64,000 bases of DNA. It comes from Hemileia vastatrix (Eukaryota; Basidiomycota; Pucciniomycetes; Pucciniales; Zaghouaniaceae). The stretch lies in contig JASXTE010000017.1 of assembly GCA_030280995.1 (NCBI GenBank), positions 11,184,498 through 11,248,497 on the forward strand, in the 5' to 3' direction. Under the pieces are notes generated by a model that searched no databases, was not told where the DNA came from, and saw nothing but the letters and a program-made list of their open reading frames with translations. This document shows positions 1 through 64,000 of this stretch, piece after piece. The translations under genes and the position numbers were made by a program. How positions within the stretch are numbered: the first letter of the stretch is position 1; each line of letters begins with the position of its first letter.

Positions 1-679
1 TAATTTTTAGTATATTTTAAGGTGTAAGGTGTTTTCTATTGTTTTCTGGTTTTTTAGTTGTTTTTAGTAGTTTTCTGGCTTCAGGCAGTCTTCCCACCTC
101 TACTGTAGCATGCTGGGGAGCTCTTCTAGAGAATTTTTATGCAAGTTGGCTGGCAGAAACACCAAATTAGTTTCTGTAGCATAGATTTTTAGATGTGGGT
201 CTGTGTGCACATACTGAATAAGACATTTTGTGTCAACCTTAATTATCATAGAGCAATCTGGTAATTAGATCACTGTTTCTTGCTCTGTTTTCACTGTTTT
301 TTGGCTACAATTGGCTGGGTTTTTTGCAAGGTGAGTTCTTCATTTAACTCTACTTTGGAAACTGGTTTCTATGGTGTAGCTTTGCAACCTGCATCAAGTA
401 TTATTACTTTTTTATGTGCAACAAGTGCACAGTGTTTTGGTTTTCAGGTATGAATCTTTCTGCATTTCATGTTTTCTTTTGTCTGTAGTCTGTCTAGGCT
501 ACTTTCTTGACTTTTTAAGCATTCAAGAAGCTTTTAGAAGGTGTAAAGTAACAGTCTCCAATTTGCTGTAGCAAATTAATCTCACCTGGTGTTTCTCAAA
601 GGGACAGGGGATTCTCTCTCTGGTTTTTCTCCAACTTCCTTGTTCAACGCCTATAGATAGTACTATAGGATTTTCTACA
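1..679 (+). repeat. GA1 5' LTR, 3' portion
   Basis: This aligns with the 3' part of the LTR at 12559-13738, sharing the stretches around the cttctaga, caacctgcatcaagtatta and tactatagga motifs. It ends in the canonical CA at 678-679, 4 nt before the primer binding site. The start of the LTR lies outside the window. Confidence 0.85.
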
Positions 680-683
680 TTTC

Positions 684-700
684 TTGGGCCCAATGTGGGG
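684..700 (+). other. GA1 primer binding site (degenerate)
   Basis: The sequence reads TTGGGCCCAATGTGGGG, four nt after the LTR end. GA2 has TGGCGCCCAACGTGGGG in the same place, the complement of a tRNA 3' end of lysine type. The GA1 copy has mutated. Confidence 0.75.
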
Positions 701-786
701 TGAGGATTTGTTAGCTTTTTGGATTTTTTGTTACTGTTGGTCTCTCTTCTTTGGTTTGAAATAGGGTTTCTGGATTCCATTAGACC

Positions 787-3088
787 ATGGCTTCTGGACC
801 CTCTTTCTTTAGTGTTGATAGTGGCACTTCTGGTACTACTGAGGATGTTAATCATCCTGTTTCTGTTAGGCCTTCTGCCATAATTAAGTCCTGGAAGGGG
901 CCTATTTTTATGGGGGTGGATGTGATGTTGTTTCTGGAGCTGTTTGAAGCTGCTGGGATTGTGGATGGTGCTTCTCACTTGGACATGGTGAAGCAAATCA
1001 TCTTCTACATTGGTGGCAAGGCTTTGGTTAAGGAGTTTTATGCTTTAGAGGGTTATAGAAGAAAGGATTGTAAAAATTTGTGTCTGCAGATGACAGAAAG
1101 TTGGGGATCTAGATACTCTATAGTGGATCTCAATATGATTGCAAGTGAATGGAAATCTTATGGTGGGGTGGTTAATCTTCACTCCTATTGGAAATTTCTG
1201 GCTAAGTTAGAGCTAGTGGTAGATTATTTGGTGGATATTCAGGAGATGGAAAGTACTGATTCTGCAAGGGAAATTCTTTGGTCTTCTCTGGAAAGAGAGT
1301 TCAGAATTAATGTGTTGAATGAGTTGGAAAAGAAGGCTAAAATGAAGGTTCTTGACAATGTAAGCCAGAAGTTTCCTTCCCTTTCTGTGGTGAAGGAGTT
1401 TGTGGAGGACCACTTCAAGCTAATGGCACTGGACCTTTTCCAAGAAGCTAGCACCAATTATGTTAGCAATTTCAGTGAAGCCTTTGCTGAAGATGTGAAA
1501 GATTTTAAGGAGGAAGAAAGAGAGTTTTAACAAGGGTACAGCTCCTGAGAAGGCTAAAGAGGTTGATCCAGTAGTGGAGTAGTTGAATGATCTGACAAAA
1601 TAGCTACATATTTTTGTTAAGGAGGCTCAGAATGTCAATAAGGCTCCTTCTCAGCCTAGGGACTTTGAAAGGAGGACTGGTAGAAGTGATCCTTGGGTCT
1701 GTTCTTACTGTAGCAGGAAGGTACACAAGTCCAATGACTGTTTTTCATTGAATTTAGATGTGTCTGAAGGGAAGGTGTAATATGGTGTGAAAATTTTTAA
1801 GTTCTCTTATGGTTCTTTTGTTAAGCCTAATGATGGTCAGGCTCTTGTGGACTTGGTGAGGAGGAGACATAATTTCAACTCAAGGAGGCCAAGGTTTGAA
1901 GAGTTACCTAATTAGGCTTTATCTTCTAATAAAGGTAGAGATGTGGACAGTCAAGTGGGGAATTCTTGGCTATTGTGTATGATGTGGAATCAGAAAAGGT
2001 GGGAAGGCCTAAGAGCAGCTCTCAGAACCAACCAAGGCCTAAGGCTTCAAAAGTGGATCCTAAGCTTAGTACAGCTATGAAGAAGTACAGAAAAGAGGAG
2101 CTGTATAAAATTCAGAAGGGTATGGCTGATATGGGCCCCCCTAATTTTGGAGCATTGGACATGAATGCTGAGCCAGTGCCTATGATGGTTGAATCTGACT
2201 CTGAGGAAGATGTCCTTTTGGAATCATTTCCAAAGCCTGCTGGAGTTAGATTTTCTGGTGAGGGACCTGGCTTAATTCCTGTTGAAGGTAAATCTTTTGG
2301 TAGTTCTGGTCCTCAAGAAGCCTCTAGGACCAAGGTAGTGAAGCCAAGGGCTTACTTTGAGAGGCCTGTTGTTTCTGGTCAAGTTAATGTTATGGACTCT
2401 GTATTGGATATGATGAATCAGGGACAGGTTTCTTCATTTATAGTGAGCTGTATGCTATTAGTACTGGGTTTTCTGATAGAAAAAAGATGTTTTTAACCAG
2501 GAGAAGGGTTTCTTCTGGGGAGGTTGAATACATATGTGATTCTGCTGAAAGGTTTTCTGAAGGGCTGAAAGCTCTTTTTTCTGATCCTCTGGATTATTTT
2601 AATGTCACTCTGAATGGTAGGGAGGCTAAGGCATTGGTGGATTCAGGCTCGCATATTAAACTGATTTATTTGTATGAGGACACTCATTTGGGTCTCCCCA
2701 TCAAGACTGTTATTGGTGGAAATTTAAGAGGAATTGGTGGTAAAATCTGAATTTTTCAAATTAGATGTTGGTGAATCCTCAGAGAAGGTTAATTTTTACA
2801 TTGCCAAGGGGGCAGTGAAAGCAGCTTTTGATGGACCATCCTCGATGGATTATCAAGCAAGAAATTGTTATCAGTTTGATGTGGGAATCAGTTTGGATTT
2901 GAATGTTGAAGATGAAAGAAGGCTTCACATTAGGTTATCATCCCCAGGAGAGGATGGTTGAGAGACCAGGCCTGGCCTGTCATCAATGTGCCAGTGTATG
3001 GATTGCTGCAGGAAAAGAAGAGAAGTGGGTGCTGCCTCTGGGTTTTTGGAGTGTGGCTCAGGCTCTGGTAGGATTCTGTCTTTTTTAG
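787..3088 (+). pseudogene. GA1 gag-protease remnant
   Basis: This is the degraded capsid/nucleocapsid plus protease gene. It starts at the ATG of MASGPSFF, the start used in GA2 and GA3. The first 247 codons are open (787-1530) and match the GA gag core (SWKGP, HLDMVKQIIFYIG, SYGG). After that, stops and frameshifts intervene. The zinc knuckle survives at about 1699-1741 as CSYCSRKVHKSNDC (C-x2-C-x4-H-x4-C). The protease motif ALVDSGS lies near 2631-2652. The end corresponds to the GA3 gag-pro stop, where a TAATG overlap leads into the next frame (about 3089-3093). Confidence 0.85.
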
Positions 3089-3333
3089 GATAATGAGGGC
3101 TGATCACTCTAGTACTACAACCACTTTCCAAGATGAGGAAATCCCAGGTTGTATTAGGTCATCTTCCTTGAAGATTTGCCAAGTGGATTTTCAACTTTCT
3201 CTTTTTAATGTTACTCTTCTCTGAAATTATTCTTCAAGTTTTTTATCAAGTCTCTGTTCTCTCTCAAGATTCTCAATTATTTTTTATTTAAGTTCAAGAA
3301 AGAAGATTGGTTACATATCTTTATTAAAAAATA

Positions 3334-4166
3334 TGAGGAAAAGCTTTGGAGTTGTGATATTGGGGTCTAGAAGTAAGTCCTCCCAACGGTGCACAGCTAG
3401 GGTTTCTTCTACACCTTTCAAAAAGATAACCTAGGCCACACCTGTGAGAATTGGGGAAACCCTTGGTTATTTGTTAGTTCTGAAGAAAACTCAAGAAAAG
3501 AGTAAAAAAATTTCAAGATAATTAAAAATAATCAACAAAAAAATCTGAAGATAATGAAGAAAGAAAATAAAATCAATTTTTGTGAAGATCAGGAAGATAA
3601 GCTCCTCCAGCATGAGGTAAACTGCATGATTTTAGTGGGCTTGATTCTAAAGATTGTCTAGGCCTCCAGCATGAAGATAAACTTCACTAGCTTAGAAGAT
3701 GTGATTCTGTGGATGAATCAAGATTTGAAGATTTGAAGATTTGGAAGATTTGAGTTAAGATGATGATGCAGATGTGAGGAAAATTTTTGGAGCGGTGAGA
3801 TTGGGGTCTAAAAGTAAGTCCTCCAAATTTTTCACTGATAGGGTTTCTTCTACACCTTTCAAAAACATTACCTTGGCCACACATGTGAGAAATGGGGAAA
3901 CTGTTAGTTTTTGCTCTAGGTATGGTAAGGAAGAATTCCTGAAGATTCCTCAAGTTGAAGGTGGAGCGGAAAAATATAAGGTGTCTTATAAAATTAGGCC
4001 TGTTAATGAGCCTATTCCTGTGAGTTTGACTCCTTTATTGTCAAGAGATCTGGACTGTACTCCTCTGGTGAAGAATCCTCCTGAGTTTGTGGAAACTGCT
4101 CAAGTGACTGAGGATAGGTTGAAAGTTGTTAATTTTGGTCCTGATGGATGGTTTTCTGATGAGTAA
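3334..4166 (+). pseudogene. GA1 pol linker remnant
   Basis: This matches the low-complexity linker between protease and RT in GA3. The block LGSKSKSS...RVSSTPFKNIT occurs twice (about 3350-3430 and 3790-3870), as in GA3. Between the blocks lies Lys/Glu-rich sequence with repeated (L)xHE-KL peptides, partly destroyed. The final ~90 codons (IRPVNEP, CTPLVKNPPEFVETAQVT, VVNFGPDGWFSDE) are well conserved. It ends in TAA where GA3 reads on (GA3 has glutamate codons there). Confidence 0.75.
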
Positions 4167-5706
4167 AAGAGGTTTTTGTTGCATTTTATTGTGCTCAGAG
4201 AAAAGGATGTGGCATTTATAAAGGAGGAAAGGGAGGTGTTGAAACACTCTTATGGGGAACCTTACTTGATTCCTGTGGTTTTTCATGAACCTTGGCAAAT
4301 AAATCCTATTTAAATTCCGGCTGGTATCAGAGATGATTTTGTAGAGATTGTCAGGGAAAGATCTGGACTTGGTTATGTCAAATTCAACATCCAGTTTTCC
4401 AAATCCTGGCTTCTGTGTGAAGAAGCAAAATAGGAAGTTAAGAATGGTACATGATGATAGAGTCATGTATAGAGTCACTATCAAAGATGCTGGTATGCTT
4501 CAAAGTGCAGAGGATTTTGTTGAAGCTTTTTCTGCAAGAGTGTGTTATGGTTTGGGTGATGTTATGGGTGTTTATGATTAGAGGGAACTTCATGTGGATT
4601 CAAGGACTCTCACAAGGTTGCCTCAAGGAGCAAAAATTCAGTGGTAGTTTATCAAGCACAAATGGCTTGGATTTTGCAGGATGAGGTTCATACTCATGCT
4701 GTAATTTTTTATTAATGATGGTAGAATCAAAGGACTATCCACTGACTATGGGAATGAGGTTTTGAAAGAAAATCCTGGTATCAGGAGGTTTGAAATATAC
4801 ATTAACTCTAGAGAGGGTGTTGTTTAGGATTGAAGAGGCTGGTTTGACCATATCTTGGTCAAAATTTTGTTGTTGTGTTCCTGCTTTGGAAATTCTGGGT
4901 CATGTGGTGTGTTAAGAGGGAAGTATTATGTCAAAGTAGAAAATTAATAAAATCCAGTCATGGACAAGACCTAAAAATACTACTGAAGTCAGGGGATTTT
5001 TTGAAATGTGTGTGTATGTCAGGATTTTTATTAAGGATTTTTATTTGTTGGTTTCACCTTTAAGGAAGCTGATGAGAAAGTATTCAGAATGTGAATGGAG
5101 TGAAGAGTGTGAAAATACTTTTCAGAAGTTGAAAAAGGTGGTAGGTGAAGATATTATTCTTCACAAGTTGGATTATGGTATTGGTGCTGGAAAAATATAT
5201 CTGGAAGTGGACTAAAGCTATATTGCTGCTGGTGCTGTTTTGTCTTAGGAAGATAAAACTGGGAGGGTCAGGCCAGTAAGGTATGAGTCAGTGGTGTTTA
5301 ATAAGGTGAAATATAGGTATTCTCAGCCTATTTTGGAATTGTGTGGGGTAGCTAAAATCTTGAAGAATCTACAGTTTTTTTTGAGGGGGCAGAAGTTTGA
5401 GCTGCGGGTGGATGCATAATCTTTGGTTCATATGATCAATACACCTAGTCTTCCAAATGCTCCAATGAGTAGGTGGGTGGCATTTATTCAACATTTTTCT
5501 TTTGACCTGGTTCACAAGCCAGGCAAAACTTTTACTATGCCTGATAGGTTGTCAAGGAGGCCACCTACAGATAAAGATTATGGTTCTGAAGAGTTTTTTG
5601 GAGATGTTCTAGTGGTTAGGGCCAGCACAAAAGATGCTGAAGATTTTTCTATCCTCCCCCATGAGTTTAAACTGGCTGGTGATAATTGTGTTTCTGATGA
5701 AGTTTA
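4167..5706 (+). pseudogene. GA1 reverse transcriptase-RNase H remnant
   Basis: Fragments of RT are recognisable: PIPAG.RDDFVEIV, VFC.KKQN.KL, AEDFVEAF, VCYGLGD and MGVYD, followed by YG-equivalents of the palm and thumb. RNase H follows (IYLEVD, QP.LELCGVAKIL, MINTPSLPNAPM.RWVAFIQHF) and ends in the GA-specific tail of HE-KL peptides. There are many stops and frameshifts, and several bases are missing in the DRELHMDSRPL region. It cannot encode an active enzyme. Confidence 0.8.
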
Positions 5707-7222
5707 GACCTCCCCCCAGAGTTTAAACTGGATGAATCTGATCTTAATTCTGGTTATCAAGAAGTTTTTATTGATGAAAAAGAGGCTGTTTTTTGGAATT
5801 GCTCAAATTTATAAAATGGTGTTTTTTTTGATACACTGGATTCTCAAAAAATTTAGTGGAAAGAGATCAAAGTGCTAAAATTTAAATATTGGTGTACTGA
5901 ATGGGCTGGTCAATGGACCCATGTTTATACTGGTGATTTTGATGACAGGATTGTACCCTTGGATGTTATTTTGTTAGATTTTGAAGATGAGACCTTGGGT
6001 CAGTCTGGGTTTTATTTTTTATGGTGGAATATCTGTTGACTTTGGAGAGGCCATATAGTTTTAATGATGATACTTGCTGGCTTTTATGTGTCAGAGAGAA
6101 GGTTGATGAGGAGAGGGCATTTAAATTCTAAGGTTGTGGTGACTCAGAGGGAGGGTTAAGAGGTGGTGTTGAAGTCTTTGTATGAATACCTTGGTCATGG
6201 AGTCTTTGGGAAGACTAACAGAAGAGTAGCAGACAGATTTTGGTGGCCTGCTATGGAGTTAGCTGTGCAGGGTTGTGTCGAATATTGTGAAGAATTTCAA
6301 AGAAGAAGTTAACTGAAACCAAAAGAAATTGGTCATGCTACTGGTGCATCAACTGTGTTTGAAAGAGTCAGTCTGGATGTTTTCCATATTAAACAGGGGA
6401 GCTATAAATATTTGGTTGTTGCAAGGGATGATTTGTCTGGTTGGGTTGTGGCTGTTCCTCTGGCTAATTTGACTGCTAAAATGTGGAAGAGTTTTTGAAG
6501 AAGGAATGGGTTTATAGATATGGATTAATGAAGTTTGTAACTGTTGATGATGGTCCAGAGTTTGGAGCTGAATTCAAAGAAGCTGTGGCTACCATTGTTT
6601 CTAAAGCTAGAGTGGTTGTGCCATATTATTCTGTTGCTGAAGGCATGGTTGAAGGAGGTCATCAAGTTATAAAGAATGCTTTGGTGAGAATGTGTGGAGG
6701 CATTATTTATCTTTGGTGTTGTTTTCTTATAGGTTCACTGTGAAAAGAACAACTGGCTATTCTCCTTATGAGTTAATTTTTGCACAGAAAGCAGTTTTAC
6801 CAGTGGACTTGGAAGTTGTTCCTTATCTTGGAATTGATTGGGATGAGGTGCACTCAACAGAATATTTTCTCTGTGCTAGGATAAAACAGTTGGAATGTAA
6901 AGAAGAATTTCAGGAGAAGGAATACTCTAGAATGATGAAGATTGGAAATTAATCAGTCAGATACTGTGACAAGAAGTTGGATCATAGTCTCAGGAATCCC
7001 TTAAAGATTGGTTTTTTGGTGCTAATTTATAATAGAAGTTTGAAGAGTCAGTGGAGAAAAATGTTTTGTGACAGATGGAATGGACCTTACAGAATCAGAT
7101 CTTAGGTATCTGGAGGCTCTTATGTCTCGAAAGAGTTGGATGCTGCTGTATTAAAGAAAAGAGTGGCTGCAGATCAGTTGAAGAGGTTCTATCCTAGAGG
7201 CACAAGATTTGAAGAAGACTGA
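5707..7222 (+). pseudogene. GA1 integrase remnant
   Basis: This matches the GA3 integrase. The zinc-binding region is seen near 6180-6310, where YCEEFQRRS replaces the ancestral C-x2-C. The catalytic core fragment at 6483-6743 includes VTVDDGPEFG and the glutamate region AEGMVEGGHQ, in which the arginine after the catalytic glutamate position is altered. The C-terminal GPY/F-type module is at about 7070-7200 (WNGPYRIRS). A deletion near 6690-6740 removes the loop found in GA3. Confidence 0.8.
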
Positions 7223-8541
7223 CTCCACAATAAGTATAAATTATGGAAAATTCCGTTAATTTTGAATTTTTGGTTGCTACAGAGCATTTTTTGTGTTGGA
7301 AGCTTTTTATTAGAGGTACCCATGGGCGGGGCTCTATATTTGATCTTTGAAAGCATAAGGGTAACTTATGGGCTGGCTTCTCTATTAACAGCTACCTCAG
7401 ATTTTCTGTTTCCAACCCCTTCTTTTAATTTGGTTGAACCCCAGTATTTGTTTCTCTTAACAGGTTTTATAGTCCTCTATGAATTTAAACTTGATTTATC
7501 TTTTTCATTCAAGTGCTGGACTCTTTATTTTTGATGGTTCTTTTATTTATTATGTTGGATGTTGTTTATTTTAGAAGGTACCCAGGGGGGGCTTCTAGAT
7601 TATATTTTGGAAAGTGTGAGGGTAACTGATGAGCTGGCTGCTCTGTATAAAAGTTACCCTGGAATGTCTGTTTCAAGTCTTTTGTTTGTCCTAGTTGAAT
7701 TCCATTTCTTTTTTTGGCATTCAGGCTTTTTAGTCCTCTATGAAATTAAACTGGCATGGACTGTTTCCTTAATCTTTGGTTTCTTTGGAAGGGTGGTGGA
7801 TCACTGGTGGGCTCCCATCATTTTTACTTATTGGAGGGAGCCCACCCAGTGATATTTTTACTGGGCTGGACTTGACCATGTATTTATCTTATTTCTTATT
7901 TTATGCTATGTGTTTATGGATGTGGTTTTAGATAATTTTCTTTTTTTCTCTTTTTTTTCTTTTAATTTTTTATGGGAGCTTACTAGATAAAAAGGTGGAA
8001 AATTACAAAAATTAAAATTATATGGTGTCACTACATCAAGGTCACCTGGTTGTGGGCTAGCATTGGTGGGGAAAGGCTCATCAATTGGCTGGGAAATGCT
8101 ATTTTTCTATTTATTATTTTTATTATTATTATTATTACTTATCATTTTCTCTTATTTTTTGTTTATTTTTCATTTTCAGGATTATTTATATTTTATTTCA
8201 GTTCAAAATTACTCCAAAATTATTTAAAGGTTTATCCACATCAAGGTGCACTTGGATGTGGGTAAGGTATCAGGCGATAAGCTCATCAATTGGCTGGGGA
8301 ATACTATTTTTATTATTTATTTATTTCATTTTATTATCATTCATGTATTTTCTCAGTTTGCATATTTTTTGGGTATTATAGTTTTAATTCTTTTCATTTT
8401 TTTTTAGTATGTTAGTAGTTATAGGTAGTAATCAGTACTTTCAATAATAATAATAAAAATTTGAGCTGATAATTATTAATTGTTTTTGTTATTTATTAAT
8501 TTATATATTTTATTTTCTTTTCTTTTTTCAATAATTTAATT
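7223..8541. repeat. GA1 non-coding zone with conserved stem-loops
   Basis: No credible gene is present. The zone matches the GA3 interval 23345-24592 and holds the same ordered elements: two GGTAACTGATGAGCTGGCTGCTC hairpin modules (near 7365-7407 and 7619-7660), a large stem-loop (7800-7853), and two CCACATC-GATGTGG modules (8028-8093 and 8236-8300). Short hydrophobic open frames arise from T-rich sequence and have no conserved counterpart. Confidence 0.7.
7800..7853. other. Conserved 54-bp stem-loop, GA1
   Basis: Inverted arms of 17-18 nt (ATCACTGGTGGGCTCCC and GGGAGCCCACCCAGTGAT, one bulge) flank an ~18-nt loop. The GA3 counterpart at 23962-24015 differs at only two positions. Those two bases pair with each other, so G-C in one copy is replaced by A-T in the other. 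Confidence 0.75.
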
Positions 8542-10059
8542 TCAGCAAGAAGAAGCTTCTGGAGTTTGGTTAGGATTGTTTTGATGTTTTTTTTTGTGTT
8601 TTTGTTAGGGTTGGTGGGTGCACTGTGTTCTTTAAAGTGCATTCTTCCCAAAATGTGGTATGGGTTGAAATTTTCTGGAACCGGTTTGGGAGGTAGTTTG
8701 TGGGAAGAAGGAGAAGAGGCTGGAATAGAATTTTGGAAGGTGTGCTAGATGATTCTTGACATCTTCTGATGGTCATCCAGAAGTTGCTTTCTCAGGGTCT
8801 TTTAAACTCCTTCAATGGTCCATGAAGAGCAAAAGCCTTTATCATGTTCAAACACATGATTCTTAGGTTTTTCTTTATATCCTAATAATACAGGGTTAAA
8901 AAAGTTTCAAGAGGTTGGCCAACTCTAATAGTATTTTCATGAGAAGAAGTGCCATCAAAACAAGAAGAATTTTACTCTGGAGTTCTTTTTTTGTTGATGA
9001 AAATATCATGGTACTTACAGATGGGAAGTTTTTCAAAATTGTAAGATGTAGGGATTTGGACTTTTATAGGAATGGAAATGTGTGTGGTTGGAGGATCAGC
9101 CAGAGATAAATATGGGTTGTATTGATCTTCTTTCATTGGGTGCTGAGAAGGTGAAATGGGATGGATCTTTTTCTGGGGCCTAGCTGGAGAAGGAGATTTG
9201 TTGTTGTTGTTTTTTTATTCATATTATGCTCATTTGGATTGGTTGCTAGTGCTGGAGAACCAAAGTTGTTGTAGGATGGGGCAGGGAAGGTGATCTAGGG
9301 GCTGATTGTTGTCTTCTGAATAAAATTCTTGAAGTAATTTCACTGGCAGAAGAATAGTTGGCAGGAAGAGGAGAGGTGTAGTTTTTTCTTCTAGATGGAG
9401 AAGGTAATTTTTGGTTTGTAGCAGTTTTGGGAGTTCTGATTCTTTCTTGGGGAGCTCAAGCAGGTCTTCTGGAAGTTTGCAAAGTTTTGGAATTATTGGA
9501 CATTGAAATTTCTGTTTGCATTGCTCTGGGAGCACTAGGAGGTTGTAGCGTAGAAGTGTTGTTGTTTGTTGGGTTAAATTTGGAAGTTTTGAGCCTGATT
9601 TTTGCTTCCTAGTGAGGCAGGCAGGCAGCCTGGAGGTGGTCTAGAAGCCTATGAGTTAATGTTGAAGCATTTGTAGCTGGATTTGCAGAGGTAAAATCAG
9701 ATGTTTGGGAAGGTAAAGCTTCCCTTTTAGTGAGTGTTCTGGGGACTGATTTCCTGGAGTTTCTTGAAGGAGAAGAAGATAAAGAAGAGGCTGGACCTAC
9801 TTCTGGGGATCTAGTAGGGGATCTGGAGATGTATTTGTGGGAAGGTGAAGGTTAAGGTAGAGAGTAATTGGAATCTCTATCACATCTTTTCTTTTTTGAG
9901 TTACAAGAGTCACAAGCCCTTTTGTATAGTTTGGTTCCTGGAGTTGGTAGAATAAAAGTGCAGGGTCTGCACATGTGGATGCACTGTTTGAAAGCATAGT
10001 CCTCCGGAGCAGTGAAGCAAGGAGGAGTTGATGGGTCAAATTCAGGGGATCTTTCAGCC
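8542..10059 (-). pseudogene. GA1 antisense gene B remnant (zinc-binding protein)
   Basis: This is read on the - strand, opposite to pol, and matches GA3 gene B. The cysteine module lies near 9870-10005: it retains CIHMCRPC, and the second half is intact as CDSCNSKKKRC (C-x2-C-x6-C), whereas GA3 has lost one cysteine there. The first cysteine is phenylalanine here. The donor site GTAAGTACC of the intron is kept (about 9014-9022), but the acceptor region reads TTTTG instead of CCTAG. The start codon is broken because unrelated sequence joins exactly there (10060). Stops occur soon after the cysteine module. Confidence 0.7.
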
Positions 10060-11240
10060 TAGATATCCCTAGTACTGAGTATTTCTTATACTTAAAATAA
10101 GATAACCTTAAGTTCATTAAGCTTATATCATAAAAATAAGGTTAAAATAATAATATATATGATTATATTACATATATATATAATTATTACTCTATTATAT
10201 AAATTATAGTAGTTTAAATAGCTTATCCATAGCCTAATAATACTTATTAAGGTGTTAATGGAGTCATAATATACTTATCTTAAGTGATATTAAGTAATTA
10301 TTGACATACATAAGCTTATATGTATACATAAATCTCATATTCAGTGAAATATGTAGTATATTATGTATATTTAGGTATATAAGTGGGTTTTAACCTTTTA
10401 ATAGCCTATAAAATTTGTTTTTCTCCTTATTTTAGGTCATATGGATGTATTCAGTGGACTCACAACGCCTAAAGAAGCATATATATCTATTTCAGGCGCA
10501 TAAACTCAGTTTGGACAACTTAATTTGTTTCCTTGGATGGATATTCACGGATTTATGAGTTGGGAGGTCATTTCTGGGTTAATATGGTTGCTTGGGGATG
10601 TTATTGGGGGCTTGGACATTTCATTTGTTTCTTTATATGCTTTGGGTTTCATTTTATTCCTTTTTGGATTAGTTATTTTACCTGTTTCTTTATGGTATCC
10701 ACTTTTATCTGGATTTTCTATTTATGGTATGGGTCTGTGTTATCATTAATTGTGATGGAGGGTCCTTACTGAAGGTCTGGGTGTTGAATCTGCTTGAAGT
10801 GGACGCCATGGGTAGGTGATGGGCCCTCACAGTGCTGTAATTGCTGGGGATAGCAGTGACATCATCTGGATTGAAGGTCTGTGCACTCCAGTCGATTTTG
10901 GTATAAGTAAGGGAGGATTTTGACGCTTATCGGACATCATTCACATACTACAATTCAAAAAAACACTAAAATACAATTATTAGCATTTAGAAATATATTA
11001 TAAAGCCATTATAAATTGATATTATCTTTATATAAGCTATAAACTATATTTTATTCATCTATTTTCCACCACTAGCACGCATTTAAATCCAAGTATTGTG
11101 AGTTTTATTTGAGTATAACTATTTTATTAGTCTTCCCCTGAGTTTTAAACACTAGATCATTTATCAATAAGTAGTAGGACCATAAATAAATACTATTATA
11201 TCATACTTAAATACTAGATACACTGACAGAATCCAAGATT
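10060..11240. other. ~1.2-kb insertion of unknown nature in GA1
   Basis: GA3 has nothing equivalent between gene B and the start of the repeat zone. The sequence is AT-rich and contains no convincing gene. Homology to GA3 stops at the gene B start codon and resumes around ATTATCTGTGG. I find no clear terminal repeats or target duplication, so the element type is unknown. Confidence 0.5.
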
Positions 11241-11399
11241 TACCATTATCTGTGGTGGAACTAGAAAAAAGAAGAAAGAGATAAGAAGAAAAATTGTTAT
11301 CAGTGATTAGTAGAAGATGAAGGGATGTGGAAGTACAAAAATTTAATGTGGGCATGTATGCATGAGAGTAGGTGTATATTCTTATTCAAAAATGCTGTA

Positions 11400-11800
11400 G
11401 TAGATCAAGACTTTAAAGTGATAAAGCTGTTAGTCCATCAAGACTTTGAACTGAAAATACTGTTAGTCCCCCAAGACTATAAACTGAGGATTGGTGATGG
11501 GTGAGTCCTTCAGGACTATAAAATGATAGTTTGGTATGATAATTGGGCAGAGGGAATCTAATGGGAGAGTCTCTGAATTTAGTTAAGACAAGTGTGGGGG
11601 TAGCTGATGAGCTGGCTGCTCGGTAGAGCAGTTACCCCAGAATGTTAGTTTGTTTCTTTGAGTTTTTAATGGTTTGATCTCTGGGTATGTTATTTTTATT
11701 TAGGTTTTGAGTACCCCAAGACTATAAACTGCGGTTTTTGAGTCCCCCAAGACTATTTAATGAGGGCTGTTAGTCCCCCAAGACTTTAAACTGAGGGATG
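11400..11800. repeat. GA1 cluster of ~22-nt AGTCC..AAACTG repeats
   Basis: At least six degenerate copies of AGTCCCCCAAGACTTTAAAC occur, for example near 11430, 11466, 11503, 11710, 11735 and 11772. A GGGGTAGCTG...CAGTTACCCC hairpin lies at 11596-11638. This corresponds to the richer cluster at 21025-21650 in GA3. Confidence 0.75.
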
Positions 11801-11871
11801 TTTTTATGTTGGCTGCATTAAGAAAGTCTGGAAAGTGGTAAAAAAATTTATTTCTAAGTCAAGAATTTCAG

Positions 11872-12508
11872 TCAAGAATCAAATTCTAGAAGAGAATCAA
11901 GAGATGAAACAAATTGTATAGCATTAGCTTTGAGCTGGTGGATGAGGTGTCTTCTATTCTCAATTTCCTGTAGATCTTTAGCAGGAGTGGATTGGAAGTA
12001 TTTTAGTAGGAAATTTTTTTGTTGAGAAGAGTGTTGCTGAAATTTTTCCTTAATGGTGGGAAAATGATTGGGTGTTGGTGTTTCAATGGTTCCCACATTC
12101 TCATCATCTCTCTCTGGATGGGGATAAACTGGAAAGTCATCAGTTTTAAATTCAGTATGGAGAAAAATTGGTTTTACCATCTGAAGGAACAGGTATGGTG
12201 GAAATAGTGTTTGTAATGGTGTTGGTACTCTTTTTGGAGGGGTGTATTTTGTTGATTGATCTGGGTATCAGGATGGAAGGCCTAGATCTTTTGGTTCTGT
12301 TAGATGATGGACTAGGTTGAGGTGTAGATGAAGTTGATGAAGAGGATGAGGGACCAGGCCTGTAGCAAGATTTCTTTCTGGAATAGCAGGCATCACAAGC
12401 AGTTCTGTATGGATGAGCTGGAGGTGTTATGGTACAGTTAAGGTTATGGTCAATACAGTATTGACAGGGACCTGTCTCATGGCTTTATTTTGAAAATTGT
12501 TTGAACAT
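11872..12508 (-). pseudogene. GA1 antisense gene A remnant (zinc-binding protein)
   Basis: This is the - strand counterpart of GA3 gene A. The ATG at 12506-12508 has the same CACC context as in GA3, but an in-frame TAA follows within a few codons. The cysteine module is partly kept (C.YCIDHNL.C, then TACDACYSRKKSC-like). The intron is conserved in position: donor GTAAAAC at 12177, acceptor CCAG ending at 12129, 49 bp. Exon 2 keeps the conserved KFQQHSSQQK and YFQSTPAKD...IENRRHLIHQ region. Confidence 0.7.
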
Positions 12509-12548
12509 GGTGCTTGTTGAAGTATGAAGATTATGGAAATTCTTAATT

Positions 12549-12558
12549 GGATGGAGTA
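12549..12558 (+). other. GA1 polypurine tract (degenerate)
   Basis: The sequence GGATGGAGTA lies directly before the 3' LTR. GA3 has GGAGGGAGGA in the same place. This tract is the expected plus-strand primer. Confidence 0.6.
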
Positions 12559-13738
12559 TGTGGTCATTCAACATTGGCTGGGGCCTTTGTTTTGTAGTTT
12601 GGTATGGTTGGGTGATGTCTTAAATGGCATTGATTTCTTTTTATGGTGTTTTTCTTTATTTACATTGTGTTTTTCCAGTTTTGGCAGAGGCCTTTGTTGG
12701 GCTGTTTGACACTGTTTTGGTATATGTTAATTTAAATTGGTTGAATAATTGGGTGTTTTTCTGGTTTTTTTCAGTGAATATTGGGACTGTGGGTATTTGG
12801 GTACTACCATTGGATAGCCCAGTATTTTTTCTATATTTTATGTCTTGATGACATTTTTCATATTCTAAGTTTTAAGGGGTCATTTGCTCACTTTTCATTT
12901 CAAAAAGATAGCTGTTTAATTTTGTTTTTTGTGTTTTATGGACCAACCTTAAGTCTTAGGGTTAAGTGCTTAGTACTATTGAGTAGAGCTAATTTTGCTC
13001 TATATTTTATGTCACAATGTTGTCATAGTTTAATTTTGTGTTTTAAGGGTTTTAGTAGTTGTGGTGGATTTTTTTACGTATTTTGGGCCTAATTGGGGGT
13101 TTGTGGTGGTTTTCTGGCTTCAGGGAGGTCTGGCCGCTTCTAGGCGAGCCACCCTCTTGGTTATAGAAGGCTGGGGAGCGCTTCTAGAGGGTTTTATTCA
13201 ATTTGGCTGCTAAAAGCACCAAATTTGTTGCTGTGCATGGATTTTTTAGAGGGTGGTCTGTGTGTACATACTGAAGAAGACAGTTTGGGGCAACCTTAAT
13301 TATCATAAAACCATCCAGAGGTGATATCATTTTTGTCACTCAGTTTTCACTGTTTTTTGGCCACAATTGGCTGTGTTTGTTGCAAGTTTAGTTCTTCATT
13401 TAACCCAACTTTGGCAACTGGTTTCTCTGGTGTAGTTTTGCAACCTGCATCAAGTATTATTGCTGTTTTCTGTGCAACAAGTGCACAGTATTTGGTTTTT
13501 CTGGTGTGGATATTTCTGCATTTCAGGTTCTTTGGTTCTCAGTGGTCTGCTATTGGCTACTGTCTTGACTTTTAAAGCAGTCAAGAAGTGTGTTAGAAGG
13601 GGTATTGTAACAGTTTCTAATTTTTTGTAGCAAATAAATCTCACCTGGTATTTCTCAAAGGGACAGGGTTTTTTCTCTCCAGTTTTACTCCAACTCCCTT
13701 GGTCAAGGCCTATATCTAGTACTATAGGATTGTATACA
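12559..13738 (+). repeat. LTR shared by GA1 (3') and GA2 (5')
   Basis: This 1180-bp LTR begins TGTGGTCATTCAACATTGG and ends TATAGGATTGTATACA, with TG...CA ends. It is preceded by a polypurine tract (end of GA1) and followed by a primer binding site (start of GA2). It therefore serves two internal regions in tandem. It is homologous to the LTRs at 19188-20276 and 31300-32392 read in reverse. Confidence 0.9.
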
Positions 13739-13742
13739 TTTG

Positions 13743-13759
13743 TGGCGCCCAACGTGGGG
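13743..13759 (+). other. GA2 primer binding site, tRNA-Lys type
   Basis: The sequence TGGCGCCCAACGTGGGG begins four nt after the LTR. Its complement ends in GCGCCA and has the form of a tRNA 3' acceptor and T-stem. This class is the lysine-tRNA site used by many gypsy elements. The tRNA identity is my recollection, not a search. Confidence 0.75.
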
Positions 13760-13844
13760 GGAGGATTTGCTAGGCTTTTAGATTTTCTGTTTCTTTTTGA
13801 CTCTCTATTTGGTTGGAGATTGGTTTTCTGGAATTCATTAGACC

Positions 13845-16243
13845 ATGGCTTCTGGACCCACTTTCTCTAGTTGTGGAAGTGGCACTGCTAGTGCTTCTGA
13901 GGATGGTAATCCTCCTGTTTCTGTTAAGCCTTTAGTCAGGATCAAGTCCTGGAAGGGGCCTATGTTTATGGGGAAGGATGTGAAGTTATTTCTGGAGCTT
14001 TTTGTGGCTGCTGGTAATGTAGATGGGGCTTCTCACTTGGAAATGGTGAAGCAAGTCATCTTTTACATTGGTGAAATTGCTTTGGTGAAGGAAGTTGCTG
14101 CAATGGAGGGCTATAGAAGGAAGGATTTGAAGAAGTTGTGTCTACAGATGACAGACAGGTGGGGATCTAGATACTCTATGGTTGATCTCAATATGATTGC
14201 TAGTGAATGGCAATCTTATGGAGGTTTGGATAACCTCCACACTTATAGGAAGTCTCTGACTCAGTTGGAGCCAGTGGTGGAATATTTGGTGGACATACAG
14301 GAGTCGGAGAGTACTGACTCTGCAAGGGATATTTTCTGGTCTTCTCTGGCCAGGAATGTCAGGATTGATATTTTTAAGGAGTTTTTTAAGAAGGATAAGA
14401 TGAAGATTTTTCCTAATGTAAATCAAAAATTGCCTGCTCATTCTGTGGTGAAGGAGTTTGTAGAGGGACATCTGAAACTGTTGGGAGTAGATTCTTGCCA
14501 GGAAGCTAGCACTAAATATGTTAGCAAGGTAAGTGAAGCTTTTGCTGTAGATGTGGAGGAATCTAGGAATAACAAAATTTTGAATAAGGGGAAGGCTCCT
14601 GAGAAGCCTAAAGAGGTTGACCCTGTGGTGGAGCAGTTGGCTGATCTGACAAAACAGCTACATATTTTTGTTCAGGAGGCTCAGAAGACCAATAAGGCTC
14701 CTTCTCAGCCTAGAGATTTTGATTGAAGGGTTGGTAGGAGTGATCCTTGGGTCTGCTCTTATTGCAGCAGGGAGGGCTACAAGTCCAATGATTGTTGGGC
14801 ACTGAATAGGGATATGTCTGAAGGGAAGGTGGAATTTGATGGGAAAATGTTCAAGTTCCCAGATGGTTCTTTTGTGAAGCTTAATGATGAACAGGCTCCA
14901 GTGGAATTGGTGAGTAGAAGACATAATTTCAACTTAAGGAGGCAAAGATTTGAAGAGTTGCCTAATGAGGCTTCTTCTTCTGGTAAAGGTGGAGATGATG
15001 GTAAGAGCAATGGAAAGGAGGCTAATAGAGTCTCATTTACATCTTCCTTTGTTGGTTTGGAGTTGTATTCTTGTGGTGGATGTCAAGTGGCGAATGCTTG
15101 GCTGGTGTTTTTGATGTAGAAGTAGCAAAGGTGGAAGGACTAAGAGCAGCTCTCAGGCCCAACCAAAGTCTAAGGTTTAAAAGGTGGATCCTAAGATGCG
15201 TGCAGCTAGGAAGAATTACAGCGAAGAGGAGCTGTATAAAATGCAGAAGGGTATGGCAGATATGGGCCCCCATAGTTTTGGAGAATTGGACATTAATTGT
15301 GAGCTAATGCCTATGGATGTTGATTCTGACTCTGAGGAGGATGTCCCTTTGGCTTCATTTCCAAAGCCTTCTGGAGTTAGAGGTGCTGGTGAGGGATTTG
15401 GTTTGATTCCTGGTGATGGTAAATCTGTTGGTGGTTCTGTTCCTCAAGAATCTTCTAGGACCAAGCTAGTGAAGTAAAGAGCTTACTTTTAGAGGACGGT
15501 GGTTTCTGTCCAAGTTAATGTTATGGATTCTGTTGTGTAAAGGATGAATCAGGATCAGTTTTGCCTTACTTATGGGTAATTGTATGCTATCAGTCCTGCG
15601 TTGGCTGATAGGCAGAAAAAGCTATTGACCAGGAGAAGGGTTTCTTCTGGGGAGGTGGAATACATTTGTGATTCTTCTAAGCAATTTGGTGAGGGGTTGG
15701 AAACTCATTTTTCTGCACCTCTGGGTTATGTCAATGTCACTCTGAATGGCAGGGAGGCTAGGGCATTGGTGGATTCAGGCTCTCAGATTAACCTGATTTT
15801 TTTGTTTGAGGCTACTCATTTGGGCCTCCACATCAAGACAGGGATTGGTAGAAATTTAAGAGGTATTGGTGGCCATGTCACAGAATTGATTGGAACAGCT
15901 GAATTTGTGAAGCTGGATGTTGGTGGAGCCTCAGGGAAGGTTCATTTTTACATTGCCAAAGGCACTGTAAAAGCTGTTTTGGGTGGACCATTCTTGATGG
16001 ATTTAAGTAAGAATTGGTTATCAGTTTGATGTGGTGATCAGTTTGAAGTTGACTGGTGAAGATGAAAGGAGACCTCACATGAGGCTATCATCTCCTGGAG
16101 AGGCTGGTTGGGAGACCAGTCCTGGTTTGTCTTCAATGTGCCAGTGCATGAATTGTTGTAGGAGAAGAAGAGAAGTGGGTGCTGCCTCTGGTTTTTTGGA
16201 GTATGGCTCAGGCTCTAGTGGGAGTCTGTCTTTTTTAGAGTGA
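13845..16243 (+). pseudogene. GA2 gag-protease, disrupted
   Basis: It starts at the ATG of MASGPTFSS and is open for 293 codons, with the same gag core as GA3. A TGA at 14724 stops the frame just before the zinc knuckle (CSYCSREGYKSNDC, near 14756-14797, where the histidine is replaced by tyrosine). Frameshifts occur near 15075 and 15180. The protease block at 15580-16029 is intact and includes ALVDSGSQINL and VLGGPFLMD. The gene ends in TGA overlapping ATG (TGATG at 16241-16245). Confidence 0.85.
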
Positions 16244-17399
16244 TGAGGGCCAATCGGCCAAGTGCTCCAACCTCTCCCCAAGATGAGGAAATCCTAGGTT
16301 GTAGTAGGTCAGCTCCTTTGGAGATATACCAAGTGGATTTTCAACTTTCTCTTTTTAATGTTTCTCATTTCTGCAAGTATTCTTCAAGTTTTTTATCAAG
16401 TATCTGTTCTCTCTCAAAATTTTCAATTATTTTTAATTAAAGTTCAAAAAAGTAGATTGGTTATATATCTTTGTTTAAAGATATGTGGAAAAGCTGTGGA
16501 GTGGTGAGATTGGGGTCTAAAAGTAAGTCCTCCCAATTGTGCACTGCTAGGGTTTCTTCTATGCCTTTCAAAAAAAATTACATTTTCGACATCTGTGAGC
16601 ATTGGGAAAACCCCTGGTTATTTTTGTAGTATATAATAAGACTCAAGAAAAAAAATTCAAGATAACTGAAAAAAATCAAGAAAAAAATCTGAGGATAATC
16701 AAGAAAGAAGAAAAGAATTATTTTTGTGAAGATCATCAGGATCAAGTTTTGGGTCTCCAGAATGAGGTTAAACTGCACAAAATTTTGAAGAATGAAGATC
16801 AGCAAGATCAATATTTGGGCTTCCAGCATGAGGTGAAACTACACAAAATTTTGAAGAAAGAAAAACAGCAAGATCAATATTTGGGCCTCAAGCATGAGGA
16901 TAAACTGCACAATTTTAGAAGATGTGATTCAGAAGATGAATCAAGATTTGAAGATTTAGAAGATGTAAGTGAGGATGAAGATGTGTAATTGCCAAAAAGT
17001 TTTGGAGTGGTGAGATTGGGGTATAAAATTAAGTCCTCTTAATTGTGCACTGCTAGGGTTTCTTCTACACCTTTCAAAAACATTACCTTGGCCACACATG
17101 TGAGCAATGGGTAAACCCTTGGTTTTTGTTCCAGGTATGGTGGTGAATATGTCCTAAAGATCCCGCAAGTTGAAGGTGTAGCAGCCAAGTATAAGAAGGT
17201 AGTGCAAATTATTAGTCCTTTCAATGAGCCTATGCGTGTAGGTTTGAATCCTCCTTTGAAAAGACATTCTTCATCAAGAGATCCATACTGTACTCCTCTG
17301 GTGAAGAATCCTCCTGGTTTTGTGGAAACTGCTAGGGTGAATGTAGAAAGGTTGAAAGTTGTTAATTTTGGTCCTGATGGGTGTTTGTCTGATCAGTAA
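16243..17399 (+). pseudogene. GA2 pol linker, disrupted
   Basis: It opens at the ATG overlapping the gag-pro stop; the first 66 codons are open (IYQVDFQLSLFNVS). The middle part (16602-16988) has three tandem ~20-residue units of the form D-QDQxLGLxxExKLHKIL, one more than GA3. The end carries the conserved CTPLVKNPPGFVETARV segment and stops in TAA at 17397. Confidence 0.75.
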
Positions 17400-18855
17400 A
17401 AGAAATTTTTGTTGCATGTTATTGTTCTGAGGGAGAAAGCAGTGGAATTTGTTGTAGAGGAAAGGGGTGTGTTGAAACACTCTTATGGGGAACCTTACTT
17501 TATTGATGTGGTTTGTCACAAACCTTTGCAAATAAAACCTATTCTAATTACAGCTGCTAGTAGGGATGGTTTTGAAGAGATTGTTAGGGAAAGAGTCAGG
17601 ACTGGTTTATCCAAACAATCAACATCTAGTTATTCAAGTCTGGATTTCTGTGTAAAGCAGAATGTGAAGCTGAGGGTGGTGCATGATCTCAGAGCCTTGA
17701 ATAGAGTCACTATCATGAATGCAGGGATGCCTCCAAGTGCAGAGGACTTTGTGGAAGCTTTTTCTGGTAGGGTGTGTTATGGTTTGGGAGATATTATGGG
17801 TGGTTATGATAAAAGGGAACTTCACACCAATCCACGGCCACTTACAACGTTTGAGAATCCTCTGGGAAGATTTCAGCTAACAAGGTTTCCCCAAGGAGCA
17901 ACTAATTCAGTAGTGGTATATCAAGCACAAATGGCTTGGATTTTACAAGATGAGGTCGCTACTCATTCTGGTATTTTAATTGATGATGGTAGAATCAAAG
18001 GACCCTCCACTGATTAAGGAAATGCGGTGCTGAAGGAGAACCCAGGTATAAGAAGATTTGTTTCAGAATATGCAATTACTCTAGAGAGATAATTGTTTAG
18101 GATTTAAGAGGCTGGTTTGCCCATTTCTGGGTTAAAGATTTGTTGTTGTGTTCCTACTCTGGAAATTCTGGGTCATGTTTTATGTAAGAAGGGAAGAATT
18201 ATGGCAAAGAAGAAAGTCAACAAAATTCAGTCATGGCCAAGGCCTAAAAATACTACTGATGTCAGGGGGTTTTTGGGGGCTTGTGTGTATGTCAGAGTTT
18301 TTATTTAAGATTTTTCTTTGTTGGCTTCACCTTTTAGGAGGTCTACCAGGAAAGATGCAGAGTTGGAATGGTCAATGGAGTGTGAAGAGGCTTTTCAGAA
18401 GCTGAAGAAGGTGTTAGGTGAAGATATTATTCTTCACAAATTGGATTATGGAGTGGGAGCTGAAAAATTTATCTGGCAATGGACTCAAATTTTATTTCTG
18501 CTGGTGCTTTGTTGTCTCAGGAAGATAATACTGGGAGGGTCAGGCAACTAAGGTATGAGTGCGTGGTATGTAATGAGGTTGAATCTAGATATTCTCAATC
18601 TAAGTTGGAATTGTGTGGTGTAGGAAAAATTTTGAAGAAGCTGCAAACTGTTTTGTGGGGGCAGCTTTTTGAGCTACAGGTGGATGTGAAATCTCTGGTT
18701 CAAATGATCAATACACCTAGTCTTCAAAATTCTCCAATGACTAGGTGGGTGGCATTTATTCAGCATTTCTCTTTTGACCTGGTACCCAAACCTGGAAAAA
18801 CTTTTACAATGCCAGATGGATTATCAAGGAGACTACCCACGGATGAAGATTCAGA
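17400..18855 (+). pseudogene. GA2 reverse transcriptase-RNase H, disrupted
   Basis: RT is open from 17409 to 18017: GRVCYGLGDIMGGYD, PLTTFENPLGRFQLTRFPQG, then LIDDGRIKGP, which replaces the FIDDGGIKGP catalytic motif of GA3 while keeping both aspartates. A TAA at 18015 and frameshifts follow. RNase H is open again from 18479 (SNFISAGALLSQED, KLELCGVGKIL, VDVKSLVQMINTP, KPGKTFTMPDGLSRR). Confidence 0.8.
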
Positions 18856-19187
18856 CTCTGAAGAATTTTATGAAGATGTCCCAGTGGTTAGGGCTAGCAC
18901 AAAAGGTGCTGAAGATTTTTATCTACTCCCCCATGAGGCTAAACTGGATGATTGTTCTCTCCTCCACCAAGAGGTTAAACTGGCTGGTTCTGATCTTGAT
19001 TCTGGTGATAAGGATGTTTTTTTTTATGAAGATGGGGCTATTGTTTGGGATTTCTCGAAATTGGAAAATGGTGATTTGTTGGTGAACTGGATTCTCTTAT
19101 GATTCAGTGGAAGGAAAAGGATTTACCAAAGTTTAGGGATTGGTGTCCTGGTTGGGCTGATAAAGTGGCTCATGTGTACATTGGCGA
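18856..19187 (+). pseudogene. GA2 integrase, 5' part
   Basis: This runs on from RNase H through the acidic linker with two HE-KL repeats (LLPHEAKLDDC, LLHQEVKLAGS) to the start of the integrase N-terminal region (FRDWCPGWADKVAHVYIGD). It is cut at 19188 by GA3. The remainder is at 32397-33596. Confidence 0.85.
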
Positions 19188-20276
19188 TGTAGGCAATCCT
19201 ATAGTACTAGCTATAGGCCTTGACCAAGGGAGTTGGAGAAAAACCAGAGAGAAAATCCCCTGTCCCTTTAGAAAAATAGAGTGAGATTTACTTGCTAAAG
19301 TTGGTTCCTGTTTTGCTAAAGCTCCTGTTTAACACACTTGACTGCTTGATGAGCCAAGAAAGTAGTCCCCAGATAGACTACCAGACCAAAGAATTGAAAT
19401 GTAGAACAAAGTCCACACCAGAGACAGCAAAGATACTTGATGTAGGCTGCAAATCCACACCAGAGACAGCAATAATACTTGCTATAGCTTGCAAGACTAT
19501 AACAGAGAAAACAGTTGCCAAAGTTAAGTTAAATGAAGAACTCACTTGCAACAAACACAGCCAATTGTGGCCAGAAAACAGTGAAAACTGAGTGAGGAAC
19601 AATGAGATCACCTCCAGATTGTTGTATGATGATTAAGGTTGCCCCAAACTGTCTTATTCACTATGTACACACAGACCACTAACTAAGAGCCCATGGGCAC
19701 CCACCAATCTGGCACCTGTACCTGCCAAATTGCATAAAAAACCCTCCTGGAGTGCTCCCGAACCTCCTAAAACAGAGGCGGGCGGACCGCCCGACGTCGG
19801 AGATGCCGCCTGAAGCGGCCCGGCCTCCCTGAAGCCAGAAAACCAATAAAAACCACTAATCTACTTAGAAAAATTAGCTACAACTACTAAAACCTTTAAA
19901 ACACGGAATTTCACTATAACAACATTGTGACATGAAATATAGAGAAAAATTAGCTCTATCCAATGGTACTAAGCACTTAACCCTAAGACTTTAGGTTAGC
20001 CCGTAAAACACGAAAAACAAAATTAAACAGCAATCTTTTATAAATGAAAAATGAGGAAATGACCCCTTAAAACTCAGAATATGAAAAATTTCTACAAGAC
20101 ATAAAATATAGAGAAAAACCAAGGCTATCCAATGATAGCAACCACATACTCCCAGACCCAATATCCACGGAATAAAACCAGAAAAATACCCAATTCTTTA
20201 ACAAATGTCAATTAAGACATGCACAAACTGCGCCAAATCACACAACAAAGGCCCCTGCCAATGTTGAAAGACCACA
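19188..20276 (-). repeat. GA3 3' LTR
   Basis: In element orientation it starts TGTGGTCTTTCAACATTGG and ends GGATTGCCTACA. On the + strand it runs from TGTAGGCAATCC to AAGACCACA. It matches 31300-32392 along its whole length. Antisense gene A begins 48 bp inside, so this LTR or its edge is the likely source of antisense transcription. Confidence 0.92.
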
Positions 20277-20286
20277 TCCTCCCTCC
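20277..20286 (-). other. GA3 polypurine tract
   Basis: On the - strand the ten bases just before the 3' LTR read GGAGGGAGGA, an intact purine tract for plus-strand priming. Confidence 0.75.
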
Positions 20287-20324
20287 AATTGAGAATGTCC
20301 GCATTCTTTCTTCATCCAACCACC

Positions 20325-20965
20325 ATGTTTAATCTTCTTCCCAAATCTGCCTCTGAAATGGGCCACTGCCAATACTGCATCGACAATAATTTAATCTGTG
20401 CCATGGCACCACCTGTTCATCCATACAGAACGTCCTGCAATGTCTGCCAATCCAGAAGGAAGACCTGCCACAGACCTGGTCCACTTTCTTCCACAAAAGA
20501 TTCACCTCCACTTCAACCTGGTCCTTCTTCTGCTAGCACCAAAAGATCTAGGCCATCCATCCTGATACCCAGATTAATCAAAAAGCTCCACCCTTCCCAG
20601 AAGGGTGCCACAACCCATAAAACATCTAGTTCCCCCATCCCTGGTCTATCCGGTGGTAAAGAACATTCATTTCTTCCTTCAACTTTAAAACTGATAACTT
20701 CTCAGTTCCTCCCTCTTCTGATAGTGATGATAACAATGTAGGATCCATCGCACCACCAACACCAACACACTTGCCCACTATCAAGGCCAAGTTCCAACAG
20801 CACACATCTCAACAGAAACAACTTCTGCTTCACTACTTCCAATCCACTCCTGCTAGAGATCCACAGGACATTGAGAACAGAAGACACCTCATTCACCAGT
20901 TCAAAGCTAATTCTGAACACTTCATTTCATCTCTTGATTCCCTCTGTAATTCGACTAGTACTTGA
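20325..20965 (+). CDS. GA3 antisense gene A: Zn2Cys6-like protein, one intron
   Basis: This gene runs opposite to gag-pol and is read from the 3' LTR side. I choose the ATG at 20325 because its CACC context is conserved in GA1; an ATG at 20295 is also in frame. Exons 20325-20655 and 20706-20965 join in frame to give 196 residues. Cysteines 15, 18, 25, 38, 41 and 48 form C-x2-C-x6-C, a 12-residue linker, and C-x2-C-x6-C. This is the spacing of fungal Zn2Cys6 clusters, but the basic residues (CQSRRKTC) sit in the second half rather than the first. A Ser/Pro-rich stretch follows. Exon 2 encodes an acidic patch (SSDSDDNN), then a helical region (KAKFQQH, YFQSTPARD, IENRRHLIHQFKA) conserved in GA1. 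Function unknown; a nuclear DNA- or RNA-binding role is inference. Confidence 0.7.
20656..20705 (+). other. Intron in GA3 antisense gene A
   Basis: This 50-bp intron starts GTAAAG and ends TTCTCAG, with a branch-like CTGATAAC 10-15 nt before the end. Splicing joins two different frames into one continuous protein. GA1 has the same intron (12129-12177 on the - strand) with donor GTAAAAC and branch-like CTGATGAC. Confidence 0.75.
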
Positions 20966-21795
20966 GTTTGATTCAGAAAAGAAAAATTGACCACACCCTC
21001 TATAGGATGTAACCACAAACAACCCTCAGTTTTAAGTCTTGGGGGACCATCCTCATTTTATAGTCTTGGGGGACTCAAAAACCCTCAGTTTAAAGTCTTG
21101 GGGGACTCAAAAACCTAAATCATAAACCCAGAACCAGAGATCAACCACATTAAGACACAGAGAAAAAACTAACATTCTGGGGTAATTGTAAATAGAGTAG
21201 CCAGCCCATCAATTACCCCCAAACTTGCCTTTGCTAAATTTGGAGGCTCCCCCTGTGGATACCCTCCTCCAATCTTTCGAACCCAACTCCAACAACAAAA
21301 ACTTTTCCCTCATTTTATAGTCTTGGGGGACTTACAACCCTCAGTTTAAAGTCTTGGGGGACTAACACAGTGTTCAGTTTAAAGTCTTGACGGACTAGCC
21401 TTGATAAGATCTTGAAACCAGCCAGTTTAAAGTCTTGGAGGACTACTAGATCCACAGTAGTAAAATTAAATTCTTGAGTAAATCTTTAAAAACCAGCCAG
21501 TTTTAAGTCTTGGAGGACTAACAGAAACCAGATTTCAGTTTAAAGTCTTGATGGACTGATCTTGATACCATAGATTTTTCAGTTTAAAGTCTTGATGGAC
21601 TGCCTTGATAATATAGCTTTTTCAGTTTAGAGTATTGATGGACTGATGGAATTTTGCATAAAATGGATGCAGCCAATTTCATGCAGCACACCTCTACAGC
21701 CAACCTGCTGAGCTTTCACCTTCACTTCATCATCTACCCATCACTGACAACAATCTCCTCCTATCCCTTTTCATCATCTTTTCTCACCACAGATC
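20966..21795. repeat. GA3 intergenic repeat cluster
   Basis: No gene is seen. On the + strand there are eleven copies of CAGTTTAAAGTCTTGGGGGA or close variants (near 21025, 21052, 21085, 21311, 21341, 21373, 21421, 21494, 21536, 21578, 21622). A hairpin GGGGTAATTG...CAATTACCCC lies at 21179-21219. The repeats sit between antisense genes A and B. The same motif recurs near 24064 and 24325 and, as peptide-coding repeats, in pol. Confidence 0.8.
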
Positions 21796-23344
21796 ATGGC
21801 TGGATCTCCTGATGTTAACCCTTCTACTCTCCCTTGCTTCACTGATTCTAAGGACTATGCCTGCAAACAGTGCATCCACATGTGCAGACCTTGCACATTC
21901 ACTCTTCTAAATCCTGAATCCAAATTCTACAACAGGGCTTGTGACTCTTCCTATTCCAAAAAGAAAAGATGTGACAGAGACTCCAACTACCCTATTCCTC
22001 CGCCTTCTCCTTCTCACAAATACATCTCCAGATCCCCTACCAGATCCCCAGAGCTTGGTCCTTCCTCTTCCTCTTTATCTTCTGCTCCTTCCAGAAGATC
22101 CAGAAGCTCAGCTTCCCGCACTCTTCCCAAAAGACCAGCCTTAGCCTCACAAGAAACTGCTTTCATCTCTGCCAAATTAGCTCCAAAAGCTTCAAAATCA
22201 ACTCCCATGCTTCTAGACCGCGTCCAGGAGGCCCGCCCGCCTCACCAAACAGTGAAAATCAGGGCCAAAACCTCCAAAAAGGGCCAGAAAATAGCCAAAT
22301 TCATCCAGACAACAACAACAACTCAACCCAACTACCTCCTACTGCTCCCAGAGCAATGAAATCCACCCTTCCAAAGTCCAAAAGCACCAAAATTTACCAG
22401 ATTTCTAAGAGAACTGCCAGAGAACCCCAAGAAGAAACCAGAACACCACACACTGCTCCACAACAACAACTTCGTCCCCAACTAAGACAAAGAAACTACA
22501 CCTCTCCTCTGTCAGCCAACTACTCTTCTGACAGTTCCATCTCTTCAAATTCTCCATCCAGAAGAGAGAAGTCTGCTTCCAAATCCCCCTCTCCTGCTCC
22601 ATCCTTTATCAACCCTGGTACTCCATCACCAGCACCTCCTCCAGCTGAATCCAAAAGAAATAACAACCACAACAACAACAATCTCACTGCTCCAACTAGG
22701 CCCCAGGAACATCAGCATCCCGGTTCACCTTCTCAGGATCCTTCAGAGGAAGACCATGAGAATCCATATCTTTCCCTAGTTGATCCACCCACTATGACCA
22801 TTAAAAAATCGTCAGAGATCCAAATCCCAGCTGCTTACAGATTTGATGAGCTTCCAATCTGTAAGTACCAAATTAATTTACCCATTTCTTTAACAAAAAT
22901 AATTAATGATCCAATTCTTCTTGCCTAGTTGGAACCCCTCCTCCTGAATCTATTATTGGAGTTGGCCAAACTCTTGAAACTTCTTTGACCCTGGATTATG
23001 GAGACATGAAGAAACACCTAAGCACCATGTGTTCCAATATGCTTAAAGCCTTTGCCCTCCATGGACCTTTGAATGACTTTGAAAAATCCCTGAGAAAGCA
23101 CCTACTGGACGACCACTGGAAAATGTCTAGGATCATTAAATACACCCTCCAGAACTCCATTCCTACCTCTTCTTCTTCCTCCTCTGAACTTCCCTCTAAT
23201 CCAATTCCTGACCATTACAATCCCTATAATCTCTCCAGCAGGATGCACTTCAAAGAACACAGTGCTTCCCACAATCCCAACAAAAAACAAAAACCTCATC
23301 ACAATCCGGACCAGCCTCCAGAAGCTTCATCATCCAGCCAATGA
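21796..23344 (+). pseudogene. GA3 antisense gene B: cysteine-module protein, one intron, one frame break
   Basis: The ATG at 21796 opens a protein with C23, C26, C30, C33, C49 and C59, i.e. C-x2-C-x6-C, 15 residues, then C-x2-S-x6-C. The missing cysteine (S52) is a cysteine in GA1. A long Ser/Pro/Arg-rich region follows. The frame shifts between about 22280 and 22356: compared with GA1, GA3 has ~20 extra bases near 22277-22300, and removing 20 bases exactly restores one frame. An intron of 68 bp follows, then a final exon (22929-23344) with a helical region (GDMKKHLSTM, LRKHLLDDHWKMSRIIKY) and a Lys/His/Asn-rich tail. The full frame would be 486 residues. Function unknown; the design is parallel to gene A. 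Confidence 0.65.
22861..22928 (+). other. Intron in GA3 antisense gene B
   Basis: This 68-bp intron has donor GTAAGTACC and acceptor TTGCCTAG, with branch-like AATTAATGA. It is a phase 1 intron; the exons join in frame. The donor is identical in GA1, where the acceptor has decayed. Confidence 0.8.
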
Positions 23345-24592
23345 GCTCCTGCAAAAGATTAGAAACATAAAAATAATATAAAACAAATAATAAAAAATAA
23401 TTTCAGAATTTTTTTTTTTACATTCTACCGATATACTAAAATAAAAAATTAATAATTAAAATGAAATGAAATAAAATAAATGAAATAAAATAAAATATAA
23501 AAAATAATACAAATGGTATCCCCCAGCCAATTGATGAGCTGATCCCCTGATACCTTACCCACATCCAAGTGCACCTTGATGTGGATACACAATTAATTCT
23601 TTTAAATGGTTAACAGAAAACAAAATTCAAAAAATTTTAGAAATTCAGAAAATAATAAAAATAATGAAACACAGAAACACATGAAATAAATAATAAATAA
23701 AAATAAGAAAATAGCATTGCCCGGCCAATTGATGAGCCTTTCCCCACCAATGCTTGCCCACATCCAGGTGACCCTGATGTGGTAACACCCTATATTTTTG
23801 ATTTTATAATTTTAAACAACCCCCATAAAAAAAGTAAAAGAAAAAAAGAGAAAAAAGAAAATAATCTAAAACTGCTATCTAGCAAAAACATAACTGCAAA
23901 ATCAAAGAAAGTCCAGCTCCATAGATGGCCCAATAAGAGAAAGTCCGGTCCATAGAAATGATCACTGGGTGGTCTCCCTCCAATAAGTAAAAATGATGGG
24001 AGACCACCAGTGATCCACCACCAATCTGAAAGAACCAAAGATAAAGAAGCCAGTCCCAAACCAATTTAAAGTCATAGCGGACTTAAACCTGAATAATAAA
24101 CAGCAGAACTAGAATTCAACTAGAAAAAACAAAAGACTTGAGACAGACATTCTGGGGTAACTGTTCTACAGAGCAGCCAGCTCATCAGTTACCCCCACAC
24201 TTGCCAAAATAAAATCTAGAAGCCCCCCCTGTGTACCATCTAACAAAAACACAACACCCAACACAAAAAAAACTAAAACCAATAAGAGTGAAGAGACCAG
24301 CACATGAAAACCAGAGGAAATTCCAGTTTAAAGTCATAGAGGACTGAAACCTGTGAAAAGAAACCAATACTAGGGTTCAACCAAATTAAGAGAAAGGGTT
24401 GAAAACAGACAATCTGGGGTAACTGTAGATAGAGCAGCCAGCCCATCAGTCACCCCTACACTTGCCAAGATCAAATCTAGAAGCCCCACCCATGGGTACC
24501 CTCTAACAAAAGTTTCCAACAAACAGATGCATAGCATCACCACAAAAAAACCAAAATTAAAGAATGGTCCGTAGTTTATCCTCATTGCGGAG
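23345..24592. repeat. GA3 structured non-coding zone between pol and gene B
   Basis: No gene is seen. Ordered elements, all shared with GA1: two related CCAATTGATGAGC...CCACATCCA..TGATGTGG modules (23521-23588 and 23715-23788), the 54-bp covarying stem-loop (23962-24015), and two GGGGTAACTG...CAGTTACCCC hairpins (24154-24195 and 24416-24456). Each hairpin has an inner GAGC-AGCCA-GCTC stem and is followed by a TCTAGAAGCCCC...GGTACC segment. Confidence 0.75.
23962..24015. other. Conserved covarying stem-loop, GA3
   Basis: Arms ATCACTGGGTGGTCTCCC and GGGAGACCACCAGTGAT flank the loop. Compared with the reverse complement of 7800-7853 only two of 54 bases differ, and they pair with each other (T-A here, G-C in GA1). 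The loop is identical. Confidence 0.75.
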
Positions 24593-26263
24593 TCACTTTT
24601 CTTCATGCCTAGTGCCTCTGGGATAAAACCTCTTCACTTGGTCTGCAGCCACCCTCTTTTTCAAGACTGCACCATCCAACTCTTCCAAAACATAAGAACC
24701 TCCAGACGCCTGAGATCTGACTCTGTAAGGTCCATTCCATCTGTCAGCAAACATTTTCCCCCACTGACTCTCCAAACTTCTATTATACACCAAAACCAAA
24801 CAACCGGGTTTCAAGGGATTCTTGAGTCTATGAGCCAACTTCTTGTCCCAGTACCTGACTGATTGATTCCTAATCTTCATCATTCTAGAGTATGCCTTCT
24901 CTTGAAATTCCTCTCTACATTCCAACTGTTGCATCCTGGCACAGAGCAAATCTTCTGTTGAGTGCACGTCATCCCAATCAATTCCAAGATAAGAGACAGC
25001 TTCCAAGTCCACTGGTAGAATGGCTTTCTGACCAAACATTAACTCATAAGGAGAATAGCCAGTTGTCCTCTTCACAGTGACCCTATCAGCAAATAAAACC
25101 AAGGGTAAATAATGCCTCCACTTTTCAGCACTATCTCCGCACATCTTCACCAAAGCATTCATAATAACTTGATGGCCTCTTTCAACCATGCCTTCAGCTT
25201 CAGGATAATACAGTGTAGCCACTCTAACTTTAGAACCAACACTAGCCACAGCTTCTTTAAATTTGGCACCAAACTCCAGCCCACCATCAACAGTCACCAA
25301 CTTTATCAACCCATACCTATAAATCCACTCCTTCTTCAAAAACTGTGCCACATTCTTGGCAGTCAAATTAACCAGAGGCACTGCCTCAACCCAACCAGAC
25401 AAATCATCCCTAGCAAAAATCAAGTATTTATACCTGCCCTCTTTAATATGGACAGCATCCAGACTGACTCTTCCAAAGACAGTTGATTCACCAGTAGCAC
25501 GGCCCACCTCTTTAGGTTTCAAGTGACTTCTTCTTTGACATTCTTCAAAAGATTGAACCCAACCCTGCACAGCCAACTTCATACCCGGCCACCAAAATCT
25601 GTCTGCTACTCTTCTATAAGTCTCCCCAAAGCCTCTATGACCAAGGTCTTCATGCAAAGACTTCAAAACCAATTCTTGACCCTTCTTCTGAGTCACCACC
25701 ACTTGAGGATTAGGATTTCTCCTTCTCATCAACCGCCTTCCTGACACATAAAATCCAGGACTCTTCTTCTTGATTGCCAACCAAGTATCATCATCACAAC
25801 TATCTGGCCTCTCCAAGGTCAACAGATATTCCACCAAAATAAAATAAAACCCAGACTGACCCCAGGTCTCATCTTCAAAATCCAACAAAACAACATCCAA
25901 GGGTACAACTCTGTCATCAAAATCACCAGTGTGAACATGAGCCAATTGAGCAGCCCAACCAGGACACCAATCCTTAAATTTTGGCACGTCCTTCACTTTC
26001 CATTGAACCTTGTGAGAATCCAGTTCACTAACAAAAACATTCTTTTCCAATTTTGAGCTGTCCCAAACAACAACTCCATCTTCATAAACAAAAACATCCT
26101 GATCACCAGAATCAAGATCAGATCCAGCCAGTTTAGCCTCTTGGGGGAGGTCAGAACAATCATCCAGTTTAGCCTCATGGGGGAGGACAGAACAATCATC
26201 CAGTTTAGCCTCATGGGGGAGGAGAGAAAAATTCTCAGCACCCTTTGTGCTGGCTCTAAACAC
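24593..26263 (-). CDS. GA3 integrase (pol C-terminal segment)
   Basis: The open segment has 556 codons, in frame with the RT segment but separated from it by a TAA at about 26284-26286 where GA2 has GAA. Residues 15-45 hold three 12-residue repeats of the type LPHEAKLDDCS. The zinc-binding N-domain has H204 and H209, but the C-x2-C reads F239-x2-C242, so one ligand is lost. The catalytic triad is visible: D269 (SLDAVHI), D326 (TVDGG) and E361 (MVERGH). A GPY/F module (WNGPYRV, near 510-515) ends the protein, and there is no chromodomain. Integrase inserts element cDNA into nuclear DNA. It is likely inactive here because of the upstream stops and the missing zinc ligand. Confidence 0.85.
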   Translation of the reverse strand: MFRASTKGAENFSLLPHEAKLDDCSVLPHEAKLDDCSDLPQEAKLAGSDLDSGDQDVFVYEDGVVVWDSSKLEKNVFVSELDSHKVQWKVKDVPKFKDWCPGWAAQLAHVHTGDFDDRVVPLDVVLLDFEDETWGQSGFYFILVEYLLTLERPDSCDDDTWLAIKKKSPGFYVSGRRLMRRRNPNPQVVVTQKKGQELVLKSLHEDLGHRGFGETYRRVADRFWWPGMKLAVQGWVQSFEECQRRSHLKPKEVGRATGESTVFGRVSLDAVHIKEGRYKYLIFARDDLSGWVEAVPLVNLTAKNVAQFLKKEWIYRYGLIKLVTVDGGLEFGAKFKEAVASVGSKVRVATLYYPEAEGMVERGHQVIMNALVKMCGDSAEKWRHYLPLVLFADRVTVKRTTGYSPYELMFGQKAILPVDLEAVSYLGIDWDDVHSTEDLLCARMQQLECREEFQEKAYSRMMKIRNQSVRYWDKKLAHRLKNPLKPGCLVLVYNRSLESQWGKMFADRWNGPYRVRSQASGGSYVLEELDGAVLKKRVAADQVKRFYPRGTRHEEK

Positions 26264-26284
26264 TGGAACATCTTTGTCAAACTC

Positions 26285-27679
26285 TTAAGAATCAGAATCC
26301 TCATCTGTAGGTGGCCTCCTTGATAATCCATCAGGCATAGTAAAAGTTTTACCTGGTTTGTGTACCAGGTCATAAGAAAAATGTTGAATAAATGCCACCC
26401 ACCTAGTCATTGGAGCATTTGGAAGACTAGGTGTATTGATCATCTGAACCAAAGATTTTGCATCCACCTGCAGCTCAAAATGCTGCCCCCACAAAAACGT
26501 CTGTAGCTTCTTTAAAATTTTAGCTACACCACACAATTCCAACTTAGGTTGAGAATACCTAGATTCCACCTCATTAAACACCACAGACTCATACCTTACT
26601 GGCCTGACCCTCCCAGTCTTATCCTCCTGAGACAAAAAAGCACCAGCAGCAGTATAACTTGAGTCCACTGCCAGATAAATTTTTCCAGCACCAACACCAT
26701 AATCCAACTTGTGAAGAACAATATCTTCACCAACAACCTTTTTCAACTTCTGAAAAGCCTCTTCACACTCTTCAGTCCATTCCCAATCTGCATCTTTTCT
26801 GGTCAACCTCCTTAAAGGTGAAGCCAACAAAGAAAAATCCTTAATAAAAATCCTGAAATATACACATACACCCAAAAATCCCCTGACTTCAGTGGTATTT
26901 TTAGGCCTTGGCCATGACTGAATTTTATTAATCTTCCTCTTCGCCATAATCCTTCCCTCTTTCCATACCACATTACCCAGAATTTCCAAAGCAGGAACAC
27001 AACAACAGAATTTTGACCCTGAAATCGTCAAATCAGCCTCTTCAATTCTGAACAACACTCTCTCTAGAGTTATTGCATATTCCCACACAAACCTCCTTAT
27101 GCCACGGTTCCCCACTAACACCTCATTACCATAATCTGTGGATGGTCCTTTAATTCCACCATCATCAATAAAAATACCAGCATGAGTAGGAACCTCATCC
27201 TGCAAAATCCAAGCCATCTGTGCTTGATAAACTGCCACTGAATTATTTGCTCCTTGAGGCAACCTAGTGAGCTGAAATCTTCCCAAAGGAGTCTCAAAAG
27301 TTGTGAGAGGCCTTGAATCCATATGTAGTTCCCTATCATCATAACCACCCATAATATCACCCAAACCATAACACACCCTTCCAGCAAAAGCTTCAACAAA
27401 ATCCTCTGCACTTGGCGGCATACCAGCGTCCTTGATAGTGACTCTATTCAAGGCTCTAAGATCATGAATCACCTGCAACTTTCCATTCTGCTTCTTTACA
27501 CAGAACACCGGACTTGAGTAACTGGATGTTGATTGTTCATAAAACCCAGTCCTGACTCTTTCCCAAACAATCTTTACAAAATCCTCTCGAATAGCGGCTG
27601 GAATTGGAATAGGTTTGATTTGCCAAGGTTCATGACAAACAACAGGAATCAAGTAAGGTTCCCCATAAGAGTACTTCAA
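26285..27679 (-). CDS. GA3 reverse transcriptase-RNase H (pol middle segment)
   Basis: The open segment has 464 codons. The RT palm shows CYGLGDIMGGYDDREL (near 103-118), LTRLPQGANNS (138-148) and the catalytic FIDD at 170-173 in place of the usual YxDD. The connection domain has QSWPRPKNTTEVRGFLG (254-270). RNase H has D339 (LAVDSS), E381 (KLELCGV) and D406 (VDAKSL), followed by the MTRWVAFIQHF and KPGKTFTMPDGLSRR signatures of Ty3 RNase H ends. It is preceded by an in-frame TAA (about 27680) where GA1 and GA2 encode glutamate; without it, linker and RT would be one polyprotein. Confidence 0.9.
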   Translation of the reverse strand: MKYSYGEPYLIPVVCHEPWQIKPIPIPAAIREDFVKIVWERVRTGFYEQSTSSYSSPVFCVKKQNGKLQVIHDLRALNRVTIKDAGMPPSAEDFVEAFAGRVCYGLGDIMGGYDDRELHMDSRPLTTFETPLGRFQLTRLPQGANNSVAVYQAQMAWILQDEVPTHAGIFIDDGGIKGPSTDYGNEVLVGNRGIRRFVWEYAITLERVLFRIEEADLTISGSKFCCCVPALEILGNVVWKEGRIMAKRKINKIQSWPRPKNTTEVRGFLGVCVYFRIFIKDFSLLASPLRRLTRKDADWEWTEECEEAFQKLKKVVGEDIVLHKLDYGVGAGKIYLAVDSSYTAAGAFLSQEDKTGRVRPVRYESVVFNEVESRYSQPKLELCGVAKILKKLQTFLWGQHFELQVDAKSLVQMINTPSLPNAPMTRWVAFIQHFSYDLVHKPGKTFTMPDGLSRRPPTDEDSDS

Positions 27680-27688
27680 TACACCCCT

Positions 27689-28597
27689 TTACTCCTCAAC
27701 AAATGCCACTGCCTTTTCCCTTAGCACAATAACGTGCAACAACAACTTCTTTTCTTCTTCAGACAACCATCCATCAGGACCAAAATTAACAACCTTCAGT
27801 CTTTCGGCAGTCACCCTAGCCGTCTCTACGAATTCTGGAGGATTCTTCACCAATGGAGTACAGTACGGATCTCTTGACAAAGGAGGTCTCTTCAAGGGCG
27901 GACTCAAACCCACAGGCATAGGCTCATTGACAGGCCTAATCTTCTGCGCTACCTTCTTATACTTTGCCACTCCACCTTCAACTTGACCACCAGACCTGGA
28001 ACCAAAACCAAGGGTTTCCCCATTGCTCACATGTGTGGCCAAGGTAATGTTTTTGAAAGGTGTAGAAGAAACCCTAGTGGTGCACAATTGGGAGGACTTA
28101 CTTTTAGACCCCAATCTCACCACTCCAAAACTTTTCCGCAATTCCACATCTTCATCCTCACTTCCAACTTCCAAATCTTCAAATCTTGATTCATCTTCTG
28201 AATCACATCTTCTAAAATTGTGCAGTTTATCCTCATGCTGGAGGCCCAAAAATCGATCCTGATGATCTTCTCTCTTCAAAATTTTCTGCAGTTTAACCTC
28301 ATTCTGGAGGCCCAAAAATAGATCTTGACGATCTTCACAAAAATATTTTGTGTCTTCTTTATTCATTATCTTTAGATTTTTTTCTTGATTTTCATGAATT
28401 ATCTTGAAATTTTTATCTTCTTTTCTCGAGTTTTCTTCTGACCTACAAAAATAACCAGGGGTTTCCCCAATGCTCACAGGTGTGGCCCAGGTAATGTTTT
28501 TGAAAGGTGTAGAAGAAACCCTAGCGGTGCACAATTGGGAGGACTTACTTTTAGACCCCAATCTCACCGCCCCAAAACTTTTCCGCATATCTTTCAA
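27689..28597 (-). CDS. GA3 pol linker segment with internal repeats
   Basis: This region of 302 codons has no recognised enzyme fold. It contains a duplicated ~40-residue block (RKSFG-VRLGSKSKSSQLCT, then RVSSTPFKNIT-AT) at about residues 5-45 and 155-195. Between the blocks are Lys/Glu-rich sequence and two repeats of the type QDxFLGLQxExKL. The last ~90 residues (CTPLVKNPPEFVETARVT, FGPDGWLSEEEKKLLLHVIVLREKAV) lead into RT and resemble the pre-RT region of this Ty3 family. It begins 230 nt beyond the gag-pro stop in another frame. Confidence 0.65.
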   Translation of the reverse strand: MKDMRKSFGAVRLGSKSKSSQLCTARVSSTPFKNITWATPVSIGETPGYFCRSEENSRKEDKNFKIIHENQEKNLKIMNKEDTKYFCEDRQDLFLGLQNEVKLQKILKREDHQDRFLGLQHEDKLHNFRRCDSEDESRFEDLEVGSEDEDVELRKSFGVVRLGSKSKSSQLCTTRVSSTPFKNITLATHVSNGETLGFGSRSGGQVEGGVAKYKKVAQKIRPVNEPMPVGLSPPLKRPPLSRDPYCTPLVKNPPEFVETARVTAERLKVVNFGPDGWLSEEEKKLLLHVIVLREKAVAFVEE

Positions 28598-28826
28598 TAA
28601 AGATATATAACCAATCTTCTTCTTTAAAATTGAATTAAAAATAATTTAAAATCTTGAGAGAGAACAGAGACTTGATAAAAAACTTGATGAATACTGCAGA
28701 GAAGAGAAACATTAAAAAGAGAAAGTTGAAAATCCACTTGGTATATCTCCAAGGGAGCTGACCTACTACAACCTGGGATTTCCTTATCTTGGGGAGAGGT
28801 TGTAGCACTAGGGTGATAAGCCCTAA

Positions 28827-31208
28827 TTACTCTAAAAAAGACAGACTCTCAATAGAGCCTGAGCCACACTCCAAAAAACCAGAGGCAGTACCCACTTCCT
28901 TCCTTCTCCTACAGCAGTCCATGCACTGGCACATTGAAGATAAACCAGGCCTAGTCTCCCAACAATCCTCTCCAGGGGATGACAACCTCATGTGAAGCCT
29001 CCTTTCGTCTTCACCAGTAAACTCCAAACTGATTCCAAAATCAAATTGATAACCAATTCTTGCCTGAAAATCCATCAAGAATGGCCCACCCAAAACTGCT
29101 TTTACATTACCTTTAGCAATGTAAAAATGAACATTCCCTGAGGCTCCTCCAACATCTAACTTCACAAACTCTGAAGTTCCAACCAATTCAGTGACATGGC
29201 CACCGATCCCTCTCAAATTCCCACCAATACCAGTTTTGATGGGGAGGCCCATATGAGTTGCCTCAAACAAAGAAATCAGGTTTATCTGAGAACCTGAATC
29301 CACCAATGCCCTTGCCTCCCTGCCATTCAGAGTGACATTGACATATCCCAGAGGAGCAGAAAAATGAGTTTCCAACCCCTCACCAAACTTTTCAGCAGAA
29401 TCACAAATGTATTCTACCTCACCAGAAGAAACCCTTCTCCTGGTCAACAACTTTTTCTGCCTATCAGCCAGCCCTGGACTGATAGCATACAATTCCCCGT
29501 AAGATAGGGAAACCTGACCCTGATTCATCCTTTCCAGGACAGAGTCCATAAAATTAACTTGACCAGACACCATTGGCCTCTCAAAGTGAGCTCTTTGCTT
29601 CACCACCTTGGTCCTAGAAGCTTCTTGAGGACCAGCACCACCAACAGATTTACCATTAACAGGAACCAAACCAGATCCCTCACCAGAACCTCTGACTTCA
29701 ACAGGCTTTGGAAATGAAGCCAAAGGGACATCCTCCTCAGAGTCAGAATCCACCTCCATTGGCATTGGCTCACCATTCAGGTCCAATGCACCAAAACTAG
29801 GGGGGCCCATGTCAGCCATACCCTTCTGCATCTTGTACAGCTCCTCTTTGCTGTACCTCTTCCTAGCTGTACTCAGCTTAGGATCACCCTTTGAAGCATT
29901 TGGCTTTGGTTGGGCCTGAGAACTGCTCTTAGGCCTACCCACCTTCCCTGCTTCCACATCATAAACACCAGCCAAGCATTCACCACTTGACTGTCCACCA
30001 CAAGAATACAACTCCAAACCACCAAAGGAAGTAGAAAAAGAGACCTTATTGACCTCCTTCCCCTTTTCCTTGACGTCCTCATCTACCTTAACAGAAGACT
30101 TTCCCTGATCAGGAATCTCCTCAAACCTTGGCCTCCTTTGATTGAGACCACCCCTTCTCCTGACCAAAGCAACAGGAGCCTGCCCCTCACTGGGCTTCAC
30201 AAAAGAACCGTCAGGGAACTTAAAAACCCTGCCATCAAACTCCACTTTTCCTTCAGACACATCTCTGTTCAATGCCCAACAATCATTGGACCTGTGCCCC
30301 CTCCTACTGCAATAAGAGCAAACCCATGGATCACTCCTACCAGCCCTCCTTTCAGAATCTCTTGGCTGAGAAGGTGCCTTATTAACCTTCTTGGCCTCCT
30401 GAACAAAAATGTGCAGCTGCTTTGTAAGATCAGCCAACTGCTCCACCATTGGGTCCCTCTCCTGTTTGGGAACCTGCACCAAATTTTTCTCCTCCTTCTT
30501 CTCCCTAACTTCCTCTTCAGCCAAAGCCTCACTGACCTTGCTGACATACTTGGCACACCCCTCCTGATAGGTGTCCACAGCCAATAACTTTAAATGGGCC
30601 TCAACAGCCTCCTTCACCTTATCCAAGGCAGGCAACTTCTGATCCCTATTATAAAGAGTCTTCATCAATTCCTTTCTTGACAACTCCTTCAACACATCCA
30701 TCCTGACATCTCTAGCCAGGGCAGACAAAAAAAAATCCTTGGCAGCATTTTCATGTGCCAGCTCCTCCACTTCCACCAAATATTCCACCACAGGATCAAA
30801 CTGTAGCAGAAACTTCCTGTAACTATGTAAGTTACCAACACCACCATAAGATTGCCATTCACTGAAAACCTTGTTCAGATCCACCATAGTGAACCTGACA
30901 CCCCATCTATCCACCATCTCCCTACACAACAATTTCCAATCCCTCTTCTTGTAGCCAGACATGGCCACAATCTCCTTCACCACTGACCTATCACCAATGA
31001 AGAAGATAATCTGCTTCACCATGTCCAGGTAGGAAGCACCATCCACTCTAGCAGCAGTTTCATACTTTTCTAGAAACCACTTGACATCCTCCCCATTAAA
31101 CTTGGTACCATCCCAAGTTTTAATCCTCACACACTCCCTAACCATCACAGAAGGAGGACCATCCCCCCCACTGACAGTCACCACAGGAATAGCAGAACCA
31201 GAAGCCAT
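28827..31208 (-). CDS. GA3 gag-protease polyprotein
   Basis: This intact frame (793 codons from the chosen ATG at 31208, which aligns with the starts of GA1 and GA2; the frame extends 7 codons further upstream) encodes the particle protein and protease. The capsid region covers about residues 25-230 (VRIKTWDGTKFNG, YLDMVKQIIFFIGD, EWQSYGGVGNLHSYRKFL). The zinc knuckle CSYCSRRGHRSNDC is at 297-310 (C-x2-C-x4-H-x4-C). Acidic and Lys-rich linkers follow. The retropepsin domain has the catalytic ALVDSGSQ with the aspartate at about 637, and VLGGPFLMDF further on. A Cys-rich tail (CQCMDCCRRRK) ends the protein at SLSFLE-stop. The stop position is conserved in GA2, so it is the normal end of this protein. 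Confidence 0.9.
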   Translation of the reverse strand: MASGSAIPVVTVSGGDGPPSVMVRECVRIKTWDGTKFNGEDVKWFLEKYETAARVDGASYLDMVKQIIFFIGDRSVVKEIVAMSGYKKRDWKLLCREMVDRWGVRFTMVDLNKVFSEWQSYGGVGNLHSYRKFLLQFDPVVEYLVEVEELAHENAAKDFFLSALARDVRMDVLKELSRKELMKTLYNRDQKLPALDKVKEAVEAHLKLLAVDTYQEGCAKYVSKVSEALAEEEVREKKEEKNLVQVPKQERDPMVEQLADLTKQLHIFVQEAKKVNKAPSQPRDSERRAGRSDPWVCSYCSRRGHRSNDCWALNRDVSEGKVEFDGRVFKFPDGSFVKPSEGQAPVALVRRRGGLNQRRPRFEEIPDQGKSSVKVDEDVKEKGKEVNKVSFSTSFGGLELYSCGGQSSGECLAGVYDVEAGKVGRPKSSSQAQPKPNASKGDPKLSTARKRYSKEELYKMQKGMADMGPPSFGALDLNGEPMPMEVDSDSEEDVPLASFPKPVEVRGSGEGSGLVPVNGKSVGGAGPQEASRTKVVKQRAHFERPMVSGQVNFMDSVLERMNQGQVSLSYGELYAISPGLADRQKKLLTRRRVSSGEVEYICDSAEKFGEGLETHFSAPLGYVNVTLNGREARALVDSGSQINLISLFEATHMGLPIKTGIGGNLRGIGGHVTELVGTSEFVKLDVGGASGNVHFYIAKGNVKAVLGGPFLMDFQARIGYQFDFGISLEFTGEDERRLHMRLSSPGEDCWETRPGLSSMCQCMDCCRRRKEVGTASGFLECGSGSIESLSFLE

Positions 31209-31278
31209 TCCTCCTGACCAAAACACCAAAAAGAGCCAACCAAAGAAAACAGAGATTCCAAAGAACTAGCAAGTTCTA

Positions 31279-31295
31279 CCCCATGTTGGGCGCCA
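31279..31295 (-). other. GA3 primer binding site
   Basis: On the - strand it reads TGGCGCCCAACATGGGG, four nt after the 5' LTR end at 31300. It differs from GA2 at one base. Confidence 0.8.
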
Positions 31296-31299
31296 GAAA

Positions 31300-32392
31300 T
31301 GTAGACAATCCTATAGTACTAGCTATAGGCCTTGACCAAGGGAGTTGGAGAAAAACCAGAGAGAAAATCCCCTGTCCCTTTAGAAAAATAGAGTTAGATT
31401 TACTTGCTAAAGTAAGTTGGTTCCTGTTTTGCTAAAGCTCCTGTTTAACACACTTGACTGGTTGATGAGCCAAGAAAGTAGTCCCCAGATAGAATACCAG
31501 ACCAAAGAACTGAAATGTAGAACAAATTCCACACCAGAGACAGCAAAGATACTTGATGTAGGCTGCAAATCCACACCAGAGACAGCAATAATACTTGCTA
31601 TAGCTTGCAAGACTATAACAGAGAAAACAGTTGCCAAATTTAAGTTAAATGAAGAACTTACTTGCAACAAACACAGCCAATTGTGGCCAGAAAACAGTGA
31701 AAACTGAGTTAGGAACAATGAGATCACCTCCGGATGGTTGTATGATGATTAAGGTTGCCCCAAACTGTCTTATTCACTATGTACACACAGACCACTAACT
31801 AAGAGCCTATGCGCACCCACCAATCTGGCGCCTGTACCCACCAAATGGCATAAAAAACCCTCCTGAAGCGCTCCCCAACCTCCTAAAACAGAGGCGGGCA
31901 GGCCGCCCAACGTCGGAGATGCCGCCTGAAGCGGCCCGGCCTTCCTGAAGCCAGAAAACCAATAAAAACCACTAATCTACTTAGAAAAATTAGCTACAAC
32001 TACTAAAACCTTTAAAACACGGAATTTCACTATAACAACATTGTGACATGAAATATAGAGAAAAATTAGCTCTATCCAATGGTACTAAGCACGTAACCCT
32101 AAGACTTAAGGTTAGCCCGTAAAACACGAAAAACAAAATTAAACAGCAATCTTTTATAAATGAAAAATGAGGAAATGACCCCTTAAAACTCAGAATATGA
32201 AAAATGTCTACAAGACATAAAATATAGAGAAAAACCAAGGCTATCCAATGATAGCACCCACATACCCGCAGACCCAATATCCACGGAATAAAACCAGAAA
32301 AATACCCAATTCTTTAACAAATGTCAATTAAGACATGCACAAACTGCGCCAAATCACACAACAAAGGCCCCTTCCAATGTTGGAAGACCACA
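31300..32392 (-). repeat. GA3 5' LTR
   Basis: This 1093-bp LTR matches the LTR at 19188-20276 end to end, with scattered substitutions. It has TG...CA ends in both readings. The primer binding site side faces lower coordinates, confirming - strand orientation. Confidence 0.92.
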
Positions 32393-32396
32393 GCAA

Positions 32397-33596
32397 TTTT
32401 GATGATGGGGTTGTAACCTTGGATGTTGTTTTATTGAATTTTGAAGATGGGACCTGGGGTCAGACTGGGTTTTATTTTATTATGGTTGAATATCTGTTAA
32501 CCTTGGAGTGGCCAGATATTTGTGATGATGATACTTGGGTGGTAATCAAGAAGAAGAGTCCTGGCTTCTATGTTTCAGGAAGGAGGTTGATGAGGAGGAG
32601 ACATCCAAATTCTCAATTAGTGGTGACTCAGAAGAAGGGTCAAGAGCTGGTGTTAAAGTCTTTGCATGAAGACCTTGGTCGTAGAGGCTTTGGGGAGACT
32701 TATAGAAGAGTAGCAGACAGATTTTGGTTGAAAGGTATGAAGTTAGCTGTGCAGGGTTGGGTTAAATCTTGTGAAAAATTTCAAAGAAGGAGTCACTTGA
32801 AACCTAAAGAGGTCGGCTGTGCTACTGGAGAATTAACTGTGTTTTAAAGAGTCAGTTTGGATGCTGTCCATATCAAAGAGGGCAGGTATAGATACTTGAT
32901 TGTTGCCAGGGATGATTTGTCTGGCTGGGTGGAGGCAGTGTCTCTGGTTAATTTTACTGCCAAAAATGTGCCAGAATTTTTGAAGAAGGAATGGGTTTTT
33001 AGACATGGGTTGATGAAGCTGGGACTGTTGATGGTGGGAAAGAGTTTGGAGCTGAATTTAAAGAAGCTGTGGCAAGTATTGGTTCCAAAGTTAGGGTGGC
33101 TAAACCTTATTATCCTGAAGTTGAAGGCATTGTTGAAAGAGGCCATCAAGTTATCAAGAATGCTTTGGTGAAGATGTGTGGAGATAGTGCTGAAAAGTGG
33201 AGGCATTATTTACCCTTGGTGTGTTTTGCTGATAGGGTCACTGTGAAATGGAAAACTGGATATTCTCCTTATGAATAAATTTTTGTGCAGAAAGATTTTC
33301 TACCAGTGAATTTTGAAGCTGTCTCTTATCTTGGAATTGATTGGTATGATATGTGTTCAACAGAAGATTTTCTCTGTGCCAGGATGCAACAGTTGGAATG
33401 TAGAGAGGAATGTCAAGAGAAGGCATACTCTAGAATGATGAAGATAAGAAATCAATCAGTCAGATACTGGGAAAATATTTTGGCTCATAGACTCAAGAAT
33501 CCCTTGATACTGGGTTGTTTGGTTTTGATGTATAATAGAAGCTTGGAGAGTCAGTGGGGGAAAATGTTTGCTGACAGATAGAATGGGCCTTACAGA
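32397..33596 (+). pseudogene. GA2 integrase, 3' part
   Basis: This continues the GA2 frame cut at 19187. The N-terminal region holds LHEDLGRRGFGETYRRVADRFW and SCEKFQRRS: the second histidine of the zinc site is arginine and the second cysteine phenylalanine. A TAA at 32845 follows the N-domain. The core is recognisable (LDAVHIKEGRYRYLIVARDDLSGW, then EGIVERGHQ) but broken by a frameshift near 33025. It is truncated by E1 at 33597 within the GPY/F module (GPYR). Confidence 0.88.
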
Positions 33597-35328
33597 CACC
33601 ACTGGAAATCTGGGGGTGAACTTCTAGAAGCTCCCTCTATTTGAAACTATCAGGAATTTATAAGGAAACTGTTGGGAAACCATCCTGAAACTGTCAGAAA
33701 TATGTTTTTAAATCAGATGAAAATCATTGAAAAAATAAACTGTCACAGATTGAACCCAGAACAATCCCTCCTTGAGCAGAGCTTAGGAACCACATTGAAC
33801 ATCTGTTAATCTCAGGTTTGGCAAAAGGTTGAACAACATCACTTAGCATACCTTAATATTCAAATATTAAACTTGAATATATGTTTTGTGTTTGATATAG
33901 ATGCATATGCATTTGAATTAGCATGGTGGATACTTATTGCATGTTAAAAATTGATGTGAAATGCCTATCCAAAGTGTATGCATAATGACTATGAAGAATA
34001 AATATGCATATAAATATGCATAAAAAATATGAAAATTGAATATGCATTAAAAATATGCATATTGAATATGCAAAAAAAGGTGCATATATGTATATGAATA
34101 AAATATATTAATATGCATATACATCTGTATAATGAATATGCATAAATATGCATTATGATTGAAACATGCAAAAAAATGATGCTTAACGAGTATATTTTAT
34201 GCGTAAATAGAAATATGCAATAGGAATTCATATTGCATACAAATAACACTGGCAAACCAACTTGACCAAAACTCATACTAAATTTTCATTCTGGACTAAA
34301 TAGGTGTGAGGGAAGGAAGAAAAACAGTCTGACAGTAGAAAAATGCTACATGCACTCATTTTGTGGCAGAGCAAATGAGATGTGCTGAATTATGGTTGGT
34401 GCCCATAATTTAGTATGATATCATAATTTTATTTAATTGTTTTCAATATTGAAAAGACTTTTGGTTGGTTGGAATGGATCTAGCTGTGCCAGGGTCTAAT
34501 CTAATTATTTTAACAATTTCTTGATAATTAACGGGTTTTAATACAAAAACAGGTTGTATTTTTTGTGGGATATTGGATATGATAAGGTCATTTGTAAAAA
34601 TAACTTATATTGTCTATAAATATTCCTGAATCAGATGTGGGATAATCACTACAAAAAATTGTAGTACTTTAGGCAATAAAATATATGCACAAGGGGTAAA
34701 GAAAGGACTGAGTGCACCCTTTTTGTGCAGTGGGAATCATTAGAGTGGAATCGTGGATGAAAAATACAATTGATTATTACTATTTTATTTAATCAAAAAA
34801 TTTATAATATTAAAATGAACTATTGATTCATTGGTATTTGACCTTTGTGCCTCACTCATATTTATCATTTGATTAAATTTTTGTCACCATGATGTTATTA
34901 ATATTATAAGTATAGCAAAAACTCATGTGCCAAATGCATACCAGGTGATGTTACACCTTTTGTAATATTATTAAATAAAGGTAAAAAAAATATGAAAATG
35001 ATTTGTTTAAAAATAAATAAATTGATATCCAAAAGCAATATGAGGGATAAAAATTTAAAATTAAACGGATCAAATATGAAATAAAAAATTAAAATAAAAT
35101 TCCTGCCATCAAGAGGAAGTACACATGTTGGGGTGAACGCCCACCAGTGGGGCTAAACTTGGACTATAATTTCTTTTTTGAAAACAAAAAAAGTGCCAAC
35201 CTGAGGTTTAACAAAACTTCAGAAGAACCATATGGCCATATCAAACAAGTTCTAGTGCAATTATTGAATAAAAATACATTTTTACATTGTAATAGAGAAA
35301 AATTGATCACATCAGACTGTATGTGACC
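33597..35328. repeat. E1 left subterminal region
   Basis: This non-coding sequence matches 38218-40007 of E2. It includes a TIR with a TGCTAGCA-type inner palindrome, degenerate here as TTCTAGAA. A block at about 33985-34235 is made of tandem-like ATATGCAT-rich motifs. There is also a short inverted repeat, CACTACAAAAAATTGTAGTA, near 34649. I see no gene. Confidence 0.7.
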
Positions 35329-38217
35329 AAAAGTGTCAAGCACAAATTCAGCCAAACTTGTGCTGCACACTTTAATGATGGGGAGTAGCTAGGGTGGAAG
35401 TTTTCTTCAGTTCATCTGGTATTTCTTATAAACATGTCCATTGGTATTTGATATTTGTCCCTCACTCATATATATCATTTGATTAATTTATTGTCACCAT
35501 TATATTATTAATATTATAAGTATAGAAAAAACTCATGTGTCAAACGCATACCAGGTGATGTTACACCTTTTATAATATTATGAAGTAAAGCTAAAAAAAA
35601 TATGAAAATGATTAGCTTTACAATAATTTAAATAGATATTTTAAAAAAAAAGAGAAATAAAAAAGTAAAATTAATCTCAAAGAGATCAATTATGAAAAAC
35701 AAAATACTAGCAAAATTCATGCTCTCAAGAGCCAGTAGAAGTGTTGAAACAAATGGGAGCCATCAGGGCTAAATTTTAATAAGTGACCTTTTTTTTTAAA
35801 GATAAAAAATTATAAACCTGAGGTTGGAGAGAACAAAAGATGGATGATTCAGCTAAACAAAACTACTTATAGTGAAGATTGATAATAAAAAGTTTTTTTT
35901 TGTGCCATAGAGAGAATTGATCCCATCTGACTGCACCTGACCAAAAGTGCCCAGCACAAGTTTGGCAGAACTTGTGCTGGACACTTTAATGATGGAGAGT
36001 AGCTTGGGTGGAATTTTTCTTCTGTTTTTTCATCTTGTATTTTTCATAAACATGTCTACTAGTATTTGATCAGTCTGTATCACTCATATTAATCATCCGA
36101 TTAATATTTTATCACCATTATATTATTAATTTTATTATTATAACAAAAACTTGTGTGCCAAACGCATACCAGGTGAAGTTACACCTTTTATAATATTATT
36201 AAATATAGGTAAAAAAATATGAAAATGATTTGTTTTACAAAAAATAAACTTCTATCCAAAAGCAATATGAAAGGAAAAAAGTAAAATAAAATAAATCAAA
36301 GATGTAGATAAAAATCCAAGTTGAATTCCTCCCATAAACAGAAAAAGAGATGTTGAATCAAAGAAGCACAACATGGGCTAAACTTGCACTAAATTTTCTT
36401 TTTTGTAAAAATAAAAAAAAATCCACTTGAGCTTTACCAAAACTTCAGGATGAAAATTTTGCCATATCAAACTTTTTCTAGTGTAATTATTTATCAAAAA
36501 TTTATCTTCATTTCCATAGAGAGAATTGCTCCCATCTGACTGCACCTGACAAAAAGTGTCCAGCACAAGTTCGGCGGAACTTGTGCTGGACACTTTTATG
36601 ATAGAGAGTATCTAGGGTAAAATTTTTCTTTAGTTCATCTGGTATTTCTTACAAACATGTCTAGTGGTATTTTATCTTTGTGCCTCACTCATAAATATCA
36701 TTTGATTAATTTTTGGTCACCGTTATATTATTAATTTTATAATTATAGAAAAAACTTGTGTGCCAAATGCATACCAGGTGATGTTACACCATTTATAATA
36801 TTATAAAATAAATCTATAAAAATATGAAAATAATTTATTTTAAAAATTATTGATTGATATCCAAAAGTGATATGAGGAATAAAAAATTAAATTAAAGGGA
36901 TCAAGTATGAAAAAAGAAATCCAAGTATTATTCCTAATATAAAAGGGCCAGTAGAGATTTTGAAGCAAATTAGAGCCATCAGGGATAAATTTTACTAAAT
37001 TGACTGATTTTTAAAGATAAAAAATTGTGTACCTGTGGTTTGGATGAACTCTAGGTGGAAAATTCAGCTATAGTTTCTTATCAAATAATTTTTTTATTTC
37101 CATAGAGAGAATTGATCCCATCTGACTGCACCTGACCAAAAGTGTCCAGCACAAGTTCGGCAGAACTTGTGCTGGACACTTTTATGATGGAGAGCAGCTA
37201 GGGTGCAGGTCTTCTTCAGTGCAACTGGAATTTTTTTAAAACATGTCCACTGGTATTTGATCTTTCTGTGTTATTCATATTTTATTATCTGATTAATTTT
37301 TTGTCACTAAAATATTATTAATTTTATTAGTATAGAAAAAACTTGTGCCCCGATTGCATGCCATGTTATATTACACCTTTTATAATATTATTAAAAAAAT
37401 TTAAAAAATATGAAAATGATTTTTTTTCCAAAATTATAAATTAATATCAAAATGTAACATGAGTGATAAAACAGTAAAGTAAAAGAGATCAAATATGAAA
37501 ATAAAAAATTTAAGGAGAATTACTTCCATCAAGAGTCAGTAGAGGTGTTGAAACAAATGGGTGCCATCAGGGCTAAATTGGAGAAAATTTAATTTTTTTT
37601 AAAGATTAAAAATTTTTCACCTGAGGTTTGGAAAAACTTTAGGTGGATAATTCAGCCATACCAAACTACTTCTAATGTAATTACTTAGCATTTTTTTAAA
37701 TTTCATTTCCACAGAGAGAATTGATCCCATCTGACTGCACCTGACCAAAAGTGTCCAGCACAAGTTTGGCTGAACTTGTGCTGGACACTTTTATGATGGA
37801 GGGTAACTAGTATGGAAGTGTTCCTCAGTAAATCAGTTTAATTTTTTCACATTTCTATTGTTTTTTGATCTTTTTTTGTCATTCATATTTATCTTATAAG
37901 TAATTTTTTGTCACCATATATATTATTAATGTTTCTAGTATAGCAAAAACTTGCATGCCAAATGCAAAATTGGTGATGTTACAACTTAAATAATATTATT
38001 ATATAAAGTTAAAAAAATATGAATATGTTTAGTTTTCAAAAAAATGAATTGATATTTAAAATTAAAAAGAGTAATAGAAAAGTAAAATGAAAATCAATGG
38101 AATCAAATACAAAATCAAAAATACAAGTAAAATTTTTACTATCAAGAGCCAGAAGTGGTGTTGGGACATTTGGGGACCCCTAGGTCAAAACTTGGTCTAA
38201 ATTTACTTTTATGTATA
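35329..38217. repeat. E1 palindrome array, first five units
   Basis: Palindromes of 46 bp lie at 35329-35374, 35943-35988, 36552-36597, 37138-37183 and 37747-37792, a spacing of 586-614 bp. Each is preceded by a gagaattgatcccatctgac-type segment and followed by tATGATGGAGAGTAGCTAGGGT. Later in each unit comes a conserved CCAAATGCATACCAGGTGAT and TTACACCTTTTATAATATTA block. No gene is seen; short frames crossing the palindromes are by-products. Confidence 0.85.
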
Positions 38218-40007
38218 CACCACAGGAAATCTGGGGGTGAACTGCTAGCAGTTCCCTCTTTTTGAAACTATTAGGAATTTGTCAGGAAACTGTTGGGAAA
38301 CCATCCTGAAACTGTCAGAAAGATGTTTTTAAATCTGATGAAAATACATTGAAAAAATAAACTGTCACAGATTGAATCCAGAACAATCCCTCCTTGAGCA
38401 GAGCTTAGGAACCACATTGAACATCTGTTAATCTCAGGTTTGGCAAAAGGTTGAACAACATCACTTAGCATACCTTAATATTCAAATATTAAACTTGAAT
38501 ATATGTTGTGTGTTTGATATAGATGCATATGCATTTGAATTTGCATGGTGGATACTTATTGCATGTTAAAAATTGATGTGAATTGCCTATCCAAAGTGTA
38601 TGCATAATGACTATGAAGAATAAATATGCATAAAAAATATGCATAAAAATTTGCATAAAAAATATGCATAGTGATTATGCATAAAAAATATGCATAAAAA
38701 TATGCATATTGAATATGCATTAAAAATATGCATATTGAATATGCAAAAAAAGGTGCATATACGTATATGAATAAAATATATTAATATGCATATAAATCTG
38801 TATAATGAATATGCATATGAATATGCATAAATATGCATAATGATTGAAAAATGCAAAAAAAATGATGCTTAACAAGTATATTTTATGCATAAATAGAAAT
38901 ATGCAATATGAATTCATATTGCATACAGATAACACTGGCAAACCATTTTGACCAAAACTCATACTAAATTTTCATTCTGGACTAAAGGTGTGAGGGAAGG
39001 AAGAAAAACAGTCCGACGTTAGAAAAATGCTACATGCACTCATTTTGTAGCAGAGCAAATGAGATGTGCTGAATTATGGTTGGTGCCCATAATTTAGTAT
39101 GATATCATAATTTTATTTAATTGTTTTCAATATTGAAAAGACTTTAGGTCGGTTGGTATGGATCTAGCTGTGCCAGGGTCTAATCTAATTATTTTAACAA
39201 TTTCTTAATAATTAACAGGCTTTAATACAAAAACAGGTTGTATTTTTTGTGGGATATTGGATATAATAAGGTCTTTTGTAAAAAAAACTTATATTGTCTA
39301 AAAATATTCCTGAATCAGATGTGGGATAATCACTACAAAAAATTGTAGTACTGTGGGCAATAAAATATATGCACAAGCAGTAAAGATAGGACCAAGTGAA
39401 CCCTTTTTGTGCAGTGGGAATCATTAGAGTGGAATTGTGGATGAAAAATATAATTCATTATTACCATTTTATTTAATCAAAAAATTTATAATATTAAAAA
39501 GAACTATTGATTAATTGGTATTTGACCTTTGTGCCTCACTCATATTTATAATTTGATTGATTTTTGTCACCATTATGTTTTAATATTATAAGTATAGCAA
39601 AAACTCGTGTGCCAAATGCATACCGGGTGATGTTACACCTTTTATAATATTATTAAATAAAGGTAAAAGAATATGAAAATGATTTGCTTTACAAAAAATA
39701 AATTGATATCCAAAAGCAATATGAGGGATAAAAAGGTAAAATTAAAGGGATCAAATATGAAATAAAAAATTAAAGTGAAATTCCTCCCATCAAGAGCAAG
39801 TAGACATGATGGGGTGAACGCCCACCAGTGGCACTAAACTTGGACTATAATTTCTTTTTTGTAAAAATAAAAATAAATCCACTGGAGCTTTACCAAAACT
39901 TCAGGATGACAATTTTGCCACATCAAACAACTTCTAGTGCAATTATTGAAGAAAAATTCATTTTCATTGCAATAGAGAGAATTGATCACATCAGACTGCA
40001 TGTGACC
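38218..40007. repeat. E2 left subterminal region
   Basis: This is a close match to 33597-35328 of E1. The TATGCAT-rich block (about 38595-38910) is longer than in E1 by roughly 60 bp. No gene. Confidence 0.75.
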
Positions 40008-41077
40008 AAAAGTGTCCAGCACAAGTTCGGCTGAACTTGTGCTGGACACTTTTATGATGGAGGTTAGCTAGGGTGGAATTTTTCCTCATTTCATCTGGTG
40101 TTTCTTATAAACATGTCCACTGGTATTTGATCTTTGTGCCTCACTCATATTTATCATTTGATTGATTTTTTGTCACCATTATGTTTTAATATTATAAGTA
40201 TAGCAAAAACTCGTGTGCCAAATGCATACCGGGTGATGTTACACCTTTTATAATATTATTAAATAAAGGTAAAAAATATGAAAATGATTTGTTTTACAAA
40301 AAATAAATTGATATACAAAAGCAATATGAGGGATAAAAAGGTAAAATTAAAGGAATCAAATATGAAATAAAAAATTAAAATAAAATTACTGCCATCAAGA
40401 GCAAGTAGACATGTTGGGGCAAATGTCCACCAGTGAGGCTAAACTTGGACTATAATTGCTTTTTTGAAAAACAAAAAAGTGCCAATCTGAGGTTTAAAAA
40501 AACTTCAGCATAACCATTTAGCCATATCAAACAACTTCTAGTTCAATGATTGAGAGAGAATTGATCACACCAGACTGCATGTGACAAAAAGTGTCCAGCA
40601 CAAGTTCGGCCGAACTTGTGCTGGACACATTTATGACGGAGAGTAGCTAGGGTAGAATTTTTCTTCAGTGAATCTGGTATTTCTTATAAACATGTCCATT
40701 GGTTATTGATCTTTGTGACTCACTCATATATATCATTTGATTAATTTATTGTCACCATTATATTATTAATATTATAAGTATAGCAAAAACTCGTGTGCCC
40801 AAGGCAAACCAGGTGATGTTACACCTTTTATAATATTATCAAATAAAGGTAAAAAAATATGAAAATTATTTGTTTTAAAAAAAATAAATTGATATACAAA
40901 AGCAATATGAGGGATAAAAAGGTAAAATTAATCTCAAAGAGATCAATTATGAAAACCAAAATACTAGTAAAATTCTTGCTCTCAAGAGCCAGTAGAAGTG
41001 TTGAAAAAAATGGGAGCCATCAGGGCTAAATTGTAATAAGTGACCTTTTTTTTAAAGATAAAAAATTATACACCTGA
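40008..41077. repeat. E2 palindrome array, units before GB
   Basis: Palindromes lie at 40008-40053 and 40587-40632. The third unit is cut by GB at 41083 and continues at 49468. No gene. Confidence 0.85.
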
Positions 41078-41082
41078 GGTTG

Positions 41083-41835
41083 TGTCACCGGACGACCTAC
41101 GCACAAGGTCGAGGATGTTCCTGGAAGTGAGATGAGGGATTTAGAAACTTCTTTGAAGCACAGAGGAATGATTCAAGGAAATGATTCGAAGGTCACTTGA
41201 AGAAATAGCTACAGGTTTGAGGTTCGTCCGAGAAGAATTATAGACTAGTTTCAGAGGTAATAGTAATTCTTAAAATCTCACAAAGGGTTGGAAACTCAAT
41301 AATCAAAGATTTAGGATTTAGGAATGAATATTGAGAAAATAAGAGAAAGATACAATAACAATGATTTTAACTTTAAAGATTTACCACTATTAATGTAAAT
41401 ACGATTTTATAATTTAATTCTAAGGAATATTGAACCAAATACCCAACCCCTTTTATATCCTTTGTTCCTCCTCGCATTGACCTCCCTTCCATCGCACCAT
41501 TACTAACATACACTTAGACCCTCTTCGCTAAATATCCTTCCATGCTCAATTTACCCCTTTTTAATTAATTAACAAAACTTTAATGAAAACTACTACTGTA
41601 CTATTTCGTTGAACCTAGCGCTGTGCATCGCTTATTGAAAAGGACTAAGGCACCCTATTGGGAGATTGACTAATTTAGATTTAGAGTTTAGGCTAGCGCA
41701 GTTAAATAGTAAGTACACAAAGGAAATTGCAGTTGCTATGGAGAATCGCTTTCTGCGCTTTGATTATAGATTTAGGACTCGATGTTATTGATTTAATGAG
41801 CTAATTTCGCCTCGAGTGTCATGTGGCGCGTGACA
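41083..41835 (-). repeat. GB 3' LTR
   Basis: It runs from TGTCACCGGACGACC to GGCGCGTGACA on the + strand and matches 48723-49462. It carries the same TATA box (41450-41457) and the same 14-nt self-priming complement (41408-41421) as the 5' LTR. No purine tract adjoins it on the sense side. Confidence 0.92.
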
Positions 41836-41845
41836 GATGCCCGGG

Positions 41846-41853
41846 TATAAAAA
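41846..41853 (+). promoter_or_regulatory. Probable TATA box of GB antisense gene
   Basis: TATAAAAA lies 11 bp inside the 3' LTR boundary and 93 bp before the antisense ATG at 41947, facing the antisense direction. The location suggests a dedicated promoter rather than LTR read-through. Inferred from sequence only. Confidence 0.5.
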
Positions 41854-41946
41854 ATTGCGAACTCCGTTGAGCTTGAGCCATCTTCCCACACTAGTTTCCC
41901 TTCTTCTAATAATTTTTTTCTCACTTCTTAATTACTCTTTTTTATA

Positions 41947-42897
41947 ATGAACTGCCCCACTCCCACACCTACGCCTCCACACCCTAAAGGGGATGGGGGA
42001 ATGATCACGCGACAGTTTTCACAGACTTGCAGGGCTTGTGAAAGCATGGAGTATTTCTGTGTTGAAAGTACGGCGACTCGAGGCCCTCGCCAGAAATGCA
42101 AGTTTTGCCGTTGGCGGCGAGTGGTGTGCGATGCGTTGACGAAGAACGCAGAAATCGAAAAGCAATTTACCAAGACTAAATTTTGGGTAATTCCTAAAAC
42201 CAAAGAGGTGGTCGAAGACATTTGGGATGTCTCTATCGAAGATGAACAATCGGTGGGGGAAAATGATAAGGAATTAAACAATGAGATCTCAACCTGGGTA
42301 ACCCAGGCCACAAATTCAAAGCGAGGTGTCAAGGAAGAGGTCGACGAGTTGGTGGAGGAAGATGAAGATGAAGTCCCTGTTCCAGGGCGGGCACCCAAGA
42401 AACGACGGGTGGTCATCGAGGACAACGAGGAAGAGAGAGAGGTAGAGGTCGAAGTGGCGCCAAGGTTATTTTTAGAGCCTGACCCCATCTTCGAGGTAAG
42501 TTTTAATTGTTTATTTTAAGGATGAAGTTACTGATGAGTTTTGTTTTAGACATCGAATAACCTTGAAGAGCCGATTGCAGAGCCTGCGTTGGTTATACCA
42601 ACTGAGGCAAACCCTCCGGCCACGGAAGTAATTGAAGAACCTGAAGACACCCTGGACCAGGTGTGGTCGAAGAAACCTCGTCAAGGTCGACGAGTAAGGT
42701 TCGTGGAAGAATTATGTGGGGAGGTCGACACAATTATTGACGCGGCATCCTTCGACGTGGCAGAGGAGCTCTTGGAGATGGGAGAGGTGGTTCCGGTAGG
42801 AGAGGAGGAGGTATTTGAGAAATTCAGGAAGGAGATAAGGGTAGTTTTGGAGAAAATGAAAAGATTGGTTCGAGAGAAATTAAAAGAAAAGATTTGA
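41947..42897 (+). CDS. GB antisense gene: Zn2Cys6-like nuclear protein, one intron
   Basis: Exons 41947-42495 and 42550-42897 join in frame to give 298 residues, opposite to gag-pol. Cysteines 28, 31, 38, 51, 54 and 61 form C-x2-C-x6-C, a 12-residue linker, and C-x2-C-x6-C, the same spacing as GA3 gene A. Basic residues (CRWRRVVC) again sit in the second half. A long acidic region follows (ELVEEDEDEV), with PKKRRVV at 150-156, a classic nuclear localisation pattern. The C-terminus is predicted helical and charged (FEKFRKEIRVVLEKMKRLV). It has the outline of a fungal transcription regulator, but this role is inference. It is open with no defect, unlike the sense genes of the same copy. Convergent with pol. 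Confidence 0.78.
42496..42549 (+). other. Intron in GB antisense gene
   Basis: This 54-bp intron has donor GTAAGT and acceptor TGTTTTAG, with branch-like TTACTGATG. It is a phase 0 intron after a GAG codon. Without splicing the frame ends soon after the donor. Confidence 0.82.
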
Positions 42898-43816
42898 AAT
42901 GAAAAGGAGATGTAAAGAAGTAGAAAAAAAATTTGTATTTTAGTTTTATTTTATTTTATTTTATTTTATTTTATTTTTTTATTGTAGGTGAATGTTATTA
43001 ATTTTACAAGATTTGAGAGAGAGAGAAAAAGAAAAAAAAAGAAGTTTAAAATAAAAAAATTTTAGAATTTGAAAGAAGAAATTTAAAGAAAGAAAAAAGG
43101 TTGTTTAATTGAAGGAAGTTTTAATGTTTTTAAAAGGAAATTTTTATGTAAGAAAAGAAAGAGAAAAAAAAGAAAAACGGTTTTGTGATTGAGATGAGTT
43201 TGTTAAATTGAGGATTTAATTTTTTTTTTTTTTTTTTTTTTTAAGAAATTTTAGTTGAAAAGTGAGGAAGAAGAAAGAAAAGAAAAAAACAGAATTTTGA
43301 ATTTTAAGAGAATTTGAAAAGAAGAATTATTTGTTTCGAAGAATTATTATAGGGAGATTTTAGAGGTTGAAGTTAAGTTTGAGGAAATGGTCGTGTCGTA
43401 CAAGATTTGATGATTCGAAGGAAAGAAAGTTTTTAAAGAGAGAACAAATTTTTTTGGAAGAGAAATTTTTTAAGAGAATTTTAAATTTAAGAAAAGAATG
43501 TATTTAAAGAATTGAAAAAGAAAAGAAAGAAAATATTTAGGGAGATTTAAGAGTTTTTTATTTTTATTTTATTATTTATGTTTATTCTATTTATTTTATT
43601 TTGTTTTATTATTTATATTTATTCTATTTATTTTATTTTATTTTATTTTAATATTAATTTTGATTTTATTTTTAGTTGGTTTTGGAGGAAATTTTATAGA
43701 AGGAGAAGAAAGAAAAAAGAAGAGAGAAAAAAGAAAACAAGGCTAAGAAATTTAAGAGGTGTTTTAGATTTTAAAGAAAAAAAGAAAAAGAAAAGAAAAT
43801 TTTAAATAAAGAAATT
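42898..43816. other. GB purine-rich spacer
   Basis: This low-complexity region of AAAGAAAG-type and TTTTATTTTA-type runs lies between the convergent ends of the antisense gene and pol. I see no gene or terminator motif. Any open frames here are compositional. Confidence 0.7.
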
Positions 43817-46800
43817 TTAAGGTTTTGGTTTTAAAGGATATTTCAAATGAAAAGATTTTAGGAGTTCAGGAGCATTAGAAACATTGATGGCTGGTTCCCA
43901 GGATGTTTTGTCTGAGTCATTGAGGAAGCCTTCCCATTCCACGAGGTATTGAAGTTTCCCCTTGCGTATTCTTGAATCAAGGATACGACTTACTTCCCAC
44001 TCTAGATGATCTTCTACTTCGACCGGTTCCGGAGGGGGTTGGTTCTTGCCCGGGTATATTTCTCGAGCCAGTTCCAGGAGAGATACATGGAAAACAGGGT
44101 GAATCGCCTGCCATTTAGGAGGTAACTTGAGTCGAACTGCAGTTTTAGAGACTTCAGAGTCGATTTCGAATGGTCCCAAGCGCTTTTCAGCCAGTTTCTT
44201 TGATGGTCTTGTTGTTCGAATGTTTCGTGCGTCGAGCCATACTTTGTCGCCTGGTTTAAAGGAAGGAGCAGATTGTCGATGTTTGTTGGCCTGTTCCTTG
44301 TATCTTCGAATCGCTGATTCCAAATTTGTTTTAAGTTCTTCTTGGAGTCGTGATATAGTTCGAAGATAATGTTCTGCAGGATGATTAGTTCCTACATGGA
44401 TTGAGTTGAATCAAGGATGTCGTCCATAAATGGTTTCGAAGGGAGATTGTCGTGTCGAAGAATGAGTCGAGTTATTATAAGCAAATTCAGCCAATGGTAA
44501 CCATGTGGTCCAATCGTCTTTTTGGTAACTGACATACATTCGAAGATATTGTTCGAGGATTTGGTTAACTCTTTCTGTTTGACCATCGGTTTCAGGGTGA
44601 TAGGCCGTGGAGAGATTCCTCGTGATATTGAGTTGTTGACACAGTTGGGTCCAGAATGTGGATACAAACAATGAGCCTCTATCTGAAATAATATCATTCG
44701 GTAAGCCGTGTTTAGAAAATACATATTCTAGAAACAATTTTGACAAATCTTCTGCTGTAGCAGTAGTAGTGGTTTTAATAAAAATAGACATTTTTGAAAA
44801 TCTATCTACTATTACTAATATAGCATCAAAATCATTAGAAAAAGGAAGTTGAGAAATGAAATCCATCGATAAAGATTCCCAAGGTTTAGAGGGAATAGGA
44901 AGTGGTTGAAGCAACCCATGCTTCCGGTGACGGGGAGCCTTATTCCTATTACATTTGTAACAAGCTTTTATATAGGCCTTGATTTCCCTGGTCATACCTG
45001 GCCAGAAGAAATCCCTCGCTATTAACTGGTAGGTTTTATCAACCCCAAAATGACCAGCTAATGGAGAATCATGTCGACTGTTGAAAATCCATAATTTTAT
45101 CTCATTGTTGTCGGGTATGACTACTCTACCTTTGAAGACTAATAGACCTGATTCAATACTAAATCTTTTGGCCCCTTGCTTTGAGAGTATTTTGTCTTTT
45201 AACCCTAAACAATAATTGTCCTTTGACTGAGCTTCGAGGATGTTGGATAGTGGATTTTGAAAAGATTGAATTGTCATCGAATTAAGTTGATGAGTCGTTA
45301 ACATTGATTCGTTGAAGATTGATTGCACATTTTCTGGGTTCTTTTCAGCAAATGTGTCCCCCCGCTGTGGGTAAACGCTGTCCCGATGTGACAAGATATC
45401 TGGGACAATGCAGTTTTTTCCTGGGCGATAGGAAATAGAGAAAGAAAATTCAGACAAAAATTCAGCCCACCTGGCTTGACGCCTGGTTAACACTTTAGAA
45501 GACATGAAGTATTTCAAAGCATTATGATCTGTTAAAATTTGAAAAGGACTATCTAGGCTGAGAAGAAAAGAACGCCATTTTTTAAGACAATGGATGATAG
45601 CTAAAAGCTCTTTGTCATGAATTTCATAATTTAATTCTGCGGCTATGAGTTTGCGTGACTCAAAAGCAACAGGATGAAACAAATTTGTTTCAGGATTTAA
45701 TTGGGAGATGACCCCTGCAATAGCATAATCGCTCGCATCCGTCTCAACTATTGTCGAGGCAGAAGGATCAAAATGTCGAAGAATTGGGGCTGTGGTGAAC
45801 GCTGTTTTTAGTGCTTCGAATTCCTTTTGTGCTGTAGAAGTAAAAACAAAAGGAATGTCTTTTCTAAGAAGAGAAGTAAGATTGGAAATAGTTTTAGAGT
45901 AATCTTTAATAAATCTTCTATAGAAGTTTGCAAAACCCAAAAATCCTTGGAGTGATTTAATGTTTTTGGGCTCAGGCCATTCCAGGATTTTCTGGACTTT
46001 TTTGTCATCCATGACTAAACCGTCAGTGGACAACGTAAAACCCAAGAAATCAATTGATTTGAGGTGGAATTCGCATTTATTATGTTTGCCGTAGAGACCA
46101 TGATCTCAAAGACGATTTAGGACCTGTCGAACATGATGAATATGTTCATCCAGTGTTTTCGAGAATATTAAAATATCATCTAAATAGACGAGTACAAATT
46201 GTTCAACAACATCTTGAAAGATATCATTAACTAAAGTTTGAAAAGTTGAAGGTGCGTTACATAATCCAAAAGGCATAACTAAATATTCAAAACTACCAAA
46301 TCTAGTGCGCATTGCAGTCAGTGGTTCATGACCTTCCGCAATGCGAATCAGATTGTAAGCGCCTCTAAGATCAATTTTAGAAATGAAATTAGCACCATTG
46401 AAAAGGGTAAGAAGTAATGACATAGGAGGAAAAGGATATGCATTCTTCTTCGTGACTGTGTTGAGCTTTCTACAGTCAACACACAACCTAAGACTACCGT
46501 CCTTCTTTTTTACAAAGAGGACAGGGGAGCCGGTTGGAGATTTACTGGCTCTGATGAAACCTTTGGCTACATTCTCTGCAATGTAGTCTCGAAGAACTTG
46601 AGATTCGTCCTTCGATAAAGAATAGACAGGACCTGCCGGAGGTACTGGGCCTATTAACTCTATTTGATGATCGTAGGGTCGATGAGGTGGTAACTTATCG
46701 GCCTTACGGATTGAGAAAACATCGAGGAAATCATGGTAGATTTCAGGTAGAGTTGATTTAATGGCTTCAACGTTGATTCGGTCGTCCTCTTCATCTTCGA

Positions 46801-47466
46801 GAGAATCTGTCAAGGGGATACCTGTATTGAGAGAGCAGAATTCGATTACTTCGAGGCAATTTAAATCCTCTTCGAGTGAAGTCATTGAGCTAGAAGGGTT
46901 AGCCAATTGCTCATTTAGAGAAGGATCAGATGCTTGCAAGTCATCTGGCAGAGACTTGTCCTCTAGCAGGACGTTGTCAGGCGGGTTGTTTAACTCCCTA
47001 TTGACCTGCATTGAAGAATCAGAAATATACTTAGAGCGTGGGGTGATCAATCCCCTAGTCCAATCAATTTCAGGATTCCAATGCATTAAAAGGTCATGGC
47101 CAAGAATGCTATTGTCCATCCTTGGGGCGTCCAAGACTGATAATTCCCACTCGAAGGGGGGAAAGTTCGGAAAGTTGAAAACCCATAAAACTTTCTTACT
47201 TACCCAATATTTGGGTTCCTCTGATTCGACCAAATAGATTCGAGTTCGATCGATATCTGTAAATGTTAGTTGAAGCTTCTCGGCAAAAGATAAACTAACA
47301 AAAGAAATTGAAGCTCCAGAGTCTATAAGACAACTGAAGGGGATATCCTCCTTAAAAAGAATGAATCTCAAGCGGTTTAAGGCAACTCCAGTCCTTAAGA
47401 CATGGAGGTTCTGTGCACTGGGAGAGATAAGATAGTTTTCTTTGCACACAAGTAAGCTATCTACTA
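43817..47466 (-). pseudogene. GB pol (PR-RT-RH-IN-chromodomain), two nonsense codons
   Basis: This is a single frame of about 1216 codons reached by -1 frameshift from gag. Protease: LIDSGAS near 47320. RT: FVKKKDGSLRLCVDCRKLN, KIDLRGAYNLIRI, MPFGLCNAPSTFQ and the catalytic VYLDDILIF near 46180. RNase H: ETDASDYAIAGV, HDKELLAI, LTDHNALKYF. Integrase: H-x-H/C-x2-C region (GHFGVDKTY, CYKCNRNKA), then triad positions MDFISQLP, ISDRGSLF and GQTERVNQ. A GPF-type block (LGPFEID) precedes the chromodomain (WEVSRILDSRIRKGK, QYLVEWEGF, TSWEP). TGA codons at 46106-46108 and 44411-44413 replace expected arginines (RL-R-DHGLYGK and GRHP-R-FNS). Otherwise the frame is intact. Confidence 0.93.
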
Positions 47467-48650
47467 GTTTTTTGACTTCGAACTAGTACCTTCTCTTTCC
47501 TTCAACTTTACACAGTCTTCCAACTTGTGCTTACCCCCACAATACATACATAACCCATTAACTGCTTGTCTCTTCCTCTCAGCTTCTTTAAGTTCCCCTT
47601 TAGGATCCAGTACTTTGCTGATATCGTCTGGGGTCGAGCCTTTTCGTCGAGGTTTATCCTTTCCCTTATTGGGTTTGGATTGAGTCGAGGAGGATTGATT
47701 TGGTCGTGGGTGTAAAGAAGGTCCCAATTTAAAATTTAGGCCTTGAGATTTGTTGGCATATCGACGATGTTGAAGTCGTCCTTGATAAACGCCGTCAAGT
47801 TCGAGGGTTCGATCCATTAAATCCGTTAAAGTAGTCATCTTCTGACCGTGAAGATTTAATTGATCTAGAATCCTTAAAGGAAGTCCTTTCTTGAAATGAT
47901 ACTTAAGGGCAGCATCATTCCAACCTACTCGAGTTTGAAGTGCTCTGAAGTTTGAGATATATCAGAGGCTTTACCATTATCACTCATGCGAAGAAAATCA
48001 AGTTCAATTTCGGCGTTGTCTGTTTCATTAGGGTCCCCAAACAACGTAAAAAGTTGGTCTTCGAACTTTTCCCAATTATTGATAAGTAAGTGGGTTTCTG
48101 TCGAAGAAAGCATGAGCAGATAAGGTTCAAACCATCTTGCTGCTTTCCCGGCTAGGAATGAGGAAGCGTAAACAACCTTTGATCGGTCGCTGTTAAAGGT
48201 TTGAGGGTCATTATGGAACAGTAGCTTGCAGGTTTGCAAGAAGGGTCGCAATCTGTTGGGGTGATCTCCGTCGAATTTGTCAGGAGATTTCATAGAAGGA
48301 GTTTTGAACTTAGATCCCTCTGAAGACGTTGGATTTGAGAGGGTTTTCATGAAAAGCCTCATGAAATCTTCCAGAGAGTTAGATGGTCCAGGTTCTGAGG
48401 ATTGGCCAGAAGGGTGATTGGCATGGGCGGATGGTGCTTCGTGCATTGTATCCTCTCCTTCTTCTTCGTCACAAGAATCCACAAAATCTTGAGGGATGTC
48501 TTCTACAGATTGAACTGAATTTTGCCGTTCCCTAAGGTCGAGTGGTTCCAAAGAGTGAGTGCGAGAAACAGACCTTGTGGCTGTTGGCCTGCCTCTAGCG
48601 CGAGCTCTAGTAGTAGCGCCCGTAGGAGGAGTGTATTGAACAGGTGCCAT
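47464..48650 (-). pseudogene. GB gag, one 1-bp frameshift
   Basis: It starts at the ATG at 48650. Capsid signature: KSPDKFDGDHPNRLRPFLQTC, FNSDRSKVVYASSFLAGKAA, then RWFEPYLL, typical of fungal chromovirus gag. One T is missing near 47960-47967, which shifts the frame; the other frame continues as FRALQTRVGWNDAALKYHF. It ends with a zinc knuckle CMYCGGKHKLEDC (C-x2-C-x3-H-x4-C) and SKSKN-stop at 47464. The last codons contain the frameshift heptamer. Confidence 0.9.
47467..47473 (-). promoter_or_regulatory. Probable -1 ribosomal frameshift heptamer in GB
   Basis: On the - strand the end of gag reads TCA AAA AAC TAG. The heptamer A AAA AAC is a canonical -1 slippery site placed directly before the stop. 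Slipping back one base continues as CTA GTA GAT AGC into the open pol frame. Frame arithmetic confirms pol is -1 relative to gag. Confidence 0.75.
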
Positions 48651-48707
48651 TTTAAAATTTTAGAAACACCTAAAAGGACGTAGTGGTGCAAAGAATGAGA
48701 ACTACGG

Positions 48708-48721
48708 AGAATTAAATTATA
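48708..48721 (-). other. GB self-priming primer binding site
   Basis: On the - strand TATAATTTAATTCT follows the 5' LTR after one G. It is not tRNA-like. It is the perfect 14-nt complement of AGAATTAAATTATA in the LTR (49035-49048), at the position where the mRNA should start. This is the arrangement known for Tf1/sushi elements. Confidence 0.7.
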
Positions 48722-48722
48722 C

Positions 48723-49462
48723 TGTCACCGGAGGACCTACGCACAAGGTCGAGGATGTTCCTGGAAGTGAGATGAGGGATTTAGAAACTTCTTCGAAGCA
48801 CAGAGGAATGATTCGAAGGTCACTCAAAGTAATAGCTACAGGTTCGAGGTTCGTTCGAGAAGAATTATAGACTAGTTTCAGAGGTAATAGTAATTCTTAA
48901 AATCTCACAAAGGGTTGGAAACTCAATAATCAAAGATTTAGGATTTAGGAATTAATATTGAGAAAATAAGAGAAAGATACAATAACAATGATTTTAACTT
49001 TAAAGATTTACCACTATTAATGTAAATATGATTTTATAATTTAATTCTAAGGAATATCGAACCAAATACCCAACCCCTTTTATATCCTTTGTTCCTCCTT
49101 GCATTGACCTCCCTTCCATCGCACCATTACTAACATACACTTAGACCCTCTTCCCTAAATATCCGTCCATGCTCAATTTACCCCTTTTTAATTATTTAAC
49201 AAAACTTTAATGAAAACTACTACTGTACTATTTCGTTGAACCTACCGCTGTGCATTGCTTATTGAAAAGGACTAAGGCACCCTATTGGGAGATTGACTAA
49301 TTTAGATTTAGAGTTTAGGCTAGCGCAGTTAAATAGTAAGTACACAAAGGAAATCGCAGTTGCTATGGAGAATTGCTTTCTGCGCTTCGATTATAGATTT
49401 AGGACTTGATGTTATTGATTTAATGAGCTGATTTCGCCTCGAGTGTCACGTGGCGCGTGACA
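48723..49462 (-). repeat. GB 5' LTR
   Basis: This 740-bp LTR runs TGTCACCGGAGGACC to CGCGTGACA on the + strand. It is followed by the GGTTG target copy at 49463-49467. Confidence 0.92.
49077..49084 (-). promoter_or_regulatory. GB LTR TATA box
   Basis: On the - strand TATAAAAG lies 36 nt before the AGAATTAAATTATA segment. That segment would then be the first bases of the transcript, as self-priming requires. Confidence 0.65.
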
Positions 49463-49467
49463 GGTTG

Positions 49468-52400
49468 GGAAGAACAACAGGTGGATGATTCAGCTAAACA
49501 AAACTGCTTGTAGTGAAGTTTAATAACAAAATGTTTTTTGTTGCCATATAGAGAATCTATCCCATCTGACTGCACATGACTATAAGTGTCCAGCACAAGT
49601 TCGGCCGAACTTGTGCTGGACACTTTTATGATGGAGAGTAGCTTGGGTGGAAATTTTCTTCAGTTCGTTCATCTTGTATTTCTCATAAACATGTCTACTG
49701 GTATTTGATAAGTCTGTATCTTTCATATTTATCATACGATTAATATTTTATCACCATTATATTATTAATGTTATTAGTATAGCAAAAACTTGTGTGCCAA
49801 ATGCATGCCATGTGAAGTTATACCTTCAATAATTTTTTAAAATAGACGTAAATAAATATGGAAAGGATTAGTTTTACAAAAATTAAATAGAAATTTAAAA
49901 GTAAAAAGAGGAATAAAAGAGTAAAATAAAAGTCAAAGAGTTAAAATATGAAAAAAATACTGGTATAATTCCTGCTATCAAGAGCCAGTAGAGGTGTTAA
50001 AGCAAATGGGAGCCATCAGGGCTTAATTGTAATTAGTGACCTTTTCTTTAAAGATAAAAAATTATACACCTGATATTGGGCAGAACAGCAGGTGGATGAT
50101 TGAGCTAAACCAAACTACTTCTAGTGAAATTTGATAAAAAAAATTTTTTGTTGCCATACAGAGAATTGATCCTATCTGACTGCACATGACCAAAAGTGTC
50201 CAGCACAAGTTTGGCCGAACTTGTGCTGGACACTTCTATGATGGAGAGCGGCTGGGGTAGAATTTTTCTTCAGTTCATCTGGTATTTCTTACAAAAATGT
50301 CTACTGGTATTTTATCTTTGTGCCTCACTCATACATATTGTTTGATTAATTTTTTGTCTTAATTATATTATTAATTATATAAGTATAGCAAAAAATTGTG
50401 TGCCAAATGAATACTGAGTGATGTTACACCTTTTATAATATTATTAAAAAAATGTATAAAAATATTAAAATAATTTATTTTAAAATTTATTAATTGATAT
50501 CCAAGAGCAATATGAGGAATAAAAAATTAATTTAAAGCGATCAAATTTGAAAAACAAACTCCAAGTATTATTGCTAATATCAAAGGCCAGTAGAGATGTT
50601 GAAGCAAATGAGAGCCGTCAGGGAAAAATTGTACTTAATTGATTGTTTTTTAAAGATAAAAAATTGTGTACCTGTGGTTTGGATGAACTCTAGGTGGATA
50701 ATTCAGCTATATCAAACTACATCTAGTGAAGTTTCTTATCAAATAATTTTTTTATTTCCATGGAGAGAATTGATCCCATCTGACTGCACCTGACCAAAAG
50801 TGTCCAGCACAAGTTCGGCAGAACTTGTGCTGGACACTTTTATGTTGGAGAGCAGCTAGGGTGCAGGTCTTCTTCAGTGCAACTGTTATTTTTTTAAAAC
50901 ATGTCAAATGGTATTTGATCTTTCTGTGTTATTCATATTTTATTATCTGATTAATTATTTGTCATTAGAATTTTATTAATTTTATTAGTATAGAAAAAAC
51001 TTGTGCGCCAAATGCATGCCATGTTATATTACACCTTTTATAATATTTTTAAAAAATGTTAAAAAAATATGAAAATGATTTCTTTTCCAAAATTATAAAT
51101 TAATATCCAAATGTAACATGAGTGATAAAAAAGTAAAGTAAAAGAGATCAAATATGAAAAAGAAAAATTCAAGAAAAATTCCTGCCTTCAAGAGCCAGTA
51201 GAGGTGTTGAAACAAATGGGTTCCATCAGGGCTAAATTTGATAAAATTTAATTTTTTTTAAAGATAAAAATTTTTTCACCTGAGGTTTGGAAAAACTCAA
51301 GGTGGATAATTCAGGCATACCAAACTACTTCTAATGTAATTATTTAGCATTTTTTTTAATTTAATTTCCACAGAGAGAATTGATCCCATCTGACTGCACC
51401 TGAACAAAAGTGTCCAGCACAAGTTCGGCCAAACTTGTGCTGGACACTTTTATGATAGAGAGTAGCTAGGGTGGAAGTGTTTCTCAGTATATCAGTTTTT
51501 TTGTTTTTCACATTTCTATTGGGTTTTAAACTTTTTTTTATCATTCATATTTATCTTATAATTAATTTTTTGTCACCATATATATTATTAATGTTTCTAG
51601 TATAGCAAAAACCTGCATTCCAAATGCAAAATTGGTGATGTTACAACTTTAATAATATTATTATATAAAGTTAAAAAAATATGAATATGTTTAGTTTTTT
51701 TTAAAAAAAATTGATATTTAAAATTAAAAAGAGTAATAGAAAATTAAAATGAAAATAAATGGGATCAAATATGAAATAAAAAATACATGTAAAATATTTA
51801 CTATCAAGAGCCAGAAGTGGTGTTGGGACAGTTGGGGACCCCTAGGTCAAGACTTGGTCTAAACTTAATTTTATGTATAGCTAACAAATTTTGAACTGAG
51901 GTTTGGACAGACTTCCAGGGGACAATTTTACAATATTAAACATTCTTTACTTCAATAATTGAGTGAAATATCATTTTTATTGCCATAGAGACAATTTATC
52001 TCATATGACTTCATGCAACCAAAAGTGTCCAGCACAAGTTCGGCCGAACTTGTGCTGGACACTTTTATAATTGAGAGTAGGCATACAGAAAATCTTCTTA
52101 AACTCAAAAGGGATTTCTTATAAACATTTCCACTGGAATTTGTCTTTCTGTGTCATTTAAATTTACCATTTGATTAATTTTTTGTCATCATTATATTGTT
52201 AACGTTATTACTATAGTAATAACTTGTGTGAAAAATGCATACCAGGTGGTGTTCCACCTTTAATCATATGTTATTAAATAAAGGTATAAGAGTATGAAAA
52301 TTATTTATTTTAAAAATTAAAAATTGATATCCAAAGCAATATGAGCAATAAAAAAGTAAAATAAAAGGGATAAAATAAGAAAAAAAAATCTAAGTAAAAT

Positions 52401-55400
52401 TCCCACTATCAATAACAAGTAGAGGTGTTAGATCAAATGTGCACCACAAGGGCTAAACTTGCACTATATTTTCTTTTTTGTTAAACCAAAGAAAGTGTCC
52501 TGATGAGTTTTAAAAATTCATCAGGAGGACATTTTGGAAATATCAAACTACTTATTGTGCAATGATTGAGCAAAATTTCATTTTCATTTCCATAGAGTAA
52601 ATTTATCCCATCTGACTGCATGCAACCAAAAGTGTCCAGCACAAGTTTGGCCAAACTTATGCTGGACACTTTTATGATGGTGAGTATCTAGGGTGCAGGT
52701 CTTCTTCAGTTCATCAGGTATTCCTTATAAACAAATACACTTGTATATGATCTTTCTGTGTCATTCATATTTATCATTTGATTCATTTTTTTTCACCATT
52801 ATAATATTAATGTTATTAGTATTGAAAAAATTTGTAAGCCAAATGCATACTGGGAGATGCTACATCTTTCATAATCTTATTAAATAAAAGTAAAAAAAAT
52901 ATGAAAATTATTAGTTTTACAATAAATAAATTGATATTTGAAAGCAAAAACAGGAATAAAAAAGTAAAATAAAAGTGATTAAATATGAAATTAAACATTC
53001 AAATAAAATTTCTGCCATCAAAGATAATTTGAGTTTTAAGACCAAATTTGCACCACCAGTTATAGATTTGGAATATGTTTTCTTTTTTTAAAAATTAATA
53101 AAAGTGTCCACCTGATGTTTTCCAAAAAATCAGGAGAATAGCGTAGCAGTATAAAGCTACTTCTTGTGCAATGATTGAGCAAAAATTCATTTTAACTTCC
53201 ATTGAGTAAATTTACCCAATCTGACTGCATGCAACCAAAAGTGTCCAGCACAAGCTCAGCTGGAATTGTGCTGGACACTTTTATGATGGAGAGTAGCTAG
53301 GGTGCAAGTCTTCTTCAGTTAATCTTATGTTCATTTTTAAAATGTCTATGGGTATTTGATCTTTCTGTGTCATCCATATTTATTATTTGATTATTTCTTA
53401 GTCACCATTATATTATTAATGTTTTTAGTATAGCAAAAAAATGTGTAATGAATTTACACTGGATGATTTTACAACTTTAATAATATAATATAATAAATAT
53501 AAAAAAATGTGAAAGTTATCAGTTTTACCAAAATAAAATTGATATTTAAAAGCTAAAGGATAAAGAAAAGGGTAAGATTAAAATTAAAGAGATCAAACAT
53601 GAAATTAAGATATTAAGTATAATTTCTGCTATCATGAGCCAGTAGAGGCTTCAGAAAAAATGGGCACTATCATAGATTAACATGGATCAAATTTACTTTT
53701 TACCAAAGGAAAAAATTGTCTACCTTAGGTTTGGACAAACTTCCAGGGGACAATTTGTCTATATAAAACTACTTTCAGTGCAATGATGGAGTGATAATTT
53801 AGTCTCATTTCCATAAAAATAATTGATTGCGTCTGAAAGCATGCAACCAAAAGTGTCCCGCACAAGTTTGGCCAAACTTGTGCAGGACACTTTTATCATG
53901 AAGAGTAGCCAGGGTGCAAGTCATTTTTAATCATCTGAAATTTCTTATAAACATTTCCACTGTTATTAAATCTTTGTGCCTCACTCATATTTATCAATTG
54001 ATTAATTTTTTGTCACCATTATATTATTAATATTATCAGTATAGCAAAAAATTGTGTGCCAAATGAATACTGGGTGATGTTACACCTTTTATAATATTAT
54101 TAAATAAAGGTAAAAAAATATGAAAATGATTTATTTTACAAAAAATAAACTTCTATCCAAAAGCAATATGAGAGGAATAAAGTAAAATAAAAGAAATCAA
54201 AGATGAAAATTTAAATCCAAGTTAAATTCCTGCCATAAACAGAAAAAAGAGATGTTGAATTAAATTAGAACAATCAGGGCTAAACTTGCACTAAATTTTC
54301 TTTTTTGTAAAAATAAAAAAAAAATCCACTTGAGCTTTACCAAAACTTCAGCATGTAAATTTTGCCATATCAAACTACTTCTAGTGTAATTTTATATCAA
54401 AAATTTATCTTCATTTCCATAGAGAGAATTGCTCCCATCTGACTGCACCTGACCACAAGTGTCCAGCACAAGTTCGGCCGAACTTGTGCTGGAAACTTTT
54501 ATAATGGAGAGTAGCTACGGTAGAATTTTTCTTCAGTTCATCTAGTATTTCTTATAAACATGTCTACTGGTATTTTATATTTGTTCCTCTCTCATTAATA
54601 TCATTTGATTAATTTTTGGTCGCCATTATATTATTAATTTTATAAGTATAGAAAAAACTCATGTGCCAAATGCATACCAGGTGATGTTATGCCATTTATA
54701 ATATTATTAAATAAATGTATAAAAATATGAAAATAGTTTATTTTAAAAATTATTAATTGATATCCAAAAGCAATATTAGGAATAAAAAATTAAGTTAAAG
54801 GGATCAAATATGAAAAAAGAAATCCAAGTAATATTCCTACTATCAAAGGCCAGTAGAGGTGTTGAAGCAAATGAGAGCCATCAGGGATAAATTGTACTAA
54901 ATTGACTTTTTTTCAAAGATAAAAAATTGTGCACCTGTGGTTTGGATGAAATCTAGGTAGAAAATTTGGCTATGTAAAACTACTTCTAGTGAAGTTTTTT
55001 ATCCAAAAAAAATTTTTCATTGCCATAGCAAGAATTGATCTCATATCACTGCAACTGACCAAAAGTGTTCAGCACAAGTTCGGCCGAACTTGTGCTGGAC
55101 ACTTTTTTGATGGTGAGTATCTAGGGTGCAGCTCTTCTTCAGTGCAACTGGTATTTTTTGAAAACATATCCACTGGTATTTGATCTTTCTGTTTTATGAA
55201 TATTTTATCATTTGATCAATTTTTTGTTACCAGTATATTATTATTTTTATTAGTATAGCAAAAAAACATGTGCCAAATGCTTACAGGGTGATGTTAAACC
55301 TTTAATAATTCTATTAAATACATGTAAAAAATTATGAAAATGATTTGTTTTTAATAAAATTAATTGATATCTAAAAGAAAAAAAGGCATAAAAAGAAATA

Positions 55401-55560
55401 GGTTGAATAATAGGGATTTTATATGAAATTCAAAATTCAAGCTAAATGCCTACTTTCAAGGCTCAGAAGAGGTGTTGGATAAAATGGGCATCATCAGGAA
55501 TAAAATTTTACTTAATTTGATTTTTTGAAAAAATAAATGAAGTTTTCAACTGATTTTTTT
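49468..55560. repeat. E2 palindrome array, units after GB
   Basis: Palindromes lie at 49582, 50192, 50796, 51406, 52021 (perfect), 52628, 53237, 53849, 54455 and 55061 (start positions). Spacing is 604-615 bp. The distance from the unit at 40587 to that at 49582, without GB and one target copy, is also 610 bp. Units differ by subtype, and the subtype order partly repeats that of E1. No gene. Confidence 0.88.
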
Positions 55561-55570
55561 CCAATATTTA

Positions 55571-55809
55571 CACTACGCAATATAGGGGGTGGACTTGCTA
55601 GCAAGTCCTCAACCTGAACTCAGATGGAACTCAGACTGAACTCAGACTGAACTCTACTTGAACACCCACCTAAAACTGTTCTGCTGAGTGGTGTTCATCC
55701 CTGATTGTATGGTTCCTTTATCAATAGTTCAATGTGTGTTCAATCTGTGGTGAGTTTGGGTCCAAGGTTGCGGACTCGCTAGCAAGTCCGCCCCCCATAT
55801 TGTGTGGTG
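55571..55809. mobile_element. MITE with E-type TIRs, TSD TTA
   Basis: This 239-bp element starts CACTACGCAATATAGGGGGT and in reverse complement starts CACCACACAATATGGGGGGC. The TIRs pair over about 45 bp with six mismatches and include CTTGCTAGC-AG. TTA flanks both ends (55568-55570 and 55810-55812). The centre has short GAACTCAGACT repeats. The CAC-AC start and the GCTAGCA inner palindrome link it to E1 and E2. Non-coding. Confidence 0.85.
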
Positions 55810-55812
55810 TTA

Positions 55813-57338
55813 GTTGGACACTTTATCTATATCAAATTACTTCTAGTACCATGATTGACCAAATTAAATCCTCATTTCCATATGCAGAATTGATCCCATA
55901 TGGCTGGACCAGGCCAAAGGTGTCAACCACAAGTTTGAGAATTCTTCTGGTGGACACTTTTATGATTAACAGTAGTAGGGTATAAGTCTTCTTTAGTTAA
56001 TATAGTATTCCTCATAAACATTTGCAACTTATTTTTGGCCTAAAATCAGGTGGAAAGTTTTTCCATATAAAATTACTTCTAATGCCATGATTGACTAAAA
56101 ATTGATTCTCATTGCCATATAGAGAGTTGATCCCATATGACTGGATCTGGCAAAAGTGTCACCACAATTTTTGATAAACTTAAGTTTGAAAATTTTATGA
56201 TGGAAAGTAATTGCAAGTCTTCTTCATTTCATCAAGTAATCCTCATAAAAATTTCCACCTGTATTTTGGCCAAACCTCAAGTGGAAACTTTGGCCATATT
56301 AAATTAATTCTAGTTCCATGTTGATAAAAAACTGATACTTATTGCCATATATAGAAATTAAACCCATCAGATTGTGCCTTTCCAAAAGTGTCTACCTGAA
56401 TTATGGCTAAACCTCAGTTGGACACTTTTATGATGCAGAGTAGCTAGGGCAAAAGTATTCTTCAGTAAAATTGGTATTAATAATAAATTTATCCTCCTGA
56501 AGTTTATCTTAACTTGAGGTGGACAATTTCAGAAAGCACCAGTTAGTCACTATCCATCAAAAAAGTGTTCACCAAAATTTTGGCTAAACTTGTGGTGGAC
56601 CCCTTTGATCAGCTACAGTCAGATGAGATCAACTCTTTAGCTGGGAATGAGGATGATGTTTTTGTCAATCATGGAAATAGAAGTAGTGTGATGTGGCCAA
56701 ATTACACCCCTGAAGGTCAGACAAACCTCAGAAGGACACTTTTTAGCAGGTAGTAACTGAGAAAAATCCATTTATCAGAAGGAAAATCTTTTATTGGATA
56801 GATGCCAAGGTTTCATACTTGTGTATTATGGTCAGTATTAATTTTGAAAGAGTCTGTCCAAGCAATTTCATTGCCCATCATGACTCATTTTGTTTTAAAT
56901 GTTTCAAACTGTGTGATACAGTATTAAAGTGTCACATAGTATAATTAAGTTCTATTACGTGCCCTCATATGATGCCTAAATTTATAAATTAATATCTTAC
57001 ATAATAATTTTTTTTATATAAATTCATCAATATTTTATTTTATTATCAAATTTAATAGAGCAAGTATCCTGAATTATTATATATGCATAAGCTTAGGTTA
57101 GATCAATTTGTGCTCAATTTTTTCTCATCAGAGGACCAAAATCAAGTTCTGGAGGATCAATTTGCACATAATTTGGAATCAGTTGATATTCTGTCTATAA
57201 TCAATCTGAGAATAAATGTAAATCTAACTCTAATTTACTTATGTTTATAAAGTATTCATAAACCTGGCATATTTAAGGGACACTCTAAATTTCAAGAGAG
57301 GGGATTGCTAGCAATTCACCCCTAGATTTCCCGTGGTG
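55813..57338. repeat. E2 right region with decayed palindrome units
   Basis: Degenerate palindrome sites lie near 55916, 56152, 56394 and 56564 at much shorter spacing than the main array. Unique AT-rich sequence follows to the right TIR at about 57285-57338. A 62-codon frame crossing the last decayed site is not credible as a gene. Confidence 0.6.
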
Positions 57339-57473
57339 ATAGCTAACAAATTTTGAACTGAGGTTTGGACAGACTTCCAGGGGACAATTTTACAATATTA
57401 AAAATTTTTATTTCAATAATTGAGTGAAACTTCATTTTCATTGCCATAGAGAGAATTTATCTCATCTGACTTC

Positions 57474-58076
57474 TGTTGAACTCCAGTTGTTTCTTCTAGA
57501 ATATTAGTTAATAAATACATTAGTTAATTTAATATTATCATATACATACCTTAAATAGAGCACTTGCTCATTTATAGATACGTATCTGTTCTTTCTCACA
57601 TACTTCTTCAAAATCTACCCTTCTAATAAATACATATCGATTAGTTAACTACTATATATGGATGCCTTTTTTAATTTATTTTTAGCATCCACTTTTCCTC
57701 CTTTACTTTTGTCTCACTCGCTGTTCCATCTTGATTATCATCTTTTCCTTATATCTCTTTCTTATTGTCCTTCTCTACTTGTCCATTCCAAGCTACCTAT
57801 TGTCCCTAGTCCATCTATAATTTGTCCCTTTATCTTAACTAACTAATTAACATTCATCTTATCAGGTATTTCTGTATGTCTGCTCTTCTCAGCAATGAAT
57901 CCACTTTTCCTCCTTTACTTTTGTCTCGCTTGCTGTTCCATCTCACTTATCATCTTTTCCTTATAGCTCTTTCTTATTGTCCTTGTCCACTTTTCCATTC
58001 CAAGTTACCTATTGACCCTAGTCAATCTATCATTTGTCCCTTTATCTTAACTAACTAAATAATGTTCATCTTATCA
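57474..58076 (+). repeat. Copia 5' LTR with internal duplication
   Basis: The part 57474-57864 (391 bp) matches the 3' LTR. After 34 unrelated bases, 57899-58076 repeats 57687-57864 (both 178 bp, nearly identical). The primer binding site follows the second copy, so the LTR effectively ends at 58076. Confidence 0.8.
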
Positions 58077-58095
58077 GGGTTATGGGCCCAGCGCC
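58077..58095 (+). other. Copia primer binding site, half-tRNA iMet type
   Basis: The sequence GGGTTATGGGCCCAGCGCC follows the LTR. The complement, GCTGGGCCCATAACC, resembles the anticodon stem-loop of initiator methionine tRNA. Internal (half) tRNA priming of this kind is known for Drosophila copia and yeast Ty5. Confidence 0.7.
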
Positions 58096-58191
58096 CCTGT
58101 CTTCTATTTAAAACTGGCAACCCCTGATTCAACTAATACTAGCTCTCCAACTTCATCAAGTACCTCTTCTGAACAAACAGAACTTCCCAAT

Positions 58192-61100
58192 ATGCCTTCC
58201 ACACCACCTCCTCCTCCTGATTTTTCCTATCTACAAGATAGCTTGTCATACTCTGAAATCAAGGGGATTGAGAAGCTAACCAATAAAAACTATAGCTCGT
58301 GGAAGACAGATATTAAATATTCACTCACCGTTAAAAACCTTGACCAGTTCCTCTTTGAAGACACTCCTATTCTCACCGATCCTAGTTTATTCAATGTCTT
58401 CAAACTTAGGCAACGTCAGACCAATGCCATTATCAAGATGTTTATGAATTGACCGAATCAAGATAAATTTGTATTGGACAATGATTTAGTTGAACCTGCT
58501 CAATTGTGGACATATATTAAAGAACATTATGCTTCAAAGTCAAAGAAGAACTGCTCGTATGTTGTAAACCAACTATTCAAGATCAAATTCACTGAGAATA
58601 ACTTGCTGGGGGCTATGAATGATTTTAGAAGCACCATTAAGTTACTCAGAGAAGTGGCACCGGAATTTTTTAAAGAGAACATTTTATCCTATATAATGGG
58701 AAATTGTGTTTTAAATCTATTACCTGATTTGTACCAAACAGCTACAACTATTATTCTCAGCAAGTATGTTATCACCAATCAACAACCAACTATTGAAAAT
58801 ATCTTTGCTGACATTGAGGCTAAAATAACCCAAAGGAAAGCTCTCAATACTTCTTTGGGTACTGTTCTAGCTATGGACTCTAGAACAAAACATCTGTGCT
58901 CTAAGGGAAAGCACAATCCTCTTGCTCCACATCCCAAATCCTCATGTTTCCAACTTCACCCTGAGAAGTGTGATGAGTTCCTCAAAAGAAAGAAAGAACA
59001 AGAAAATCTGGACAAGGAATCTGGACATAAAGTTCTATCTATTATCTCTAAACTACCGGACAATCACGCCATTTTGGACAGTGGTGCCTCATATAACATT
59101 TTCAACTCTCTCAAATTTTTCAGCTCGTATCAATCTACCAATATCACTCTGTCAATGGCCAACGGTGAGGAAATTGCTGCCCTTGGACAAGGCACAGTTT
59201 CTTTTACCTCCTCTTCTTGTCACACCTTTCATATCAACAATGCATTATATATACCATCAGTTAAAGCTACCCTAGTATCTGCTATGGAAATCCTACATAA
59301 TGGTTGGAGCCTCGACAATGAAGGTGGGCTCTTCAAAGGCAAAACTTGTATAGATTGTAACTCTTCGGGGAAGATTTTATCTTTTCCCATAATTGCTAAT
59401 CAAATTTTCAATCTCTTGGTCAATACATTGCGCAAAGATTCTAACCTTACTTTACTGCACCATAATTACGGCCATCCCAGCAATCAAACCATGGAGAAGT
59501 TATTCCCAGGTTTGGATTTTTTAAATTTCACTTGTAAAACTTGCGCACTAGCTAAATCCCACATCCTTCCCTACTTGGGTTCCTTTCCCACTCCTGAATC
59601 TTTGTTGGATGTTATGCACATGGACCTGTGTGGACCTATCACTCCAGAATCAAGAGGTGGAAAATCCTACTTATTTCAGATCGTTGATGGTCACTCTAGA
59701 TTCAGGCATGTTTACTTTCTTGACCTAAAATCTGAAGCCTTTCACTTCTATAAAGAATATGAAACTTTTGTTGAAAATCAATTGGAAAGGAAAGTAAAAT
59801 GTATTGTTTCGGACAATGGCGGGGAATTCACTAGTAATGTAATGAGCAATTATTTGAAAAATAAAGGTATACTTCACCTTAAAACTGCTCCTTATTCACC
59901 TAAACAGAATCCCATATCAGAAAGAGGGAATCTCTCTATTGTAGAAAAGGCGAAATGTCTTTTGATAGAATCCGGCTTAGATGCTGGTTGGTGGGCTGAG
60001 GCAGTAAACACTGCTACCTTTCTACTCAATAACCTTCCCTCCTGTTCATTGAAAAATAACGATTCTCCATGGAATCTATGGCATAAAAATACCAAATTAC
60101 CCAACAAACTACATCCATTTGGATCCAATGTAATCTTCCACCTTCAAAAACATAAACAAGATGGAAAGTTTGACAAAAGTGGCAACGAGGGCATATTCCT
60201 AGGATATTTTGAGGGACACCTCAATTACTTAATTTACGCCATTTCATCAGACTCAATCATTGTCACCCATGATGTCAAGTTCTTGAACACTTGTAATCTG
60301 GCTCAAATAATATCTAATGGGAATTCAGCTGAAAAACTCCAGCTCCCTGACATTGATCTTAGCCAACCAGTCTCCTTCAGTCCCATTGACTCCAGTCAAA
60401 ACATTGTATCAGAATTCTTCACGCCCCATAACTCTAATTTCCAAACACCTCCATCAATTCCAGTATTAAATGATACCTCACCCAAATCTAGTTCTACCTC
60501 CAACATGAAACATTACACTTATGTTGAAAAAACTTATAAAACTCCTCAGGAAATATCCTCTGAAATTAATACCTCAAATATTCTTAACACCAAGAGAAGA
60601 GCTAATGTTGCTTGTCTGGCTTTCACTCCATTCAATACACCGCAAAATTATTATCAAGATTTGAACTCTCCTTAAAGCAACAAATGGCTTAAAGCCATCA
60701 ATTCTGAACTCTGAAGTATTTCCAAACACAATGTGTGGGAAGAAACTGCAATTCCTTCAAATAATCATCTCCTTGGAACCACTTGGACCTTTAAGAAGAA
60801 AACTGACACCAATGGAAATATTATCAAGTATAAAGCTTGCTTATTTGTACAGGGATTTTCTCAAATAGAAGGTATTGAATATAATGGGACCTATGCACCT
60901 ACTGGTATATCCACTCTTCAATTTTTACTAAGTGTTTTGGCTTTTAAAGATTTGGAAATCCATAAAATGGATGTTAAGTCAGCTTTCCTTCATGGGGAAC
61001 CTGATGAAGACCTGTATTTACGATTTCCTTGTGGCTATACTCCGAAAAATGAAAATCATTGTCTCCATCTCAAGAAATCTCTTTATGGTCTCAAACAAAG

Positions 61101-62217
61101 CCCTCACTGCTGGTACAACAAGCTAGTCAAATTTTTTACCAACATTGGATTTAGAGCTGGTAAAGCAGATCCATGTCTCTTCTTAAACTCAGATAAAAAT
61201 AAACATTGTTATGTTTACATACATGTTTATGACTTGATTATAGGTGGTCCCTCAATCTCTGATTTCAAAATTCAAATCTCTCGAGTCTTTGACATGGATG
61301 ATCAAGGAGAATGAAGTTGGTTTCTTGGCATGAAGGTCACCAGGGACAGGTCTAAGCGTACTATAACCTTATCTCAACAATTATATATTGATAACATACT
61401 TAAAGAATTCAATCATGAAAACTGTCAAACTGTTACCACTCCCCTAGTTCCTAACTCTCATTTCTCCAAATGTTCCACTAAGAAGTTAATCAACCTTTTT
61501 AACTACAGGCGTGCAATCAGTTTATTAAATTATCTGGTCCTATGCACTCGGCCTGATCTAGCCTTGGCTGCCAGTACCCTCGCTCATTACCTTAATGAAC
61601 CCACCGACCAACAGATCACAGCTTTCTTTCATACTCTTCGATATCTACAAAAATCCAAAGATGTCGGCTTGACCCTTGGAAATGCTCAGGATGCTAAGCT
61701 TGGAGTACTGACTGGCTTTGCAGACTCTGACTATAATAAGTCAGAAGACTCGAAATACACCTCAGGAACCTTAGTTTTTAACCTTGACTTGCTCTCATGG
61801 CACTCAAGCAAACAACGTTCAGTTGCCTGATCTGTCTCTGAAGCAGAATATTACTCTATGACCCAATGTGGTCAAGATCTTCTGTGGATGAAGGAATTAT
61901 TCAATGATTTCTCGATTCCACTCACTACTACTATTCTTAATGGTGACAATCAAGGAGCCATCAACCTAGATATCAACCCACTATATCAACATCATACAAG
62001 ACACATCAATACTAGAGTCTTCTGGCTATGTGAACTTTTCAATACCAAGGAAATTTCTATTCAATATATTTCAACCAATGACATGCCAGCAGACATTCTC
62101 ACTAAATTGCTACCTCGTATTAAACATCAAAATTTCATGAATAAGTTACATCTTAGTTTATTTCCGTCTCAAGCACAGGAGGGTGTTGAACTCCAGCAGT
62201 TTTTTATAGAATATTAG
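58192..62217 (+). pseudogene. Copia gag-pol, five in-frame stops
   Basis: This is one frame of about 1341 codons. Gag: GIEKLTNKNYSSWKTDIKYSL; a C/H cluster (CSKGKHNPLAPHPKSSC) near 58900. Protease: AILDSGASYN near 59072. Integrase: HHNYGHPSN and CKTCALAK zinc site, HMDLCGP, SDNGGEF and PISERGN triad positions. RT: GTTWTFKKKTD, HKMDVKSAFLHGE, KKSLYGLKQSPHCWY; the active site reads HVYDL instead of YVDD. RNase H: FADSDYNKSE, SVSEAEYYSMT. Stops: TGA 58450, TAA 60673, TGA 60712, TGA 61312, TGA 61828. Two of the TGAs stand where arginine is expected. Confidence 0.92.
62175..62183 (+). other. Copia polypurine tract
   Basis: ACAGGAGGG lies directly before the 3' LTR start at 62184. Confidence 0.7.
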
Positions 62218-62558
62218 TTAATTTTATATTATGATATACATACCTTAAATAGAGCACTTGCCCATTTATAGATACGTATCTGTTCTTTCTCACATACTTC
62301 TTCAACATCTACCCTTCTAATAAATACATATCGATTAGTTAACTACTATATATGGATGCCTTTTTTAATTTCTTTTCAGCATCCACTTTTCCTCCTTTAC
62401 TTTTGTCTCACTCGCTGTTCCATCTTGCTTATCATCTTTTCCTTATATCTCTTTCTTATTGTCCTTCTCTACTTGTCCATTCCAAGTTACCTATTGTCCC
62501 TAGTCCATCTATCATTTGTCCCTTTATCTTAACTAACTAAATAATGTTCATCTTATCA
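62184..62558 (+). repeat. Copia 3' LTR
   Basis: This 375-bp LTR runs TGTTGAACTCCAG to TTCATCTTATCA. It lacks the 178-bp duplication and also a short segment after the first 30 bases that the 5' LTR has. Confidence 0.9.
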
Positions 62559-64000
62559 ACTTCATTCAACCAAAAGTGTCCAGCACAAGTTCGGCCGAAC
62601 TTGTGCTGGACACTTTTATAATTGAGAGTAGGCATACAGCAATTTTTCTTAAACTCAAATGGGATTTCTTATAAACATTTCCACTGGTATTTGATATTTC
62701 TGTGTCATTTAAATTTGCCATTTGATTAATTTTTGTCATCATTATATTATTAATGTTATTACTATAGTAATAACTTGTGTGAAAAATGCATACCAGGTGG
62801 TGTTCCACCTTTAATCATATATTATTAAATAAAGGTATAAGAGTATGAAAATTATTTATTTTAAAAATTAAAAATTGATATCCAAAAGAAATATGAGCAG
62901 TAAAAAAGTAAAATAAAAGGTATCAAATAAGAAAAAAAATCTAAGTAAAATTCCCACTATCAATAACAAGTAGAGGTGTTAGATCAAATGTGCACCACCA
63001 GGGCTAAACTTGGACTATATTTTCTTTTTTTTAAACCAAATAAAGTGTCCTGATGAGGTTTGAAAAATCATCAGGAGGACATTTTGGCAATATCAAACTA
63101 ATTATTGTGCAATGATTGAGAAAAAATTCATCTTCATTTTCATAGAGTAAATTTATCCCATCTGACTGCATGCAACCAAAAGTGTTCAGCACAAGTTCTG
63201 CCGAACTTATGCTGGACACTTTTATGATGGTGAGTATCTAGGATGCAGGTATTCCTTATAAACAAATCAACTTCTATATGATCTTTCTTTGTCATTCATA
63301 TTTATCATTTGATTGATTGTTTTTCACCATAATACTATTAATGTTATTAGTATTGAAAAAACTTGTAAGACAAATGCATACTGGGAGATTCTACATCTTT
63401 AATAATCTTATTAAATAAAAGTAAAAAAATATGAAAAGTATTATTTTTACAATAAATAAAGTGATATTTGAAAGCAAAAAGAGGAATAAAAAAGTAAAAT
63501 AAAAGTGATTAAATATGAAATTAAAAATTCAAATAAAATTTCTGCCATAAAAGATAATTTGAGTTTTAAGACCAAATTTGCACCACCAGTTCTAGATTTG
63601 GAATATATTTTCATTTTTTTAAAATTAATAAAAGTGTCCACCTGAGGTTTTCCAAAAAATCAGGAGGATAGTATAGCAGTATAAAAATGCTTCTTGTGCA
63701 ATTATTGAGTGAAAATTCATTTTAACTTCCATTGAGTAAATTTATCCCATCTGACTGCATGCAACCAAAAGTGTCCAGCACAAGCTCAGCGGAACTTTTG
63801 CTGGACATGTTTATGATGGAGAGTAGCTAGGGTGCAATCCTTCTTCAGTTAATCTTTTATTCCTTTTAAAAATGTCTATGGGTATTTGATCTTTCTGTGT
63901 CATTCATAGTTATCATTTGATTAATTTTTAGTCACCAATATATTATTAATGTTTTTACTTTAGCAAAAACATGTGTACTGAATGTACACTAAGTGATTTT
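62559..64000. repeat. E1 palindrome array, continued
   Basis: Palindromes lie at 62572-62617 (perfect), 63178-63223 and 63767-63812. The first belongs to the unit interrupted by E2 and copia: from 37747 to 62572, without the insertions, is 611 bp. The three units correspond in subtype and order to those at 52021, 52628 and 53237 of E2. No gene. Confidence 0.85.

What the first reader, a model, noticed from the sequence alone, without database searches (positions are those of the whole stretch)
41947..42897. Same cysteine spacing in an antisense gene of an unrelated Ty3 lineage (GB)
GB is a chromodomain, self-primed element and GA is a tRNA-primed GPY/F element without chromodomain. Yet both carry, between pol and the 3' LTR and in antisense, a gene with C-x2-C-x6-C, exactly 12 residues, C-x2-C-x6-C and one short intron. 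The GB protein also has PKKRRVV and a strongly acidic segment, the layout of a transcription regulator. This suggests either ancient inheritance or exchange of an accessory module between lineages, and it is the best candidate here for an undescribed system.
Basis: partly seen in the sequence, partly recalled or inferred. Interest (0 to 1): 0.88.

Follow-up and report, generated by a model that had tools for sequence, protein, structure and literature searches.

The report
Retrotransposon antisense genes with swapped zinc clusters
Two distantly related families of jumping genes in a very large fungal genome each carry, written backwards near one end, a conserved gene that looks like a fungal gene-switch protein whose zinc-binding halves come in the reverse of the usual order, which suggests that these elements bring their own regulator.

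Summary
GB has an antisense gene between pol and the 3' LTR (exons 41947-42495 and 42550-42897, 54-nt GT-AG intron, 298 aa). Its C-x2-C-x6-C-x12-C-x2-C-x6-C module recurs twice more in the window, in GA, and in 0 of 100 resampled windows. The spacing is that of the fungal Gal4-type Zn2Cys6 cluster, but the halves stand in swapped order: six-Cys copies of the GB, GA-g1 and GA-g2 modules score 15-19 bits against Pfam Zn_clus as they are and 22-25 with halves exchanged (cut-off 21; one window copy, GA3 g1, passes either way). GA carries two such antisense genes, the second with a 15-residue loop, so 'exactly 12' is no rule. The host genome (748 Mb) gives 6835 and 8028 first-look candidates for GB and GA-g1. 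All 30 GB copies read keep ATG, six cysteines and GT-AG; dN/dS is 0.10 (exon 1, biased low) and 0.23 (exon 2). GA also has an array of AGTC-N6-GACT repeats beside the second gene: a candidate target. Best reading: element-encoded, Zn2Cys6-like transcription regulators. DNA binding, target and effect are inferred; common descent of the GA and GB modules is unproven. Antisense accessory genes at this place are known (Retand, Grande, Boty); this kind I did not find in print.

The parts
41083..49463 (-). GB element, Ty3 chromovirus; 3' LTR 41083-41836, 5' LTR 48723-49463
   Evidence: self-BLAST LTR pair 95.4%; Pfam gag-like, RT, RNase H, integrase, chromodomain on - strand
41947..42495 (+). GB antisense gene, exon 1 (183 codons)
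   Evidence: no stop in 29 of 30 genome copies read, window copy included
42028..42129 (+). six-cysteine module C-x2-C-x6-C-x12-C-x2-C-x6-C, Zn2Cys6-like with halves swapped
   Evidence: all six Cys in 30 of 30 copies
42394..42414 (+). PKKRRVV, NLS-like (name recalled), beside strongly acidic stretches
   Evidence: read from sequence and translation
42496..42549 (+). intron of the GB antisense gene, 54 nt, GT-AG
   Evidence: GT and AG kept in 30 of 30 copies, 54-68 nt
42550..42897 (+). GB antisense gene, exon 2 (115 codons and stop), charged C-terminus
   Evidence: dN/dS 0.225 in 30 copies; internal stops in 7 of 30
48708..48721 (-). GB primer site, 14 nt, complementary to a stretch inside its own LTR (self-priming)
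19187..32392 (-). GA1 element (Ty3; no chromodomain found in the ORFs scanned); LTRs 19187-20276 and 31299-32392
20325..20965 (+). GA1 antisense gene g1: exon 1 20325-20655, intron 20656-20705, exon 2 20706-20965; module 20367-20468
   Evidence: dN/dS 0.40 against GA3; six Cys in 29 of 30 genome copies
21796..23344 (+). GA1 antisense gene g2 (this copy is broken by a frame change): exon 1 from 21796, intron about 22861-22928, exon 2 to 23344; module 21862-21972 with a 15-residue loop, one Cys lost here
   Evidence: six Cys in 18 of the 26 GA copies where it was found, of 30 loci, window copy included
21035..21644 (.). GA1 array of AGTC-N6-GACT repeats (9 exact, 2 with one mismatch) between g1 and g2
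   Evidence: exact copies in 30 of 30 GA loci
24070..24345 (.). two further exact AGTC-N6-GACT sites (24070, 24332) near the end of GA1 pol
11872..12508 (-). GA3 antisense gene g1 (one in-frame stop upstream of the module); module 12365-12466, intron 12129-12177
8573..10058 (-). GA3 antisense gene g2, decayed (several stops); module 9882-9992, one Cys lost
11432..11785 (.). GA3 array of AGTC-N6-GACT repeats (5 exact)

Best explanation
The GB antisense gene, and its two counterparts in GA, encode element-borne transcription regulators with a Gal4-type Zn2Cys6-like DNA-binding module whose two CxxC-x6-C halves are in swapped order (acidic/neutral half first, basic half second). Shown by sequence: an antisense gene with a conserved intron, kept in each of 30 GB copies read and under purifying selection; a Zn2Cys6-like module; an NLS-like and acidic layout in GB; in GA an element-specific array of inverted repeats next to the gene. 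Inferred: the protein is made from antisense transcription starting in or next to the 3' LTR, enters the nucleus, binds as a dimer to sites in its own family's DNA (in GA the AGTC-N6-GACT sites; in GB unknown) and keeps the element transcribed, as an activator or anti-silencing factor working on all copies of the family.
For: Anatomy and intron. Copies: 150 of 150 scored GB matches cover exon 1 at 92% identity or more, 136 without a stop, out of 6835 first-look candidates; GA g1 150 of 150 scored, 147 without a stop, of 8028 candidates. In 30 GB copies with unrelated flanks ATG, six Cys, GT and AG are kept in 30 of 30; dN/dS exon 1 0.096 (boot 0.058-0.142), exon 2 0.225 (0.142-0.372). GA1 against GA3: dN/dS 0.40 (g1), 0.38 (g2 first part), 0.21 (g2 exon 2); in each piece the predicted frame is the only low one of the three + frames. 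The mirror frame on the sense strand is open in 3 of 30 GB copies. Zn2Cys6: Zn_clus matches, halves swapped; 0 of 10 Cys-fixed shuffles of the exchanged GB module match it; the 11 PDB sequence rows for the exchanged GB and GA3 modules are LAC9, GAL4, PUT3, PPR1 and HAP1/CYP1 only, E 0.03 to 5.3; 28 of 30 Foldseek matches of the GA3 module model are Zn2Cys6 or CBF3 chains. GA array: 9 sites of one dyad against a shuffle maximum of 2; half-sites diverge 0.019 against 0.045 for the rest of the spacer over 30 copies.
Confidence: 0.62

Rival explanations
1. Negative regulator: the antisense protein (or its transcript) represses its own family and limits copy number, like a transposon repressor.
For: An antisense transcript could itself interfere with the sense RNA; antisense genes in plant elements and retroviruses are discussed as regulators either way (PMC7264820, passages).
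Against: The elements look very abundant (thousands of first-look candidates); GB's acidic stretch is more like an activation region (inference).
Confidence: 0.2
2. Independent capture: each lineage took a host Zn2Cys6 gene fragment once; the equal spacing is only the Zn2Cys6 consensus. (This concerns origin and is compatible with the best explanation.)
For: Spacing is the general consensus (recalled); GB and GA-g1 share little beyond the cysteines (25% over 36 columns, probability 4.3%), and the profile alignment covers only the module.
Against: Six-Cys copies of all three module types score better with halves exchanged; [quoted passage not shown]
Confidence: 0.35
3. The protein does not bind DNA but RNA or protein in the particle (an accessory nucleocapsid-like or chromatin-tethering factor).
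For: CxxC motifs also occur in RNA-binding knuckles; DNA binding untested; GB's native-order score is weak.
Against: Knuckles are C-x2-C-x4-H-x4-C (recalled), not this; NLS-like segment; array of dyads in GA.
Confidence: 0.12
4. Chance open frame opposite another coding strand.
For: The opposite strand of exon 1 is also open in the window copy (195 aa).
Against: Sense mirror frame open in 3 of 30 copies, antisense exon 1 open in 29 of 30; third codon positions diverge 0.118 against 0.027 and 0.017.
Confidence: 0.01

Closest known systems
Retand / Grande / RIRE2 antisense ORFs (aORF-3R) of plant Ty3 elements; TRP28 domain (PF04195) in Retand
   Same: Antisense gene between pol and 3' LTR, putative DNA binder in Retand, often with repeat arrays in the same region (PMC11963269 passages; PMC7264820 passages and section 5).
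   Different: No TRP28 match in the GB protein; TRP28 is reported only from flowering plants; here the module is Zn2Cys6-like and the host fungal.
Boty elements of Botrytis with antisense gene brtn
   Same: Fungal LTR element with an antisense gene at this place (cited in PMC7264820, and PMC8365987; the original paper was not seen).
   Different: Ascomycete; I have not seen the brtn protein, so relation to Zn2Cys6 is untested.
Gal4-type Zn2Cys6 binuclear cluster (PF00172; GAL4, LAC9, PPR1, HAP1)
   Same: Six-Cys spacing, residue pattern of both halves, weak PDB and Foldseek neighbours.
   Different: Half order exchanged; native GB score under the cut-off; carried by a retrotransposon; no other fungal regulator domain seen in the GB protein.
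VANC anti-silencing proteins of VANDAL DNA transposons (Arabidopsis)
   Same: Element-encoded protein recognising a short motif arrayed in the element's non-coding DNA (PMC5735166, passages); proposed analogy for GA.
   Different: DNA transposon, no sequence relation claimed, motif YAGTATTAY; binding and loss of methylation shown there, only inferred here.
HBZ/APH-2 antisense proteins of HTLV
   Same: Nuclear antisense proteins of an LTR element (PMC11963269, passages).
   Different: HBZ is a bZIP protein (recalled); no sequence relation claimed.

Membership tests
Zn2Cys6 (PF00172) | Six cysteines C-x2-C-x6-C-x5..12-C-x2-C-x6..8-C (consensus recalled) | tested here: met
   GB and GA-g1 exact with loop 12; GA-g2 has loop 15, outside the recalled range
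Zn2Cys6 (PF00172) | Score over the Pfam cut-off of 21 bits in native order | tested here: not met
   GB 13.1 and 15.3, GA1 g1 14.6, another GA g1 18.6, GA g2 15.9, GA3 g2 13.0, GA1 g2 no match; one exception, GA3 g1 24.5
Zn2Cys6 (PF00172) | Basic half first, second half after it | tested here: not met
   halves match the profile in exchanged order; with halves exchanged 22.4, 24.1 (GB), 18.3, 24.8, 29.4 (GA g1), 21.6 (GA g2); the Cys-poor g2 copies of the window 14.4 and 10.0
Zn2Cys6 (PF00172) | Binuclear cluster fold | tested here: inconclusive
   GA3 model pLDDT 57, leading 28 of 30 matches Zn2Cys6 or CBF3 chains but none significant; GB model unusable
Zn2Cys6 (PF00172) | Zinc-dependent sequence-specific DNA binding | not testable with these tools
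   needs bench work
antisense accessory ORF between pol and 3' LTR (aORF-3R) | Antisense, between pol and 3' LTR | tested here: met
antisense accessory ORF between pol and 3' LTR (aORF-3R) | Present in most copies of the family | tested here: inconclusive
   many copies have it, but the searches used the gene itself, so copies without it would not be seen
Retand TRP28 (PF04195) | TRP28 domain | tested here: not met
   no hit for the two GB exons at E up to 1; GA genes scanned only as module pieces
chromovirus (GB) | C-terminal chromodomain after integrase | tested here: met
   PF00385 48.9 bits
VANC-like anti-silencing | Protein binds an arrayed motif in its own element and removes silencing | not testable with these tools
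   array found in GA only

The most novel reading that the evidence does not exclude
A family of retrotransposon-borne regulators with a half-swapped Zn2Cys6 domain has moved between, or been kept since the ancestor of, distant Ty3 lineages in this fungus, each lineage evolving its own DNA target, and works as a sequence-specific self-activation or anti-silencing system of LTR retrotransposons. Further families may exist: 80 of 127 Zn_clus rows in the host genome cover only the basic half.
Probability: 0.3. Interest if true: 0.85.

Novelty: new variant of a known kind. Interest (0 to 1): 0.66.

Why it matters
Antisense accessory genes of LTR retrotransposons have been described repeatedly but, by the review seen in passages here (PMC7264820), their function is unknown. 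Here the gene points to a known biochemical class and, in GA, to a concrete candidate DNA target, so the idea that such genes are self-regulators becomes directly testable. A Zn2Cys6-like domain with exchanged halves would also bear on how this large fungal class of transcription factors can be rearranged.

Tried and rejected
Homologue search of the GB protein (1692 candidates) and of the GA g1 pair (834 candidates) in 5.8 billion proteins: none at E <= 1. GB's RNase H/integrase frame by contrast has 5202 relatives at E <= 1e-10 among 7982 scored; many of the 120 listed rows are Austropuccinia psidii (about 50-61% identity), and two unnamed proteins reach 65 and 66%. The host is therefore probably a rust fungus or near it (inference; some 20 large contigs hold the listed matches). 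Viral-contig scans with single pol queries found nothing. With a pol alignment 28 loci of foreign chromoviruses were found, 27 of them in prokaryote assemblies: 0 of 28 carry the exact module; L010 has a cysteine-rich run under the relaxed pattern. Only 5 of 28 reach 2.5 kb past the match, so this says little. Structure prediction gave poor models. Repeated dyads in GB: none above shuffles. One-mismatch copies of AGTC-N6-GACT (15 in the window) lie partly outside GA, one in GB exon 1 at 42014, and look like chance there. Host Zn2Cys6 proteins (19 of 30 fetched loci show a six-Cys pattern near the match, in the profile's own order) are no fair control for order, since the profile prefers that order. 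Shuffles were scored for GB only; GA shuffles made were not run. Papers: searches listed nothing that describes this; long answers were seen only in their first rows, and the library lacks most subscription papers.

Full report
1. What is there. GB lies on the minus strand (LTRs 41083-41836 and 48723-49463, 95.4% identical; 719 matching and 22 mismatching columns in a realignment). Gag-like, protease, RT, RNase H, integrase and chromodomain matches lie on that strand. Between the end of the chromodomain frame (43817) and the 3' LTR, on the plus strand, stands a two-exon gene: 41947-42495 and 42550-42897, with a 54-nt intron GTAAGT...TTTTAG, 298 codons. It contains PKKRRVV and acidic runs. Splicing is inferred; no RNA was seen.

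2. More than chance. The exact spacing C-x2-C-x6-C-x12-C-x2-C-x6-C is found three times in six frames of the window and never in 100 resampled windows. The other two are in GA1 (19187-32392, minus strand) and in GA3, a plus-strand relative that seems to end in the LTR near 12666-13813.

3. GA has two antisense genes. g1 (GA1 20325-20655 and 20706-20965) has the 12-residue loop and a 50-nt intron (49 nt in GA3); the spliced frame reads on in both copies. g2 (GA1 21796-23344, intron about 22861-22928) was hidden because the window copies have each lost a cysteine and their frames are broken. In 30 GA loci from the host genome, window copy included, g2's module was found in 26, and 18 of these keep C-x2-C-x6-C-x15-C-x2-C-x6-C; the other 8 have lost a Cys, some with a stop there. 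g1 and g2 are relatives (HHalign E 1.7e-6). So the loop length varies and the 'exactly 12' of the finding is not a rule.

5. Is it a gene under selection. The host genome has 747.6 Mb in 791 contigs. GB exon 1 gives 6835 first-look candidates; the 150 scored all match at 92% identity or more, 136 without a stop. GA g1 exon 1 gives 8028 candidates, 150 scored, 147 without a stop. These are the best-scoring copies, so they overstate integrity, and elements without the gene would not be seen. In 30 GB copies (window copy included) with unrelated flanks (0 of 435 pairs alike) ATG, six Cys and GT-AG are kept in 30 of 30; exon 1 has a stop in 1 of 30; exon 2 has internal stops in 7 of 30, a one-base length change in L047 and L058, and no stop at the last codon in L046 and L047. 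Third positions diverge 0.118 against 0.027 and 0.017 in exon 1, 0.094 against 0.037 and 0.028 in exon 2; dN/dS 0.096 (0.058-0.142) and 0.225 (0.142-0.372). Exon 2 was not part of the query, so its value is free of that picking bias. The mirror frame on the sense strand is open in 3 of 30. Between GA1 and GA3 dN/dS is 0.40 for g1, 0.38 for g2's first part and 0.21 for g2's second exon in the predicted frames; minus frames in mirror register are also low in places (0.41 in g1 exon 2, 0.28 in g2 exon 2, with 8 and 11 stops), and the middle of g2 is weak (0.53). Among recent GA copies g1 shows mild constraint, 29 of 30 with six Cys, one with an early stop and one with a changed end; g2 shows none.

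6. A candidate target. Between g1 and g2 GA1 has nine exact and two near copies of AGTC-N6-GACT in a longer common context CAGTTTAAAGTC..GGACT; two more exact ones lie near the end of pol; GA3 has five. All 16 exact copies in the window are in GA; 15 one-mismatch copies include the array and scattered places. The best dyad in shuffles of that spacer occurs at most twice. The 30 GA loci have 6 to 11 exact copies each. Half-sites diverge 0.019, spacers 0.032, the rest of the region 0.045; the nine bases upstream are as conserved (0.020), so the site may be longer than the dyad. An inverted repeat with a six-base gap is the kind of site that PPR1-type proteins use (recalled). Whether g1, g2 or a host protein binds here is unknown. 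GB has no comparable array.

7. Mechanism. Most likely the gene is read from a promoter in or beside the 3' LTR, spliced, and the protein acts in the nucleus on all copies of its family. I favour activation or protection from silencing because of GB's acidic stretch, the apparent abundance of the elements, and the parallel with VANC proteins, which recognise a motif arrayed in their own element (PMC5735166, passages). In the rust Puccinia graminis young elements are methylated and many small RNAs come from Gypsy elements (PMC8444563, passages), so a need for such a factor is plausible. Steps from transcription onward are inference. A repressor is the main rival.

8. Ancestry of the GA and GB modules. 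The lineages are far apart: GB and GA pol match at 23-35% identity. GB and GA g1 profiles meet only over the module at E 0.0096, probability 4.3%. Equal spacing proves nothing, as it is the class consensus. The exchanged order, the antisense place and the single short intron are shared, which makes one source somewhat more likely than two captures. Undecided.

9. What is known. [quoted passage not shown] their function is not known (PMC7264820, section 5 and passages). [quoted passage not shown] The general layout is thus known; a Zn2Cys6-like, half-swapped version in a fungus was not found in the searches made, nor by terms in one paper on rust transposons (PMC12210899, one passage and the start of its abstract).

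Noticed in passing
34802-41000, 49569-56500, 62559-64000: GB and a copia-type element are embedded in a satellite with a unit of about 607-610 bp, possibly a centromere or heterochromatin block.
   Followed up: no
1-33600: Nested GA elements: GA3 (plus) and GA2 (plus) appear to share one LTR near 12666-13813, and GA1 (minus) sits inside GA2's pol at about 19187/32392.
   Followed up: partly
57519-62558: A Ty1/copia element with 346-nt LTRs (96.5%) and RVT_2; no antisense six-Cys module in it.
   Followed up: partly
host genome, rows (for example C26:19142668, C348:8182424, C34:32965751): 80 of 127 Zn_clus rows cover only profile positions 1 to 14-16, mostly in short frames, many of 140-149 codons: looks like a further repeat family with a lone or displaced basic half. 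Could not be read.
   Followed up: no
L089-L118: Many small contigs of the host assembly hold ordinary Zn2Cys6 proteins with differing base composition (GC 36-55%); they may be contamination by other fungi (inference).
   Followed up: no
L002-L028: Several prokaryote genome assemblies contain eukaryotic chromovirus contigs, most of all an uncultured Trichormus MAG: likely contamination.
   Followed up: no
10100-11400: About 1.2 kb of extra DNA between g1 and g2 of GA3 that GA1 lacks: probably another insertion.
   Followed up: no
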